From positions 39,740 to 103,739 of the forward strand of contig JAPLDA010000023.1 in the NCBI GenBank assembly GCA_026391945.1: 64,000 bases of DNA. Reading direction: 5' to 3'. How positions within the stretch are numbered: the first letter of the stretch is position 1; each line of letters starts with the position of its first letter. Below are positions 1 through 64,000 of this stretch, piece by piece. The notes under the pieces are model-generated. The model searched no databases. It saw only the letters and a list, made by a program, of their open reading frames with translations, and was not told where the DNA came from. The DNA comes from Bacteroidota bacterium. GTDB taxonomy: Bacteria > Bacteroidota > Bacteroidia > AKYH767-A > 2013-40CM-41-45. The position numbers and the translations under genes are program-made.

Positions 1-2
1 AT

Positions 3-707
3 GGCGGGGTGTTTGGACGTCATAAATGCTTAAAGGCAATGATCAAAATAGCAATCAGAAAAGGAGTGATGACGAAGAACCCCTACGTTGATTTCAAGGT
101 TCGCGGAGCGGAAGGGAAACGAATGTTTCTCCGTTTAGAGGAGGTGAAGAAACTAATGGGGCTTTACTTTTCCGAAGATGAAATCAAGCTACAATGTGTC
201 AGCGAAATGTTTCTGTTTGCCTGCTTTACAGGTTTACGGTTTTCTGACATCATTCAGCTCAGGTGGTCAAATATTGATTTGCTGAGAAGAACTCTTGAGA
301 TTGATATGATGAAAACGAATAAGCCCATTCAGTTGCCTTTGATTGAACCGGCAATGAAAATTCTAAATCAGAGGAAATCGCAATCGGGTGAAGCATCAGA
401 GGAGGTGTTTAAAACTATCTGTAATCAATATGTTAACCGGAGGTTGAAAGACCTGATGAAGAAAGCAGAAATCCAAAAGCAAATCACTTTTCATTGTGCC
501 AGACACACCTTTGCCTGCAACCACATTGAATCTCAAACACACATGCTGGTTCTGAAAGATTTGCTTGGTCACTCAAATGTTGCTCAAACAGAAATTTACG
601 CCAAGACATTAAACGTACAGATGATCAATGCGATGAAGGCATTAGAAAACCAATATTCAAACAAACTAAATACACCTCCACACAAACTAAGGGTTGTAAA
701 TGAATAA
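3..707 (+). CDS. Tyrosine recombinase/integrase, C-terminal catalytic domain (5' truncated by window edge)
   Basis: Frame open to the window start; motifs TGLRFSDIIQLRW, HCARHTFA, LLGHSNVAQTEIYAKT match the R...HxxR...H...Y catalytic pattern of Bacteroidota tyrosine recombinases. Confidence 0.93.
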   Translation, partial: GGVFGRHKCLKAMIKIAIRKGVMTKNPYVDFKVRGAEGKRMFLRLEEVKKLMGLYFSEDEIKLQCVSEMFLFACFTGLRFSDIIQLRWSNIDLLRRTLEIDMMKTNKPIQLPLIEPAMKILNQRKSQSGEASEEVFKTICNQYVNRRLKDLMKKAEIQKQITFHCARHTFACNHIESQTHMLVLKDLLGHSNVAQTEIYAKTLNVQMINAMKALENQYSNKLNTPPHKLRVVNE

Positions 708-747
708 AAGGAAATAATCAGGTTCAGGAATAATAGGAAATCACCCC

Positions 748-1314
748 ATGACAAACACACGCTTTATTACCAAATGGAATGCGCTTCAACTGATCGAAGA
801 TCGGTTGACGTTATTAAAAAAGGCCATTCTGACATTGTATGTAAACAAAGAGTTGGTTTTGTTCCTTGATAAATTCATCAGGTCTATATCAGATCAAAAT
901 GAAAAGAGGTTGATTCTTCTGTATATAAAAAAAACGATCAATCAGTTCCCAAGGAGGCTTCCGCAAGACTACGTCATGGCATTTGAAGAAGAGTTGTTAC
1001 TGAACTCGGAAAAATTCCTGGAGGAACAAAGCGAATACGATCCGAGCAATTGGGTTGACATGGAGCTTGATTTCATTTTCCAAAAAACACACCTCAACCT
1101 TAACGAAGTTGCTTTGAAGCAAATCCACTCCAGTGAGAAGACTCTCGAGAAAGAATTGCTCACCATGAATGAAGTGTTGGCTTTGCTTAAGATCAGCAAG
1201 GCAACATTGGACAGAAGAAGATCGGAAGGAATGCCGTGTACTAAAAAGGGGAAGAAAATCTATTTTAAGAAAACGGAAATTTCGAATTGGTTAAACAAGA
1301 AAGACGGTCAATGA
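748..1314 (+). CDS. Helix-turn-helix (excisionase/MerR-like) DNA-binding protein
   Basis: C-terminal LTMNEVLALLKISKATLDRRRSEGMPCTKKGKKIYFKKTEISNWLNKK is a typical HTH_17/excisionase-like module; directly downstream of the integrase. Confidence 0.8.
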   Translation: MTNTRFITKWNALQLIEDRLTLLKKAILTLYVNKELVLFLDKFIRSISDQNEKRLILLYIKKTINQFPRRLPQDYVMAFEEELLLNSEKFLEEQSEYDPSNWVDMELDFIFQKTHLNLNEVALKQIHSSEKTLEKELLTMNEVLALLKISKATLDRRRSEGMPCTKKGKKIYFKKTEISNWLNKKDGQ

Positions 1315-1315
1315 A

Positions 1316-2500
1316 ATGGTAGCTGAAGACAAAACAAATTTATTCTTCAAACTTTGGTATAAAATTCTCCCTGATGAGAAGCTTACTGATCTCTCTAAAT
1401 TATTGCTGCATGAAATTTTATATTTCATCATCTTCGGAAGCAATCAAGATTACTGCTTCGCCACCAACGACCACCTTGCTAATAGATTAAATAAGCACAG
1501 CAAAACAATAAGCAAAGGGATAACCAAACTAGTCAACACTGGATATCTGAGGCGGGAGTTAGACCGGGAGGGTGTAATGGTATCGGGGAGAAGGTTAATC
1601 CCTGTTTGGGAAAAACTGGGTATTAGCGAAAACGCTAATAATAATATAAATAATACTTTATTAGATAATAATATTACTATGGATAAAGAAGATAAGATAA
1701 ATAATAAATTTATTAATATTATACTTAACGAAAACGCTAACCCATCCAGCGATACATACTACGAGGAGTTATTCGGAATTGGTGATCAAGGCATGAACTT
1801 CTATTTCTATAACATGGCAGTCGAATTAAAATCCGAATTCCCGGAATTTCACAGGTTAAAAATAGCAAACATTCTACATAATGCCTTCGATTATCGTCAG
1901 AGTAGCAAAACGAAAGGATATAAACTACTTATAAAAAAAATGGGTACGAAATTCCTTCATATATTAGTTAAACATTGCAGCAAAAATTTAAAAAGTGAGC
2001 CCCATGAAGTACCTAAATTCCCCTCCAGCGGTAATCAATATTATGATACCATGAAGATCGCTTCAATACTGAAGAAAAACTTCCTTCATCTTTACACGGA
2101 GCCTTCGATTGGATTCAAAAAATCAAGTTCTAATTGGGGTAGTCTCAGTACTGAATTGGAAATTATTAACACCGCAGATTACTATCAAATTTCTGTAAAT
2201 CGAGAATGTCGTGTCATGGCTGTTATACACAGAATTGAGGAAAGAAAGGACAAGAGTGGGAAGGGGTATTTTGCCAATATTTATTTTAGCTCAGAACGTA
2301 AACCGCCTTCATCATATCTCGGTTATTACATTGCTGTTATTGATGCAGATTCTTATATGAAAATAAGGTTGTTTTTGAAAACATTAATTGGAAAGGAGGT
2401 GGTTATGCAGGGACAAAAAGCATGGAGCGGATACCATAAAAAAGAGATATTGAAAAGCTTGGCAAACAAACCATTCCTAATGAGCCCAACCATCAGATGA
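1316..2500 (+). CDS. Replication-initiator-like / winged-HTH protein of a mobile element
   Basis: N-terminal wHTH-like region (FATNDHLANRLNKHSKTISKGITKLVNTGYLRRE); follows integrase and excisionase genes; internal AT-rich low-complexity stretch. Confidence 0.5.
   Translation: MVAEDKTNLFFKLWYKILPDEKLTDLSKLLLHEILYFIIFGSNQDYCFATNDHLANRLNKHSKTISKGITKLVNTGYLRRELDREGVMVSGRRLIPVWEKLGISENANNNINNTLLDNNITMDKEDKINNKFINIILNENANPSSDTYYEELFGIGDQGMNFYFYNMAVELKSEFPEFHRLKIANILHNAFDYRQSSKTKGYKLLIKKMGTKFLHILVKHCSKNLKSEPHEVPKFPSSGNQYYDTMKIASILKKNFLHLYTEPSIGFKKSSSNWGSLSTELEIINTADYYQISVNRECRVMAVIHRIEERKDKSGKGYFANIYFSSERKPPSSYLGYYIAVIDADSYMKIRLFLKTLIGKEVVMQGQKAWSGYHKKEILKSLANKPFLMSPTIR
1621..1740. repeat. Two copies of a short palindromic motif flanking a very AT-rich segment (possible origin/iteron-like site)
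   Basis: TATTAGCG-AAAA-CGCTAATA at 1621-1640 and TTAACG-AAAA-CGCTAA at 1725-1740; CGAAAACGCTAA repeated exactly 102 bp apart; nearly all A/T between. Confidence 0.55.
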
Positions 2501-2698
2501 AAAACAGACGCAAAAATCTTGCGTTTCTGTCTGGCAAATCATTCGGTTGATTTAGGACTGTTTTCACTTCAATCATCTGCGAGGAAGCAAAAAGTCTACT
2601 TAGAAAAAGTTGAGGGCTTTATTGAACGTTCCGAATATTTCCATACTTTGGGTAATCTTTTGGGAATTTTATGTTAAAGCGAGTTCCGTTAATTGAAT

Positions 2699-2716
2699 GT
2701 CAGCAGCAATGCTGAC
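2699..2716. other. Perfect 7-bp stem with GCAA (GNRA) tetraloop upstream of the DUF4062-LOTUS gene
   Basis: GTCAGCA-GCAA-TGCTGAC. Confidence 0.5.
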
Positions 2717-2775
2717 GCTTCGATTGAACGACAATGCAGATTTTTAATTGACAACAATAAATAAACAAAATAATT

Positions 2776-3645
2776 ATGGCTTTTGACGCAAAAGTTTTCA
2801 GAGTTCTAGTTGCTTCTCCAGTTGATGTTGGCGAGGAGAGAAATGTAATTCCAGAAATCGTAAATGAATGGAATGCGGTTAATGCATTTGGCGCTAAGGT
2901 CATTATTATGCCTGTTAAATGGGAAACTCATTCTGCACCATTATTAGGGGGACGACCTCAAGAAATTATTAATGAACAGTTAGTAAAAGATTGTGATTTG
3001 CTTGTTGGAGTATTTTGGACAAGAATCGGAACGAACACAGGCATTTCAGTAAGCGGGACAGCAGAAGAGATTGAACAATTTGTTGAATTGAAAAAACCAG
3101 TAATGTTATATTTTTCCCAATCGCCAATTGACCCAGATAGAATTGAAATAGACCAATTCACTATTCTTAAAAACTTCAAAGAGAAAATGCGGCTGAAAGG
3201 TTTAACAGAAACTTATGCCAATATTCATGACTTCAGACAAAAATTTACACGGCAATTTAGTATTAACATTGGAAATATTTTATCACCGCCTTCTCCTATT
3301 ACTAAAGCTGAATCTCCAAAAACAACAACCACAAAGGTTGGCAAGAAATCTCATTTAACTGCAAAACCAATTGTCATTAATCCAATTGGGACAGCACACG
3401 AAAAATTAACCCCTGAAAAAGTTGACGAGTATTTGATAAAGACCGTTCAAGCAGTTTCAAATCACGATGGCTGGGCAGGCATTGCAGCCGTTGGCCATTA
3501 TTTACAAACATTCACTCCAGTTAACTATCACGATTTTGGTTTTCCAAAACTTAAAGGATTTCTAAAGTCAAGAAAATTATTTGAGTTTAAAGATGTAAAA
3601 GAACACCCGATGCTAAAAGCTCTACCAACAGTAACTAAGAGCTAA
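2776..3645 (+). CDS. DUF4062 (TIR-like) domain protein with C-terminal OST-HTH/LOTUS-like domain
   Basis: N-term FRVLVASPVDVGEERNVIPEIVNEWN...LVKDCDLLVGVFWTRIGT resembles DUF4062; C-term LIKTVQAVSNHDGWAGIAAVGHYLQTFTPVNYHDFGFPKLKGFLKSRKLFEF resembles OST-HTH/LOTUS. Confidence 0.7.
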   Translation: MAFDAKVFRVLVASPVDVGEERNVIPEIVNEWNAVNAFGAKVIIMPVKWETHSAPLLGGRPQEIINEQLVKDCDLLVGVFWTRIGTNTGISVSGTAEEIEQFVELKKPVMLYFSQSPIDPDRIEIDQFTILKNFKEKMRLKGLTETYANIHDFRQKFTRQFSINIGNILSPPSPITKAESPKTTTTKVGKKSHLTAKPIVINPIGTAHEKLTPEKVDEYLIKTVQAVSNHDGWAGIAAVGHYLQTFTPVNYHDFGFPKLKGFLKSRKLFEFKDVKEHPMLKALPTVTKS

Positions 3646-3688
3646 AAAATTATACATCCATAAATTATTTAATTTTTATTCGAAGAAT

Positions 3689-4486
3689 ATGAAACAAGTA
3701 AAACCAATTATTGCAGTTCTTTCTATAACACTTTTAGTGTTTTTTCTTAATAACTGCTCAATCAAATCTAAGCGAAAAGGTAAAAATGCTTGGAGCATTC
3801 AAAGATTAAAAGGGAATGTGCAATCCTTCCAAAGTGTAAAGTATGATGGTCAAGAAAAATTTGGCGAACCCATCAAAGCGAGCGCAACTGATTTTGAAAA
3901 AATAACCTTTAACAAAGAAGGTAATATGCTCGAAAGTGAGGAATATACAAATGACAAAAGCACTTACTATAAGAAGGTGATGAAATATGATTCAATCGGA
4001 CAAAATATCGAAACAAATTTGTATAAATTAGACGGCAGTTTAGCGAGAAAATTTCTTTACGACCATGATAGTAACGGTAATACTATTGAGCAAAATATTT
4101 TTGAACCGAATGGAACGCTTTCCGATAAATACAAATTTATTTATGATGAAAACGGAAACGAACTTGAATCAACTTTTTATCACTCAGACGGAACGCTCAA
4201 ATCGAAACTCATCACAAAATATGATGGTCAAGGTAATGCAATAGAAATGTCCTCTTACTCCTCTAACAGAACGCTTGATAATAGAATAATATCAACCTAT
4301 GATGAAAAGGGCAATCCAATTGCAGAAGATTCATATAATGAAAATGGAGAAGTAATCATGAAAGTAAATTATAAATATGAATTTGATGGTAAAGGTAATT
4401 GGACAAAGCGAATAGAAACAGCGTCTATTAAACCGTTTGACTCAAATATAATATGGATTGAAGAGAGGGATATAAAATATTATTAA
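3689..4486 (+). CDS. Lipoprotein with degenerate YD/Rhs-like YDxxGNxxE repeats
   Basis: N-terminal hydrophobic segment ending LNNCS (lipobox-like); repeated YDxxGN...E units. Confidence 0.6.
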   Translation: MKQVKPIIAVLSITLLVFFLNNCSIKSKRKGKNAWSIQRLKGNVQSFQSVKYDGQEKFGEPIKASATDFEKITFNKEGNMLESEEYTNDKSTYYKKVMKYDSIGQNIETNLYKLDGSLARKFLYDHDSNGNTIEQNIFEPNGTLSDKYKFIYDENGNELESTFYHSDGTLKSKLITKYDGQGNAIEMSSYSSNRTLDNRIISTYDEKGNPIAEDSYNENGEVIMKVNYKYEFDGKGNWTKRIETASIKPFDSNIIWIEERDIKYY

Positions 4487-4663
4487 TCTATTTTCATTAA
4501 TAACAATTGCCGACGACATCAAATTAAAAAGAAGCACGTGCCGCTAACAAGAAATGTGGTTAAGCGAATTGGCCTTTAACATAAAATGTATCGTAACTTG
4601 CGTGCATTTAAACCTTCAAAAATTATTTTTTAATTTCTACATCCTTATTAACTATTTAAGACT

Positions 4664-5527
4664 ATGGGCTCCTTCAAATACAAATTCTACGATTTATTTA
4701 ACCCAACATTGACAGCGTTTCATTCACTAGGAGGTTCTGCCTCAGTTTCCGAAATAGAAGATTTTGTAATTGAAAACATGAACCTTTCAGATGATGAGGT
4801 CAATGATATTCATAGGGGAACAACCACCAAACTAAGTTATCGTCTAAGGTGGGCAAGGAATTATTTGAAGAATTATGGGCTCTTGGAAAATAGCAGCCGA
4901 GGCATTTGGGCTTTGACTAGCATTGGATTAAAAACGGTTGAAGTAAACCCAAATGTGGTCACAAAGTTTGTTCGGGACAAAAACAAGAAAAAAAGAGATA
5001 TCAAACCGCTTGAAATAGAAAAAGATAATAATGAAAACGACTTAGAGTTGGATTCATACGACTCCGATTCTTGGAAGGAGGAGGCATTAGATATAATAAA
5101 AAAAATTACTGCTTCCGGCTTTGAAAGGTTGTGTCAACGGTTGTTAAGGGAATTAGGATTTAAAAATGTAGAGGTTACTGGTAAACCAAATGACGGAGGG
5201 ATTGACGGCAAGGGCATTCTTCGTCTCGGGGGAATTTTATCGTTTCATGTAGTGTTTCAAGCGAAAAGATATAAAGACACCGTTGGATCAGAGATCATTA
5301 GAAATTTTAGAGGTTCCCTAAGTGCTAAAATTGATAAAGGTTTAATTATTAGTACAGGACGTTTTACATTAGAAGCTAAAAAAGAAGCTCAACGAGACGG
5401 TGCAATACCAATTGATTTAATTGATGGTGATGAATTGGTTGAAAAACTAAAGGAGTTAAAATTGGGTTTAAGTATAGAATTGATTGAAAAAATATTCGTC
5501 GATCCTAAATGGTTTCAAGAAATCTAA
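4664..5527 (+). CDS. mrr: Mrr-type restriction endonuclease
   Basis: N-terminal wHTH plus Mrr_cat-like FERLCQRLLRELGFKNVEVTGKPNDGGIDGKG...FHVVFQAKRYKDTVGSEIIRNFRGSL (D...QAK). Confidence 0.88.
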   Translation: MGSFKYKFYDLFNPTLTAFHSLGGSASVSEIEDFVIENMNLSDDEVNDIHRGTTTKLSYRLRWARNYLKNYGLLENSSRGIWALTSIGLKTVEVNPNVVTKFVRDKNKKKRDIKPLEIEKDNNENDLELDSYDSDSWKEEALDIIKKITASGFERLCQRLLRELGFKNVEVTGKPNDGGIDGKGILRLGGILSFHVVFQAKRYKDTVGSEIIRNFRGSLSAKIDKGLIISTGRFTLEAKKEAQRDGAIPIDLIDGDELVEKLKELKLGLSIELIEKIFVDPKWFQEI

Positions 5528-5847
5528 GGGGTTTATATTCAAGAACGATGGGTAGTAACGATAAATATCTGAAAGCCTGTTTGGAATAGATACGTTTATG
5601 CAAGTTACAAGTAGAGATCTCTTTGGAATCGGTTGATTAAAAAAATTTCGTTCTTGTTTTGTAAATCGTTCAGTTGATGTTTCGGATGTTTTCAATTTAA
5701 TCACCTACGAGAATGCAAAAGAATTGGTTCCCCGACAAAAGTTTTAATCAAATATCTCCGAATTAGCGATGATTTATTTACGAACTTAGCCAATGAAAAA
5801 ATGAAACAACAACGTATGTAAGAAAACAAAATTGATATAAATAATTC

Positions 5848-5999
5848 ATAGCGTTAGCTATATCCGTACTCTCAAAACGACCAGGTTTACAGTACTTCAA
5901 GGATATAGACTGATGTCCACCGAACGCGTGGGCTTAGTCTATTTTGAAGTAGGGTACTGGTCGTACCTGAGAGTCAGGTAGGCTACTGTCCCACGCTAT
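5848..5999. ncRNA. Long imperfect hairpin: putative structured RNA or DNA element
   Basis: Paired arms read by eye: 5848-5854/5993-5999, 5855-5860/5979-5985, 5868-5874/5968-5974, 5877-5884/5957-5964, 5894-5900/5944-5950, 5905-5911/5936-5942; apical CCAC/GTGG stem. Confidence 0.5.
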
Positions 6000-6049
6000 T
6001 TTTTTGTAACAAGGTTTTGCGGGACGGGAACCTCCAAAACTCATAAAGA

Positions 6050-6436
6050 ATGAAAAAAGCATTATTAATCCTTGCAATGATTTGTTCTGTTAAAATAGCC
6101 CAATCACAAATCTTTTATGGAACAAAAGTCGAGGTGGGTATGAGAAAGAATGGTGAATATTATTCCCCCTTGGGAAAGCGCGATGAGAAATTTAGAATTT
6201 CATTTTCACTTCCTTCAAAGAAAATATTCATTGAGTCAAATGATATTGAAATGACAGTTGATAATGCAGAAGAAATTTCATCTGGAGGAGGAGAATCTGT
6301 TTACACTGGGTGTTTTAACTTCGATGATGCAAAAGAAAAAGACAAGTCCCCATATTGTAATTGTTATGTATATCGCAATGAGAAATATATTATCTTGAAG
6401 CGTGTTGGAATAGAAACTACTTTCTATTTAAAATGA
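6050..6436 (+). CDS. Small exported hypothetical protein
   Basis: Signal peptide MKKALLILAMICSVKIAQSQ; no family recognised. Confidence 0.55.
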   Translation: MKKALLILAMICSVKIAQSQIFYGTKVEVGMRKNGEYYSPLGKRDEKFRISFSLPSKKIFIESNDIEMTVDNAEEISSGGGESVYTGCFNFDDAKEKDKSPYCNCYVYRNEKYIILKRVGIETTFYLK

Positions 6437-6681
6437 AAGTGCCTTTGAAAATCCAAGTATGTGATTAAACAAACACTGACCGAAAAATCATGAATCAGAG
6501 CTTGCCTTTTTCGTATCAGCTCAAAAGAGTTGTGGAGTTACTGCCAAAAGCTTTGCTTTTAAGCTTGAGAAACACCATAGCTGAGTATTTCCCCAAGAAT
6601 TGGTCAATCATCCACAGAACATGATTTAAATTGACCGAAAGAAACAGAAAGTCGAAGATTGCTTGGGGCAAATCGAATCCC

Positions 6682-6714
6682 GTCTGAGCCCCTTGCTTCC
6701 CATCTATATTTTTG
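6682..6714 (+). promoter_or_regulatory. Bacteroidota-type promoter upstream of hsdR
   Basis: CTTG at 6682-6685, 21-nt spacer, TATTTTTG (TAnnTTTG) at 6707-6714; 30 nt before the ATG at 6745. Confidence 0.5.
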
Positions 6715-6744
6715 CATACTTTTAAGAACTATAATTGGGGTTAA

Positions 6745-9258
6745 ATGGCGGAGGCAAAAGCAAGAATAAAAATCAACAAGTTGTTGGAAGAAGCTGGTTG
6801 GCTATTCTTTTCAGAGAATGGCAAGCCCGCCAACATTGTTTTGGAGAGCAACGCCAAAATAACACAACAGCAACTTGATGAGTTTGGCGACAACTTTGAA
6901 AAAACCACCAATGGATTCATTGACTACCTGCTGCTCGATGACAAGGGCTTTCCATACATCGTATTGGAAGCAAAGAAAGAAGAAGTCAATCCCCTTGCTG
7001 CAAAGGAACAAGCCAGAAAATATGCCAATGCTCAAAAATGCCGCTTTGTAATACTCTCAAACGGCAACCAACATTATCTGTGGGACTTACAGAGAGGGAA
7101 CCCAAACCTCATTTCAAAATTTCCAACACCGGAAACAGTTGGTGCTTATACTTCTTTCAATCCCAATCCTCAAAGCCTGATTAACGAAGCTGTAAAAGAA
7201 GATTACATCGTTGTAACGCAAAAACCCAACTACGACAAAGACCCAAGGTGGATTGAAGAAACACAACGCAAAAGCTACTTGGATGAAAACAAGCTTCGCT
7301 TGTTGCGGAAGTATCAGGTGAAAGCCGTTGAAAAAATTCAGGAAGAAGTGAAGGGTGGCAAAGACCGCTTTCTATTTGAGATGGCAACAGGTACAGGAAA
7401 GACATTGACAGCAGCAGCCGTCATCAAATTGTTTCTGCGAACCGGCAATGCCAGACGTGTTTTGTTTCTGGTTGATCGGCTGGAATTGGAAGACCAAGCT
7501 GACAAAGCATTCAAAGAGTATTTGAGAAATGATTATCAATGCTGCATATACAAGGAGAACAGAGATGATTGGAGAAAGAATGAAATCGTTGTTTCAACAG
7601 TTCAGTCATTTCTTTTCAAGAACAAATACAAACGGATATTTTCGCCCACAGATTTTGATCTGGTAATTTCTGACGAAGCACACCGTAGCATTGGTGGAAA
7701 CAGCAGAGCGGTGTTTGAATATTTCATTGGTTACAAATTAGGGCTGACAGCTACACCGAAAGATTATCTCAAGAAGATTGACCCTGCAAAACTAAGTGAG
7801 AAAGACCCAAGAGAATTGGAGCGAAGAATGTTGCTTGATACTTACACGACCTTTGGCTGTGCGGACGGCAAACCAACATTCCAATATAGCCTGTTACATA
7901 GTGTAAAAGACGGTTTCCTTGTGAATCCAATTGTTGCTGATGCCAGAACAGAAATTACAACACAACTGTTGTCTGATGAAGGTTATAGTGTATTGACAAC
8001 AAACGAAGAAGGTGAGGATGAAAAAGAATCATTTTTTCAAAGAGACTTTGAAAAAAAGTTCTTTAGTGAGAAAACAAACAAGATATTCTGTAAAACATTC
8101 TTGGAGAATGCGCTTCGTGATCCTGTTACAGGAGAAACAGGAAAGTCTATTCTGTTTTGTGTAAGTCAGAACCATGCTGCCAAGGTTGCTCAAATACTCA
8201 ATGAATTTGCTGACAAAATGTTTCCGGGTAAGTATCAATCAGACTTTGCTTTGCAGGTAACTTCATTGGTAAAGGATGCACAACAGTTCACAATCAATTT
8301 CACCAATAACAATTTAAGCGGTACAGGAAACTTCAATCCGCTATACAAAACAAGCAAGACAAGGGTTTGCGTAACCGTTGGAATGATGACCACAGGATAT
8401 GATTGCCCTGACCTGTTGAATGTTGGTTTGATGCGCCCCATATTCTCTCCAACAGACTTCATTCAAATCAAAGGTAGAGGAACAAGGAAACATAACTTCC
8501 TGAAAGAACTGCTTGATAAAGAATTAGCAAAGCAGGTATTACAACCAGACAAAAAGAACTTCAAACTCTTTGACTTCTTTGCCAACTGCGAATACTTTGA
8601 AACAGAATTCAACTATGATGAGATTCTGAAACTTCCTCCAAAAGGTGACGGAGAAGGTGGCGGAGGTGGTTACACAACACCCGATACATTTGAAAGCACG
8701 GAACACGATCCTCTGAAAAACTTTACAGAACAAGAGGTTGGGGTACAGGGAATGAAGATTGACAGAATGTATTTCGACCGCTTTGAAGAAACAATCAAAG
8801 ACGATATTGCCGTACAGAAGATGATTGATAAACGGGACATGGAAGGAATTGAACAATACATTTTGCAAAACATCTTTGAGAAACCGGAAGACTTTTACAA
8901 CCTTACCAAATTACAAAATGCTGCCAAGGTTGACAGACGGTTGTCCCTTCGTGAAATCATTGAGAAGATATTCGGAGTGATCCCTTACTTCAAAAGTAAA
9001 GATGAATTGCTGGAAGATGAATTTGAGAAATTTGACAGCCGTTACCTACCTGATGAGCAAATCTTCTCCTATGCAAAAAATTACTTCAAAAGCTACATTA
9101 CAGACAAAGAGTTCCGTGACATTATTGAGAACAAAAACTTCGCCTTGCTGAATACTAATCCAAACGGGGAAGTGTTTCGCAAGCTACCTGCGGAGTTGCG
9201 GAATCTGATCCCACAATACATCAAAGAAAATATATCATTATCACAATTTGCTAATTAA
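6745..9258 (+). CDS. hsdR: Type I restriction endonuclease R subunit (DEAD/DEAH helicase)
   Basis: N-terminal nuclease-like FIDYLLLDDKGFPYIVLEAKKE; Walker A FEMATGTGKTLTAAA; DEAH box VISDEAHRS; GLTATP; QIKGRGTR. Confidence 0.95.
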   Translation: MAEAKARIKINKLLEEAGWLFFSENGKPANIVLESNAKITQQQLDEFGDNFEKTTNGFIDYLLLDDKGFPYIVLEAKKEEVNPLAAKEQARKYANAQKCRFVILSNGNQHYLWDLQRGNPNLISKFPTPETVGAYTSFNPNPQSLINEAVKEDYIVVTQKPNYDKDPRWIEETQRKSYLDENKLRLLRKYQVKAVEKIQEEVKGGKDRFLFEMATGTGKTLTAAAVIKLFLRTGNARRVLFLVDRLELEDQADKAFKEYLRNDYQCCIYKENRDDWRKNEIVVSTVQSFLFKNKYKRIFSPTDFDLVISDEAHRSIGGNSRAVFEYFIGYKLGLTATPKDYLKKIDPAKLSEKDPRELERRMLLDTYTTFGCADGKPTFQYSLLHSVKDGFLVNPIVADARTEITTQLLSDEGYSVLTTNEEGEDEKESFFQRDFEKKFFSEKTNKIFCKTFLENALRDPVTGETGKSILFCVSQNHAAKVAQILNEFADKMFPGKYQSDFALQVTSLVKDAQQFTINFTNNNLSGTGNFNPLYKTSKTRVCVTVGMMTTGYDCPDLLNVGLMRPIFSPTDFIQIKGRGTRKHNFLKELLDKELAKQVLQPDKKNFKLFDFFANCEYFETEFNYDEILKLPPKGDGEGGGGGYTTPDTFESTEHDPLKNFTEQEVGVQGMKIDRMYFDRFEETIKDDIAVQKMIDKRDMEGIEQYILQNIFEKPEDFYNLTKLQNAAKVDRRLSLREIIEKIFGVIPYFKSKDELLEDEFEKFDSRYLPDEQIFSYAKNYFKSYITDKEFRDIIENKNFALLNTNPNGEVFRKLPAELRNLIPQYIKENISLSQFAN

Positions 9259-9260
9259 GT

Positions 9261-10274
9261 ATGCTTTCAATAGTAAGGGATAAGAGTGAAATAAAGAAAT
9301 ACCATGAGGCACTGGGAAGGCTTATGCGCGTACACAGTACAGGAAAACCCAAACCTCTTAAAGCACAAACACGAGGTGGACAATTACTTGTAAGTGCTTA
9401 CCATAACAATCAGAACAACTATTGGTGGTCAAATTCTCTCACTAACAGACACCACAAGTTCAAAAATCTAATAGGACTTGATCCTGATTTTAGCGGCACT
9501 AATCAAATTCTAATTCAAATCAACTATCAAAAGGCGTTCACGAATTTTAGGGAGGCGGCTTTGTGGGCAAGTGATTTACAAGGAAATGTATATTTACTTC
9601 ATAGCGGTCGAATGGGTGGTGGTGTTAGTGGGATCAATGTTGAAAATATTGATAAGCTTTATTCTGGTTCCAGAAGCTGGGTTTCATTTAACAGTGAAGA
9701 ATATGAATACTATACAGTATGTCAATTAAATTCTTCAAGAGCCTATTCACAAATATTATCATTCATCAAACAAATTATTTCTATCAAGGCTGTATTGAAG
9801 GGCGGCGAAAATTCGCATTCCTTGATTCCTTTAGTTGATCGAGGAGTACTAAAAAACTACAGTCCGGAATTTTGGGGTAAGAGAAAAGCGTACTATTGTA
9901 AAGCTCGTATTGAATCTGACAGCGATCATGGATTAATAGTAGATTGTCTGAAAAAGGAGTTAGAAAGCAGAATGAGATTCAAAGGCTGTTTACGTAAAAA
10001 CAAATACATTGATTTAGGTATCGTTCAAAAAAAGCAAGCAAAGTACATTTTTGAAGTAAAGACTTCGATAAACATGCAGGCGATTTATGCTGCAATTGGT
10101 CAGCTGATGCTTCATTCTCATTCTACTAAAAACAATCCTGATAAATATATTGTATTACCCGATCAATTGAATACTTCAATAGAACAAGACATTGCCGCTT
10201 TGGGGATCAATACATTGAGATACAAGTGGAAGAATGAAAAAGCAATCTTTACAAATATTAAAAACCATTTCTAA
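9261..10274 (+). CDS. Hypothetical protein with PD-(D/E)XK nuclease-like C-terminus, inserted in the type I R-M operon
   Basis: C-term YIDLGIVQKKQAKYIFEVKTSINMQAIYAAIGQLMLH fits D-x(n)-EVK plus a GQL helix; 2-nt gap from hsdR and 1-nt overlap with hsdMS. Confidence 0.55.
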   Translation: MLSIVRDKSEIKKYHEALGRLMRVHSTGKPKPLKAQTRGGQLLVSAYHNNQNNYWWSNSLTNRHHKFKNLIGLDPDFSGTNQILIQINYQKAFTNFREAALWASDLQGNVYLLHSGRMGGGVSGINVENIDKLYSGSRSWVSFNSEEYEYYTVCQLNSSRAYSQILSFIKQIISIKAVLKGGENSHSLIPLVDRGVLKNYSPEFWGKRKAYYCKARIESDSDHGLIVDCLKKELESRMRFKGCLRKNKYIDLGIVQKKQAKYIFEVKTSINMQAIYAAIGQLMLHSHSTKNNPDKYIVLPDQLNTSIEQDIAALGINTLRYKWKNEKAIFTNIKNHF

Positions 10275-12757
10275 TGCTTGACAATGAAACCAAAAAAAGA
10301 ATTGATACAGCCCGTGATATTTTAGTGGGTAAAGTTCCCGATCCCAAAAGTCAGGTGGAGCAAATTACAATTGCTCTTATTTACAAGTTCATGGATGATA
10401 TGGACAAGGAGGCTGTTTCGTTTGGGGGGAAGGCAACATTCTTCACAAAAGAATTCAAGAAATATAGTTGGACAAACATCTTTGATACCAAAGTTGGAGG
10501 ACATGAAATGCTCACACTTTATGGTGAAGCAATTGTAAAACTGAATCTGAATCCAAACATACCGCAACTATTTCGTGACATTTTCAAAAATGCTTATTTG
10601 CCATATCGTGACCCTGAAACATTGAAGTTGTTTCTGAAAACAATCAATGAATTCCGTTACGACCACAGTGAAATGTTAGGCGATGCTTTTGAGTATTTGC
10701 TTTCTGTGTTGGGGTCACAAGGCGATGCAGGGCAATTCCGAACACCAAGGCATATCATTGATTTCATTGTAGAGGTATTACAGCCCCAAAAGAATGAAAC
10801 CATCCTTGACCCTGCATGTGGTACAGCGGGATTCCTGATTTCTTCTTACAAACACATTCTGCAAAACAACACCAAGAAGAACAAAGGTGATTTGCTGACA
10901 CCAGATGACCGCAAGAAGATGATGCAGAACTTTGTTGGCTATGATATTTCGCCAGACATGGTGCGTTTGAGTTTGGTGAATCTGTACCTGCATGGCTTCA
11001 CTACACCGAGCATCTACGAATATGATACACTAACAAGTGAAGACAGATGGAGTGAGTATTATGACATAATCTTGGCAAACCCTCCTTTCATGACACCAAA
11101 GGGGGGAATCAAACCACACAAAAAGTTTACGATACAGGCAAACCGGAGTGAAGTATTGTTTGTGGATTACATTGCCGAACACATACACCCAAGCAAAGGC
11201 AGGGCAGGAATTATTGTACCGGAAGGGATCATCTTCCAAAGCGCAACCGCTTACAAAGCATTGCGGAAAATGTTGGTAGATAAAAACATGTTGTATGCAG
11301 TAGTGAGTTTACCAGCGGGTATTTTCAACCCATACAGTGGTGTGAAGACAAGTATTCTTTTGCTTGACAAAACCCTTGCAAAGAAAACAGACAACATTCT
11401 CTTTGTGAAAATCGAAAGTGATGGTTTTGATTTAGGGGCACAGCGCAAAGCAATTGCCCAAAATGATTTGACCGCTTGCTTATACCTATTGCAGCAATAC
11501 AAGCAATCCTTACAAGACAACACAGCCTTTGAAAGCGACAACAAAAATGTTTTCTTAATTGAGAAGAAGGTTATTGGGGCAAAGGACGATTACAACTTAT
11601 CCATTGACAGATACAGGGCCAATGAGATTGTGAATAGGGAAAATGAAATGGTTAGGTTGGATGAAATATTTTCTGAAATCAGAAATGGGAAAAATGTTGA
11701 ACAGTTTGATGAAGTTGGAAAATACAGAGTAACAAGAATTCAAACCATTGCAGATGGAACGGTTAATCTTGAGAAAACCAAATGGACAAATGATGAAGTG
11801 AAAGAAGATGATTTTATGCAAGAGGGGGATATTCTTCTTAGCCATATCAACAGCATTGAGCATTTAGGCAAGTCGGCAATTTTTAAAAATCACTCTGAAA
11901 AAGTTGTTCATGGAATTAACCTCATTCGTTTCAGACCTGATAAAGAAAAAGTAATTCCCGCTTTTATTGCAAGTGTTTTCAAGTCAGAAATATTTATTTC
12001 AACTACCCGGCAGTTTGCACAGAAAGCAGTTAATCAAGCAAGCATTAAGACAACAGATTTAAAGGCCATTGAAATTCCTTTACCTTCTTTAGAAATCCAA
12101 CAACAAATCGTAAGCAAAATAGAATCCTTTCAAAAGATAATTGACGGAGCAAAACAGATTGTGGAAAATTACAAACCACAAATTGATGTTGACCCAAGTT
12201 GGGAAATTGTAAAATTGGGAGATTCAATTACACTGCAAAGAGGATATGATTTACCGAAACAAGATTGGGTTGAAGGAAAATTTCCGATTATTGGTTCAAA
12301 TGGAATTATTGGATTTCACAATTCTTTCAAAGAAAAAGGGCCGGGTGTTGTAACAGGGAGAAGTGGAACTATTGGCAAAGTTCATTTTATTGATTACGAT
12401 TTCTATTGGCCACACAACACCTCTCTTTTTGTGAAAGATTTCAAAGGAAACAACCGGAAGTTTATCAAATATCTGCTTGAGTCTGTTGACTTGAAATCAT
12501 TAGGGGAGAGAACGGCGGCCGTTCCTTCTCTGGATAGAAAAAATGCACACGAAATTTCAATTTCCCTTCCACCAATCAGCGTTCAACAAACAATTGTAAA
12601 CCGAATTGATGAAGAACAGGGATTGGTAAATTCAAACAAGAGGCTTATTGAAATCTTTGAGCAAAAAATCAAAAATGAAATAAATAAGTTATGGCAGGCG
12701 GCACCAAAGGAATATGCAACGCCAGAGGAAAAACTTTCAATAGCAGCAGAGGAATGA
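10274..12757 (+). CDS. hsdM: Type I R-M HsdM-HsdS fusion (N6-adenine methyltransferase plus two-TRD specificity region)
   Basis: MTase motifs LDPACGTAGFLISSYK and ILANPPF; C-terminal half holds two TRD-like segments, each followed by a coiled region (IPLPSLEIQQQIVSKIE, ISLPPISVQQTIVNRIDEE). Confidence 0.92.
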   Translation: MLDNETKKRIDTARDILVGKVPDPKSQVEQITIALIYKFMDDMDKEAVSFGGKATFFTKEFKKYSWTNIFDTKVGGHEMLTLYGEAIVKLNLNPNIPQLFRDIFKNAYLPYRDPETLKLFLKTINEFRYDHSEMLGDAFEYLLSVLGSQGDAGQFRTPRHIIDFIVEVLQPQKNETILDPACGTAGFLISSYKHILQNNTKKNKGDLLTPDDRKKMMQNFVGYDISPDMVRLSLVNLYLHGFTTPSIYEYDTLTSEDRWSEYYDIILANPPFMTPKGGIKPHKKFTIQANRSEVLFVDYIAEHIHPSKGRAGIIVPEGIIFQSATAYKALRKMLVDKNMLYAVVSLPAGIFNPYSGVKTSILLLDKTLAKKTDNILFVKIESDGFDLGAQRKAIAQNDLTACLYLLQQYKQSLQDNTAFESDNKNVFLIEKKVIGAKDDYNLSIDRYRANEIVNRENEMVRLDEIFSEIRNGKNVEQFDEVGKYRVTRIQTIADGTVNLEKTKWTNDEVKEDDFMQEGDILLSHINSIEHLGKSAIFKNHSEKVVHGINLIRFRPDKEKVIPAFIASVFKSEIFISTTRQFAQKAVNQASIKTTDLKAIEIPLPSLEIQQQIVSKIESFQKIIDGAKQIVENYKPQIDVDPSWEIVKLGDSITLQRGYDLPKQDWVEGKFPIIGSNGIIGFHNSFKEKGPGVVTGRSGTIGKVHFIDYDFYWPHNTSLFVKDFKGNNRKFIKYLLESVDLKSLGERTAAVPSLDRKNAHEISISLPPISVQQTIVNRIDEEQGLVNSNKRLIEIFEQKIKNEINKLWQAAPKEYATPEEKLSIAAEE

Positions 12758-15021
12758 TAACCAAAGTAAATAAGATAAAGGATTTTGGGATCTTCAAGAA
12801 TTTCACTTGGGATGTTTCAATCAATCCGTTTAAAAAACGGAATCTGATTTACGGTTGGAATTATTCAGGCAAAACAACATTCTCCAAACTGTTCAACAAT
12901 CTTGACAAGAAACAAAAGATTCATTTTCCATCTTCGGAATACACTTTTGAAATTGAACGCAACACAGAAACATACACACAGGAACAGTTAGCTAACTTTC
13001 CATATTTAGTTAAGGTTTTCAATACTTACTATGTGAAAAGTGTTTTTTCGTGGGATAAAGAAAACCGTGAAGAATTTGAACCGATACTTTTTTTCTTAGG
13101 ATATGAAGCAGGAAACATTCAACCCAAAATTGATTCACTTATTAAGAGATGGAATCCGAAAATAGAAGCAATAAAGAAAAAAAAAGAAGCGATTGTTTCT
13201 GCATTCTCTGATTATGCAAAGGAGAATGGAAAGTTTTCAAAGCAAGCAACAGAAATCAGAAAGTATTTGAACGAGCAACTCAAAAGCAATGAGTTCAACA
13301 AAAGTCATTTCATTGCTTTGGTAGCAGAAGTAAAAACGGATTTAGTCAAACATACTTTAGCCCCTGATAAAGTCACAGGGGTAAAACAACAAGCACTTGC
13401 AACAAATGATTTCCTTGAGCAAGATGATAACTTTGTTTTATCAGAAGCACTAACAACAATCGGAAAAAAAGTAAAAGATGTTTTAGAAGATTCGGCACCA
13501 AGGTCAATTCCATTTCCCGAATTCGATGCTGACGAAAATCTTTTCAACTGGGTTCAAACAGGACTTTACTTACACAAAGATTCTACGAAGTGCAAGTTTT
13601 GCGACAACAATTTAAAAGAGGAAAGAATAAAGTCTTTGAATCAATACTATTCCGAAAAACTTCAAGAAATACAAACTGCAATTCAGAAAATTAGAGAATT
13701 AATTGCAGCAGACGTATTGGGATTGAATTTTGAATTTCAACACGAAAGTAAATTAGCACGACACCTTAGAGATAAATACAAACAAGCAGTTAAGGAATAT
13801 GGAGAACTGAAACAGGAATACAAAAACGAACTTGAAATTTTTACTGCTGACTTAAAGAGAAAAGAAAGCAATTACTTCAATTCAATAACGGCAACGGCAT
13901 ATCAAACTGTTTCTGTAAACACAAAACTACAAAAAGTAATTGCAGTAATTGGAGAACACAATTTGTTTGTCTCAAAGTTTGAAGAAAAAAAGAAGGGGGC
14001 AATTGCTTTAATACTTCGTCATTATGTTGCTGAATATTTGGCGGCAGAAAATTACCTCACACAGGAAAAGGAAAATGAAACTGCCTCTGATTTGGTTAAC
14101 CGTTGTCAAACGAAACTTGAAGAGAACAATGATGGGATAGCACGGCTTGAGGGCCTGTTGAAGAATACAGTTAAAGGACAGGAAGAATTAAATATCTACT
14201 TGAAAATATTTTTGAACCGAGAGGATATTCAAATTGCAATTGAGAAAGACAAGTTTGTTTTAACGAGAGGGGCAAACCCTGCAAGCAATTTAAGCGAAGG
14301 AGAAAAGACAGCAATTGCTTTTGCTTATTTCCTTACTGAATTAAAATCGTTGAAGAAGGAAGGAAAATTGAAAACCACAATCATTTTCTTTGATGACCCA
14401 ATTTCAAGTTTGGATAGCAATCATATTTTTCAAGTACGTTCACTCATTCAGCACTTCTTCAAAGACAAAGGCGATTACTTACAACTTTTTATTTCTACTC
14501 ACAATTTTGAATTCTTTTCTGTTTTGCTTGACAGCAACTTATTTAAGAATGTGAATAGAGCAACCACAAAAGCAGAAGATTGTCCGTTCTATCTTATCAA
14601 TAGAACAATGGCAGACAGTTCTACTATATGTAATTTGCCGAGAACATTAAGAAGTCATAAATCAGAGTATGCTCACATCTTTGCCATACTGAAAGAGTAT
14701 AATGATTCAGCAACCAAAGAAACATTCCAATTCAAAATTCTTTTGCCAAATACACTTAGAAGATTTTTGGAACTCTACACTTTGTTTAAATATCCAAAAG
14801 GGTTTTGTGAGGTTGATGATAGAATGAAAATGGTTTTCTCACCTGATGAAGAAGTATTTCACAACACGAAATTGTATCATTGGTTTTCACATCAAAACCA
14901 ATTTGAAAAAGTTGCACAACATGACGGGAAAATATTTTTGATTGATGAAGCAATTAGTGAAGTGTTACAACACATTGAGGAAAAAGATGAAATGCATTGG
15001 AAAGGATTAACAGAGCTTTGA
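12754..15021 (+). CDS. RloC/PrrC-like (AAA_13) ABC-type ATPase, putative anticodon nuclease
   Basis: Walker A YGWNYSGKTTFSK; signature NLSEGEKTAIAFA; Walker B TTIIFFDDPISSLDS; CKFC zinc-hook-like motif in coiled coil; ATGA overlap with the HsdMS stop, so the start is 12754 rather than 12691. Confidence 0.78.
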   Translation: MITKVNKIKDFGIFKNFTWDVSINPFKKRNLIYGWNYSGKTTFSKLFNNLDKKQKIHFPSSEYTFEIERNTETYTQEQLANFPYLVKVFNTYYVKSVFSWDKENREEFEPILFFLGYEAGNIQPKIDSLIKRWNPKIEAIKKKKEAIVSAFSDYAKENGKFSKQATEIRKYLNEQLKSNEFNKSHFIALVAEVKTDLVKHTLAPDKVTGVKQQALATNDFLEQDDNFVLSEALTTIGKKVKDVLEDSAPRSIPFPEFDADENLFNWVQTGLYLHKDSTKCKFCDNNLKEERIKSLNQYYSEKLQEIQTAIQKIRELIAADVLGLNFEFQHESKLARHLRDKYKQAVKEYGELKQEYKNELEIFTADLKRKESNYFNSITATAYQTVSVNTKLQKVIAVIGEHNLFVSKFEEKKKGAIALILRHYVAEYLAAENYLTQEKENETASDLVNRCQTKLEENNDGIARLEGLLKNTVKGQEELNIYLKIFLNREDIQIAIEKDKFVLTRGANPASNLSEGEKTAIAFAYFLTELKSLKKEGKLKTTIIFFDDPISSLDSNHIFQVRSLIQHFFKDKGDYLQLFISTHNFEFFSVLLDSNLFKNVNRATTKAEDCPFYLINRTMADSSTICNLPRTLRSHKSEYAHIFAILKEYNDSATKETFQFKILLPNTLRRFLELYTLFKYPKGFCEVDDRMKMVFSPDEEVFHNTKLYHWFSHQNQFEKVAQHDGKIFLIDEAISEVLQHIEEKDEMHWKGLTEL

Positions 15022-15196
15022 ACGACTAATTAACATAGCATAGAACCAACTTTCAGTTTCGGTTTTTGAGAAACTACTAAATATTTTCAAACCGTGAGAA
15101 ATATTCAACACTTTTAAGATGAAATTGTGTTACAGCTCTAAATTTCAGCAATTGTTTGGTGACAATACGATCCTAACTCAAACCAACTAACATAAA

Positions 15197-17707
15197 ATGA
15201 ACATTGATACAGATTTCAAATTGGACGACTTGACATTGGTCAAATACCTAAAAAGTATTGACAGTCCCTTCCTTCCAAAAATTCAAGAAGTTTACGAGCA
15301 GGTGAAAGATATTTTGAATAGTCGGGTGCAGCATGTTTTCCCAAAATTTACACTTCATAACACAGGGCACTCTTTCAGAATCATGGAGTATATGAGCAAG
15401 TTGGTTAGTGATTATACCAAACTAAACGAACTTGAAATAACGCTAATGATTTACGCTGCACTTCTACATGACATCGGAATGGCGGTGGGTGAAGAAGATA
15501 TTAACTCTATCAAGTCCGATTCATTTCCTTTTTGCGATGTTAAATTTGCCGCAATGTTAAAGATCGTGGGCAATGACGAAAATTTAGCACTACAGGAGTA
15601 TGTAAGACGAATACATGCTTCTTTATCTGGTAAGTACATTCGTGAAAATCTAAAAGATAAATTAGTGATTCCTAAATTAACAACGCTTGACTTTACAAAG
15701 GAGCTGGCGTTGATCTGTGAGAGCCATACAGAAGATTATGACTGGATTAAGGCCAACCTACGGACAAATGAAGTTAGGGGGGACTATTCTTTCAATCCAC
15801 AGTTCATTGCTTCTGTTTTGCGTTTGGCAGATATTCTCGACATTGATGGGAACAGGACTCCTTATAATCTTTACAAATTGATTTCGCCCAAAGGAACAAG
15901 TGACGAAGAATGGAAACAACATTTTGTAATTTCCAATAATGATAAAATAATCATCAACCAAAAAACACAGCAAAAAAAAATTGTCTTTCATGGTAAGGCT
16001 ACGAATGCAAGTATACATCGAAAACTCCTTGTCTATATTGGTTGGGTAAAAAATGAGCTAACGAATGCTACGGCATTAGTTAATGGTATGGCCGCTCAAT
16101 ATAGTTTGGTTTATGACACGAATCCAGTCGTGAACATTCAAACTGAGGGCTACACCTTTTCTGATTACAAAATGACATTGGAGTTTAGGGCAATTAGTTC
16201 TTTGCTTATGGGAGAAAAGATATATGGCAGTAAATCCTTAGGGCTTAGAGAGCTTATTCAAAATTCAATCGACTCTTGTAGAATAAGGCAAGAAACAGAA
16301 GCGCTTAAACTTGAGTTCGGACAAGATGCATATCAACCTAAAATCAAAGTGATTTTAGACAAAGAAAAAAATCAAGCAATAATTAAGGACAATGGAACCG
16401 GAATGTCAATGGACATTATCAAAAAACACTTCTTAAACATTGGCGTTTCTTATTACAACTCTACTGACTTTTTACTTAAAGATTTTGAATACAAACCAAT
16501 AGGAAATTTTGGTATTGGCTTTCTTTCTTGCTTTATGCTTTCTGACGAGGTGAAGGTTGTGACTAGACATTACAAGTCCAAGAATAAATACCTAATAGAA
16601 CTTGAAAAGGGGAATGAGTGGACATCACTTACGGAATCGGAAGATGTAGTCTTTGATGGCACGGAGGTGGTTTTAAACTATTCGAATTTTATTGCTGTTT
16701 TTGAAAACAGCCCACAAAAAGTAAATGAGTTTTTAAATAAATATTTTCTCACCGATGGAATAGACTTTGAATTGATTGACAAATCTCCCAAACAGATTTC
16801 AAAAATTAGCAATCTAATTAATTTATCAACCCCTCCCGAAAAAGGTGTAATCAAAATTGAGTTTCGGGATTATCTAAAAGATATCGAAGGATACGCTTTA
16901 ATAAAGAACAAAAACAACTTCATCAAAAAATTCGAGGAAATTGATTTTACTGGAACATTATATAAATATAATGACGAAGAAGGATTCTTAGAGGTAACAG
17001 ATTTTTCATGCCTCCAAATTGATGATTATATTAACGGAAATGAAATCACATACCTAACAATTCCCTTAGTAACCTTAGATAAAGAAGATGAATTTCTCAG
17101 TGGAATGAAATTTACAGATGACGATGTAAATCAGGTAATAGAAAAAATGGATAGAGATCTTTCCTGGATTTCCATCATAGTTCCAAAGCAATACCAAGAA
17201 TCTTTGTCTGATGAAACAATAGATGAAAGGAATTTTGTTTTTGATAAGCTGGGGTTTGATGATTTAGCGGAGATTGGCCATTCCCCTTCCTGTAAAACAA
17301 AATCTTTTGTAAAGACAATCACACTATTTGAGGGCCGAAAAAACGATTTGTATTTGCCATTTGATAAAACCGACATAGATGTTGGGCTCTGGTATTACAA
17401 TAGTAAAAAACGAAAGGAGCTTTTCATGAGAAGTGTATTGATTCAGGACTTTAGATTCAACATTGCAATTTCTGCATCTATTTTTGAAATAAACACAATA
17501 GTTGCTAACATCAATTCGAGAAAACTCATTCCTGATGTGTCCAGAAATAATGTTGACATAAAAGCAAGGGAAGTAATCAATTACTCGATAGGAAAGGCCA
17601 TTCATATTGGTGCATGTGACGTTCTTAGTTTAGGGTTAGATGAAAAGACAACCTTGAAAAATTTCATAGATACATTTTATGGGCAAAAGAGTGAATATGA
17701 AAAGTAA
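15197..17707 (+). CDS. HD-domain plus GHKL (Hsp90-like) ATPase protein
   Basis: HD: LHNTGHSFRIMEYM...ALLHDIGMAV...CESHTEDY...LRLADILDIDG. GHKL: LRELIQNSIDSCR, IIKDNGTGMS, PIGNFGIGFLSCF. Confidence 0.85.
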   Translation: MNIDTDFKLDDLTLVKYLKSIDSPFLPKIQEVYEQVKDILNSRVQHVFPKFTLHNTGHSFRIMEYMSKLVSDYTKLNELEITLMIYAALLHDIGMAVGEEDINSIKSDSFPFCDVKFAAMLKIVGNDENLALQEYVRRIHASLSGKYIRENLKDKLVIPKLTTLDFTKELALICESHTEDYDWIKANLRTNEVRGDYSFNPQFIASVLRLADILDIDGNRTPYNLYKLISPKGTSDEEWKQHFVISNNDKIIINQKTQQKKIVFHGKATNASIHRKLLVYIGWVKNELTNATALVNGMAAQYSLVYDTNPVVNIQTEGYTFSDYKMTLEFRAISSLLMGEKIYGSKSLGLRELIQNSIDSCRIRQETEALKLEFGQDAYQPKIKVILDKEKNQAIIKDNGTGMSMDIIKKHFLNIGVSYYNSTDFLLKDFEYKPIGNFGIGFLSCFMLSDEVKVVTRHYKSKNKYLIELEKGNEWTSLTESEDVVFDGTEVVLNYSNFIAVFENSPQKVNEFLNKYFLTDGIDFELIDKSPKQISKISNLINLSTPPEKGVIKIEFRDYLKDIEGYALIKNKNNFIKKFEEIDFTGTLYKYNDEEGFLEVTDFSCLQIDDYINGNEITYLTIPLVTLDKEDEFLSGMKFTDDDVNQVIEKMDRDLSWISIIVPKQYQESLSDETIDERNFVFDKLGFDDLAEIGHSPSCKTKSFVKTITLFEGRKNDLYLPFDKTDIDVGLWYYNSKKRKELFMRSVLIQDFRFNIAISASIFEINTIVANINSRKLIPDVSRNNVDIKAREVINYSIGKAIHIGACDVLSLGLDEKTTLKNFIDTFYGQKSEYEK

Positions 17708-17740
17708 GCTTTTCGCACCTTTTGTTTTTATAACACATTA

Positions 17741-18370
17741 ATGATACCTCGACGCATTATATCATTTATCGGCAGACGGCTTTATCAACAACAATATTTT
17801 GTATTGAAGGAAAGACTGCAGGAGGTGTACATAAAAATGCAATCCCAACAGCTGATAAAAAATAACGGCATGCTTGAAATGTTGCTAATTTCAGGTGAAG
17901 ACCATAGATTTAAGTACCGCTTCGGTTTTGATGTTATTGCCATTATAAGGGCACTAAAAAACAGGGTGATCCATAACAGGGTCGAAGGAGCAAGCACAAT
18001 TGAGCAACAGCTCGTTCGAGTTCTTACAAGTGACTTCAATAAAACACTTAAAAGAAAGATAAAAGAAATTTTTCTGTCTACCGTTTTGTGCGAATTAGTC
18101 CCCCGAAAAGACATTCCAACGATTTATCTTTATGTTGCTTACTATGGGACGGGAATGCGTGGCCTTGAACAAGTTTTTAAAAAATTCGGCATTACTAAAT
18201 CACAAACAATTTCAAATGAAATGTGTGCTGAAATAATAGCAAGAATAAAATATCCAGAACCCCAAAAAAGAAATGAAAAAAGATTAAGGCAAATAGAAAT
18301 GCGCAAAAAACATCTTTTGGCCTTGTACAATAAACACAGATTATATAAAAAATTTAAAATCTATGATTAA
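17741..18370 (+). CDS. Stand-alone GT51 peptidoglycan glycosyltransferase-like (transglycosylase) domain protein
   Basis: GEDHRFKYRFGFD (motif 1), EGASTIEQQLVR (motif 2, cf. GxSTITQQLxKN), LKRKIKEIFL (motif 3 RKxxE-like), IYLYVAYYGTGMRG (motif 4-like). Confidence 0.82.
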   Translation: MIPRRIISFIGRRLYQQQYFVLKERLQEVYIKMQSQQLIKNNGMLEMLLISGEDHRFKYRFGFDVIAIIRALKNRVIHNRVEGASTIEQQLVRVLTSDFNKTLKRKIKEIFLSTVLCELVPRKDIPTIYLYVAYYGTGMRGLEQVFKKFGITKSQTISNEMCAEIIARIKYPEPQKRNEKRLRQIEMRKKHLLALYNKHRLYKKFKIYD

Positions 18371-19058
18371 CATCGTTGATTACATCGAACTTTCTAAGAC
18401 AAGCGCTTCAATTAAAGAAACCATTACAAAACCTGATGCATTTTCTAAAAACTACAATTTCATTAATGGCATCGAAAAAAAATCTTTCCTAAGACATTAT
18501 ATCGTCAACAACAGTCCTTTCCTTTTCCAAAACCATCCGATATTATTTGAACAATTAACCCAGTATCTTGCAGATAAATTAGAAATAAATCCCTGTGAAA
18601 TAAAGTTAATTGGAAGTGCAAAGACGGGGTTTTCAATAAGCGCCCCGCCTGATTATGGAAAACCCTTTACAAAGGACAGCGACTTAGACTTTTCAATAAT
18701 AAACGATAATATATTTAATTCTCTTCAAGAAGAATTTAACTCTTGGGCAGACCAATACAAGAATGGAATAATATTACCTAAAAATGAAACCGAAGAGTTT
18801 TACTGGAATAAACATTTAGTCGAAGTGCCAAATTATCAATTAAAAAACGGAATGGTTGACACTTATAAAATTCCGAACTATACTCAATTTGAATTCGCTC
18901 AAAAAATCAATCAGAGCCTTTTTCTAATTAAAAAGAATCTTGAAAAATATCATTCCATTGAAATAAAAGGGGCTTCTGCAAGAGTTTATTCCTCTTGGGG
19001 GTCTTTTACAAAACAAATTAAAACAAATACAGAAAGTGTCCTTGCGAAATTAAAATGA
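18363..19058 (+). CDS. Pol-beta-type nucleotidyltransferase-like protein
   Basis: IKLIGSAKTGFSISAPPDYGKPFTKDSDLDFSIIND matches G-S...D-x-D; overlaps the GT51 gene by 8 nt. Confidence 0.7.
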   Translation: MINIVDYIELSKTSASIKETITKPDAFSKNYNFINGIEKKSFLRHYIVNNSPFLFQNHPILFEQLTQYLADKLEINPCEIKLIGSAKTGFSISAPPDYGKPFTKDSDLDFSIINDNIFNSLQEEFNSWADQYKNGIILPKNETEEFYWNKHLVEVPNYQLKNGMVDTYKIPNYTQFEFAQKINQSLFLIKKNLEKYHSIEIKGASARVYSSWGSFTKQIKTNTESVLAKLK

Positions 19059-19096
19059 AAAAGGGAGACATTACAGAGGCTATGATACCAAAAATG

Positions 19097-19119
19097 TTAT
19101 TATTATTATTATTATTTAT
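19097..19119. repeat. (ATT)n trinucleotide tract
   Basis: attattattattattatttatt-type run in the intergenic region. Confidence 0.7.
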
Positions 19120-19200
19120 TCGTCTCTTGAATTAATTAACAAAAATAGTTGTTTTTAACCTTGAGAAATTTGAAAAATGATGATTGTCACGCGGAACATG

Positions 19201-19308
19201 AAATCAAATGCGGTGGGGCATTTAAACATATCAAGGGCATCGAATTGTCGTGCGTTTCGGATCGGCAAAACGATTTTCTCCGCATGATTTGAATTTCCCT
19301 AAAAAAAG
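19201..19308. other. Imperfect inverted repeat in the intergenic region downstream of the NTase gene
   Basis: GAAATCAAATGCGG vs CCGCATGATTTGAATTTC, with an inner ATCGAATTGTCG / CGGCAAAACGAT pairing. Confidence 0.4.
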
Positions 19309-19437
19309 TGACTTTGTGAATTTCTAATTTCCCCCGGAATTTCCCCTATTGACATATTGCCCCTTGAAAGCACTACAGAATGGGTAAAGGTTTAACCCCA
19401 GGAGGGGGAGCGTAAAAAGACGTTGAATGACGTCGGG

Positions 19438-19470
19438 TGAGGTCTCAGAAATTCTGAGACCTCATTTTTT
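19438..19470 (+). terminator. Rho-independent terminator
   Basis: TGAGGTCTCAGA-AAT-TCTGAGACCTCA (12-bp perfect stem) followed by TTTTTTA. Confidence 0.85.
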
Positions 19471-19521
19471 ATAGACCCGGCTATTCTCTTATTTATGCAC
19501 CCCGGCTTTCAAACCCTCGCT

Positions 19522-20934
19522 TCACACCAACACCTCTCTTTTTTTCTTTATCACCTTGTTCAGCAAATACGCCTCGACGGTTTTGTTTATCGGGCCCAGT
19601 GAAAAGATGATCACCATTTTTACCGCGATCGAAATAAAATAATTGTTCGAGTTCACCATGCTGAGCGCAAAATGCAGGATGAAATCTTCGAGTATAAATA
19701 ACACAATGGCGATGAACAGTGTGATGGCTCTTGCCTTCTTGCCGATCCTGGCGCGGGTAAGTTTATCGATCGTCTCCTGCAGCTCAATGTTTTTCTTTTC
19801 GATTTCTGCTTTCTGTTTTTTAATGATGGCATTTTCTTTCTGAGTTTGCTCCACTTCAAAAATCATTTGAGCATTCCTTATTTTTCTTGCATTGTCTTCC
19901 ATTTCCACCTGTTCGTGCAGATCATGAAATTGTTTGAAATGTGACAGGCTGCTTAGCCATTCGTTTTTACTTTCATATATTTTGGATAGCAGCTTGTGTA
20001 TCGGGTACATTTTTACTTTCACGTTGATCTTGTCGGCCAGCTGCAATCCCTTGTTCAGGATTTCAATGGCCTCGCCGGTTTTATGATGCTGCATGTATAT
20101 TTCACCCAGGCGAATGCAGCTGGTGATGGCTCCGCCCGTGTACCCGTTTTGTTCACGGAGCGCCAACGACTGCTGATGAAAGTGTTCGGCCTTTTCATAA
20201 TCCCCCTCCGCAAAATAATAGTTGCCCAATTCGCTGAGCGAATTCGAAACAGATACGGGGTTGCCGTATCGCTCCGAAGCCTCCATGGCTTGTTCGAAAC
20301 ACTCCTGAGCTTCTGAATATTTCTTTTGTCCGAGGTACACTTTTCCCAATCCGTGCAACGCATAAACAACCCAGTAATATTTGTTCGTCTTCTTCGCCAT
20401 CTCAAGCGTGTCACTGAAAAGTGGTATGGCCTTGTCGTCATGATGCCGCTCCAAATAAATACTTGCCATGTTGATGTTGCAGGCCATCAGGAAATGCTGA
20501 AGCGATTCCGATTTCACCAACCGCTCATGCGCCGCCCACGATGCTTTCAGCGCCAGGTCCACATTTCCGAACGTCCGGTAAATGCCGGCCTGTATAACCA
20601 TGCTGACGGCGGCACCGTCCGGGTCATTCAAATCGGTAAATGAATTTTGTGCTTCGGTGAGCATGGGAAACGCTTCTTCGTATTGCTCCCGGTAAAATAA
20701 ACTGAATGCAAGGACCAGTTTTGCATAGCAAAACAACAGCGGTTTGTGCGCGGCATTCTTTTCGGCCATTGCATAAATCGCCTCCGCGAATTCCTTCTGT
20801 TCGGGCCGGTCGAGGGTAATAAACGATTCGAGGATTGCCAAACACTGTTTGCTCACATCAACGGGCGAACAGATTTCTAAAATTTTTATTTTTTGTCGGA
20901 TGTAGTCTTGATTTATCATTTCATGGCGTTTCAC
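19522..20934 (-). CDS. TPR-repeat protein with C-terminal coiled coil and transmembrane segments
   Basis: Multiple TPR-like units (ALHGLGKVYLGQKKYSEAQECFEQAM etc.); C-terminal hydrophobic segments. Confidence 0.8.
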   Translation of the reverse strand: MKRHEMINQDYIRQKIKILEICSPVDVSKQCLAILESFITLDRPEQKEFAEAIYAMAEKNAAHKPLLFCYAKLVLAFSLFYREQYEEAFPMLTEAQNSFTDLNDPDGAAVSMVIQAGIYRTFGNVDLALKASWAAHERLVKSESLQHFLMACNINMASIYLERHHDDKAIPLFSDTLEMAKKTNKYYWVVYALHGLGKVYLGQKKYSEAQECFEQAMEASERYGNPVSVSNSLSELGNYYFAEGDYEKAEHFHQQSLALREQNGYTGGAITSCIRLGEIYMQHHKTGEAIEILNKGLQLADKINVKVKMYPIHKLLSKIYESKNEWLSSLSHFKQFHDLHEQVEMEDNARKIRNAQMIFEVEQTQKENAIIKKQKAEIEKKNIELQETIDKLTRARIGKKARAITLFIAIVLFILEDFILHFALSMVNSNNYFISIAVKMVIIFSLGPINKTVEAYLLNKVIKKKREVLV

Positions 20935-21086
20935 GAAATATAGAAAAAACTATTACAACTCCTGGCCCGTCATGAATATATTTGATAGGTGACACGAACC
21001 CGTCTCCTGTTTCGAAAAATAAATCTCTTTCTCTTTATGGAATCCTCTTCCTGCTGCATCCTGAAAAAAATTCCAAAAAATATTTT

Positions 21087-22742
21087 ATGAAAAAGAGAAT
21101 CGCATCCATCGTGGCTGTGCTGCAGATCATCGCCATGACACCCGCCGTAGCCGGCAGTGTGAAAACCACCACTGCACATGTAAACAAAGCCACCGTGTAC
21201 CTCAGTGGCGTACAACTGACCTGTACTTCGGAGTTCCAGCTTTCTCCCGGAATCAATGAGCTGGTGTTTGAGGGTGTTTCAGCCGGCCTTGATCAAAATT
21301 CATTACAGGCTACGGCCAAAGGAAACATCGTAATCGTGGATGTAAAATTCCAGACACGTTACAATGAGCCGGTGAAAAAAGAATCCACGAAGCTGTTCGA
21401 CAAGGCGATGAAACAGGCAAATGACTCACTGGTTCTTCTCAATTTTGAAATTGAAGAGCTGAACGATCAACTGCAGGGTTTGCTGACGGAGAAAAACATC
21501 ATCCTGAACAACAGGATTATCAAGGGCGAGACTCTGCGCGATTCGCTTCCTGTTTTCAAAGACGGCGTGGATTACCTGCGTGCGCGGTTGATCAACATCA
21601 GCACAGAAAGTATCCGGCTCAAAAAAAATCTGCATTTTAAAAACGAAGCCCGGCAATTACTGGAAAACAGGATTGTCCTCATCGGTCGGGTGCATGAAGG
21701 AGGAGAGGCTCCGCTGCAGGAGGCTGTTAATTCGATTGTCGTCACCGCCCAGGCCGATGCTGCGACGATTGTTCCTGTTACAATTTCTTTTTTCGTAAAC
21801 CAGGCAGCATGGTTGCCTTCATACGATCTGAAAGCAAACAACAACGGCACCATCGACATGACCTACAAAGCTGAGTTGCGCCAGAACACAGGCATGAACT
21901 GGAACAACGTTGCATTGACATTGAGTACCGGCAATCCTTCGGTGAGCGCGCAAAAGCCGGAACTGTCGCCGTTTTATCTGAGTTTTCTCCAGGCCTATCG
22001 CGACAAATACAAAGACCTCTCTAAGAAGTCATCGGGTCTTGAATATTCCTTACCCGGCGTAGCGAATGCAAAAGAGGAAATCAATCTTCAGAATGAATTG
22101 TCGCTGCCCGATTTCACAACGGTAAACGAAGGGATGATTCAAACCGAATATGAAATCAAATTAAAATATTCGATTCCCAACGACGACAACATGCACGTTG
22201 TGGCCATTCATAACAAAACACTTGCATCAAACTATGCTTATTCTACTGTTCCCAAACTGGATGCTTCCGCATACCTCGTGGCCGGAATCACCGACTGGAG
22301 CGACATGAACCTGCTGCCGGGAAATGCCCGGATTTATTTCGACGGAAACTACATCGGGAAATCGTTCATTAACCCCGATGCAGCAACCGATACGCTCCTT
22401 CTGAGTCTTGGAAGGGACCGCAACATTCTTGTGAGCAGGAAAAAGGTAAAAGACAAAACCAAAGAGCGCGTACTGGTGGATGAAAAAATAATTTCGGTGA
22501 CGTATGAAATTGCCGTCCGGAATAACAAGTCGACGGCGATCACCTTGGATGTGACCGATCAAATACCATTGAGCAGCGACCCGAATATAAAAGTGGTGCC
22601 CGGCGATAACGATCATGCAACATACCATGCTGAAACGGGTGAGCTGACCTGGAGGCTTTCACTCAAACCAAATGAAAGCAAAAAAATCCGTTTCGCTTAC
22701 GATGTAAAAATTCCGAAAGACCGCTTGCTTTCGGTGCGTTAG
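21087..22742 (+). CDS. DUF4139-type (MuiA-like) exported protein
   Basis: VNKATVYLSGVQLTCTSEFQLSPGINELVFEGVSAGLDQNSLQA...PSYDLKANNNGTIDMTYKAELRQNTGMNWNNVALTLSTG; signal peptide from Met at 21087. Confidence 0.8.
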   Translation: MKKRIASIVAVLQIIAMTPAVAGSVKTTTAHVNKATVYLSGVQLTCTSEFQLSPGINELVFEGVSAGLDQNSLQATAKGNIVIVDVKFQTRYNEPVKKESTKLFDKAMKQANDSLVLLNFEIEELNDQLQGLLTEKNIILNNRIIKGETLRDSLPVFKDGVDYLRARLINISTESIRLKKNLHFKNEARQLLENRIVLIGRVHEGGEAPLQEAVNSIVVTAQADAATIVPVTISFFVNQAAWLPSYDLKANNNGTIDMTYKAELRQNTGMNWNNVALTLSTGNPSVSAQKPELSPFYLSFLQAYRDKYKDLSKKSSGLEYSLPGVANAKEEINLQNELSLPDFTTVNEGMIQTEYEIKLKYSIPNDDNMHVVAIHNKTLASNYAYSTVPKLDASAYLVAGITDWSDMNLLPGNARIYFDGNYIGKSFINPDAATDTLLLSLGRDRNILVSRKKVKDKTKERVLVDEKIISVTYEIAVRNNKSTAITLDVTDQIPLSSDPNIKVVPGDNDHATYHAETGELTWRLSLKPNESKKIRFAYDVKIPKDRLLSVR

Positions 22743-22764
22743 ATTAATTCTGTTTTTTCGATAC

Positions 22765-22807
22765 GCGGGACTGTAAAAATTAATTTACAGTCCCGCTTTA
22801 TTTTTTG
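22765..22807 (+). terminator. Rho-independent terminator
   Basis: GCGGGACTGTAAA...TTTACAGTCCCGC stem followed by TTTATTTTTT. Confidence 0.85.
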
Positions 22808-22867
22808 GCGTTGTCAATTGAACGTTCTTTCAAAATAATTTACAATCTTGTGGGTTATTATTCCTGA

Positions 22868-23452
22868 TTGAGTTTTCAACCCAACCATACCGAGCTTAAC
22901 GACCTTCAGCTTGTTGCCACCTACAAAGAGCAACACGATGACGCTGCGCTTGGCGTCCTGTTTAAGCGTTACAAACACCTCGTGTATGGTGTGTGCCTGA
23001 AGTATCTTCGCGACGAAGACGAAAGCAAAGATGCCGTCATGCAGATTTTCGAAAAGCTGATCAAAGAACTCCGGCGGCACGACATCGAATATTTCAAAGC
23101 CTGGCTTCTTGCGGTTTCAAAAAATCACTGCCTCATGCTGCTGCGAAACAAAGGGCGGCACCGGCATGTGTCATTTGATGATGCGGAAAACATGGCAGAA
23201 GTTGTGGAAATGAATTCGCCTTTGCATCCCGGAAATGTCACTGAAAAAGAAAGCACGTTGCAACGGCTGGAAGAATCCATTACACACCTGAATGATGAAC
23301 AGAAAAAATGTATTGAGTTGTTTTATCTGGAAGAAAAATCTTACGTGGAAGTTTCACAGCTTACCGGCTTCAGCATGTTGCAGGTGAAAAGCTACATTCA
23401 AAACGGAAAAAGAAATTTGAAAATCCTGATGGAGAAAAAAAATGCGCGATAA
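22868..23452 (+). CDS. RNA polymerase ECF sigma-70 factor
   Basis: Sigma2-like DAALGVLFKRYKHLVYGVCLKYLRDEDESKDAVMQIFEKL; sigma4-like LNDEQKKCIELFYLEEKSYVEVSQLTGFSMLQVKSYIQNGKRNL; apparent TTG start. Confidence 0.88.
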   Translation: MSFQPNHTELNDLQLVATYKEQHDDAALGVLFKRYKHLVYGVCLKYLRDEDESKDAVMQIFEKLIKELRRHDIEYFKAWLLAVSKNHCLMLLRNKGRHRHVSFDDAENMAEVVEMNSPLHPGNVTEKESTLQRLEESITHLNDEQKKCIELFYLEEKSYVEVSQLTGFSMLQVKSYIQNGKRNLKILMEKKNAR

Positions 23453-24680
23453 CCTCAGCAACCTATTCGATCAAGGAGAATGCATTTCAGAAGAAATGAT
23501 GCTCCTGTACCTGGAAAAAAAACTTCCGCCCGCCGAACAGCACCGGGTGGAAAAACATCTTCTTGCGTGTGAGCTGTGCGACCTGGCGCTCCAGGGACTT
23601 TCTTCTGTCCCGGCAGAAAATTTATCCGCCGCCCTTGATGATCTTGATAAAAGAATGGATGAATCTTCCGCATTGAAAAAAACGCGCATACCGGCTGCCG
23701 GCTGGTTCTATCGCGCCGCGGCCGTAATCGCTCTTCTTGCTTTGTTTGGCGGAGGTTATTATTATTTGCGATCGTTAAAAAAATCAGAAAAGAGTCTCGC
23801 TGAAAATTCCGAACCCCGCCACGATACCTTAAATCAATTGACTCCCGGACCTAAACCGCTGACCGGTGATAACGAATCTTCAAAAGAAGAAGAAGAAAAA
23901 ACGGGTGCGATTTTCAAAAAAACGGAACAAAAAAAATCCGGGGACAATGCTGCGGATTTGTTGAAAGGGAAAACTTCGCCGGTTCAAAACACCGTCGCCG
24001 CCAAAGAGGAATCCGGAAACAGCGTGACTCAAACAGCAACAACAACAGCGTTGCGCGACAAGGAAAAGAAAGAAACAACGGTGGCGTATGCGGAGAAAAA
24101 TGATCTTGTCCCGGCGATGGCAGAAGGAGCGGCGGCGAGAAGTAAACAGTCGGTTGGTGAAACCAATGACAAGGTGTTGCTTGAGAAAAAATCCATTCGC
24201 GATAAAGATCAATCAGAAAAAACAACTGTGCCTGAGAAGGATTCCGAAAAAGGAATTTCCAGGAATTCCGTTTCAACCCCTGCAGAATATGAATTTCAGT
24301 CCGCACTCAACGACACAACGCGTTTGGTTCAGAACCAACTTCTGGAACAGGGAAAATTAAAGTATGAATCAAAAAAATATGCGGCGGCTATTGATCTCCT
24401 TCAACGGGTTCTGAAAAAAGATACTCACAATACAGGGGCTCTTTTTTATTCCGGTGTTTCGTATTTGTGCCTGAACGACACCGCGAAAGCAATCGCCATG
24501 CTTGAATCGGTATTGAAAAATCCGGCCTCTCATTTTTCTGATGGTGCAAAATGGAATTTGTCGCAGGTGTTTTTAAAGCAAAACAAAAAAGAAAAGGCCA
24601 TCACACTGATGGAAGAGTTGTCGCATGGCAACGGCGAATACAGGAGCCGCGCCCAAACCATTCTCGACGGGATGAAGTGA
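23442..24680 (+). CDS. Anti-sigma (zf-HC2-like) membrane protein with C-terminal TPRs
   Basis: HRVEKHLLACELCDLALQGL, one TM segment, and TPRs; overlaps the sigma gene. Confidence 0.72.
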   Translation: MRDNLSNLFDQGECISEEMMLLYLEKKLPPAEQHRVEKHLLACELCDLALQGLSSVPAENLSAALDDLDKRMDESSALKKTRIPAAGWFYRAAAVIALLALFGGGYYYLRSLKKSEKSLAENSEPRHDTLNQLTPGPKPLTGDNESSKEEEEKTGAIFKKTEQKKSGDNAADLLKGKTSPVQNTVAAKEESGNSVTQTATTTALRDKEKKETTVAYAEKNDLVPAMAEGAAARSKQSVGETNDKVLLEKKSIRDKDQSEKTTVPEKDSEKGISRNSVSTPAEYEFQSALNDTTRLVQNQLLEQGKLKYESKKYAAAIDLLQRVLKKDTHNTGALFYSGVSYLCLNDTAKAIAMLESVLKNPASHFSDGAKWNLSQVFLKQNKKEKAITLMEELSHGNGEYRSRAQTILDGMK

Positions 24681-24683
24681 TGT

Positions 24684-26441
24684 TCAGAACGGCCAGTAAT
24701 AAGGAATCATCAGCATCAGCACCATCATCAGAATTACGGTAAGAAGAAAACCCGTCTTAAAAAAATCGACGAAGCGGTAACGGCCAGGTCCATACACAAG
24801 AATACACGATGGCTCCAATGGCGTGATGAGTGAAACAGAAGCCGAAAGCATCACGGCAATGGCAAAGGGGCGACCGCTTATTCCCATCTGTTGCGCCGTT
24901 TGCAGCGCCACCGGCAACACCACAAGCGCCGCTGCTGCATTGCTCATCGGCTGGGTGAGGAAAACGGTAAGTACGATGAAACCCGCCATGATGGCTTCCG
25001 GCCCGTACCGGCTCATCATCCCGACAATGTTGTGGGCGAGAAAATCAGCCGCGCCGCTTTTGATCATCGCCGTTCCGAACGCCGACATGCCGCCGATCAT
25101 GATGAGCAGTTTCCAGTCGATGGTTTCGTATGCCTTCTCCACGCTGATGGCTTTGCAAAGCACGATGAGCAGCGATGCAAGCAGCAGTGCCGTGGAAAGC
25201 GGCAACACATCGCTTGCCCCGATCACCATGGCTCCGACAAAAATAGAAAGCGTCATCAGCCCTTTTCTTTTTTTATAAAGAAGAGGTTTGAAATCTTCCA
25301 TGATGGTGATGTCGCGGTTTGCTTTGAAGTAGTTTATTTTTTCAACGCGTCCCTGCACCAGCAGGATGTCGCCCACGTGCAGGACAATGCTTCCGATTTT
25401 TTCCCGGAGCGCCTGGCCGGAACGGTTGATCGCCAGGACAACTAATCCATAGCGCTGCCTGAAGTTTGCATTTTTCAACGACACGTTTACAAAATCAGAT
25501 TGCGGCGTTACCAGCACTTCAGCCAGCCTGATGTCGTTGCTTTGCAAATCTTTGTTGACCAGGACGTCGGCGCGGATTTCGATGCCGCTTGCTTCCTTCA
25601 CCTTCAGCAGGTCGTCAATATTCCCTTCAACGATCAAAATATCTTCCGCACAAATGATCGTTGATTTATCCGGAAGAAAATTTTCTTTTCCCCTGATTAC
25701 ATTCAGTATTCTGAACCCTGTTTTGGCAATGTCGGATGAAAATATTTTTTGCCCGATCAATGCAGATCCGGGAAGGACCACCACTTCCGTCATGTATTGC
25801 CGCAGACCGAACTCTTCGGTGAAGTCCTGGTCCTTGTGATCCGGCAGCAGTCGTTTGCCAATCGTTGCCATGTAAACAAGGCCGATAAAAAAAATGGTGA
25901 GTCCGACGGGCAGAAACTCAAACATGCCCAGCGGTTTCATTCCCGATTTTTCGAGATAGCCGCTCACGGCGATGTTGGTGGATGTTCCGATCAGCGTACA
26001 TGTTCCGCCGAGAATGGAAGCATACGCAACGGGCATCAGGAGCCGGGATGGGTTGATTTTTATTTTTCTTGCAAGGCTGATGACGGGCGCAATGTAAATG
26101 GCTGTCACCGTTGTGTTGTTCATGAATGCAGAAGTTGCCCCCACCGTAAACATGATCACAGAAACAAGCATGTTTGGTTTGGTGCGCGCGATTTTCAACA
26201 GCCTTGATCCGATCAAATCAAGCATGCCGGTTTGCTGCAATGCTCCGCTGATGATATAAATGGAAGCAAGGATGATGATGAAGTCGCTTCCGAATCCCGC
26301 AAACGCCTCTGTGGGTGTGAGAATTTTTGTGGCCGTCAGGATGACAAGGAGAATGATGGTGACGACATCCACCGATAGTTTTTCTGTTGAAAAAAGAAAA
26401 ATGGCGATGACAAGCAATGAAAGCACCAGCGTTATTTCCAT
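24684..26441 (-). CDS. SLC13-family permease with two TrkA-C/RCK_C-like domains
   Basis: Multiple TM helices; central VVLPGSALIGQKIFSSDIAKTGFRILNVIRG regulatory domains; TGAMSAFGTAMIKSGAA-type helices. Confidence 0.85.
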   Translation of the reverse strand: MEITLVLSLLVIAIFLFSTEKLSVDVVTIILLVILTATKILTPTEAFAGFGSDFIIILASIYIISGALQQTGMLDLIGSRLLKIARTKPNMLVSVIMFTVGATSAFMNNTTVTAIYIAPVISLARKIKINPSRLLMPVAYASILGGTCTLIGTSTNIAVSGYLEKSGMKPLGMFEFLPVGLTIFFIGLVYMATIGKRLLPDHKDQDFTEEFGLRQYMTEVVVLPGSALIGQKIFSSDIAKTGFRILNVIRGKENFLPDKSTIICAEDILIVEGNIDDLLKVKEASGIEIRADVLVNKDLQSNDIRLAEVLVTPQSDFVNVSLKNANFRQRYGLVVLAINRSGQALREKIGSIVLHVGDILLVQGRVEKINYFKANRDITIMEDFKPLLYKKRKGLMTLSIFVGAMVIGASDVLPLSTALLLASLLIVLCKAISVEKAYETIDWKLLIMIGGMSAFGTAMIKSGAADFLAHNIVGMMSRYGPEAIMAGFIVLTVFLTQPMSNAAAALVVLPVALQTAQQMGISGRPFAIAVMLSASVSLITPLEPSCILVYGPGRYRFVDFFKTGFLLTVILMMVLMLMIPYYWPF

Positions 26442-26581
26442 ACGTTGCTTTTTTAGCTACCGGTTTCCACCGACAATTTACATTTTATTTTCTAAATAAA
26501 AAGTTGTGTTGAACTCTTGTTAATTTTTCTCGCCGGTTTCCTGAACAAGAGGTTATATTTGCAGAAACATTCCTGTCAAGT

Positions 26582-27382
26582 ATGCTGGTTCTTGGTTACG
26601 CCTGCTCGGTCATCATCGGTCTCACCCTGGGTGTATTGGGAAGCGGCGGATCGATCCTTACCGTTCCCGTGCTGGTGTACCTCATGCAGTTCAGCCCGAT
26701 CGTGGCCACGAGCTATTCGTTGTTCATCGTAGGGCTCACCAGTTTAACCGGCGCCATGAGTTACATGAAAAAGGGGTTGGTGGATTACAAAACTGCCGTT
26801 GCTTTTGCACTGCCTTCATTTGTTTCGGTGTATGTGGTCAGGAGATTTTTACTCGTACTGATTCCCGATGTCGTTTTTCGTTCCGGCAATTTCACCCTGA
26901 CCAAAGAAATTTTCATCATGGTGTTCTTCGGCGTTCTCATGATTTCGGCCGCGTTCTCCATGATCAGAAATAAAAAATACCTTGATCCGGCTGATGCCGA
27001 AACGGGTCATTTCAATTACTCAAGAATTTTTTTGTGGGGTTTCATCGTGGGAGCTATTACGGGGTTGGTGAGTGTTGGCGGCGGATTCCTGATCATTCCA
27101 GCATTGGTGTTGTTCGCCCGCGTCCCGATTAAAATGGCGGTGGGAACATCGTTGGTCATCATCGCCGCGAATGCATTCATCGGGTTTTCTGGCGACCTGC
27201 ACAACAACCAGGCAATGGACTGGGGGTTTCTTTTTAAGTTCTCTGTTTTTTCCATCATCGGAATTATTCTTGGCAGTAACATCGCCCGGTATATCCCGGC
27301 GCCGCGCCTTAAGCCGTTGTTTGGCTGGTTCGTGCTCGTGATGGGTTGTTACGTCGTGATCCGCGAACTGTTGTTTCAATAG
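26582..27382 (+). CDS. TauE/SafE family sulfite exporter-like permease
   Basis: LGVLGSGGSILTVPVLVYL...GLVSVGGGFLIIPALVLF...AVGTSLVIIAANAFIGF. Confidence 0.88.
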   Translation: MLVLGYACSVIIGLTLGVLGSGGSILTVPVLVYLMQFSPIVATSYSLFIVGLTSLTGAMSYMKKGLVDYKTAVAFALPSFVSVYVVRRFLLVLIPDVVFRSGNFTLTKEIFIMVFFGVLMISAAFSMIRNKKYLDPADAETGHFNYSRIFLWGFIVGAITGLVSVGGGFLIIPALVLFARVPIKMAVGTSLVIIAANAFIGFSGDLHNNQAMDWGFLFKFSVFSIIGIILGSNIARYIPAPRLKPLFGWFVLVMGCYVVIRELLFQ

Positions 27383-27426
27383 ATCACCTGCAAACACGTA
27401 CCTTTGCTCACCAATTTTTATTTCCC

Positions 27427-28824
27427 ATGTTCGTACAACAACTGTATACCAACTGCCTGGCCGAAGCCGCTTATTACATTGAATCAAACGGAGAAGCGGC
27501 CATCATTGATCCGATCCGGGAAACCAGCCCTTATCTTGAACTTGCGCGGCAACGCAACACGAAAATCAAATACGTTTTTGAAACGCACTTTCATGCCGAT
27601 TTTATCTCCGGTCACATAGATCTCGCAAAACAAACCGGCGCAGTCATCGTGTTCGGCCCGGGCGCAGAACCCGATTACAAAACACACATTGCCAAAGACG
27701 GAGAAGAATTTAAAATCGGGAACATCACGTTACGCGCCATGCACACACCCGGGCACACTCCTGAATCCACCTGTTATTTGTTGTTTGATGAAAGCTATCA
27801 GCAGCATTGTGTGTTCACCGGTGATACGTTGTTTGTGGGCGATGTAGGCCGGCCTGATTTGCTCGATGGAAAGATGAGCAAAGAAACTCTTGCGGGAATG
27901 ATGTACGACTCGCTTAACAACAAAATAAAAAAGCTGCCGGATGAAGTGTTGGTGTATCCGGCTCACGGTCCCGGTTCGGCCTGCGGAAAAAGCCTCGGCA
28001 AAGAAACGTGGAGCACCATCGGCCACCAGAAAAAAACAAATTACGCTTTGCGTGAAATGAACCGTGAAGAATTTATCAAAGAGGTGTGCGACGGATTGGT
28101 GGCTCCGCCCGCTTATTTTTTCAGTGATGCAAAAATCAACAAGCAGGGCTACGATGCCATTGATGATGTGTTGAAAAAAAATGTCCGCGCACTGAGCGTT
28201 GATGAATTCGCAGAAGAAATGGAGCGGGGGACAAGCGTTCTTGACACGCGCATCAACCATGTTTTTGAAAAAGGATTTGTGAAAGGATCGTTGCACATCG
28301 GCCTTGATGGCATGTATGCCATTTGGGTAGGAACCCTCATCGACATTCACAAACCATTGCTCGTTGTTTGTGAGGTGGGGAAAGAGGAAGAGTCCATTCT
28401 TCGCCTTGCCCGCGTGGGCTACGAGAATGTAAAAGGATTTCTTTCCGGCGGATTTGATGCCTGGAAAAATGCAGGCAAGCCTGTCGACACCGTTGTTTCT
28501 GTTGATGCGGAAATGTTTGCTCAAAAAGTATCTTCCGGGATTTCTGTTTTGGATGTGAGGAATTTTTCGGAGGCTGAAACAGGTCACATCAAAAATGCAA
28601 AAGTGATTCCTCTTGCTGAACTTTCCACGAACATGAAGTCGCTGGATACAAACAAAACGCTGTACGTTCACTGCGCCGGCGGTTACCGGTCGATGATTGC
28701 GGCAAGTATCCTGAAAGCAAAAGGTTTCAAAAACATCGTGAATGTGTTGGGCGGCTGGTCAAAAATAAAAGAGACTTCCGTTCCCGTTGAAACGGGCGCT
28801 CCATCTGATTTAATAGCCGGCTGA
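27427..28824 (+). CDS. MBL-fold hydrolase with C-terminal rhodanese domains (persulfide dioxygenase/ETHE1-like)
   Basis: ETHFHADFISGH, HTPGHTPEST, FTGDTLFVGDVGRPD; rhodanese-like LDVRNFSEAETGHIKNAKVIPLAEL...LYVHCAGGYRSMIAASIL. Confidence 0.93.
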   Translation: MFVQQLYTNCLAEAAYYIESNGEAAIIDPIRETSPYLELARQRNTKIKYVFETHFHADFISGHIDLAKQTGAVIVFGPGAEPDYKTHIAKDGEEFKIGNITLRAMHTPGHTPESTCYLLFDESYQQHCVFTGDTLFVGDVGRPDLLDGKMSKETLAGMMYDSLNNKIKKLPDEVLVYPAHGPGSACGKSLGKETWSTIGHQKKTNYALREMNREEFIKEVCDGLVAPPAYFFSDAKINKQGYDAIDDVLKKNVRALSVDEFAEEMERGTSVLDTRINHVFEKGFVKGSLHIGLDGMYAIWVGTLIDIHKPLLVVCEVGKEEESILRLARVGYENVKGFLSGGFDAWKNAGKPVDTVVSVDAEMFAQKVSSGISVLDVRNFSEAETGHIKNAKVIPLAELSTNMKSLDTNKTLYVHCAGGYRSMIAASILKAKGFKNIVNVLGGWSKIKETSVPVETGAPSDLIAG

Positions 28825-28834
28825 TTTTTCCCGA

Positions 28835-29128
28835 ATGACTTTTACAGAAGCGCTGTCATCCCAACAATTTGTCCTGGCAGATTTTTATGCCTCCTGGTGT
28901 GAGCCCTGCAAATGGGCAGATCTCGTCGTGGAAGAAGTCGTAAAAAAATTTACAGGAAAAATTCTTCTTCATAAAATTGACATTGATGTCAATCCTTCTG
29001 TTGCACGCGACCATCACATCCTGAGTGTACCGACCCTTGTTTTGTTCAACAACGGAACAGAAGTCTGGAGGATGCGTGGTTTCGATACCGCACCGAAGCT
29101 GAAAAAAATCCTGGATGAATTCGTATAA
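28835..29128 (+). CDS. Thioredoxin
   Basis: VLADFYASWCEPCKWADLVVEEV...LSVPTLVLFNNG (WCEPC). Confidence 0.9.
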   Translation: MTFTEALSSQQFVLADFYASWCEPCKWADLVVEEVVKKFTGKILLHKIDIDVNPSVARDHHILSVPTLVLFNNGTEVWRMRGFDTAPKLKKILDEFV

Positions 29129-29130
29129 AA

Positions 29131-29169
29131 TCAAAAAGCCTTTCACGCAAAACGTGAAAGGCTTTTTGA
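29131..29169. terminator. Bidirectional rho-independent terminator
   Basis: TCAAAAAGCCTTTCACG-CAAAA-CGTGAAAGGCTTTTTGA perfect inverted repeat between convergent genes. Confidence 0.9.
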
Positions 29170-29183
29170 TAAGTGGCCTGTTG

Positions 29184-30083
29184 CTATTTCAGCAGGTAAG
29201 AATTCGCCCCGCTCAGGTTGCCGTCGATATAAATTTCAATGAGGTAGGTTCCTGGAGGAAACATTTTGTCTTCCTTCTCTTCATAGCTCATGCAGACATT
29301 TTGTTTTGCTCCCGTGTAATTGATGGTGGTGTTGGCGGCATACATCACCTCTTCACCGCTGGCGGTTTTAAAAGATGCCGATCCCGTACTCTTGTTGCCG
29401 ACCGGTTTGCCGCCCGGTTCGGTGATCTTCAGGTAAATGTTTTTGTCGCCGGTCTTCGCGATTTTATTATCCAGCACATCGAAACACACATCCAGCTTGT
29501 GCGTTCTTTTTGCCATGGCCGTTTCCACAAACTTGCCGCTGTTTTTCCGTTTGTATGATTTTGTTTTTACATACTCCGACTTCAGCATGGAGGCTGTGGT
29601 AACCGTTGCTTCCAGGTTTTTAGAAAGATGCTCAACGGTTCCGGTGAGTTGTTCTTTGTCGGATTGAAGTTGCTTCGTCACCATCAGCAACGAATCGATT
29701 CGTCCGAGGTAATCATCGCGAAGTGTTTGTAAGTCGGCGAGCTGCTGCTGAAGTTTTTTGTTCAGCTCTTCGCTGTTTTTCTCCTTGCGCGTGATGCTGC
29801 GTAACTTTTTCTCTTCTTCATCCACCTTGGCGTTGGCCTCTTTCAAAAGGCTGTCGAGGTTGGCAGAGATTCCCTGGTATTTATTGAGTTCGGAGCGTGT
29901 CTCAACGAGTTCCTTTTCAAAGTTGGTGCGCTCAACATACAGGGTATCCACCTTTTGTTCGTAAGCGGTGACTTCTGTTGTGTGGTTTCTCCATTGATAA
30001 ACATTGAGTATCACCGACAGCAACAACAAAATAATCCAAAGGGTCCCGCCCCCCTTTTTCTGATTCTGATTCTGTGTTTCCAT
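29184..30083 (-). CDS. Membrane-anchored coiled-coil hypothetical protein
   Basis: N-terminal TM (TLWIILLLLSVILNVYQW) followed by long heptad-type coil. Confidence 0.6.
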   Translation of the reverse strand: METQNQNQKKGGGTLWIILLLLSVILNVYQWRNHTTEVTAYEQKVDTLYVERTNFEKELVETRSELNKYQGISANLDSLLKEANAKVDEEEKKLRSITRKEKNSEELNKKLQQQLADLQTLRDDYLGRIDSLLMVTKQLQSDKEQLTGTVEHLSKNLEATVTTASMLKSEYVKTKSYKRKNSGKFVETAMAKRTHKLDVCFDVLDNKIAKTGDKNIYLKITEPGGKPVGNKSTGSASFKTASGEEVMYAANTTINYTGAKQNVCMSYEEKEDKMFPPGTYLIEIYIDGNLSGANSYLLK

Positions 30084-30294
30084 GATTTTTTCTTTTATAG
30101 ATTTTTAGGTTATGAATGGTAAAGATAACGCTAATGGCTGCGGAACATTTTCCGGAAACGAAAAGTTTTGAAACGGTTTTTACACAATTTCTCTCCAGTA
30201 TTTCTACAGAATATAGCCCCGGGTGTTTATATTGTGACAGAATTAACCTTGTGTTTACATTCTTATTTTATCTTTATGCTTTCCAAATAATCCC

Positions 30295-32622
30295 GTGAGT
30301 AAAAAAACAAAGACAAACGAAAGGCCGGCGGAACAATTTCTGCTGGGTGAGGTTTTCAAAATTTTCAACCGCCACCCGAACCAGACATTCAATCATAAAC
30401 AACTCGCCAAACAAATCAAGGCGAACTATCTTTTGTTCATAAAGGAGTTTGTGAATGCCGACGCCACTACGGAAGGGCTCAGCGCCGAACTGAAGAAAGA
30501 ACTTCTGTTTATCCTTCAGCAACTGGTCGACCGCGGCGACCTCCTCGAAGCGGAACGCGGAAAATACAAGCTGAAGCCGAAGCATGCGTACACCGAGGGC
30601 ATCATCGACATCACCTCCGGCGGCGCAGCCTACCTGTTGAGCGAGAACGACGAAGACGACATTTACATCGCTCCACGTAATGTGAAACATGCGCTCAATG
30701 GCGACCGTGTGAAACTCTACCTCTATGCGCGGCATAAAAATCAAAAGCTGGAAGGCGAGGTGGTGGAAGTGCTGGAGCGGGCAAAGACTGAATTCGCCGG
30801 CACGGTTCAGCTCAATGGCAAATTTGCTTTCGTCGTTCCCGACAGCATGAAAATGCTCGTGGATATTTTCATTCCCCAGCACCTCATCAACAACGCTGAA
30901 CATGGGCAAAAAGTAATCGCCGAAATTGTCGACTGGCCGAAGGGAACCAAGAACCCGATCGGGAAAATTACGCGCCTGCTCGGCTGGCCGGGAGAAAACG
31001 ACGTGGAGATGAATGCCATTCTCTCCGAATTCGGTTTCCCTCTTGAGTTTCCGAAGCACGTGGAAGACGAAGCGGAAAAAATTCCTGCTCAGCCTGATGC
31101 TGCGGAAATTAAAAAACGCAAAGACCTCCGGAGCATCACCACGTTCACCATTGACCCGGCGGATGCAAAAGATTTTGATGATGCTCTTTCGATACGGGAA
31201 CTGGAAAACGGGAACTGGGAAATCGGTGTGCACATCGCCGACGTCTCTCATTACGTAAGGCCTTTTTCAAACCTCGACAAAGAAGCATACGACCGCGGTA
31301 CATCCGTATATCTCGTGGACCGCGTGATCCCGATGCTTCCGGAAAAATTATCGAATGGTGTTTGTTCGCTCCGTCCCAACGAAGACAAGTTTTGTTTCTC
31401 CGCCATTTTTGAACTGGACGAGCATGCGCGCGTCCTTAAACAATGGATTGGAAAAACGGTTATTCATTCTGACAAACGGTTTTCTTATGAAGATGCGCAG
31501 GCCATCATCGAAACCGGCAACGGGGAACTTTCCAAAGAAGTGCTGGTGCTGAATGATCTCGCGAAAAAACTTCGCGCCGAAAGATTCCGCAAGGGCGCCA
31601 TCGCATTTGAAAAGCTCGAGGTAAAATTCAGGCTCGATGAAAAAGGAAAACCGCTGGGTGTGTTCCTGAAAGAAAATAAAGACTCAAACAAACTCATCGA
31701 AGAGTTCATGTTGCTTGCCAACCGCTCTGTGGCTGAGTTGATCGGGAAGAAGGATAGAGTCAAGAGCCAGGAGCCAGGAGCCAGGATGAAAAAAGGTGCC
31801 GAAACGGTGAGTGTGGCCAAGCAACCGTTTGTTTACCGCGTACACGATGGCCCGGTGAGCGACCGGCTACAGGGCTTCGCAAAATTTGCCGGCAAGTGGG
31901 GCTACAAGCTGAAAACCGACAACGACAAAGAGGTGGCGCACTCGCTGAATGCGCTGATGAAAAGTTTGCGTGGGAAAAAAGAACAGAACGTACTCGAGCA
32001 GCTTGCCATCCGCACCATGAGCAAGGCCATGTACACTACGGAAAACATCGGGCATTACGGACTAGCTTTCGATTACTACACGCACTTCACCTCGCCGATC
32101 AGGAGGTATCCCGACGTGCTGGTTCACCGGTTGCTCGAGCATTATCTTGCCGGGCAAAACGACGTGGATGCCGAGCTGCTGGAAAAGCAATGCAAGCACA
32201 GCACGCAAATGGAAATCCGTGCCTCTGAAGCGGAGCGCGCTTCGATTAAATACAAACAGGTGGAATTTTTACAGGACAAGCTCGGACAGGTGTACGACGG
32301 CATCATCAGCGGCGTAACGGAGTGGGGTTTGTATGTTGAGATCGTTGAGAACAAATGCGAGGGGCTGATTCGCCTGCGTGATCTTGATGATGACTTTTAT
32401 GAATTCGACGAAACCAATTACTGCATCACCGGCAGCCGCACAAAAAGAAAATACCAGCTGGGCGATGCGGTGCGCATACAGGTGGTACGCACCGACCTGG
32501 TTAAAAAACAGATTGACTTTCGCCTGGAAAATGACGGCGCCGCACCGATCCGAAAGGATGCGGGGAATACTTCTGTGAAACGAAAAGATACGGGTGGGGC
32601 GAGGTGGAGGAAAAGAAAATAG
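30295..32622 (+). CDS. rnr: Ribonuclease R
   Basis: TFTIDPADAKDFDDALSIRELENGNWEIGVHIADVSHYV (RNB domain), HFTSPIRRYPDVLVHRLL, S1 domain; GTG start. Confidence 0.95.
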   Translation: MSKKTKTNERPAEQFLLGEVFKIFNRHPNQTFNHKQLAKQIKANYLLFIKEFVNADATTEGLSAELKKELLFILQQLVDRGDLLEAERGKYKLKPKHAYTEGIIDITSGGAAYLLSENDEDDIYIAPRNVKHALNGDRVKLYLYARHKNQKLEGEVVEVLERAKTEFAGTVQLNGKFAFVVPDSMKMLVDIFIPQHLINNAEHGQKVIAEIVDWPKGTKNPIGKITRLLGWPGENDVEMNAILSEFGFPLEFPKHVEDEAEKIPAQPDAAEIKKRKDLRSITTFTIDPADAKDFDDALSIRELENGNWEIGVHIADVSHYVRPFSNLDKEAYDRGTSVYLVDRVIPMLPEKLSNGVCSLRPNEDKFCFSAIFELDEHARVLKQWIGKTVIHSDKRFSYEDAQAIIETGNGELSKEVLVLNDLAKKLRAERFRKGAIAFEKLEVKFRLDEKGKPLGVFLKENKDSNKLIEEFMLLANRSVAELIGKKDRVKSQEPGARMKKGAETVSVAKQPFVYRVHDGPVSDRLQGFAKFAGKWGYKLKTDNDKEVAHSLNALMKSLRGKKEQNVLEQLAIRTMSKAMYTTENIGHYGLAFDYYTHFTSPIRRYPDVLVHRLLEHYLAGQNDVDAELLEKQCKHSTQMEIRASEAERASIKYKQVEFLQDKLGQVYDGIISGVTEWGLYVEIVENKCEGLIRLRDLDDDFYEFDETNYCITGSRTKRKYQLGDAVRIQVVRTDLVKKQIDFRLENDGAAPIRKDAGNTSVKRKDTGGARWRKRK
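31757..31784 (+). repeat. Heptanucleotide tandem repeat inside rnr (GAGTCAA-GAGCCAG-GAGCCAG-GAGCCAG)
   Basis: Read directly from the sequence; encodes the linker DRVKSQEPGARM. Confidence 0.85.
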
Positions 32623-32684
32623 TCTCCTGTTATTCTTCATCAATCCCTATTGCCAACCAAACAATGATTCAAAAAATTATAACC

Positions 32685-33302
32685 ATGAAAAAACCATTCA
32701 CACACACACTTCTTTTTCTCCTGCCGGTTCTAATGCTTTCTCTCCCTGCGGCAAATGCCCAGGATAAACCAAAAGGAAAAGAATGGGCTGTTCCTGAAAA
32801 AGAGGCCGCAAAGAAAAGTGAAATAAAATTTGATGCCAATGCTGTCGCGGCAGGAAAAGATCTCTGGGCTCAAAACTGTAAATCCTGCCATGGTACCAAA
32901 GGCTTGGGCGATGGATCCAAGGCGGCAAAAATTGATATCTCCTGCGGCGACTTTTCTTCCAAAGAAACACAGGACATAAGTGACGGTTCTCTTTTCTGGA
33001 AAATAACCGACGGAAGAAAACCGATGCCATCGTTCAGCAGTAAGTTAACCGATGCCGAACGCTGGCAGTTGGTTGCTTATATCCGAACACTTAAGAAAGC
33101 GGGTAGCACTTCTGCGACGACAAACAAAAACACAAAAGATAACAGCACGCCTGAAAAAAACAATACGGCCGCTAAGAAAGACACCACAGCAACCGGCCCT
33201 GAATACCTCGAATTGAAAAATGAAATTGATCTTCTCCGGAAGGACATGAAAGCATTAAACAGCAAAGTGGATTCGTTAAAAGAAGAATGGCAGAAAAAAT
33301 AA
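32685..33302 (+). CDS. c-type cytochrome (periplasmic)
   Basis: Signal peptide and AAGKDLWAQNCKSCHGTKGLGDG (CxxCH), downstream KPMPSFSSKLTD. Confidence 0.88.
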   Translation: MKKPFTHTLLFLLPVLMLSLPAANAQDKPKGKEWAVPEKEAAKKSEIKFDANAVAAGKDLWAQNCKSCHGTKGLGDGSKAAKIDISCGDFSSKETQDISDGSLFWKITDGRKPMPSFSSKLTDAERWQLVAYIRTLKKAGSTSATTNKNTKDNSTPEKNNTAAKKDTTATGPEYLELKNEIDLLRKDMKALNSKVDSLKEEWQKK

Positions 33303-33366
33303 TTCGGTGATGGGTTCGGTGTCCGGCGGCCTTGAAAAAAAATCCTCTTAAAATTCCTGCAACAAA

Positions 33367-33774
33367 ATGAAAACACCCGCCCTCCCGTTTCTCTTCCTGC
33401 TCATCCTTGCTTCCTGCGGAATGGGGAAGATCGATGCCGGCAAAGCAAAAATTCTTGTCGGGGGTTTGCTCCACGATGTGAAGACTGAAAACTATGCTGC
33501 GCTTGACAACTATTATTCTTCCTCGTTCAACGCCAGCGAACCGCTGGATAAAAAAGAAGAAAAATTCCGACAACTGAAATCGGCGATGGGCGCCATGATT
33601 TCCTACGAACCGATGAGTTCAAAAGAAAGTTACGATTCCGACAAGGGAATCAACCAGCTTGAACTGAAATACAAAGTAAAATACGTACGCGTAACCGTAC
33701 AGGAAACTTTTTTGGTCATCAACGACGAGGGTGAATCGAAAATTATTTTTCAGAATATTGAGAATCTGAAATGA
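33367..33774 (+). CDS. Small lipoprotein, hypothetical
   Basis: Lipobox-like LLILASCG; no family recognised. Confidence 0.6.
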   Translation: MKTPALPFLFLLILASCGMGKIDAGKAKILVGGLLHDVKTENYAALDNYYSSSFNASEPLDKKEEKFRQLKSAMGAMISYEPMSSKESYDSDKGINQLELKYKVKYVRVTVQETFLVINDEGESKIIFQNIENLK

Positions 33775-33802
33775 CGACAACGGCTCTGTAAAAAATAGCC
33801 GG

Positions 33803-34705
33803 TTAAAAATATTCTATTGTTCTTTGAATAATATAGGATGGCTTGTCGTTTTCGAATTCGATTTCCCGAATCCAGTTTTCATTTTTATCATACACATATT
33901 CCATCACCAGCATTTTGGATGCCTTTCCGTTTTTCTTACACACACTTATTTCCGAATAATTTCCATGGGTATCGTACCTATAAACATAGTTGATCCGAAA
34001 CGTTGCGCTGTCTTCGTACCAGGTTTCCCCGATGCGCTTTCCGTCCCCGTTTACTTTATAACCGACCCTGTAATTTTGTTTTCCGTTTGATTCGTATTCG
34101 CTTTTTTCAATTAACTTTTCGTTGTCATCGTAACCGAAGGTGGTTTTCATATAAAAAATTCCATCTGCTTTGAATGCGTTTGTTTCGATGATGCTTCCTT
34201 TGTCATTGCATTTATAGGTTATTTTTTCGTTGAGGTTGTCGTCCCCTTTCAACAGATCCCTTTCGGTTATATATCCTTTGTCATCGTATTGATAAACGAA
34301 TTTTTCTTTAGAGGCCATGGCTCCGTCAGGGAAGAAGGTGGTTTTGTCGACGCGTTCTAATTGCGGGTCGTAGACATAAATAAACTTTTGGAGCAACGCC
34401 CCCGATGGGTTGGTCAGATCTTCTTCGACCAGGTATCCCTTGTCATTAAAAAGACAATGTGTTTCCTTTTTCCAGGTATCCTTTTCTTTGTTTCCCTGTT
34501 TGATCCGATCAATTTTACCGGTGGTTTGATACATGGTTTGGTGCAGCGACTTCACGTTGCCCTTCAGTTCAAAATAATACCAGTCGTTGTGTGGTGTGGC
34601 CTGGGCGCAAACCAATTGGTTCATGATAAAAAAAAACAATACGCCAATTGCCGGTTTGCTCACTGTCCAAAAATTATTTTTACATCTGTGCCATTCCGAT
34701 TTCAA
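33803..34705 (-). CDS. Exported protein with YD/Rhs-like degenerate repeats (related to 3689-4486)
   Basis: WYYFELKGNVKSLHQTMY and repeated YDxxGxxxE units. Confidence 0.6.
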   Translation of the reverse strand: MKSEWHRCKNNFWTVSKPAIGVLFFFIMNQLVCAQATPHNDWYYFELKGNVKSLHQTMYQTTGKIDRIKQGNKEKDTWKKETHCLFNDKGYLVEEDLTNPSGALLQKFIYVYDPQLERVDKTTFFPDGAMASKEKFVYQYDDKGYITERDLLKGDDNLNEKITYKCNDKGSIIETNAFKADGIFYMKTTFGYDDNEKLIEKSEYESNGKQNYRVGYKVNGDGKRIGETWYEDSATFRINYVYRYDTHGNYSEISVCKKNGKASKMLVMEYVYDKNENWIREIEFENDKPSYIIQRTIEYF

Positions 34706-34786
34706 ACAAAGCGTGCCAGTTGAACTTCTGCGGTCTCCGGTACGATTCGTTCCGGGTATCTTGTTCCGAATGAACGTACAACCTGG

Positions 34787-34860
34787 TGTCCTCGGAGGGA
34801 GTCGAACCCACGGCCCACTGATTAAGAGTCAGTTGCTCTACCAACTGAGCTACGAAGACA
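34787..34860 (-). tRNA. tRNA-Lys (CTT)
   Basis: Reverse complement TGTCTTCGTAGCTCAGTTGGTAGAGCAACTGACTCTTAATCAGTGGGCCGTGGGTTCGACTCCCTCCGAGGACA folds as a cloverleaf with CTT anticodon and GGTTCGA T-loop. Confidence 0.96.
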
Positions 34861-34907
34861 TTTTTTAAGGGGAAACAAATGTACTTGTTGTTCGGAAAAA
34901 CAAAAAA

Positions 34908-36488
34908 TTAATTTGAAGGCTTCTGTTTGTCTTCCGGAAGTTTCACCCCGTCAATTTTTATCTCAACACCATTTTGATATTGGGACTCGATGATCACCTG
35001 CCCGTTTTCGTCGTATCGTTTCCATGTTCCATCTGGCAATCCAAGCCGGTACATTCTTTCTTCGCTTATTTTTCCTGAGCCATAATAGTATTTGTGAAGC
35101 CCGGTCTCCTGACCGTCGAGGAACTCCCCCTCAAAAGCAAGTTTGCCGTTGTCGAAATACTGTTTCCATATTCCATCTTCTTTTCCGTCTACAAATTTTC
35201 CTTCGGCAATGTATTCGCCGACGCGGTATTTCCATTCGCCATCCTGTTTCCCTTCCACATAATTTCCTTCGGCCATCACACTTGCGGTGTCGCTGTATTC
35301 TTTCATGTAGCCGTTTTCTTTACCCATGGCGTACGTTTCTTCGCGCCGGAGTTGCCCGGTTGGGTAATACCATTTCCACGGACCATTGGGTTTTCCTTTG
35401 GTGTAATTCCCGGTTTGCTCCAGTGAATCATTTTCAAAAGAAAACTTCCAGGTTCCCTCTCGTCTTCCATCCACATACATTCCGATGGATCTCAAGTGGC
35501 CGGTTTCATAATACTCTTTCCACTCGCCCTGCTCTCTTCCCTGGTCGTCGAGTTTTCCTTCGCGTACAACCTGGCCAGAATGATACACCTTCGTTCCTTC
35601 GAGGTTGCCTTTCGCATCATACTCCCGGAACACACCTTCCGGAACGCCCTTTTTATACGTGCCTACTATTTTGGTTCCGCCGTCAGGATAGTAATCGCGC
35701 TTCACCTCAAATTTTTCCTGTGCAACATCTTCCTGTATGATCAATTCGCCGTTGTGGTATTCTTCTCTTTTGATAACGCGGCCATCTTCGGCGTACTCTT
35801 TAAACATTCCTTCTTTTTTATCGTCTTTGTAAGCGCCATCTGATTTTAACTGGTCGCTGTCATAAAAAACTTTATACACGCCTTGCTTCAGTTGGTTTTT
35901 ATCTTTCCGGTTTATCTTTTCTTCTTTTTGAAAATATCCGTTTTTATAATGTGTCACCTTGATGAGCGTTCCGTCCGATAAATATTCTCTCGACATTCCG
36001 TTTTCAACGCCGCCGGAATATTTTATCGTCTTTGCAATGGAGCCGTTGTCGTTGTAAAATTTAGAAACACCGTTTCTCACTCCCATGGAATCGGTTTCTT
36101 CGGATTGAATGGTACCATCCGGATAAAATGTTTTTTGTAACCCGTTTCTTACGCCGTCTTTGTAATTGTAAAGCGCGGTGACCACTCCTGAGTCGCTGTA
36201 AAACTTCCATAAACTATCGAGTTTGAAGTTGGACCGGTTTCCCTCTGATTTTAATTTTCCATTCTCGAAATAACTTTTCCAGTAACCATCCGGTTTTCCG
36301 TTGAGGATGGTTCCTTCGCTCGAAATATTTCCGTCCGGGTAATAAAATTTGGTGTATCCGTCGGCAATAATTTCCTGGTTCTGTGCATGCGATGGATTTG
36401 AAAATTGAAAATTGAAAATCAGGAGCAGGCAAATGATCCTGCCCATTCTAAATTTAAAATTTTTAATTCTTAATCTACTAAAGTCCAT
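34908..36488 (-). CDS. MORN/YwqK-like repeat protein
   Basis: About 20 units of YxxGxxxxxGxWKxYxxxGxL type; N-terminal hydrophobic signal. Confidence 0.85.
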
Positions 36489-37479
36489 GTTGTGCGGAGA
36501 TTTCCAGCATCCTTTTAATCGGCTTCAATGCCTTTATCCGAAGGTCTTCCGGTAGGTTGATTTCCGGTAGTTCGTATTTCAAACAAAGATAAAGTTTTTC
36601 CAGCGTGTTCAGTTTCATGTGCGGGCAATCGTTGCAGGCGCAGGAATTATTCGGCGGCGCCGGGATAAATGTTTTTCCCGGGGATTCTTTTGCCATCTGG
36701 TGGATGATGCCTGTTTCGGTTGCCACAATGAATTCGTTCGCTGAATTGCTTGCTGAATAGTTCAACAAACCTGTCGTGGAGCCGATGTAATCAGCTAATT
36801 CAAGAACGGCTGGCTCGCATTCGGGATGAGCGATGAATTTTGCCTGCGGATGTTTTTGTTTCAGCTTACTTATTTTTTCAAGAGAAAAAATTTCATGCAC
36901 CATGCAGGTTCCGTTCCATAAAACCATGTCCCTGCCGGTCTTGCTGATGATGTAACGACCAAGGTTTCTGTCGGGTGCAAAAATTATTTTTTTCTCCTTC
37001 GGTACACTGTTCACAATGGCGACGGCATTGGAAGAAGTGCAGATGATGTCGCTCAAAGCTTTTGTTTCCGCGCTGCAGTTGATGTAGGAGATCACCACGT
37101 GATCGGGATGCTGATCAATGAACTTTTTAAATTCACCGGCCGGACAGGAATCGGCCAGCGAGCATCCCGCTCTCAGATCCGGAAGGATTACTTTTTTTCC
37201 GGGGTTCAGAATTTTTGCCGTCTCGCACATGAAATGCACGCCGGCAAATACGATGATGTCAGCTTTTGTTTTTTCAGCCTGCTGTGCCAGTCCAAGGCTG
37301 TCGCCGATGTAATCTGCGATATCCTGGACATCAGGTTCCTGGTAATAATGCGCAAGAAGGACGGCATTTTTTTCTTTTTTTAGTCTTGCAATCTCGGCAA
37401 ATAAATCGAGCGAAGGATCAACTTCAAAATTTAAATAGCCGTTTTCTAAAATTATTTTTTGCTGTTCAGCAACACCCAT
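36478..37479 (-). CDS. nadA: Quinolinate synthase A
   Basis: [70 protein letters not shown]. Confidence 0.96.
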
Positions 37480-37974
37480 ATTAATAGTATATTATATTTA
37501 ATATAAAATTTATTACTACTACTATCCTGTTCATTCAGTTGGTAACTAATTTCCTTTTCCCTTGACATTGCAGATACACACAAAATAAATCCTGTTATGA
37601 ACAAGTTCTTATACTTTAATTAACTGACAGATAAACCGATCAGCGATTCATGAACACCTGTTGAAAAAGTACCCGGTTTGAAAATAGTTTATCCAGGCCT
37701 GTTGATGAACCCACCACATTTCGTGTACATCTTTTATATGCCGGTCATATCTTTTTCTTGTTTTGATCATTTGCTGTTTGCATGAAGATAAGTAATGAAC
37801 AATGCGCAGGTTTTTTATGAATTCTTTGTAACCGAATTTTTTTTCATGCACAAAGTTAGTGTTAATAATCTCTTTACAGAGAGTGTTATTTTCCAGTGAG
37901 TTGATCGGTTAAAAATAGGGGCTGTTGAAAACAAATTAAGTACCTTTGTTTCATTGATAAAAACTGTTGATAAC

Positions 37975-38415
37975 ATGCCGAAACCAAGAATAGCCGTGGG
38001 CTGCGACCATGCGGGCTTCGAATACAAGGAGCAGATAAAGAAAATGCTTTCGGGAAGCGGTTACGAAGTGAAAGATTTCGGAACACACTCGCTTGAGTCT
38101 GTTGATTATCCCGATTTTGTTCACCCGGTTGCGGAATCCATCGAACGAAATGAAAACGATTTTGGTGTGTTGGTGTGCGGCAGCGCTAACGGCGTTGCCA
38201 TCACCGCCAACAAACATCAGAAAATACGCGCGGCGATTGCCTGGCGAAACGATGTGGCGGCATTGTCGCGTTCTCACAATGATGCGAACATCATTTGCCT
38301 TCCCTCGCGTTTTATATCCGAAGAAGAAGCCACGCTGTTTGTGAATACGTTTCTTACAACAGCCTTTGAAGGCGGCCGACATGCGAACCGCGTGAACAAA
38401 ATACAACTTCATTGA
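37975..38415 (+). CDS. rpiB: Ribose-5-phosphate isomerase B
   Basis: RIAVGCDHAGFEYKEQIK...YPDFVHPVAE...GVLVCGSANGVAITANKH. Confidence 0.95.
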   Translation: MPKPRIAVGCDHAGFEYKEQIKKMLSGSGYEVKDFGTHSLESVDYPDFVHPVAESIERNENDFGVLVCGSANGVAITANKHQKIRAAIAWRNDVAALSRSHNDANIICLPSRFISEEEATLFVNTFLTTAFEGGRHANRVNKIQLH

Positions 38416-38416
38416 A

Positions 38417-40033
38417 ATGAATGGTTCGCCTGAAAAAAAACGCAACACGTTTTTTTTTCGATGGATCATCCATTTATTTTTTTTCAACCCATTTTTCTTT
38501 TTTCAGAATGCCACTGCGCAGGATTCCCTGGTTGCCCGTTATTGTAAATCCATTCTCCCGGAAGAAACCAGGAGTCTTCTTGAGGTACTCACATCCGATT
38601 CGTTGGAAGGAAGAGAAACCGGGAAACCCGGACAGAAGAAAGCGGCAGAATTCATCGCCGGTTATTTTTCTTCGCTGGGCCTGAAGCCGGTTTCACATGG
38701 AACCTTTTTTCAGTACCATCCGTTGTCAATCACTGCGAACCACGGGTTCAACTTCGAAGTGAACCAGCAGTATTTCCTGTTCATGAAAGATTATTTTTAT
38801 TTGGATGGATATGCCGATACCATGATTGTTCTCGACACCATGATATTCGTCGGATATGGTATCAGCGAAGAAAAATACGACGACTATTCAAAGATGAACG
38901 TGACCGGCAAGCCGGTTATGTTTTTCAACGGCGAACCACAAAACAAAAAATATTTACCGGGAGAAAAAACAAAACCAACGGAATGGTCCACCAGCTGGAA
39001 GAAAAAACTGGCGGTGGTCTATGAAAAAAGGCCGTCGCTCGTTTTTATCATCTGCGATTCTCTTGACCTGGTGATTGACTCGTTGAATTACAGCCTGCAC
39101 ATGGAAGAGTTCGGAAGATTAAACCATTCGCCCAATGCCATCCCGGTTATTTTTATTACCCGCGACATGGCCAGGAATTTCTACCCGGAACTTACCGAAG
39201 AAAAACCCGGGGAATCAAAAAACAAAATCGACAGGAGGGGAAAGCCGCAAAGTTTTGTATCAAAATCTTCGGCATTTATCCGGCTTGTCAGCATTACCGG
39301 TCAGTTAAAAGGGCAGAATGTTTTTGGGCTTCTCGAGGGAACCGATAAAAAAGACGAAGCGCTGGTTATCTCGGCGCATTACGATCATCTTGGGAAAGCG
39401 GATTCCGTTTTTTACCCCGGCGCCGATGATGACGGGAGTGGAACGTCTGTTGTTATGGAACTTGCGCAGGTTTTTTTACAGGCACAAAAAGGGGGACACC
39501 CGCCACGAAGAAGCATTTTGTTTTTAATGGTAAGCGGGGAAGAAAAAGGGTTGCTTGGCTCGGAATATTTTGTCACCCATCCACCCGTCCCGTTGAAACA
39601 AATCATCACCGACCTGAACATGGATATGATCGGGCGAACGGATGAAAAACACGACAGCCTTGGTATTCGTGACTACGTGTACATCATCGGCTCCGACAAC
39701 ACAAGCAAAGAGCTTCACGACATCAGTGAAAAAAACAACAGCCTTTACCCAAGACTCCGGCTCGACTACACCTATAATAAGCCCGGCGACCCCAATCGTT
39801 ATTATTACCGGAGCGATCATTACAATTTTGCAAAGAATAAAATTCCCGTGATTTTTTATTTCAACGGAACACACAAAGACTACCACCGCATCACCGACAC
39901 CATTGATAAAATTGATTTTGAAATTCTCTGCAAACGTGCGCAGTTGATTTTTTCTACCGCCTGGGAACTGGTAAACAGGAGCGAACGGGTTCGTCCGGAT
40001 TTCGACAGGGAATTTGAAAAAGCGGACCACTAG
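38417..40033 (+). CDS. M28-family metallopeptidase
   Basis: VISAHYDHLG, GADDDGSGTSVVMELAQ, GEEKGLLGSEYF, NMDMIGR; N-terminal signal. Confidence 0.92.
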   Translation: MNGSPEKKRNTFFFRWIIHLFFFNPFFFFQNATAQDSLVARYCKSILPEETRSLLEVLTSDSLEGRETGKPGQKKAAEFIAGYFSSLGLKPVSHGTFFQYHPLSITANHGFNFEVNQQYFLFMKDYFYLDGYADTMIVLDTMIFVGYGISEEKYDDYSKMNVTGKPVMFFNGEPQNKKYLPGEKTKPTEWSTSWKKKLAVVYEKRPSLVFIICDSLDLVIDSLNYSLHMEEFGRLNHSPNAIPVIFITRDMARNFYPELTEEKPGESKNKIDRRGKPQSFVSKSSAFIRLVSITGQLKGQNVFGLLEGTDKKDEALVISAHYDHLGKADSVFYPGADDDGSGTSVVMELAQVFLQAQKGGHPPRRSILFLMVSGEEKGLLGSEYFVTHPPVPLKQIITDLNMDMIGRTDEKHDSLGIRDYVYIIGSDNTSKELHDISEKNNSLYPRLRLDYTYNKPGDPNRYYYRSDHYNFAKNKIPVIFYFNGTHKDYHRITDTIDKIDFEILCKRAQLIFSTAWELVNRSERVRPDFDREFEKADH

Positions 40034-40126
40034 TTCTCCGGGAAAAACGAACAACACGACTTTCTTTTTTTAAAGAGAATTAACCGCGTCATGTGATCCA
40101 TAAGATCTAAATAGTATTTTCGTGTC

Positions 40127-40648
40127 ATGAACAGCCCACGGATCTTTTTTGTCATCGTGTTTGTATTCCTTCTGCAAAAACAGGCATGGCCGCAACATGC
40201 GCCGGTTTCAGAAGAACAATTCAAAAGTTATTTTCAGCAGCATCGCGACAGCCTCGACCAGATCGAAGGAATCTGGAATGTGAACACCGTACAGGAATAT
40301 TATCGTTACGACACGTTGTACGAAGTAGACAAGATTCCGAAGTCGGTGAAGGTGGCGATCATCAAAAAAGACAACCGGTACGAATCGTTTAATCTTTCCG
40401 GCGAATCGTACGATGTTCAGTTTACTTCATCGGAGATAAACGGCGTGTATTTCTACCGGAATTTTTTCAAGGAGACGAACGAATATTCCAAGGCCAACGC
40501 CGTGATCAGCAAGGCCGGAGAAATGGAATACAACTACGACTTTCCGGACAACTACCTTCAGAAGAAACTGGGCGAAAGTTACGAGGAGGGAACGCGGGTG
40601 GTAAACAAAACCCGGTGGATAAAAATTTTCCCGGACAGGAAAAAATGA
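40127..40648 (+). CDS. Exported hypothetical protein
   Basis: Signal peptide; ATGA overlap with the following S8 peptidase gene. Confidence 0.6.
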   Translation: MNSPRIFFVIVFVFLLQKQAWPQHAPVSEEQFKSYFQQHRDSLDQIEGIWNVNTVQEYYRYDTLYEVDKIPKSVKVAIIKKDNRYESFNLSGESYDVQFTSSEINGVYFYRNFFKETNEYSKANAVISKAGEMEYNYDFPDNYLQKKLGESYEEGTRVVNKTRWIKIFPDRKK

Positions 40649-42270
40649 ACATGACGGGAAGATTTGTTCTTTTTGTTTTGTTAATGATGGCAACAACGCC
40701 GGCGCTTTCACAGCAAAAATATTGGGTCACGTTCACCAACAAACCGGACACTTCATTTGATCCACCCGGTTATTTTGACGAGCGCGCCATTGCACAACGC
40801 CGCCAACAGCAAATACCCATTTACAATTCCTGTGACATCCCGGTAAGCGGATCCTACATTTCACTGGTAAGAACAATTGCCGACTCAGTTTCATACACGA
40901 GCCGATGGCTCAATGGCATCGCCGTTTATGCATCGGCGGCGGCGGTTGATGAAATCAAAAAACTTTCCTGTGTGGCAGGTGTCGAGACGATGAACAATCC
41001 TTCTTTGATGTTATCGGAAAATGAAAAGAACCTGTTTTCGTTTTCAAAAAAAGAAGAAGCGCTTTTGAAATACCAGACCGACCGGCTGCAGGAAAAAAAA
41101 TTCAAAGAGAAAAAGATTGACGGGACAGGCATCCGCATCGCTGTTTTCGATGCGGGATTTCCGGGCGTCGACCGGCACCCGGCATTCGAACACCTAAGAA
41201 AAAACAAAAGAATTATCGCGACATACGATTTTGTCGGAAGGAAAGAATTTGTTTACAATCACCACCCGCACGGAACCATGGTGCTCAGTTGCATTGCGGG
41301 GCTGCGCGACAGCGTCAACTGCGGAATGGCAACGGGCGCGGAATTTTTACTCGCACGAACAGAAATGGCCGGAAGGGAAAATTTCAGCGAAGAAGAAAAC
41401 TGGCTGGCCGCCGCCGAATGGGCCGACCAACACGGCGCGAACATCATCAGCAGTTCGCTGGGATATACGAACGAACGCTATTTTAACAGCGACATGAATG
41501 GTAAAACAAGTCTTGTTGCAAGGGCCGCCGCCATTGCGGCATCCAAAGGGATATTGGTGATCAATGCTGCAGGCAACGAAGGATTGGGTTCGTGGCATTT
41601 TGTGGATACGCCCGGCGATGCCGACAGCGTACTCACCGTTGGCGGAACGGATCCGTTTACGGATGCGCACATTTATTTCAGCTCCTTCGGGCCAACGAGC
41701 GATGGCAGGATGAAACCAAATGTATCTTCTCCCGCCGATGTAATTGCTGCCAATGCAAACGGATGGTCGGAGGTGGAAGGAACGTCATTTTCCACTCCGC
41801 TTGTTGCCGGGTTCGCCGCATGCGTATGGCAGCTAAGCCGCCGCCTGACGAACATGGAAGTGTTTCATGAAATTGAAAAATCATCACACCTCTATCCATA
41901 TTTTGATTATGCTCATGGTTATGGTATCCCGCAGGCCGGTTATTTCACAGGGGAAAAGAAAATAAACGAACCCACTTTTGATTTTGTAATTGTGAACAAT
42001 GATTTGAAGGTGATCTTACGCGAAAGGTTTTCGCAGGCTGGCACAGAAGAGTTTCTTGGGTATGACACGAGACGAAACCTTTACTACAGGATCGATGATA
42101 AGAATGGTGTTGTCCGGTATTATGCAGCCGAACTCGCCGGTGAAAAAGAGGTTCTGCATTATTACATCAGCCAGTTTAAACCCGGGGATAAAATTTCAGT
42201 AAGCTTTGAGGGCTACACGTCTTCTTATACCATTACCGGAAACGAAAATCCAGAGGGGGAAATCAAATAA
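40645..42270 (+). CDS. S8 (subtilisin-like) serine peptidase
   Basis: IRIAVFDAGFPGVD (Asp), HHPHGTMVLSCIAG (His), GTSFSTPLVAGFAA (Ser). Confidence 0.94.
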   Translation: MNMTGRFVLFVLLMMATTPALSQQKYWVTFTNKPDTSFDPPGYFDERAIAQRRQQQIPIYNSCDIPVSGSYISLVRTIADSVSYTSRWLNGIAVYASAAAVDEIKKLSCVAGVETMNNPSLMLSENEKNLFSFSKKEEALLKYQTDRLQEKKFKEKKIDGTGIRIAVFDAGFPGVDRHPAFEHLRKNKRIIATYDFVGRKEFVYNHHPHGTMVLSCIAGLRDSVNCGMATGAEFLLARTEMAGRENFSEEENWLAAAEWADQHGANIISSSLGYTNERYFNSDMNGKTSLVARAAAIAASKGILVINAAGNEGLGSWHFVDTPGDADSVLTVGGTDPFTDAHIYFSSFGPTSDGRMKPNVSSPADVIAANANGWSEVEGTSFSTPLVAGFAACVWQLSRRLTNMEVFHEIEKSSHLYPYFDYAHGYGIPQAGYFTGEKKINEPTFDFVIVNNDLKVILRERFSQAGTEEFLGYDTRRNLYYRIDDKNGVVRYYAAELAGEKEVLHYYISQFKPGDKISVSFEGYTSSYTITGNENPEGEIK

Positions 42271-42279
42271 ACCGGAGCC

Positions 42280-42990
42280 ATGAGAGAAAAATCAATCGTC
42301 ACCATTTTATTTTTGCTGTTCTCTTTGAAAACAGCATCCGGCCAAACCGTTCTCCTGAGTGTTGACAGGGAAAGGGATTCAATTCCACCGGAACGAGGGC
42401 CCAACCTGAAAAAATTTTCACACCTGTTTTTAAATGCCGGCTTCGTTGCCGGCCCGGATAATCCCGGCGCGAGAATTATTTACGGAACATCGGTTGAGTT
42501 TGGCGCAGGAGCAAGGAAGAAATACAAGCTCTCGCCCCTTTATTCAATGGGATGGGAAATCGGGATGAACGGAAAAATATTCAAACAAAAACAGTCGGAA
42601 GGAAAAATATTCCCGGATACGATTTTGAACCGCGTGGAACGCATGGAATTTTCTTCAGTGTACATTTCTTTTTTTAACAGGATTAATTTTGATGTCCACC
42701 GGGGCAATTTCATGGGAACGTTCCTCGACATAGGAATCCGGGGTCACATAAACGTCCTCGTCACGCACCTCACCAAAAACGATCTGCCCGATGGCAGTAA
42801 AATAACTTCTGCAATGACCAACCTGCCCTATACAAGGGATTTGTTTTCCGATGTGTTTGTAAGGGTTGGTAAAAATCATTTTTCATTGTATGCATCGTAC
42901 AGGACTTCGGGCATGTTAAGGACGGTGTATCACTATCCCGAACCGCCCGCATTTACCATTGGTATGGATGCCGGAGTTTTTTGGAATTGA
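42280..42990 (+). CDS. Exported hypothetical protein (outer-membrane-barrel-like)
   Basis: Signal peptide; alternating beta-like pattern. Confidence 0.5.
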   Translation: MREKSIVTILFLLFSLKTASGQTVLLSVDRERDSIPPERGPNLKKFSHLFLNAGFVAGPDNPGARIIYGTSVEFGAGARKKYKLSPLYSMGWEIGMNGKIFKQKQSEGKIFPDTILNRVERMEFSSVYISFFNRINFDVHRGNFMGTFLDIGIRGHINVLVTHLTKNDLPDGSKITSAMTNLPYTRDLFSDVFVRVGKNHFSLYASYRTSGMLRTVYHYPEPPAFTIGMDAGVFWN

Positions 42991-43018
42991 TTTCACTCCT
43001 TTTGTTTACATTTCGATC

Positions 43019-43933
43019 ATGAAAAGAAGACTGATCAAAACGTTTCTTGCCGCCGTGTTGCTCCTGAGGCTTGGGCTTCCGGCACAAGCACAGCCTGGCG
43101 CCGGAACAACAGCGCTCATCGTGATTGCCCATCCCGATGATGAAACAGGTTTTGCCGCCACAGTGTACAAGATCACGCATGAATTACATGGCCATGTTGA
43201 CCTTGCATTGATTACCAACGGCGAAGGCGGATACAAATACTCCACGCTTGCCGAAGACTATTATCACCTGGAACTCACCGATGAAAAAACAGGAAGGGAA
43301 AATCTTCCGAGGATCAGGAAGGAAGAGCTGATGAATGCAGGTAAAATCATCGGCATCCGGAATTATTTTTTCCTGGATCAGTGGGACAGGAAATATACGA
43401 CCGACGAACGCGATCCGCTGGACACGGCATGGGATGTGGCACTCGTGAGGAAGCGGCTGATTGAAATCATGACAAAAACGAACTATGATTTTGTGTTTTG
43501 CCTGTTGCCCGTTTTGGAGACTCACGGCCACCACAAAGCCGCCACCATCCTTGCCCTGGAGACCATCAACAAGTTACCGCCGGAACACCGTCCCGTTATT
43601 CTTGGCGTAACGGATTCGGAAAAAAACGACACCACGAAAACAACGTTTGTCCGGCTGAAAGAATATTCCGTCACCGCCGTTGATACGAACATCGCCCCAT
43701 TCAAACTTGACCGTACCACGAAGTTTGGTTTTAAGAATTCGCTCGACTATAAAATCATTGTCAACTGGGAAATAGCGGAACACAAATCCCAGGGAACGAT
43801 GCAGCTCGGAATGAACCGCGGGGATTTTGAAAACTTCTGGTATTTTAAACTGAACGGAGAACGGGGCCTGGAAAAAACTAAAACGCTTTTTGAAGAGCTA
43901 AAAAAAATTCCGTATCCATCAAAGACTTATTGA
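43019..43933 (+). CDS. PIG-L family deacetylase
   Basis: LIVIAHPDDETGFAAT and LPVLETHGHHKAATILALE. Confidence 0.9.
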   Translation: MKRRLIKTFLAAVLLLRLGLPAQAQPGAGTTALIVIAHPDDETGFAATVYKITHELHGHVDLALITNGEGGYKYSTLAEDYYHLELTDEKTGRENLPRIRKEELMNAGKIIGIRNYFFLDQWDRKYTTDERDPLDTAWDVALVRKRLIEIMTKTNYDFVFCLLPVLETHGHHKAATILALETINKLPPEHRPVILGVTDSEKNDTTKTTFVRLKEYSVTAVDTNIAPFKLDRTTKFGFKNSLDYKIIVNWEIAEHKSQGTMQLGMNRGDFENFWYFKLNGERGLEKTKTLFEELKKIPYPSKTY

Positions 43934-43988
43934 CGCCGCCGGGACAAATGAATAAACGATACCCGGAAAACAACTACCCTTTTCTGAA

Positions 43989-45341
43989 ATGAAACACCTC
44001 ACCCGTTCATTGAACCTGAAACAGGCCACCGCCATCAACATGATTGACATGGTGGGCATTGGTCCGTTTGTGACCATCCCGCTGGTGATGGCATCCATGC
44101 ATGGTCCGCCATCGCTGTTCGCCTGGCTGCTGGGTGCGCTGCTGGCGGTATGTGATGGTTTCGTCTGGGCAGAACTGGGAGCAAAATACCCCGAGGCCGG
44201 AGGGAGTTATGTTTTCCTGAGAAAGCTGTTCGGAGAAAAAAAGTGGGGCTCGCTTTTTTCATTTCTGTATTTATGGCAAACCACGATACAGGCGCCATTG
44301 GTCATTGCTTCCGGTGCGATTGGTTTTTCGGAATACTTTACATACCTCGTTCCGCTGGATGACCTTCAGCGAAAAATGGTTTCCGGTGCACTGATCGTCA
44401 TTCTCTATATTTTGCTTTACAGGAAAATTTCAGACGTCGGAAAAATTTCCGTCGCATTGTGGGCGGGCGTGATCATTACTTTGTTGTGGCTGATATTTTC
44501 CGGCATCACGCATTTTAATTTCCAGCGGACATTTGATTTTTCTTTTTCGGATTTCGGCAGCTCCGGGTTGTTTTCAGTCATTCTCGGACAGGCGACGGTG
44601 AAAACGATCTATTGTTATCTGGGTTATTATAATGTATGTCATTTGGGAGGTGAAATAAAAAATCCCGTAAAAAATATTCCCCGAAGTATTTTTATTTCCA
44701 TTGCCGGCATCAGTGTTTTGTACCTGTTGATGCAGGTCAGTATTCTCAGCGTGATTTCGCCGGGCAGCATAAAAGATCCGAAGCATGTCGTCAGCACCTT
44801 TTTTGAAATACTCTATGGCCAGCCGGCGGCCAACGTGGCAACGATCCTTATATTATGGATAGCGCTGGCCTCTCTTTTTTCTGTGATACTCGGTTATTCA
44901 AGGGTTCCTTATGCCGCCGCCGTGGACGGAAATTATTTTTCAATATTCAGCAAGGTGCATCCGACAAAAAATTTTCCACATGTTTCATTGACGATTCTGT
45001 GCGCTGTTGCCTTCGTGTTCAGTTTGCTTTTCCGGCTGAAGGAGGTGATCAGCACCATCGTGGTGATCAGGATATTCATCCAGTTCATCAGCCAGGCTGT
45101 CGGTGTGATGTTGCTTCGAACTAAAAAGGAAAAAACAACGCTGCCGTTCCGGATGTGGCTCTTTCCGGTGCCGGCGGTTCTTGCCATCCTGATCTGGCTC
45201 TTTGTTTTTTTCTCCTCCGAATACATATATATATGGTACGCAACCGCAGTGCTGGCGTCGGGCATCCTGTTGTTCCTGGCATACACCAAAAGAAAAGGTG
45301 TGTGGCCGTTCGTTTACACGGACAAAACAAGCAGCGCATAG
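43989..45341 (+). CDS. APC-superfamily amino acid permease
   Basis: About 12 TM helices; GPFVTIPLVMA, WAELGAKYPEAGGSYVFLRKLFGE. Confidence 0.9.
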   Translation: MKHLTRSLNLKQATAINMIDMVGIGPFVTIPLVMASMHGPPSLFAWLLGALLAVCDGFVWAELGAKYPEAGGSYVFLRKLFGEKKWGSLFSFLYLWQTTIQAPLVIASGAIGFSEYFTYLVPLDDLQRKMVSGALIVILYILLYRKISDVGKISVALWAGVIITLLWLIFSGITHFNFQRTFDFSFSDFGSSGLFSVILGQATVKTIYCYLGYYNVCHLGGEIKNPVKNIPRSIFISIAGISVLYLLMQVSILSVISPGSIKDPKHVVSTFFEILYGQPAANVATILILWIALASLFSVILGYSRVPYAAAVDGNYFSIFSKVHPTKNFPHVSLTILCAVAFVFSLLFRLKEVISTIVVIRIFIQFISQAVGVMLLRTKKEKTTLPFRMWLFPVPAVLAILIWLFVFFSSEYIYIWYATAVLASGILLFLAYTKRKGVWPFVYTDKTSSA

Positions 45342-45436
45342 TTATTAACACTTGCCGTTGATAAAGACAATAAAAGAGTGACGATACCGGAAACTTTTTT
45401 CCGGCACATCAGGTTAAATTTGTAAACATTAAAATC

Positions 45437-45700
45437 ATGAAAAAGTCTATGAGCCTTACAAAAGAACAGAAGCAAGACCTGGGAAAACTGAGTACATATT
45501 TTGAAAAAATAGAACAGCTGGCGGCCAAGAACGGCATCGACCTCGATGTGTTTATGTCGGAATACAAGGACGACGGCTATGCTGTTTATGCCACCGAAAA
45601 CATTGAGATAAAAGACAAAACAGATAAGAGGAAAAAGGTTTTTGAAAAAGCAGGCAAGGAAAAATCAACCGAAAAACACCCCGTTTCAAAAGGGCTTTGA
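45437..45700 (+). CDS. Small hypothetical protein
   Basis: ORF with TAAATTTG promoter-like box at 45415-45422 upstream and terminator downstream. Confidence 0.45.
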   Translation: MKKSMSLTKEQKQDLGKLSTYFEKIEQLAAKNGIDLDVFMSEYKDDGYAVYATENIEIKDKTDKRKKVFEKAGKEKSTEKHPVSKGL

Positions 45701-45749
45701 TTTTTCTTTTTGACATTCAACCGTCTGCGACCAGCCATCCGCTTTTTCC

Positions 45750-45787
45750 AAACCCGTTCTGTGAAAACCAGGACGGGTTTTCTTTTT
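45750..45787 (+). terminator. Rho-independent terminator
   Basis: AAACCCGTTCT-GTGAAAACC-AGGACGGGTTT followed by TCTTTTT. Confidence 0.8.
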
Positions 45788-45823
45788 ATGACGAATGTGG
45801 TTTTCGTGTTTCACATTTAATTT

Positions 45824-45831
45824 TACTTTTG
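45824..45831 (+). promoter_or_regulatory. Bacteroidota -7 promoter box upstream of nuoL
   Basis: TACTTTTG (TAnnTTTG) 21 nt before the ATG; no clear -33 element. Confidence 0.35.
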
Positions 45832-45852
45832 CCCGCACAATAAGAAAATCCC

Positions 45853-47745
45853 ATGTTGCAATTGGTTTGGCTGATACCCGTTTTGCCGCTCATTGGTTTT
45901 TTAGCGATTGGTTTATTTCAAAAAAAATTTACCGGAAAATCGGCCGGAATAATCGCCTCCGCAACCGTTTTTATTTCTTTTGTCATTTCCTGCGGACTTT
46001 TTTTTCAATTATCATCCGCCCAAACAATTGACTATTTTGATTGGATAAATGTCGGATCGTTAAAAATTCCAATATCATTTCTGATTGATCCGGTTTCCAT
46101 CGTCATGCTGCTGATCATTACCGGAGTTGGTTTTTTGATTCATGTTTATTCCATTGGATACATGGGTCACGATGAGGGCTTCGCAAGATTTTTTTCCTAC
46201 ATGAACCTGTTTATCTTCTTCATGCTGATCCTTGTGATGGGAAGTAATTATGTGCTGATGTTTGCCGGATGGGAAGGCGTGGGGTTGTGTTCTTACCTGT
46301 TGATTGGCTTCTGGTTTAAGAATAACAACTACAACAAAGCCGCGAACAAGGCTTTCATCATGAACAGGATGGGTGACCTGGGATTTTTGCTCGGGATCAT
46401 TCTTATCTATGTGACGTTTGGAAGTGTCCGTTTCAGTGAAGTTTTTTCTGGTGCGGCAAAGTTGCCCGACAACCAGCCCGTGATTGTTGCCATTACCATG
46501 TTGCTGTTTATCGGTGCCATGGGAAAGAGTGCGCAGATTCCATTGTACACCTGGCTTCCCGATGCCATGGCCGGACCAACGCCCGTTTCTGCACTCATCC
46601 ACGCCGCCACGATGGTAACAGCCGGCATTTACATGGTGGTGCGAAGCAATATTTTGTACTCCATCGCTCCGCCCACACTTGAATTTATTACCGTCATCGG
46701 AACGGCAACGGCCATTTTTTCTGCAACCATTGCACTCACGCAAACAGACATTAAAAAAGTCCTTGCTTATTCTACCGTATCACAGCTTGGTTATATGTTC
46801 GTTGCACTTGGCGTCGGCGCGTATTCGACCGGTTTGTTTCACGTGACAACGCATGCATTTTTTAAAGCATTGTTATTCCTTGCCGCAGGAAGTGTGATTC
46901 ATGCCATGAGCGGCGAACAGGATATCCGGAACATGGGCGGATTGAAAAAGAAATTACCCATTACACACTTTGTTTTTTTGGTTGGTGTACTTGCCATCAG
47001 CGGCATTCCGCCGTTTGCCGGATTTTTCTCGAAAGATGAAATTCTTGCCATGGCGGGTGTTCAAAGCAAGCCCCTGTTTATTTTGCTTGCCGTCACCTCT
47101 GTTCTCACCGCCGTCTATATGTTCAGGTTGTACTTCATGACTTTTTTCGGAAGCTTCCGGGGAACACACGACCAGGAACACCACCTTCATGAATCGCCGT
47201 CGGTGATGACGATGCCGCTGATTGTGCTCGCCATATTGTCGGCGCTCGGCGGGTTCCTCGGCTTGCCTTCTGTATTCAGCGAACACCACCTTTTTAAAAA
47301 CTATCTGTCATCATCATTAACGGTTCCCTCAAGCGTTATTCACTCTGAGCCGAGTCATTATTTTGAATGGGCGATGATACTGGTATCCATCATCACGCTG
47401 ATCATCCTTATCGCCATTACTTACAACCGGTATGTAAAGAAAGGATATGTTACGCCTCTTGCCGAAATCAACTTCAGCAAAACATTTAAGACCTTGTATC
47501 ACAAATATTATGTGGATGAAATTTATGAAGCGCTGATTGTAAAACCACTGTATTGGCTGAGCGACATGTTCTACAAGGTGTTCGATCTGAAAATTATTGA
47601 CGGAACGGTGAACAGTGTAAACAAAGGTGTTAACGCGGCAAGCAGTACGCTCCGCCTGATGCAAACCGGCAACATCGGGTTTTACATATTTGCAATGGTG
47701 GTGGGAGTGATCCTGATGTTGATTTACAATTTATATGGAAAATAA
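45853..47745 (+). CDS. nuoL: NADH-quinone oxidoreductase subunit L
   Basis: FAGWEGVGLCSYLLIGFW, TWLPDAMAGPTPVSALIHAATMVTAGIYMV; 630 aa. Confidence 0.95.
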   Translation: MLQLVWLIPVLPLIGFLAIGLFQKKFTGKSAGIIASATVFISFVISCGLFFQLSSAQTIDYFDWINVGSLKIPISFLIDPVSIVMLLIITGVGFLIHVYSIGYMGHDEGFARFFSYMNLFIFFMLILVMGSNYVLMFAGWEGVGLCSYLLIGFWFKNNNYNKAANKAFIMNRMGDLGFLLGIILIYVTFGSVRFSEVFSGAAKLPDNQPVIVAITMLLFIGAMGKSAQIPLYTWLPDAMAGPTPVSALIHAATMVTAGIYMVVRSNILYSIAPPTLEFITVIGTATAIFSATIALTQTDIKKVLAYSTVSQLGYMFVALGVGAYSTGLFHVTTHAFFKALLFLAAGSVIHAMSGEQDIRNMGGLKKKLPITHFVFLVGVLAISGIPPFAGFFSKDEILAMAGVQSKPLFILLAVTSVLTAVYMFRLYFMTFFGSFRGTHDQEHHLHESPSVMTMPLIVLAILSALGGFLGLPSVFSEHHLFKNYLSSSLTVPSSVIHSEPSHYFEWAMILVSIITLIILIAITYNRYVKKGYVTPLAEINFSKTFKTLYHKYYVDEIYEALIVKPLYWLSDMFYKVFDLKIIDGTVNSVNKGVNAASSTLRLMQTGNIGFYIFAMVVGVILMLIYNLYGK

Positions 47746-47794
47746 AATAAGGCCGAAAATTTTTTAACAGAAACAATACTTTCGAGACTCATAG

Positions 47795-49252
47795 ATGATT
47801 TCGCTCCTGATATTTTTCCCTTTGCTTGCTGCTGTTGCAACCATGCTGGTTCCGCAAGGAGCTAAGAATGCAAAGTTGGTGGCGCTCACGGCGGCTGTAT
47901 TGGAATTTATTTTAAGTATTGCGATTGTATTTCAATTCAACCCTGCGGCAGGAAGACAATTCACCGAGGACTATTGGTGGGTGGCATCGCTTGGCATCAG
48001 TTACAAAGTCGGAATGGACGGCATCAGCATGTTGCTTGTGCTTCTTACAACATTCCTCGTTCCGTTGATCATTCTGTCCTCGTTCAGGCATCAATACAAA
48101 AATCCATCGCTGTTTTATTCGCTCATCCTCATCATGCAGTCGGCGCTGGTCGGCGTGTTCGTTTCCCTTGACGGATTTTTATTTTATGTGTTCTGGGAGT
48201 TGGCGTTGATCCCGATTTACCTCATCTGCCTGATGTGGGGAGGTAAAGACCGCGTTCGCATCACCCTTAAGTTTTTTATTTATACACTCTTCGGAAGCTT
48301 GCTGATGCTGGTGGCACTCATTTATCTCTACCTGCAGACGCCCGGCAACCATACGTTCGATATCAATGCACTGTATTCACTGCACCTGTCGGCATCAGAA
48401 CAGTCCTGGATTTTCTGGGCATTCTTTATTGCGTTTGCGATCAAGATGCCGGTTTTCCCGTTTCACACATGGCAGCCCGATACCTATACCGATTCACCGA
48501 CACCGGGCACCATGCTGCTTTCGGGCATCATGTTGAAGATGGGAATTTACGGAGTCATTCGCTGGCTGCTGCCGATGGTTCCGCTGGGTGTTCATGAATG
48601 GGGAACTACGGCCATGATACTTTCTGTTATCGGAGTTGTGTATGCATCCTGTATTGCGCTCGTGCAAAAAGATTTCAAACGACTGATCGCCTATTCCAGC
48701 ATCGCACACGTAGGATTGATTTCGGCCGGAATTTTTTCACTCACCGTTCAGGGTTTCCAGGGCGGAATGATCCAGATGCTGAGCCACGGTATCAATGTGG
48801 TTGGAATGTTCTTTATCGCCGACATCATCATGTCGAGAATGAATACCCGCACCATGAGCGAATTGGGGGGAATAAGAAATACGGCTCCCGTATTTGCAAC
48901 ATTCTTTGTCATCATCCTGCTGGCAACAGTTGCATTGCCACTTACCAACGGATTTATCGGAGAATTTTTATTGATCAACGGAATCTACCAGTACAGCACC
49001 TGGATGGCGGCAGTAGCCGGACTGACGATCATATTGGGCGCCGTTTATATGCTGACGGCTTACCAGAAAATTTCTCTTGGCGAAAAAAATAAACTGACAG
49101 AAACATTCAGCGACATCACCACATCGGAAAAACTGGTTTTGGTTCCGCTCGTGGTGATGATATTCTGGATCGGGATTTATCCCAAACCATTCCTTGATAT
49201 TGCAGAGCCATCGGTGAAGGCGTTGTTATCTGTAATTCACGGTGCGGGATAA
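47795..49252 (+). CDS. nuoM: NADH-quinone oxidoreductase subunit M
   Basis: FWELALIPIYLICLMWGG; FPFHTWQPDTYTDSPTPGTMLLSGIMLKMG; IAYSSIAHVGL. Confidence 0.95.
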   Translation: MISLLIFFPLLAAVATMLVPQGAKNAKLVALTAAVLEFILSIAIVFQFNPAAGRQFTEDYWWVASLGISYKVGMDGISMLLVLLTTFLVPLIILSSFRHQYKNPSLFYSLILIMQSALVGVFVSLDGFLFYVFWELALIPIYLICLMWGGKDRVRITLKFFIYTLFGSLLMLVALIYLYLQTPGNHTFDINALYSLHLSASEQSWIFWAFFIAFAIKMPVFPFHTWQPDTYTDSPTPGTMLLSGIMLKMGIYGVIRWLLPMVPLGVHEWGTTAMILSVIGVVYASCIALVQKDFKRLIAYSSIAHVGLISAGIFSLTVQGFQGGMIQMLSHGINVVGMFFIADIIMSRMNTRTMSELGGIRNTAPVFATFFVIILLATVALPLTNGFIGEFLLINGIYQYSTWMAAVAGLTIILGAVYMLTAYQKISLGEKNKLTETFSDITTSEKLVLVPLVVMIFWIGIYPKPFLDIAEPSVKALLSVIHGAG

Positions 49253-49330
49253 ATGGTAATTAAAAACAATTGGATGTATAAAGTTGGATACAATGATGTT
49301 CGATTTACAGCATTCAATCTTCAATAATAA

Positions 49331-50704
49331 ATGAACACACTCATTATATTATCCGCAGTCGGAGTTCTCGCACTCTTTTCTGAAATGTTGAATTTCAAAA
49401 AAGCACTGGGGGCGATCATTTTATTGGGACTGGTTGGAGCGTTTGCGGCCGATGTGATGGCCTGGAACACCAATCGTCATTATTACAATGAGATGATGGT
49501 TGTGGATAATTTTTCTGTTGCTTTTACCGGCCTGCTCATCGTCATTACGTTCCTGTGGTTTATCATGTCGCCTGATTTTTTCAGGGAACCATCGTCGCGC
49601 ATTGATCATTTTGCGTTGATCATTTTTGCATTGATCGGTGGCCAGCTGATGACATCCTACAACAACATGCTGATGTTGTTCCTCGGAATAGAAATTCTTT
49701 CCATCCCGATGTTTATCCTGGCAGGAAGCAACAAGTCGGATCTGAAATCAAATGAAGCAGCACTTAAGTATTTCCTGATGGCCGCTTTTGCCACGGGCTT
49801 TTTGTTGTTCGGAATGGCGTTGATTTACGGGGCAACAGGCTCCTTCCAGATTCAGAATATTACGCAGTTCATCAAGTCACAACAGGGAAACATTCCGGTG
49901 ATGTTGGTTGCCGGAATATTGATGATGTTGGTCGGACTTGCATTTAAAGTCTCGGCAGCACCTTTTCATTTCTGGACTCCGGATGTTTATACCGGTTCAC
50001 CAACGGTTATCACCGCGTTCATGAGTACGGTTGTGAAGACGGCTGCTTTTGCAGGGTTCTTCCGCCTGTTCAGCATGTGTTTTGAATCATCATCGGCCAC
50101 ATGGGCTAACACCATCTGGGCACTATCGGCACTTACCATCATCATCGGAAACGTAACGGCCGTTTATCAAACCAGCTTCAAAAGAATGCTGGCCTATTCA
50201 AGCATTTCTCATGCAGGCTACATGCTGATGGCCATTCTTGCCCTGAATCAATATGCACAAGGCTCCATTCTATTTTATGCCACGGCCTATTCCATCTCTT
50301 CCATCACAGCATTTGCCGTGTTGCTTCTCGTAAGTCACCTGGCAGGAAACGATTCCATCGAATCATTCAACGGCCTGGCAAAGAAAAATCCATTGCTGGC
50401 GTTTGCAACCGTTCTCGCCATGCTTTCTCTGGCGGGAATCCCTCCGCTGGCAGGGTTCTTCGCCAAGTATTACATTTTTACGGCAGCGCTTCAGCAGCAT
50501 TACACAGGCCTGGTGATCATTGCCGTGATGGGATCTCTCATCGGCGTCTATTATTACTTTCGCATCATCATTGCATTGTTTAAATCAGAAAATGATGATG
50601 TTGTAATTCCCGTTAACAATACATTTAAAGTGTTCCTTGTGGTAACGTCTGTTGCCGCATTGTTGTTGGGTATCATGCCGCAGCTCGTTGCCGGCATTTT
50701 ATAA
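49331..50704 (+). CDS. nuoN: NADH-quinone oxidoreductase subunit N
   Basis: APFHFWTPDVYTGSPTVITAFMSTVVKTAAFAGF; MLAYSSISHAGYMLM. Confidence 0.94.
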   Translation: MNTLIILSAVGVLALFSEMLNFKKALGAIILLGLVGAFAADVMAWNTNRHYYNEMMVVDNFSVAFTGLLIVITFLWFIMSPDFFREPSSRIDHFALIIFALIGGQLMTSYNNMLMLFLGIEILSIPMFILAGSNKSDLKSNEAALKYFLMAAFATGFLLFGMALIYGATGSFQIQNITQFIKSQQGNIPVMLVAGILMMLVGLAFKVSAAPFHFWTPDVYTGSPTVITAFMSTVVKTAAFAGFFRLFSMCFESSSATWANTIWALSALTIIIGNVTAVYQTSFKRMLAYSSISHAGYMLMAILALNQYAQGSILFYATAYSISSITAFAVLLLVSHLAGNDSIESFNGLAKKNPLLAFATVLAMLSLAGIPPLAGFFAKYYIFTAALQQHYTGLVIIAVMGSLIGVYYYFRIIIALFKSENDDVVIPVNNTFKVFLVVTSVAALLLGIMPQLVAGIL

Positions 50705-50957
50705 GAACATAACACTACGGGAGTTTGGAATAAGTTCCTCGTAGCATAAACGGTTGAACCCGAAATTACAACCAGTCCGCCAAGTCCGGCGGATCGATGG
50801 TATTGTCAGGCTGATGTAAAAAGGGCGTACCCGTTTTGCATTTGAACAGAATTTCCTATTATTGTCGTCCCGAAAAAAGACGGGATCAGAATAAACAATT
50901 AAAACGTACGTTATCCTTAACTTCCAGCAAACCAAACACTATTAATTTCATATTCAC

Positions 50958-51773
50958 ATGAGCAAACAACAATCAGGTGGCGGCAGCCTTAAGTCATTAT
51001 TCGCAGCTATTGTAATCCCGGTAGCAATTATTGTCGGATTTTTAATCTGGAAATTTGTAATGGGAAATCCGGCCCGCTTCCAGGATGGCAACCCTGAATT
51101 GAATCCATTGCCCGGCGAAATTCTCGGTAACATGTACAAGGGCGGTTTCATCGTTCCGATACTGATCGGGATGTTCATAACGGTCGTTACGTTTGCCATT
51201 GAGCGGTTCATCACCATTGGAAAATCCAAAGGAACAGGAAGCATTGAAGGGTTCGTCACAAAAATCAGAACGCTCATGTCGAGCGGAGATGTTGCCGGAG
51301 CAAAAGCGGAGTGTGCCAAACAAAGAGGTTCCATTGCCAATGTGGTGAATGCCGGAATTTTCATGTACCAGCAAATGGAGGCGGATAAAAACCTGGACAA
51401 AGAAAGAAAGCTGATGGCCATTCAGAAAGAGCTTGAAGAAGCAACCACCCTGGAGTTGCCTATGTTATCAAAGAACCTGGTGATCATTTCCACCATTGCC
51501 TCCATCGCTACCCTCATGGGACTTTTGGGAACAGTAATCGGAATGATCAGGGCGTTTGCCGCACTTTCAACCGCCGGCGCTCCGGATGCTGTCGCTCTCT
51601 CTACCGGTATTTCTGAAGCCCTCAACAACACCGCTCTTGGTATCGGAACATCGGCCATCGCCATCATCATGTACAACTATTTTACAAGTCGCATTGATAG
51701 CATTACGTATGGAATAGACGAAGCGGGTTACAGCATTGTACAAACCTTCGCCGCCCGGTACCAGCACGCTTAA
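50958..51773 (+). CDS. exbB: MotA/TolQ/ExbB proton channel family protein
   Basis: LLGTVIGMIRAFAAL...ISEALNNTALGIGTSAIAIIMYN. Confidence 0.9.
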   Translation: MSKQQSGGGSLKSLFAAIVIPVAIIVGFLIWKFVMGNPARFQDGNPELNPLPGEILGNMYKGGFIVPILIGMFITVVTFAIERFITIGKSKGTGSIEGFVTKIRTLMSSGDVAGAKAECAKQRGSIANVVNAGIFMYQQMEADKNLDKERKLMAIQKELEEATTLELPMLSKNLVIISTIASIATLMGLLGTVIGMIRAFAALSTAGAPDAVALSTGISEALNNTALGIGTSAIAIIMYNYFTSRIDSITYGIDEAGYSIVQTFAARYQHA

Positions 51774-51851
51774 TGTTTTTGTGTTCGTATCCTGAACAAA
51801 AAAACGTGTGTGGAAAAAATGCAATCAACGCTCACCCATAAAAAATAACGA

Positions 51852-52472
51852 ATGCCTAAGATAAAAGTACCCAAGAAAAGCCCCGTCCTCGACATGACAC
51901 CGATGGTGGATCTGGCATTCCTGCTGGTTACCTTTTTTATGCTGACGACCAAGTTTCGTCCCGACGAGCCGGTGATCGTTGATACACCATCATCCGTTTC
52001 AGAAATATCGCTTCCGGATAAAAATGTTTTCATGATCACGGTCGACAAAGACGGGCGGGTATTTTTTAACGTGGAGGGCCAGCAGATCAGGATCGCCATT
52101 CTTCAGAAAATGGCAGAGCGGTACAAGGTTCAGTTTACACCACAGGAAGAAAAGCGTTTCGCTGTATTGTCTTCTTTCGGCATGCCGATGGAGAACATGA
52201 AACAGTATCTCAATGCCAAGGAGGAAGAAAGAAAAACAATGAACAAACAAACCCGGGGCATACCAACCGATTCATTGAACAACCAGATTTCTGACTGGAT
52301 TAATTTCGGTCGCCATTCTGGTCCGATGTACAGCATTGCTGTTCGCGGGGATGGAGATGCCGATATTCCGGCCATCAAAAGAGTCATATCCATTCTCCAG
52401 GACAACAAGGCCAATCACTTTGCACTGATCACCAACCTGGAAGGCGCAGCGCCGGAGGAAAAGAAAAAATAA
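51852..52472 (+). CDS. exbD: ExbD/TolR family biopolymer transporter
   Basis: LDMTPMVDLAFLLVTFFMLTTKF. Confidence 0.9.
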   Translation: MPKIKVPKKSPVLDMTPMVDLAFLLVTFFMLTTKFRPDEPVIVDTPSSVSEISLPDKNVFMITVDKDGRVFFNVEGQQIRIAILQKMAERYKVQFTPQEEKRFAVLSSFGMPMENMKQYLNAKEEERKTMNKQTRGIPTDSLNNQISDWINFGRHSGPMYSIAVRGDGDADIPAIKRVISILQDNKANHFALITNLEGAAPEEKKK

Positions 52473-52493
52473 TTAGAATCAAGAATCTGAAAA

Positions 52494-53144
52494 ATGTCAG
52501 AAGTACAACAACAGGACAGCGGATCGGAAAAAGGCGGCAAGCATAAAAAAGTCCGTGCGAAAAAATCGTCAACCCACATCGACATGACACCGATGGTGGA
52601 CCTGGCATTCCTGCTTCTTACATTCTTTATGTTAACCACCACCTTCAGTAAACCGAAAACCATGGACATCACCATGCCCATGAAGAAGGACGAGATAAAG
52701 GAAGAAGAAAGAACAAAGGTGCCGGCATCACAAACACTTTCCATTTTACTGACCGGTAAAAACCGGATCATCTGGTATATGGGAATGGACGATCCCGCCC
52801 AGACCCCGCAAACCAACATTGCAGATTTTTCACTGAACGGAACGAACAGCATTCACAAAGTTCTGCTCGAAAAAAATCAACTGGTGTTCAATGAGGTTCA
52901 GGCGGTGAAAGATTCCGTTTCCAAAGGGCTTATTAAGAACGACAGGGACGAAATCAAAAGACACATTGCCGCCGTAAAGGTCACGGAGAGAAAAGGGCTG
53001 ATCGTTTTGATTAAACCGGATGATAAGTCAAAATACAAAAATCTCGTGGACATCCTGGATGAAATGCTGGTGTGCAATGTGGCGCGATATGCCATCGTGG
53101 ATGTATCGCCGAACGAACTGGAACTGATAAAAAATACGCAGTAA
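52494..53144 (+). CDS. exbD: ExbD/TolR family biopolymer transporter (second copy)
   Basis: IDMTPMVDLAFLLLTFFMLTTTF. Confidence 0.9.
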   Translation: MSEVQQQDSGSEKGGKHKKVRAKKSSTHIDMTPMVDLAFLLLTFFMLTTTFSKPKTMDITMPMKKDEIKEEERTKVPASQTLSILLTGKNRIIWYMGMDDPAQTPQTNIADFSLNGTNSIHKVLLEKNQLVFNEVQAVKDSVSKGLIKNDRDEIKRHIAAVKVTERKGLIVLIKPDDKSKYKNLVDILDEMLVCNVARYAIVDVSPNELELIKNTQ

Positions 53145-53156
53145 AAATTAACGCAA

Positions 53157-53951
53157 ATGAAGTGGCATGTTGACTGGAATGATGCAGTAAACCCCGACCG
53201 GGTTGAACTTGTATTTGCCAACAGGAATAAAGAATACGGTGCTTATGTCATCCGCAGGAAATATGAAAAGCGGGTGGTGAATGCGCTGCTTATTGCGCTT
53301 AGCGGAATCGCCCTTGCTGTTGCGATTCCCATTCTTGTAAATTATTTATCGAAAGTCAATTTTGGAAAAAAGGATAAGATGGTGGAGGAGGTTACACTTG
53401 CAGAGCCGCCGCCAATTGATAAATCAACACCGCCCCCGCCACCCGTTATTCCACCGCCACCGGTTCAGCAAACCATCAAGTTCACTCCGCCTAAAGTAGT
53501 AAAAGACGAAGAGGTGCAGGAGCCGCCACCAACCCAGGAAGAAGTAAAGGATGTGCAGATCAGTACGGAAACACATGAAGGCGAAAAAATTGTTGACCTT
53601 CCTCCGGAAAACCCGGTGGTTTCTGATGACGAAGGAAAAATTTTTACGATCGTAGAAGAGATGCCAAGTTTTCCGGGCGGCGAGGAAAAAATGCTTGAGT
53701 ACGTTGCGAAGAACATCAAATATCCTTCTGTTGCCCGTGAAAACGCAATCACAGGAAGGGTGTATGTGAATTTTTATATTGACAAGGATGGCAAAGTTCA
53801 AAGCGCCAAAGTAGTTCGCGGCATAGGCGGCGGATGTGATGAAGAAGCGCTTCGTGTGGTGAAATCAATGCCGACCTGGAAGCCGGGAAAGCAAAACGGG
53901 CGCGCCGTGAATGTAAATTACAACCTGCCGATCAACTTCACGCTCAAATAA
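53157..53951 (+). CDS. tonB: TonB-family energy transducer
   Basis: Pro-rich linker PPPPPVIPPPPVQQT; C-term YPSVARENAITGRVYVNFYIDKDGKVQSAKVVRGIGGGCDEEALRVVKSMPTWKPGKQNGRAVNV. Confidence 0.93.
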   Translation: MKWHVDWNDAVNPDRVELVFANRNKEYGAYVIRRKYEKRVVNALLIALSGIALAVAIPILVNYLSKVNFGKKDKMVEEVTLAEPPPIDKSTPPPPPVIPPPPVQQTIKFTPPKVVKDEEVQEPPPTQEEVKDVQISTETHEGEKIVDLPPENPVVSDDEGKIFTIVEEMPSFPGGEEKMLEYVAKNIKYPSVARENAITGRVYVNFYIDKDGKVQSAKVVRGIGGGCDEEALRVVKSMPTWKPGKQNGRAVNVNYNLPINFTLK

Positions 53952-53962
53952 TTTTACTTCCC

Positions 53963-54205
53963 ATGGCGAGCACCCGGGATCAGTTTGCGGCGAAGGCATC
54001 TTTTTATTTCCATCTTTTCATGATTGCGGTTTACGGATTTACGGGTTTAATGCTGATATTTGTTTTGACGTTTCTGCAGATACAACCGGTAAACCGGGTT
54101 GCCGCAGGATGTGTACTGATCATCTATGCACTATACAGGTCTTTTAAACTGATGCGCTCCCGCAAAACGCATTCTGAAACGAAGCATGAAAATACTGAGG
54201 CTTAA
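53963..54205 (+). CDS. Small two-TM membrane protein
   Basis: Two hydrophobic segments; sits between tonB and the substrate-binding protein gene. Confidence 0.6.
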   Translation: MASTRDQFAAKASFYFHLFMIAVYGFTGLMLIFVLTFLQIQPVNRVAAGCVLIIYALYRSFKLMRSRKTHSETKHENTEA

Positions 54206-55139
54206 AAATTTTATCACCTGTTTAACGGCCGGAATTTTTCTTGCATCATGCGGAGGCCCGAACAAACCAACCTTCACCGACACCCCGACTTCCGGAAGCA
54301 TCGTTATTGTCTCTGACGATTCATATCAACCGCTGGTCTCCACGGAAGCAGATACATTCATGGGCATTTACCGCCAGGCGAAGGTGAGGGTGAAATATTT
54401 TTCCGAAACCGAAGCGTTCAAAGAGCTTGTGAATAACGACTCCGTCAGGCTGATCGTGTCGGCGAGAGAATTGAATGACCAGGAAAAGGAATATTTCAAA
54501 AGCAGGAATCTTTTTCCGCGCATCACCAAAATTGCCATTGATGCGGTGGCCGTCATCATCAACAACGAAAATCCCGACACACTTTTTAAATACAATCAAT
54601 TGGGAGAAATCATTTCAGGAAAAATATCCACCTGGAAGCAGGTAAATAAAAACCATGCTCCCGACAGCATACGGATTGTATTCGACCGCAACGGGTCGGC
54701 CAATACGCGTTACCTGAAAGAAAAATTTCTCGGGAAAAATAATTTCCCGGCCAATTGTTATGCAACAAATTCCAATGCAGAAGTCGTGGACTACGTGAGC
54801 CGGAACAAAAATGCACTGGGCATCATCAGCATGAACTGGATCAGCGACAAAGACGATCCTTCGGCGAATGGCTTCCTGCAAAAAATACGCGTGGCGGAAA
54901 TTTCTCCACCGGACACTTCTAAATTTTCCGAACAATTTTTTAAACCTTACCAGGGCTTCATCGCACTGAAACAATATCCGCTCATACGCAATTGTTATAT
55001 CATCAGCCGCGAAGGCCGAAGCGGCCTTGGCACAGGCTTTGCCGCCTTCGTCGCCGGCGACCAGGGACAACGTATTGTACGATTAATGGGAATGCTTCCC
55101 GCCACCATGCCGGTCAGGCTGATTCACATAAACCAGTAA
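54186..55139 (+). CDS. PstS-like phosphate/substrate-binding lipoprotein
   Basis: FLASCGG lipobox; NQLGEIISGKISTWKQVN, DRNGSANTRYLKEKFL, KNALGIISMNWISD. Confidence 0.85.
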   Translation: MKILRLKNFITCLTAGIFLASCGGPNKPTFTDTPTSGSIVIVSDDSYQPLVSTEADTFMGIYRQAKVRVKYFSETEAFKELVNNDSVRLIVSARELNDQEKEYFKSRNLFPRITKIAIDAVAVIINNENPDTLFKYNQLGEIISGKISTWKQVNKNHAPDSIRIVFDRNGSANTRYLKEKFLGKNNFPANCYATNSNAEVVDYVSRNKNALGIISMNWISDKDDPSANGFLQKIRVAEISPPDTSKFSEQFFKPYQGFIALKQYPLIRNCYIISREGRSGLGTGFAAFVAGDQGQRIVRLMGMLPATMPVRLIHINQ

Positions 55140-55141
55140 AA

Positions 55142-56932
55142 ATGAAAAAGAGTAAATTAATTTTTGGATTCCTCGTGATAACAGGCACCGTGATGTCTTC
55201 CGGCGCACAAACGCTGAAAGATGCGATGCGCCTGACTGAAAACGAACAATACGAAGCGGCGGCATCATTATTCCGAATGCTGGTCTCATGGGAGCCGGCA
55301 AACGGAACCAATTATTATTATTTCGGTGAAAATTTTTTATTGAGCGATTCTCCCGATTCGGCATTCATGATGTTCGATAAAGGTGTTCGGTCGGATCCAA
55401 ACAACCCACTGAATGTAATCGGGAAAGCCAAATACAAACTGAACAAATATGGTATTGCCGAAATGAAATCGCTCAGCGAAAGAGCGGTCCGCGACGCCGA
55501 AAAAGCCAAGCGCGAATTTGACATGCTTCCGAATAAAACAAAAGAAGACGAAGTAAAGTTAATCGGTGAGATGAATGCGAAAAGCGTGGATGCGCAGACA
55601 AAATACCAGGAAGCAAAAACAAACGTGGAGGAGGCGAGGACCATGATTGACGAAGTGATCACAAAGACCGGTTCGAAAAATGCCGCCGTACTGATGGAAT
55701 CGTCGGAAGCATTCGTCCGTTTTAAAAACAAAGATCTCGACAAGGCAAAAGGAATACTGGACAAAGCATTTGCGCTTGAACCGAAAAATCCGGAGATACA
55801 GATTTTGTACGGTGACATTTATTCCGAGTTGCACAACGGATCTCTTGCGGCCGAATACTATAACAAAGCGCTGGATCTCGACAAAAATTCCGTGAAAGCC
55901 ATTGTGAGCAAGGGAAAATTATACGGTTTGTCAACGAACTACGAAGGGGCTGCCGAAGAATACCAGAATGCCATTAAAATAGATTCCACATTTGCTCCCG
56001 CACACCAGGAATTGGGTGAAGTGTTTTTCAGATCAGGAAAACTCGAAAAAGCAAAAGCCGAATACAGGAAATACCTGGAGCTTTCCAAAAATTCCGGGAA
56101 AGCACGAGTACGTTATGCATCCTTCCTGTATTTTAGCAAAGATTATAGCGGTGCATTAAATGAGATCAACCAACTTTCTAAAACTGACGAAAACAACCTG
56201 AAGCTGCTTCGCGTATCTTCTTATTGTTATTATGAAACAAAAGAATATTCAAAGGGGCTTGCTGTCGTTCAGAAATTATTTTCCAAACTGGACCAGGAAA
56301 ATATCGCCGGGGTGGATCATGAATATTACGGGAAACTCCTTGCCGCCAATAACCAGGATTCTCTTGGCATCATCGAATTACGTAAAGCATTTGAAATGGA
56401 TAACGGCCGGACAGATTTATTGTCGGAAATCGCCAACAGTTATTTTAAAATGAAAAAATACCCGGAAGCCATTTCAACGCTCATCGAAAAAATAAATACG
56501 GGGAAAGATGTAAAGGTGGCGGATTACTTTACTCTTGGAAGGGCCTATCTTTTCAATTCTGAATTCATGAAAGCCGACAGCGCCTTTGCCAAAGTAAATG
56601 AACTGGCACCGAAGTATGCAAGTGGTTTCCTCAACCGCGCCAAAGCGAATACGTACATCGACACCGACTCCATTCCCGGGTTGGCAAAACCACACTACGA
56701 AAAATACATCGAACTCGTGCTTGCTGATACGGCCGGCATGGCAAATAAAAAATACAGCAACTCCAGCCTCATCGAATCCTACCGTTATCTTGCTGCCTGT
56801 TTTGTAAAACCCGAATGGAAAGACTTCGGTAAGGCAGAAGAATATTTACAAAAAATTCTTTCGATAGACCCGGAAGACAAGGAAGCAAAAGAAGGAATCG
56901 ATGCTCTGCGAAAATTAAAGAAGAAACAGTAA
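55142..56932 (+). CDS. TPR-repeat exported protein
   Basis: Signal peptide; repeated TPR units such as SLAAEYYNKALDLDKNSVKAIVSKGKLY. Confidence 0.85.
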   Translation: MKKSKLIFGFLVITGTVMSSGAQTLKDAMRLTENEQYEAAASLFRMLVSWEPANGTNYYYFGENFLLSDSPDSAFMMFDKGVRSDPNNPLNVIGKAKYKLNKYGIAEMKSLSERAVRDAEKAKREFDMLPNKTKEDEVKLIGEMNAKSVDAQTKYQEAKTNVEEARTMIDEVITKTGSKNAAVLMESSEAFVRFKNKDLDKAKGILDKAFALEPKNPEIQILYGDIYSELHNGSLAAEYYNKALDLDKNSVKAIVSKGKLYGLSTNYEGAAEEYQNAIKIDSTFAPAHQELGEVFFRSGKLEKAKAEYRKYLELSKNSGKARVRYASFLYFSKDYSGALNEINQLSKTDENNLKLLRVSSYCYYETKEYSKGLAVVQKLFSKLDQENIAGVDHEYYGKLLAANNQDSLGIIELRKAFEMDNGRTDLLSEIANSYFKMKKYPEAISTLIEKINTGKDVKVADYFTLGRAYLFNSEFMKADSAFAKVNELAPKYASGFLNRAKANTYIDTDSIPGLAKPHYEKYIELVLADTAGMANKKYSNSSLIESYRYLAACFVKPEWKDFGKAEEYLQKILSIDPEDKEAKEGIDALRKLKKKQ

Positions 56933-56947
56933 AGTTGAATCCGCAGC

Positions 56948-58387
56948 TTACAGTTTTATGCAGACATTTTTTTCTTCCGTAAAAAACCTCAACGCCTCAA
57001 ACCCGCCTTCACGGCCCACACCGGAACTTTTCATTCCGCCAAATGGTGTGCGCAGGTCACGAAGCAGCCAGCAATTGATCCAGACAATTCCGCTTTGCAA
57101 ACGGGCAGCAACACGGTGTGCGCGCGACAGGTTTTCTGTCCAGACAGTTGCCGCCAACCCGTATTGAGTGGAGTTGGCGTATTGCAGCACTTCGTCTTCG
57201 GTTTCAAAAGGAGTGAGCGTGACAACGGGTCCGAAAATTTCTTCCTGGTTGGTTCGGCAATCGTAAGCGAGTCCTTCTATAACGGTTGGTTCAATAAAGA
57301 AACCGTTTTTGTTTTGGCCATCCAACATCAATTGCTTTCCTCCGTACAAAATTTTTCCGCCTTCCTGTTTTGCCAGTTCGATGTAAGACAATATTTTTTC
57401 CATGTGCTGCTTCGACACGATGGCGCCCATTTTGTTTTCTTCTTTGAAAGGATCGCCCACTTTCAAAGTCGAAACACGTTTAATGAATGCTTCTTTGAAA
57501 CGGTCATAGATTTTTTGTTCAATGAAAATCCTGGATCCGCACAAACAGATTTCTCCCTGGTTGCTGAAAGCCGCATTCACAGAGGTTTTTACGGCATCCT
57601 CAAAATTGCAGTCGGCAAAAACAAGATTCGGATTTTTTCCGCCGAGCTCGAGTGAGAGTTTTTTAAACATGGGTCCGGCGGTGCGCGCAATCCATTCTCC
57701 TGTTTTGGTCCCGCCGGTAAAACTAACGGCATGGATGCCGGGATGAGAAACGATGGCCGCCCCGGCTTTTGATCCAAGGCCATGAACAATATTCAAAACA
57801 CCTTTTGGCAAACCCGCCTCGATGCAAATTTCTGAAAGAAGAAAAGCGGTCATGGGTGTGATTTCACTTGGTTTTGCTACGACACAATTTCCAGAAGCAA
57901 GCGCAGGTGCAATTTTCCAGGTGAAGAGATACAACGGGAGATTCCAGGGAGAAATACATCCGGCTATTCCAACCGGTTGCCGTAAGGTGTAATTGATGGC
58001 AGTATTTTCGGTGGCATGCGCTTCTGTTGAAAGATGAATCGCCGCCGTAGCATAAAAATGAAAGTTGTCGCGGGCGCGGGGAATGTCAACGGTTTTAGAA
58101 ACGAGGAGCGGTTTGCCCTGGTCGACGCTCTCTGCAAGAGCCAGCCGGTCGAGGTTGAGATCGATGAGTGATGCGATCTTTAAAAGGATGTCGGAGCGCT
58201 TTGCAACGGGCAGATTACTCCAGCCTGCAAAAGCAGCAGCAGCGGCCCTTACAGCGAGTTCCACATCGCGTTCGTCGGAATCCGGAATAAAGGAATACAC
58301 TTCACCGGTGGAGGGGTTGATGTTATCGAGGAATGTGTTGCTGGCAGGATCAACCAGTTCGCCGTTGATATAATTTTTTATTTTCAT
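56948..58387 (-). CDS. Aldehyde dehydrogenase (likely 2-aminomuconic/2-hydroxymuconic semialdehyde dehydrogenase)
   Basis: SFTGGTKTGEWIA, LELGGKNPNLVFAD, NQGEICLCGSRIF (cysteine region), EEIFGPVV; Met at 58387. Confidence 0.9.
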   Translation of the reverse strand: MKIKNYINGELVDPASNTFLDNINPSTGEVYSFIPDSDERDVELAVRAAAAAFAGWSNLPVAKRSDILLKIASLIDLNLDRLALAESVDQGKPLLVSKTVDIPRARDNFHFYATAAIHLSTEAHATENTAINYTLRQPVGIAGCISPWNLPLYLFTWKIAPALASGNCVVAKPSEITPMTAFLLSEICIEAGLPKGVLNIVHGLGSKAGAAIVSHPGIHAVSFTGGTKTGEWIARTAGPMFKKLSLELGGKNPNLVFADCNFEDAVKTSVNAAFSNQGEICLCGSRIFIEQKIYDRFKEAFIKRVSTLKVGDPFKEENKMGAIVSKQHMEKILSYIELAKQEGGKILYGGKQLMLDGQNKNGFFIEPTVIEGLAYDCRTNQEEIFGPVVTLTPFETEDEVLQYANSTQYGLAATVWTENLSRAHRVAARLQSGIVWINCWLLRDLRTPFGGMKSSGVGREGGFEALRFFTEEKNVCIKL

Positions 58388-58406
58388 CAGGTAACAATCG
58401 AAGGAT

Positions 58407-59195
58407 TTACAAACAAAGAGTTCTTCCGCCATCTACCGGTAAATTAATTCCGGTGATGTACGAAGCCGCCGGCGAGGCGAGGAAGGCAACGGCATTCGCA
58501 ATTTCGCCGGCATCAGCGAATCGCTTCATTGGAATCTCCGACAACATTTCATTTTTCAGAACGTCAACAGGTTTTCCAAGCCGCTGACTTTTTGATTCAA
58601 GCAACGATTTGAGCCGTATCGTTTCTGTCGCCCCGGGTAAAATATTGTTTACGGTGATTCCGTATGCGGCAACTTCTCCTGCCAGCGTTTTGCTCCAGCT
58701 GGCAACGGCGGCACGAATCGTATTCGAAACACCCAGTCCGGGAATCGGTTGTTTCACAGAAGTGGAGATGATGTTGATGATCCGGCCATATCCCGATTTT
58801 TTCATTCCGCCTAAAACCGCTTGTGCAAGAATGTGATTGCAGGCCAGGTGTTGGGAGAATGTGAAAAAAAAATCATCGGTTTTTGCTTCCGAGATCAGTC
58901 CGCCCGCCGGCCCGCCGGTATTGTTAATGAGAATGTGGACGGGATTTTTCGTTGCAAGGTATTTTTCAACGGTTGATTTCAGATGGTCCGGTGCAGCGAA
59001 GTCGGCGCAAATGAAATCATGTTGCTGGTCAAATGGAACAGGAAGTTCACGACAGGTTTTCACCAACTCCGCTTCATTCCTTGCGAGGAGAGTAATGGTA
59101 GCGCCCGCCTGCGCAAGTTCCATCGCGGCAGCCTTTCCGATTCCCTGCGTACTGCCGCAAACAAATGCCCGTTTGTTTTCAAGAGAAAGATTCAT
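58407..59195 (-). CDS. SDR-family oxidoreductase
   Basis: AFVCGSTQGIGKAAAMELAQAGA, LINNTGGPAGG; substrate unknown. Confidence 0.9.
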   Translation of the reverse strand: MNLSLENKRAFVCGSTQGIGKAAAMELAQAGATITLLARNEAELVKTCRELPVPFDQQHDFICADFAAPDHLKSTVEKYLATKNPVHILINNTGGPAGGLISEAKTDDFFFTFSQHLACNHILAQAVLGGMKKSGYGRIINIISTSVKQPIPGLGVSNTIRAAVASWSKTLAGEVAAYGITVNNILPGATETIRLKSLLESKSQRLGKPVDVLKNEMLSEIPMKRFADAGEIANAVAFLASPAASYITGINLPVDGGRTLCL

Positions 59196-59317
59196 GGATC
59201 AGGTATAAGAATTCTAAAATGTGTATTTTTGAAACACCGTGCCTGCAGAATGCCACGGAGGTTTATCAGCAAACAAAGCTAACCTCTTAAATCCATAATC
59301 TAAAATTTTAAAACGCC

Positions 59318-59845
59318 ATGCCGATACAGCGAGCCTTCAATTTCAAAAAATGGATTGATGAAAACCGCCATCTTTTAAAACCACCTGTGGGGAACCAGCA
59401 GGTGTACAAGGGCAACGATGACTTCATTGTGATGGTTGTGGGCGGCCCCAATTCCAGGAAGGACTATCATTTCAATGAAGGGGAAGAATTTTATTACCAG
59501 GTGGAGGGCGACATTGTTGTGAATGTGATTGAGGATGGGAAACCGGTTTCCATCCCGATCAAAGAAGGCGAAATATTTCTTTTGCCTCCGCGTACGCCGC
59601 ATTCACCGCAGCGCCCGGCCAACACGGTGGGCCTGGTGATGGAGTTGTACAGGAACCAGGGAGAACAGGATGCCTGCATGTGGTTTTGTGAGAGCTGCGG
59701 AAAAAAACTTTACGAAGAATTTTTCAAGCTCACCGATATTGTCGAACAGCTTCCAAAAGTGTTGAATGGATTTTATTCCGACGTTAGTTTACGCACCTGC
59801 AAAAACTGCGGTACCGTGATGGAGCCGCCGCAAAAAATTGCGTGA
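59318..59845 (+). CDS. nbaC: 3-hydroxyanthranilate 3,4-dioxygenase
   Basis: GGPNSRKDYHFNEGEEFYYQVEGDIVVNV, LPPRTPHSPQRPANTVGLVME, C-terminal CESCGKK...CKNCGTV rubredoxin-like metal site. Confidence 0.94.
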   Translation: MPIQRAFNFKKWIDENRHLLKPPVGNQQVYKGNDDFIVMVVGGPNSRKDYHFNEGEEFYYQVEGDIVVNVIEDGKPVSIPIKEGEIFLLPPRTPHSPQRPANTVGLVMELYRNQGEQDACMWFCESCGKKLYEEFFKLTDIVEQLPKVLNGFYSDVSLRTCKNCGTVMEPPQKIA

Positions 59846-59911
59846 TCGCACACCGATGTTTCCCGGTGGAAAGCAGTCAGAGTCAGAATACCATCAACTG
59901 AAATTTTTTTT

Positions 59912-60925
59912 ATGCTGAAGATCGACATCCATACACACATTCTCCCCGAAAACATTCCTGACTTCAAATCAAAATTTGGTTACGGAGGATTTGTTTCGCT
60001 GGATCATCACAAGCCGTGTTGTGCGCAGATGATGATTGATGGAAAGTTTTTCCGTGAAGTTCAGGACAACAGCTGGGATGCGGAAACCAGGATGAAAGAG
60101 TGCGATCACCATCGTGTTAATGTGCAGGTTCTTTCGACGGTTCCGGTGATGTTCGGTTACTGGGCGAAACCAAAAGATTGCCTGGAGGTTTCAAAATTTC
60201 TGAATGACCACATCGCAGAAATTGTTCAACGTTATCCAAAAAGATTCATCGGGCTCGGAACAATTCCATTGCAGGATCCGGATCTTGCCATCCTCGAAAT
60301 GGAGCGGTGCAGGAAGATCGGGTTGCCCGGCGTACAAATCGGATCGCATGTGAATGAATGGAACCTCGATGCAGCCGAACTTTTTCCTGTGTTTGCCGCA
60401 GCGGAAAAATCCGGCACAGCCATCTTCGTTCATCCCTGGGAGATGATGGGGCAGGAGAAGATGAAAAAATACTGGCTTCCCTGGCTGGTCGGCATGCCTG
60501 CAGAAACATCACGTGCTATCTGTTCCATGATTTTCGGAGGAGTGTTCGAGCGATTGCCCAACCTTCGCGTTGCCTTTGCTCATGGCGGCGGATCTTTTCC
60601 CGCCACCATCGGACGCATTCAGCATGGCTTCGACTGCCGGCCAGACCTTGTCGCAATCGACAACAACGTGCCGCCTCAAAATTACCTTGGAAAATTTTAC
60701 CTCGATTCTCTCGTTCATGATGGTGATATGTTGAAACACATCGTGAAGTTAGTAGGCGCCAACCGTGTTGCCCTCGGAAGCGATTATCCATTCCCGCTGG
60801 GAGAAAATGTTCCGGGAACATTAATTGAAAGCCTGAACTTTGACGATGAAACAATAGAACGATTGTTAAACGGAACAGCACTGGAATGGCTTGCCTTGTC
60901 GAAAGAAAAATTTTTGAGCCGATGA
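59912..60925 (+). CDS. nbaD: Amidohydrolase, 2-amino-3-carboxymuconate-6-semialdehyde decarboxylase-like
   Basis: IDIHTHILPE, VQVLSTVPVMFGYWAK, FVHPWEMMG, FAHGGGSFP, LGSDYPFPLGE. Confidence 0.9.
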   Translation: MLKIDIHTHILPENIPDFKSKFGYGGFVSLDHHKPCCAQMMIDGKFFREVQDNSWDAETRMKECDHHRVNVQVLSTVPVMFGYWAKPKDCLEVSKFLNDHIAEIVQRYPKRFIGLGTIPLQDPDLAILEMERCRKIGLPGVQIGSHVNEWNLDAAELFPVFAAAEKSGTAIFVHPWEMMGQEKMKKYWLPWLVGMPAETSRAICSMIFGGVFERLPNLRVAFAHGGGSFPATIGRIQHGFDCRPDLVAIDNNVPPQNYLGKFYLDSLVHDGDMLKHIVKLVGANRVALGSDYPFPLGENVPGTLIESLNFDDETIERLLNGTALEWLALSKEKFLSR

Positions 60926-61722
60926 TCCGGGCCGGTTATGATCGGAACGGGCGCGAGATTAAGAATGACATCCGGAAACGAATTTCATTCTCCATCCTCT
61001 CCATATTTTTCTTTTTACATTCATTTTATTCAGCCGCACAGGATCCGCCGAAACCATTCGCTGTTGTTGAACTTTTCACATCGGAAGGTTGCGCCACTTG
61101 TCCGCCGGCAGAAAAATTACTGAACAGCATCATCACCGAATCAAAAAAAAACAACACCCGGATTTTTTGTATTGAATATCATGTGGATTACTGGAACCAC
61201 GGTGGATGGAGGGATCCGTTCAGCAAAAACCAGTTTACAATGAGGCAGAATATGTATTCGGCGGTGTTGCGGCAAAGGGAGCTGTACACTCCGCAGATGA
61301 TTGTAAATGGAGAAGTCGAATTCACCGGATCTGACTCTTTGAAAGCTAAAACAGCCATCAACAAAGCGCTGGAAAAAAAAACAGAAACCTCTTTGTTTGT
61401 GAGCGTAGATTCGGTAGCCGGTGACACTGCGTTTGTGAACTACGTTGCTTCGCAGGCAGGCAAAAATTTTTCCCTTCACAGCGTTATTGTCGAAAGCGAT
61501 CTGGTATCTAAAATCACGAAAGGAGAAAATGCCGGAACGACGATCACACACAACCAGGTTGCGAGGATATTTTATTCCACGTCATTGAATGAAAAATCGG
61601 GGTTGATAAAAATTCCGCTGAAAGGAATGAAGATGAATTCCAATTGTTTTTTGATTGCGTTTGTTCAGCATAAACAATCGATGCGGATTCTTGCCGCTAC
61701 CTCTTGCTCCTTCAGGCCATAA
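60922..61722 (+). CDS. DUF1223 (thioredoxin-like) exported protein
   Basis: FAVVELFTSEGCATCPPAEKLLNSI, YHVDYWNHGGWRDPFS, YTPQMIVNG. Confidence 0.9.
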   Translation: MIRAGYDRNGREIKNDIRKRISFSILSIFFFLHSFYSAAQDPPKPFAVVELFTSEGCATCPPAEKLLNSIITESKKNNTRIFCIEYHVDYWNHGGWRDPFSKNQFTMRQNMYSAVLRQRELYTPQMIVNGEVEFTGSDSLKAKTAINKALEKKTETSLFVSVDSVAGDTAFVNYVASQAGKNFSLHSVIVESDLVSKITKGENAGTTITHNQVARIFYSTSLNEKSGLIKIPLKGMKMNSNCFLIAFVQHKQSMRILAATSCSFRP

Positions 61723-61884
61723 GACATTCCTGGAAACCGCTATTGACGGGCGATTCCTGCCTTATATGAATAAACAATTGGATTTGTCGTTGAATAGTAG
61801 GGAAGGAAAAAGATTTTTTTGATTTTTGAAACCGGAAACAAACCCCCGCCCACTGCAAAGCAAGTTTTAATAATTTGACCAGGA

Positions 61885-61924
61885 CGGTGAAGGTCCCCTC
61901 TGCATTTTACTGCAACCTTCACCG
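61885..61924. terminator. Hairpin between convergent genes
   Basis: CGGTGAAGGT...TGCA-TTTTAC-TGCA-ACCTTCACCG; no T tract after it. Confidence 0.45.
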
Positions 61925-61961
61925 TGCAAGGTCAACAAGATTTTAAAGAACAACGTTGCAA

Positions 61962-62867
61962 TCAAAGATCGCTTTTTCCACCGCCGATTGTAAAGACTCT
62001 TGAAATATTAAATCCGACACGGATACCGGCATCACTCCATTTGGAATCGGTGTGTGCAAAAAACTGGTTCTCTGCCATGCCAAACGAATTGGTAAGATAA
62101 ACCTGGAACACATGTCCGCCGGTTTCTATTTCATAACCGATTCCCATGCTGTTATAATAAGTGCTTTGCGTGTATTTGTTGATGCGATAACAGTATTCGG
62201 CAACAATGGCCGACCGTTTCGAAAACTTGAAACGTGTTGCAGCGGTTACGCCGTACACATCGTTCTTGTCGGTGAATTTTTCCACGAGGTTATAATGAAC
62301 AAAGAACGGTGCCACCTGGAAAGAAAAACTCGGACTGAATTTTCGTCCGGCAATGATTTCATAACAATACGACAACCGGCTTGACATGAATTCATATTTA
62401 TCGAAACCGTTCTTCTCTTTGTTCAGGTCTTTCAGGTTGGTGTAATACATTCCCGAAAACAGGGTAACGCTGAGCGGATGTGCGTCGTCGTCGGTTTGAC
62501 GGTAAAGTTTGAATTTCAGAAATCCGTCTGCCATTTTTTCAAGCGAACTCCTGCCGACTCCAACCATCAGCCGTCCGTCGTAACTGTATTCAAGGCTCAG
62601 GCGGATGTTGGCCGGCTCATCGATTCCCCACCATTTGTAAGAGCCGCTGTTGATGGCTCCGAACCGGTGAGAGATGCGGAAATCGAGCGTGTTTTTTCCT
62701 ACCGTCTCCAGCGAATGTGTGCTGATGATCCTGGTGGACTTAAATGTAGCCGTTGCAAAAGTTTTTTCAGATGGCTGGTTGCCCAGCAGGTTTATTAAAT
62801 CCTGTGCGTTGCCGGTGAACTGAAAACCAACGGCCAGTGCAACAGAGAAAAGGATTTTCTTAATCAT
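61962..62867 (-). CDS. DUF5777-like outer-membrane beta-barrel protein
   Basis: Signal peptide; FKSTRIISTHSLETVGKNTLDFRISHRFGAINSG; barrel-like alternation. Confidence 0.75.
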   Translation of the reverse strand: MIKKILFSVALAVGFQFTGNAQDLINLLGNQPSEKTFATATFKSTRIISTHSLETVGKNTLDFRISHRFGAINSGSYKWWGIDEPANIRLSLEYSYDGRLMVGVGRSSLEKMADGFLKFKLYRQTDDDAHPLSVTLFSGMYYTNLKDLNKEKNGFDKYEFMSSRLSYCYEIIAGRKFSPSFSFQVAPFFVHYNLVEKFTDKNDVYGVTAATRFKFSKRSAIVAEYCYRINKYTQSTYYNSMGIGYEIETGGHVFQVYLTNSFGMAENQFFAHTDSKWSDAGIRVGFNISRVFTIGGGKSDL

Positions 62868-62909
62868 AATAGTATGTTCTTATTGAGGTATGGAGGGGTT
62901 CATTTATTA

Positions 62910-63305
62910 TTAATTATTCAGTTTGCCTTGATGGACCCAGGCAATAACCTTTTTGATGGAGCAGCTGTCAAGTGTTCCACCGCCACTTGGCATCCACTGG
63001 GTAGGCGTATACGACGGATCATGTGTAATGGATTTAACAATCATTGAAGCGGTGCTGCTTACATCAGCATAATTGTCGAGAGGAATTCCGGAAGTGCTGG
63101 AAGCCGTACTATGACACGAAGTATTGGTTCCGCAGCTGGCATCGAGTATGGGCTTTACGTCTGTGACATATGAAATTGTTACCGTGGTATCACAATTAGC
63201 CGCCGAAACAACAGGGTGAAGTTCTTCGAGGTTGTCATAATAACAGGAACTGAAGAAAAGCAGGACGAACAGAATCGGTAAATAATTTTTAACCAGGACT
63301 TTCAT
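62910..63305 (-). CDS. Lipoprotein with atypical c-heme-like motif (C-x5-CH)
   Basis: LFFSSCYYD lipobox; VKPILDASCGTNTSCHSTASSTSGIPLDNYADV. Confidence 0.65.
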   Translation of the reverse strand: MKVLVKNYLPILFVLLFFSSCYYDNLEELHPVVSAANCDTTVTISYVTDVKPILDASCGTNTSCHSTASSTSGIPLDNYADVSSTASMIVKSITHDPSYTPTQWMPSGGGTLDSCSIKKVIAWVHQGKLNN

Positions 63306-63320
63306 TGATAGCATAAGAAT

Positions 63321-63695
63321 TTAATTGTTAAGCGCACCCTGTTCAATCCATACATAGATGTTCAGGATTTGTTTATCAGATAACATGGGCTGCGGTGAAG
63401 GAGGCATCAGGTGTTCGGTTCTTCCGACAACAGATTGATAGAGGCGGCTGTCCCTTGCGTTTCCCGGGTTCACACTTTTCATTACGTCATCATAAGTTAC
63501 TAGGGAAAACGATTCATTGTCTCCGCCGGAGTGACAGCCGCTTTGTGTGCAATTGCCGATGAGCACAGGCTGAACATCGCTCTGGAAACTTATGGCAGGC
63601 TTTGCCGAAACATCAGCTGTATGATTACAGGAACTTGAAAGAAAAAAACAAAGACCGGCAAAAAGAACGAAGGACCTGTTTATTGTTTTTTTCAT
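63321..63695 (-). CDS. Lipoprotein with atypical c-heme-like motif (C-x4-CH)
   Basis: FLSSSCN lipobox; VQPVLIGNCTQSGCHSGG; ends in IWIEQGALNN as the neighbour ends in AWVHQGKLNN. Confidence 0.7.
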   Translation of the reverse strand: MKKTINRSFVLFAGLCFFLSSSCNHTADVSAKPAISFQSDVQPVLIGNCTQSGCHSGGDNESFSLVTYDDVMKSVNPGNARDSRLYQSVVGRTEHLMPPSPQPMLSDKQILNIYVWIEQGALNN

Positions 63696-63777
63696 TGACG
63701 AGGGAGAGGGTTAAAAAACAAACTTCCGGTGAAAGTAAGCCGCCGGAAGCTTGTTTTATAATTACAGGAAATATTTT

Positions 63778-64000
63778 TTACTGGAACAGAACTTTTTTGA
63801 CACTCCGGTTATGATCTACAGTTACATTCAACAGGTAGGTTCCCTTTGCAAGAGTTGATAAGTCGGAAAACGAATGGTTGTATGTTCCGGCAGATTTTTC
63901 TTCATTGATAAATTCGCGCACCAGGTTTCCGTTGATATCATACAACTCAATAACAACATTGCTTTGGTGGTCCACCCGATAAGAAACATTCAGGAATTCA
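63778..64000 (-). CDS. C-terminal T9SS sorting domain of a larger protein (truncated by window end)
   Basis: Frame open to the window edge; VIELYDINGNLVREFINEEKSAGTYNHSFSDLSTLAKGTYLLNVTVDHNRSVKKVLFQ. Confidence 0.85.
   Translation of the reverse strand, partial: EFLNVSYRVDHQSNVVIELYDINGNLVREFINEEKSAGTYNHSFSDLSTLAKGTYLLNVTVDHNRSVKKVLFQ

What the first reader, a model, noticed from the sequence alone, without database searches (positions are those of the whole stretch)
2776..3645. TIR-like DUF4062 domain fused to a LOTUS/OST-HTH domain
Seen: N-terminal DUF4062-like sequence and a C-terminal segment DGWAGIAAVGHYL...YHDFGFPKLKGFLKSRKLFEF that reads as an OST-HTH/LOTUS domain. LOTUS domains bind RNA (G-rich/G4) and in bacteria usually pair with NYN nucleases. 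Inference: an RNA-sensing module wired to a TIR-like effector, encoded by a single gene.
Basis: partly seen in the sequence, partly recalled or inferred. Interest (0 to 1): 0.72.

Follow-up and report, generated by a model that had tools for sequence, protein, structure and literature searches.

The report
TIR-like NADase fused to LOTUS domain
A single gene in a bacterial defence island joins a probable NAD+-destroying domain to a LOTUS domain of a kind known to bind RNA, which suggests a self-contained infection sensor and killer switch, though its trigger is not shown.

Summary
ORF 2776-3645 (289 aa) has a DUF4062 N-terminus and a C-terminal OST-HTH/LOTUS domain above Pfam's cut-off. A second, independent copy of the same fusion lies in another Bacteroidota genome (67% identical). 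There both domains are under purifying selection and the linker is free to vary, so the fusion is real and kept. The N-terminus belongs to the TIR/nucleoside-deoxyribosyltransferase superfamily. Glu98 is invariant in 42 relatives and aligns with the catalytic Glu of both. A May 2026 preprint shows that DUF4062 is a TIR-like NADase ('Swarozyc' defence) whose C-terminal winged-helix AUX domain senses phage portal. Ordinary ~280-aa relatives, including an E. coli one, carry a different C-terminal module; here a LOTUS domain takes its place. The gene sits in a 21.5-kb island inserted at tRNA-Asn (integrase, perfect 73-bp repeats), beside Mrr, type I restriction and a PDC-S06 ATPase. Best reading: a one-gene abortive-infection NADase with a LOTUS sensor. 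An RNA trigger is plausible, since LOTUS domains, bacterial ones included, bind G4 RNA, but it is untested; a phage-protein trigger is nearly as likely. The fusion is rare: no third clear case in the Bacteroidota sampled. New variant of a known kind.

The parts
2776..3645 (+). DUF4062-LOTUS gene, 289 aa
   Evidence: ORF; Pfam; PADLOC; second fusion L036
2776..3273 (+). DUF4062 TIR/NDT-like domain, residues 1-166, probable NADase effector
   Evidence: PDC-S60 E 2e-30; profile-profile match to NDT and TIR above 150 shuffles each; low-confidence fold model whose top PDB hits are NDT enzymes, then TIR domains
3067..3069 (+). Codon of Glu98, predicted catalytic glutamate (SGTAEEIE motif)
   Evidence: E98 in 42 of 42 DUF4062 domains; aligns with the catalytic Glu of NDT (GTxFE) and TIR
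3274..3393 (+). Linker, residues 167-206, poorly conserved and predicted disordered
   Evidence: 36% identity to L036 against 78% and 62% in the domains; pLDDT below 50
3394..3597 (+). OST-HTH/LOTUS winged-helix domain, residues 207-274, probable sensor
   Evidence: Pfam E 6e-7; helix-helix-helix-strand-strand model, block means of pLDDT 56-84; Foldseek best hit 2kpm; profile to PDB 2kpm E 7e-16 and 2kzv E 9e-13
9..707 (+). C-terminal part of the island's tyrosine integrase (full 402-aa gene L051:9239-10447)
   Evidence: Phage_integrase, SAM-like and Arm-DNA-bind_5 domains
748..1314 (+). HTH_17 excisionase-like protein of the island
   Evidence: Pfam
1316..2500 (+). HTH_36/DnaD-like protein, probably replication or regulation of the element
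   Evidence: Pfam
4664..5527 (+). Mrr-type (type IV) restriction endonuclease, neighbour defence gene
   Evidence: Mrr_cat E 1e-27, Mrr_N E 4e-19; mREase_IV
6745..9258 (+). Type I restriction subunit HsdR
   Evidence: ResIII, HSDR_N; REase_I E 2e-55
10274..12757 (+). Fused type I HsdM-HsdS
   Evidence: N6_Mtase plus two Methylase_S stretches; MTase_I E 3e-99
12691..15021 (+). AAA_13 ATPase, PDC-S06 / PrrC-like, defence candidate
   Evidence: PDC-S06 E 9e-126; AAA_13 E 2e-106
15197..17707 (+). HD-CE plus HSP90-like ATPase protein
   Evidence: HD-CE E 4e-53, HATPase_c_3
19398..19470 (+). Right 73-bp direct repeat (att site) of the island; the left copy is C50:37682-37754, about 2 kb before the window, overlapping the 3' end of tRNA-Asn
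   Evidence: Exact repeat; tRNA-Asn GTT at L051:7622-7696

Best explanation
A one-gene abortive-infection defence protein, carried as cargo on a tRNA-Asn integrative island. The N-terminal DUF4062 domain is a TIR-like NADase with Glu98 as catalytic residue, held inactive in the resting cell. The C-terminal LOTUS winged helix stands where related proteins carry their sensor (AUX) domain. When LOTUS binds an infection-related ligand, several copies are gathered together, the TIR-like domains align, NAD+ is hydrolysed and the cell stops growing or dies before phage are released. The ligand is most likely G-rich or structured RNA made or exposed during infection; a phage protein is the close second. 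Shown here: the two domains, the conserved Glu, purifying selection on both domains, the island context. Inferred: NADase activity, activation by clustering, phage trigger, nature of the ligand.
For: OST-HTH and DUF4062/PDC-S60 matches; second fusion in L036 with both domains under purifying selection; E98 invariant in 42 domains and aligned with the NDT and TIR catalytic Glu, no shuffle of 150 reaching the score; fold hits NDT, then TIR, including Thoeris EcThsB2; LOTUS winged helix matching 2kpm; defence island with Mrr, type I restriction and PDC-S06, integrase, 73-bp repeats and tRNA-Asn. Literature: DUF4062 proteins are TIR-like NADases in anti-phage defence and need the catalytic Glu and the auxiliary domain (PMC13174449); LOTUS domains, bacterial ones included, bind G4 RNA (Ding 2020 as reported in PMC12247748).
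Against: No experiment on this protein. The Pfam DUF4062 score is below its cut-off and the N-terminal model is low confidence (mean pLDDT 44). Human NWD1, NWD2 and NPHP3 carry DUF4062 but showed no NADase activity (PMC13174449), so the fold does not guarantee activity. The L036 copy shows no defence genes around it on its short contig. No RNA ligand is known.
Confidence: 0.6

Rival explanations
1. Same NADase effector, but LOTUS is a protein sensor: it binds a phage structural protein such as portal, as the winged-helix AUX domain of KpSwz does, and RNA plays no part.
For: The only bacterial DUF4062 system with a known trigger uses a C-terminal HTH/winged domain to grip phage portal (PMC13174449). 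LOTUS also binds proteins in animals (Oskar with Vasa; PMC12247748). Ordinary relatives have a winged-helix-like C-terminus in the same place.
Against: Profile comparison finds no relation between this LOTUS and the common C-terminal module of relatives, although the KpSwz sequence itself was not available. Bacterial LOTUS domains are otherwise joined to NYN RNases.
Confidence: 0.3
2. LOTUS only dimerises or localises the enzyme (for example on nucleoid or ribosomes) and another partner senses infection.
For: The fly Oskar LOTUS dimerises in vitro (PMC12247748); TIR NADases need oligomerisation (PMC13174449).
Against: The cricket LOTUS is monomeric (same paper). No conserved partner gene: neighbours of the two fusions differ.
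Confidence: 0.15
3. The N-terminus is not an NADase but an NDT-like N-glycosidase acting on nucleotides or nucleosides, guided by LOTUS to RNA.
For: Closest solved folds of the model are nucleoside deoxyribosyltransferases, with MilB CMP N-glycosidase and DNPH1 further down; the profile match to NDT (score 37.6) is stronger than to TIR (28.2).
Against: Tested DUF4062 members (KpSwz, TEP1) hydrolyse NAD+ or NADP+ (PMC13174449). TIR and NDT share this fold and the Glu, so the preference says little.
Confidence: 0.12

Closest known systems
Swarozyc / KpSwz (DUF4062 TIR-like NADase anti-phage system, PMC13174449)
   Same: Single-gene DUF4062 protein with a C-terminal accessory domain, conserved Glu, defence-island setting
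   Different: C-terminal domain is LOTUS; whether KpSwz's portal-gripping AUX is related could not be compared directly; trigger unknown; activity untested
Common ~280-aa DUF4062 plus winged-helix-like proteins (E. coli WP_000331919.1; L002, L003, L006, L007, L034)
   Same: DUF4062 domain 47% identical to the E. coli protein; same length and layout
   Different: Their C-terminal module shows no detectable relation to LOTUS
Bacterial NYN/LK-nuclease-LOTUS proteins (L048-L050; Anantharaman 2010, PMC2848206)
   Same: LOTUS domain with the DGWA...VG..L...P...G..KL...FE pattern
   Different: Effector is an NYN nuclease, not DUF4062; widespread in Bacteroidota
PADLOC PDC-S60 phage defence candidate
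   Same: Residues 6-182 match the start of the model at E 2e-30
   Different: PDC-S60 model is 906 positions long with a large different C-terminal part

Membership tests
DUF4062 TIR-like domain family | Sequence match to DUF4062 / homologous domain | tested here: met
   PDC-S60 E 2e-30; 47% identity to an E. coli member; Pfam 18.1 bits is below the 24.7 cut-off, but close relatives pass it
DUF4062 TIR-like domain family | Conserved catalytic Glu | tested here: met
   E98 in 42 of 42, aligned with NDT and TIR Glu
DUF4062 TIR-like domain family | TIR-like fold | tested here: inconclusive
   Model of low confidence, yet best PDB hits are NDT then TIR domains; profile match to TIR exceeds all shuffles
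Swarozyc defence system | Winged AUX domain like that of KpSwz | tested here: inconclusive
Swarozyc defence system | Defence-island location | tested here: met
   21.5-kb tRNA-Asn island with Mrr, type I restriction, PDC-S06
Swarozyc defence system | NAD+ depletion and protection from phage, portal activation | not testable with these tools
   Needs bench work
OST-HTH/LOTUS domain | Match above the family cut-off and winged-helix fold | tested here: met
   29.6 against 23.8 bits; model plus 2kpm as top fold hit
OST-HTH/LOTUS domain | Binding of G-rich or G4 RNA | not testable with these tools
   Reported for other LOTUS domains including bacterial ones (PMC12247748 citing Ding 2020)
Canonical TIR (Pfam TIR/TIR_2) | Match to a TIR family model | tested here: not met
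   No TIR family among Pfam matches at E up to 0.1

The most novel reading that the evidence does not exclude
A bacterial TIR-like NADase switched on directly by RNA through a fused LOTUS domain: a one-gene, RNA-sensing suicide switch against phage.
Probability: 0.35. Interest if true: 0.78.

Novelty: new variant of a known kind. Interest (0 to 1): 0.52.

Why it matters
DUF4062 proteins were shown in 2026 to be NADases in phage defence and in the human vault, but among bacterial ones the trigger is known in one case only. A protein with a LOTUS domain, known from germ-granule proteins and RNases, in the sensor's place is small enough to test whether RNA can directly switch on a TIR-like enzyme. 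It would also give the bacterial LOTUS a role beyond RNA decay and widen the set of signals that bacterial immunity can read.

Tried and rejected
Chance or annotation artefact: rejected by the second fusion and its selection pattern. A phage-borne gene: no match in phage records. LOTUS as a diverged form of the common C-terminal module: hhalign found nothing (probability 0.2%). Canonical TIR: no Pfam TIR match. A KpSwz structure in PDB by sequence: none found with close relatives. Third fusion: none at high confidence in samples of 398, 43, 392 and 399 genomes, which overlap, or in plasmids. L103 (455 aa, distant DUF4062) shows a sub-threshold OST-HTH match (E 4e-4, 20.6 against 23.8 bits) that my own LOTUS profile does not confirm; left open. 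The full-length AlphaFold model was poor in the N-terminus, and a domain-only run with three sequences improved it little. Ding 2020 and the preprint's supplement could not be read.

Full report
Pfam finds OST-HTH/LOTUS at residues 219-272 (E 6e-7, above the curated cut-off) and DUF4062 at 9-100 (E 0.003, below it). PADLOC's PDC-S60 model covers residues 6-182 at E 2e-30, and the best plasmid relatives, several annotated DUF4062, share 42-50% identity with the first ~165-220 residues. The start codon agrees with that of most full-length relatives.

The fusion is not an accident. A scan of one genome per species in GTDB found a second one, in a Bacteroidota MAG (L036, JAKQEA010000028.1), 67% identical overall, with OST-HTH at E 2.5e-10. 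Between the two, the DUF4062 part is 78% identical, LOTUS 62%, the linker 36% and the tail 29%. Non-synonymous against synonymous differences per site are 0.125/0.76, 0.23/0.59 and 0.45/1.0 for DUF4062, LOTUS and linker (the synonymous sites are near saturation). Both domains are therefore kept by selection. The neighbours differ: in L036 the gene lies between an outer-membrane-protein-like gene and a trypsin-like protease gene, with no defence gene seen on an 8-kb contig (these names by eye).

The N-terminus. In 42 DUF4062 domains gathered here, Glu98 is invariant and Glu97 nearly so, along with D17, W49, Q62, W81, G85, G94 and Y112. Profile-profile alignment with nucleoside deoxyribosyltransferases (NDT) and with TIR_2 domains from Bacteroidota gives scores of 37.6 and 28.2. 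The best of 150 column shuffles was 22.0 and 19.3, and the reversed controls gave 11.9 and 15.0. In both alignments E98 falls on the Glu known (from general knowledge of these enzymes) to be catalytic. A domain-only AlphaFold model from three sequences is of low confidence (mean pLDDT 44), yet its best PDB matches are NDT enzymes, followed lower down by MilB, the plant TIR domains L6 and RUN1, and the Thoeris TIR protein EcThsB2. With a weak model this is support, not proof.

The C-terminus. Even with two sequences AlphaFold builds residues 210-285 as helix-helix-helix-strand-strand (block means of 56-84 pLDDT). The top Foldseek match is 2kpm, the bacterial protein used to define OST-HTH (PMC2848206). 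A five-sequence LOTUS profile finds 2kpm at E 7e-16 and 2kzv at E 9e-13 and nothing else in the PDB. In 99 sampled Bacteroidota genomes LOTUS hits fall mostly in ~250-aa frames, and the three read in full are NYN-LOTUS.

How it differs from its relatives. Ordinary ~280-aa DUF4062 proteins (L002, L003, L006, L007, L034, and an E. coli island protein, L058) have a different C-terminal module with winged-helix character (weak HTH_45 match; sequences). hhalign sees no relation between it and LOTUS (probability 0.2%). Other relatives carry a formylglycine-enzyme-like domain, a methyltransferase or much longer tails. DUF4062 is thus a portable effector with exchangeable C-termini.

Where it lives. 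A perfect 73-bp direct repeat occurs twice in the genome, at contig positions 37682-37754 and 59137-59209, the right copy at window 19398-19470. The left copy starts inside the 3' end of a tRNA-Asn gene. Between them lie a tyrosine integrase, two HTH proteins, the DUF4062-LOTUS gene, an RHS-like lipoprotein, an Mrr nuclease, HsdR, an unknown protein, an HsdM-HsdS fusion, a PDC-S06/AAA_13 ATPase, an HD-CE/HSP90-like ATPase, a transglycosylase and a small protein of nucleotidyltransferase look. This is a 21.5-kb defence island on an integrative element.

What is known. A May 2026 preprint (PMC13174449) shows that DUF4062 is a TIR-like NADase family, that KpSwz ('Swarozyc') protects E. coli through its catalytic Glu and its auxiliary domain, and that this auxiliary domain, of HTH/winged fold, binds phage portal and gathers the enzyme. 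The main text does not mention LOTUS or OST-HTH; its supplement, which lists architectures, was not readable here, so prior notice of this fusion there cannot be excluded. LOTUS domains from animals, plants and bacteria bind G4 RNA by ELISA (Ding 2020, as reported in PMC12247748), and an OST-HTH has been noted in another bacterial conflict system, fused to S1 domains (PMC8195603).

Mechanism. The best reading is a single-gene NADase whose LOTUS domain takes the sensor's place. By analogy with KpSwz, ligand binding would cluster the protein, align the TIR-like domains and trigger NAD+ loss. Which ligand is open: RNA is favoured slightly by what LOTUS domains do elsewhere, a phage protein by what the nearest characterised system does. 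NADase activity itself is not certain, since three of four human DUF4062 proteins were inactive in vitro in that preprint. Rarity (two sure cases) means the family may be young or thinly sampled.

Verdict. Observation confirmed; interpretation partly supported; a new variant (LOTUS in the sensor's place) of a recently described kind.

Noticed in passing
window 1-19470 with about 2 kb upstream (G000:C50:37682-59209): 21.5-kb integrative defence island at tRNA-Asn with perfect 73-bp direct repeats that include a terminator-like hairpin.
   Followed up: yes
window 15197-19058: Possible uncharacterised three-gene cassette: HD-CE/HSP90-like ATPase, transglycosylase, and a small protein with nucleotidyltransferase-like GS...D.D motif (by eye; no Pfam match; phrog_32008 E 3e-9).
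   Followed up: partly
window 10274-15021: HsdM and HsdS are fused in one type I protein with two specificity stretches, followed by an overlapping PDC-S06/AAA_13 ATPase.
   Followed up: partly
L103 1492-2850: Distant DUF4062 protein with a sub-threshold OST-HTH match (E 4e-4): possible second, independent DUF4062-LOTUS coupling.
   Followed up: partly
L032 5001-5573: A prophage in a Salmonella plasmid record carries a DUF4062 gene right after portal and terminase genes, short and next to an IS3 transposase.
   Followed up: no
L035 2642-5578: On a Caulobacter plasmid a canonical TIR gene ends one base before a DUF4062 gene starts, suggesting a TIR plus DUF4062 operon.
   Followed up: no
L018 and L097: DUF4062 joined to a formylglycine-enzyme-like domain (L018, by eye) and to a methyltransferase domain (L097, Pfam).
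   Followed up: no
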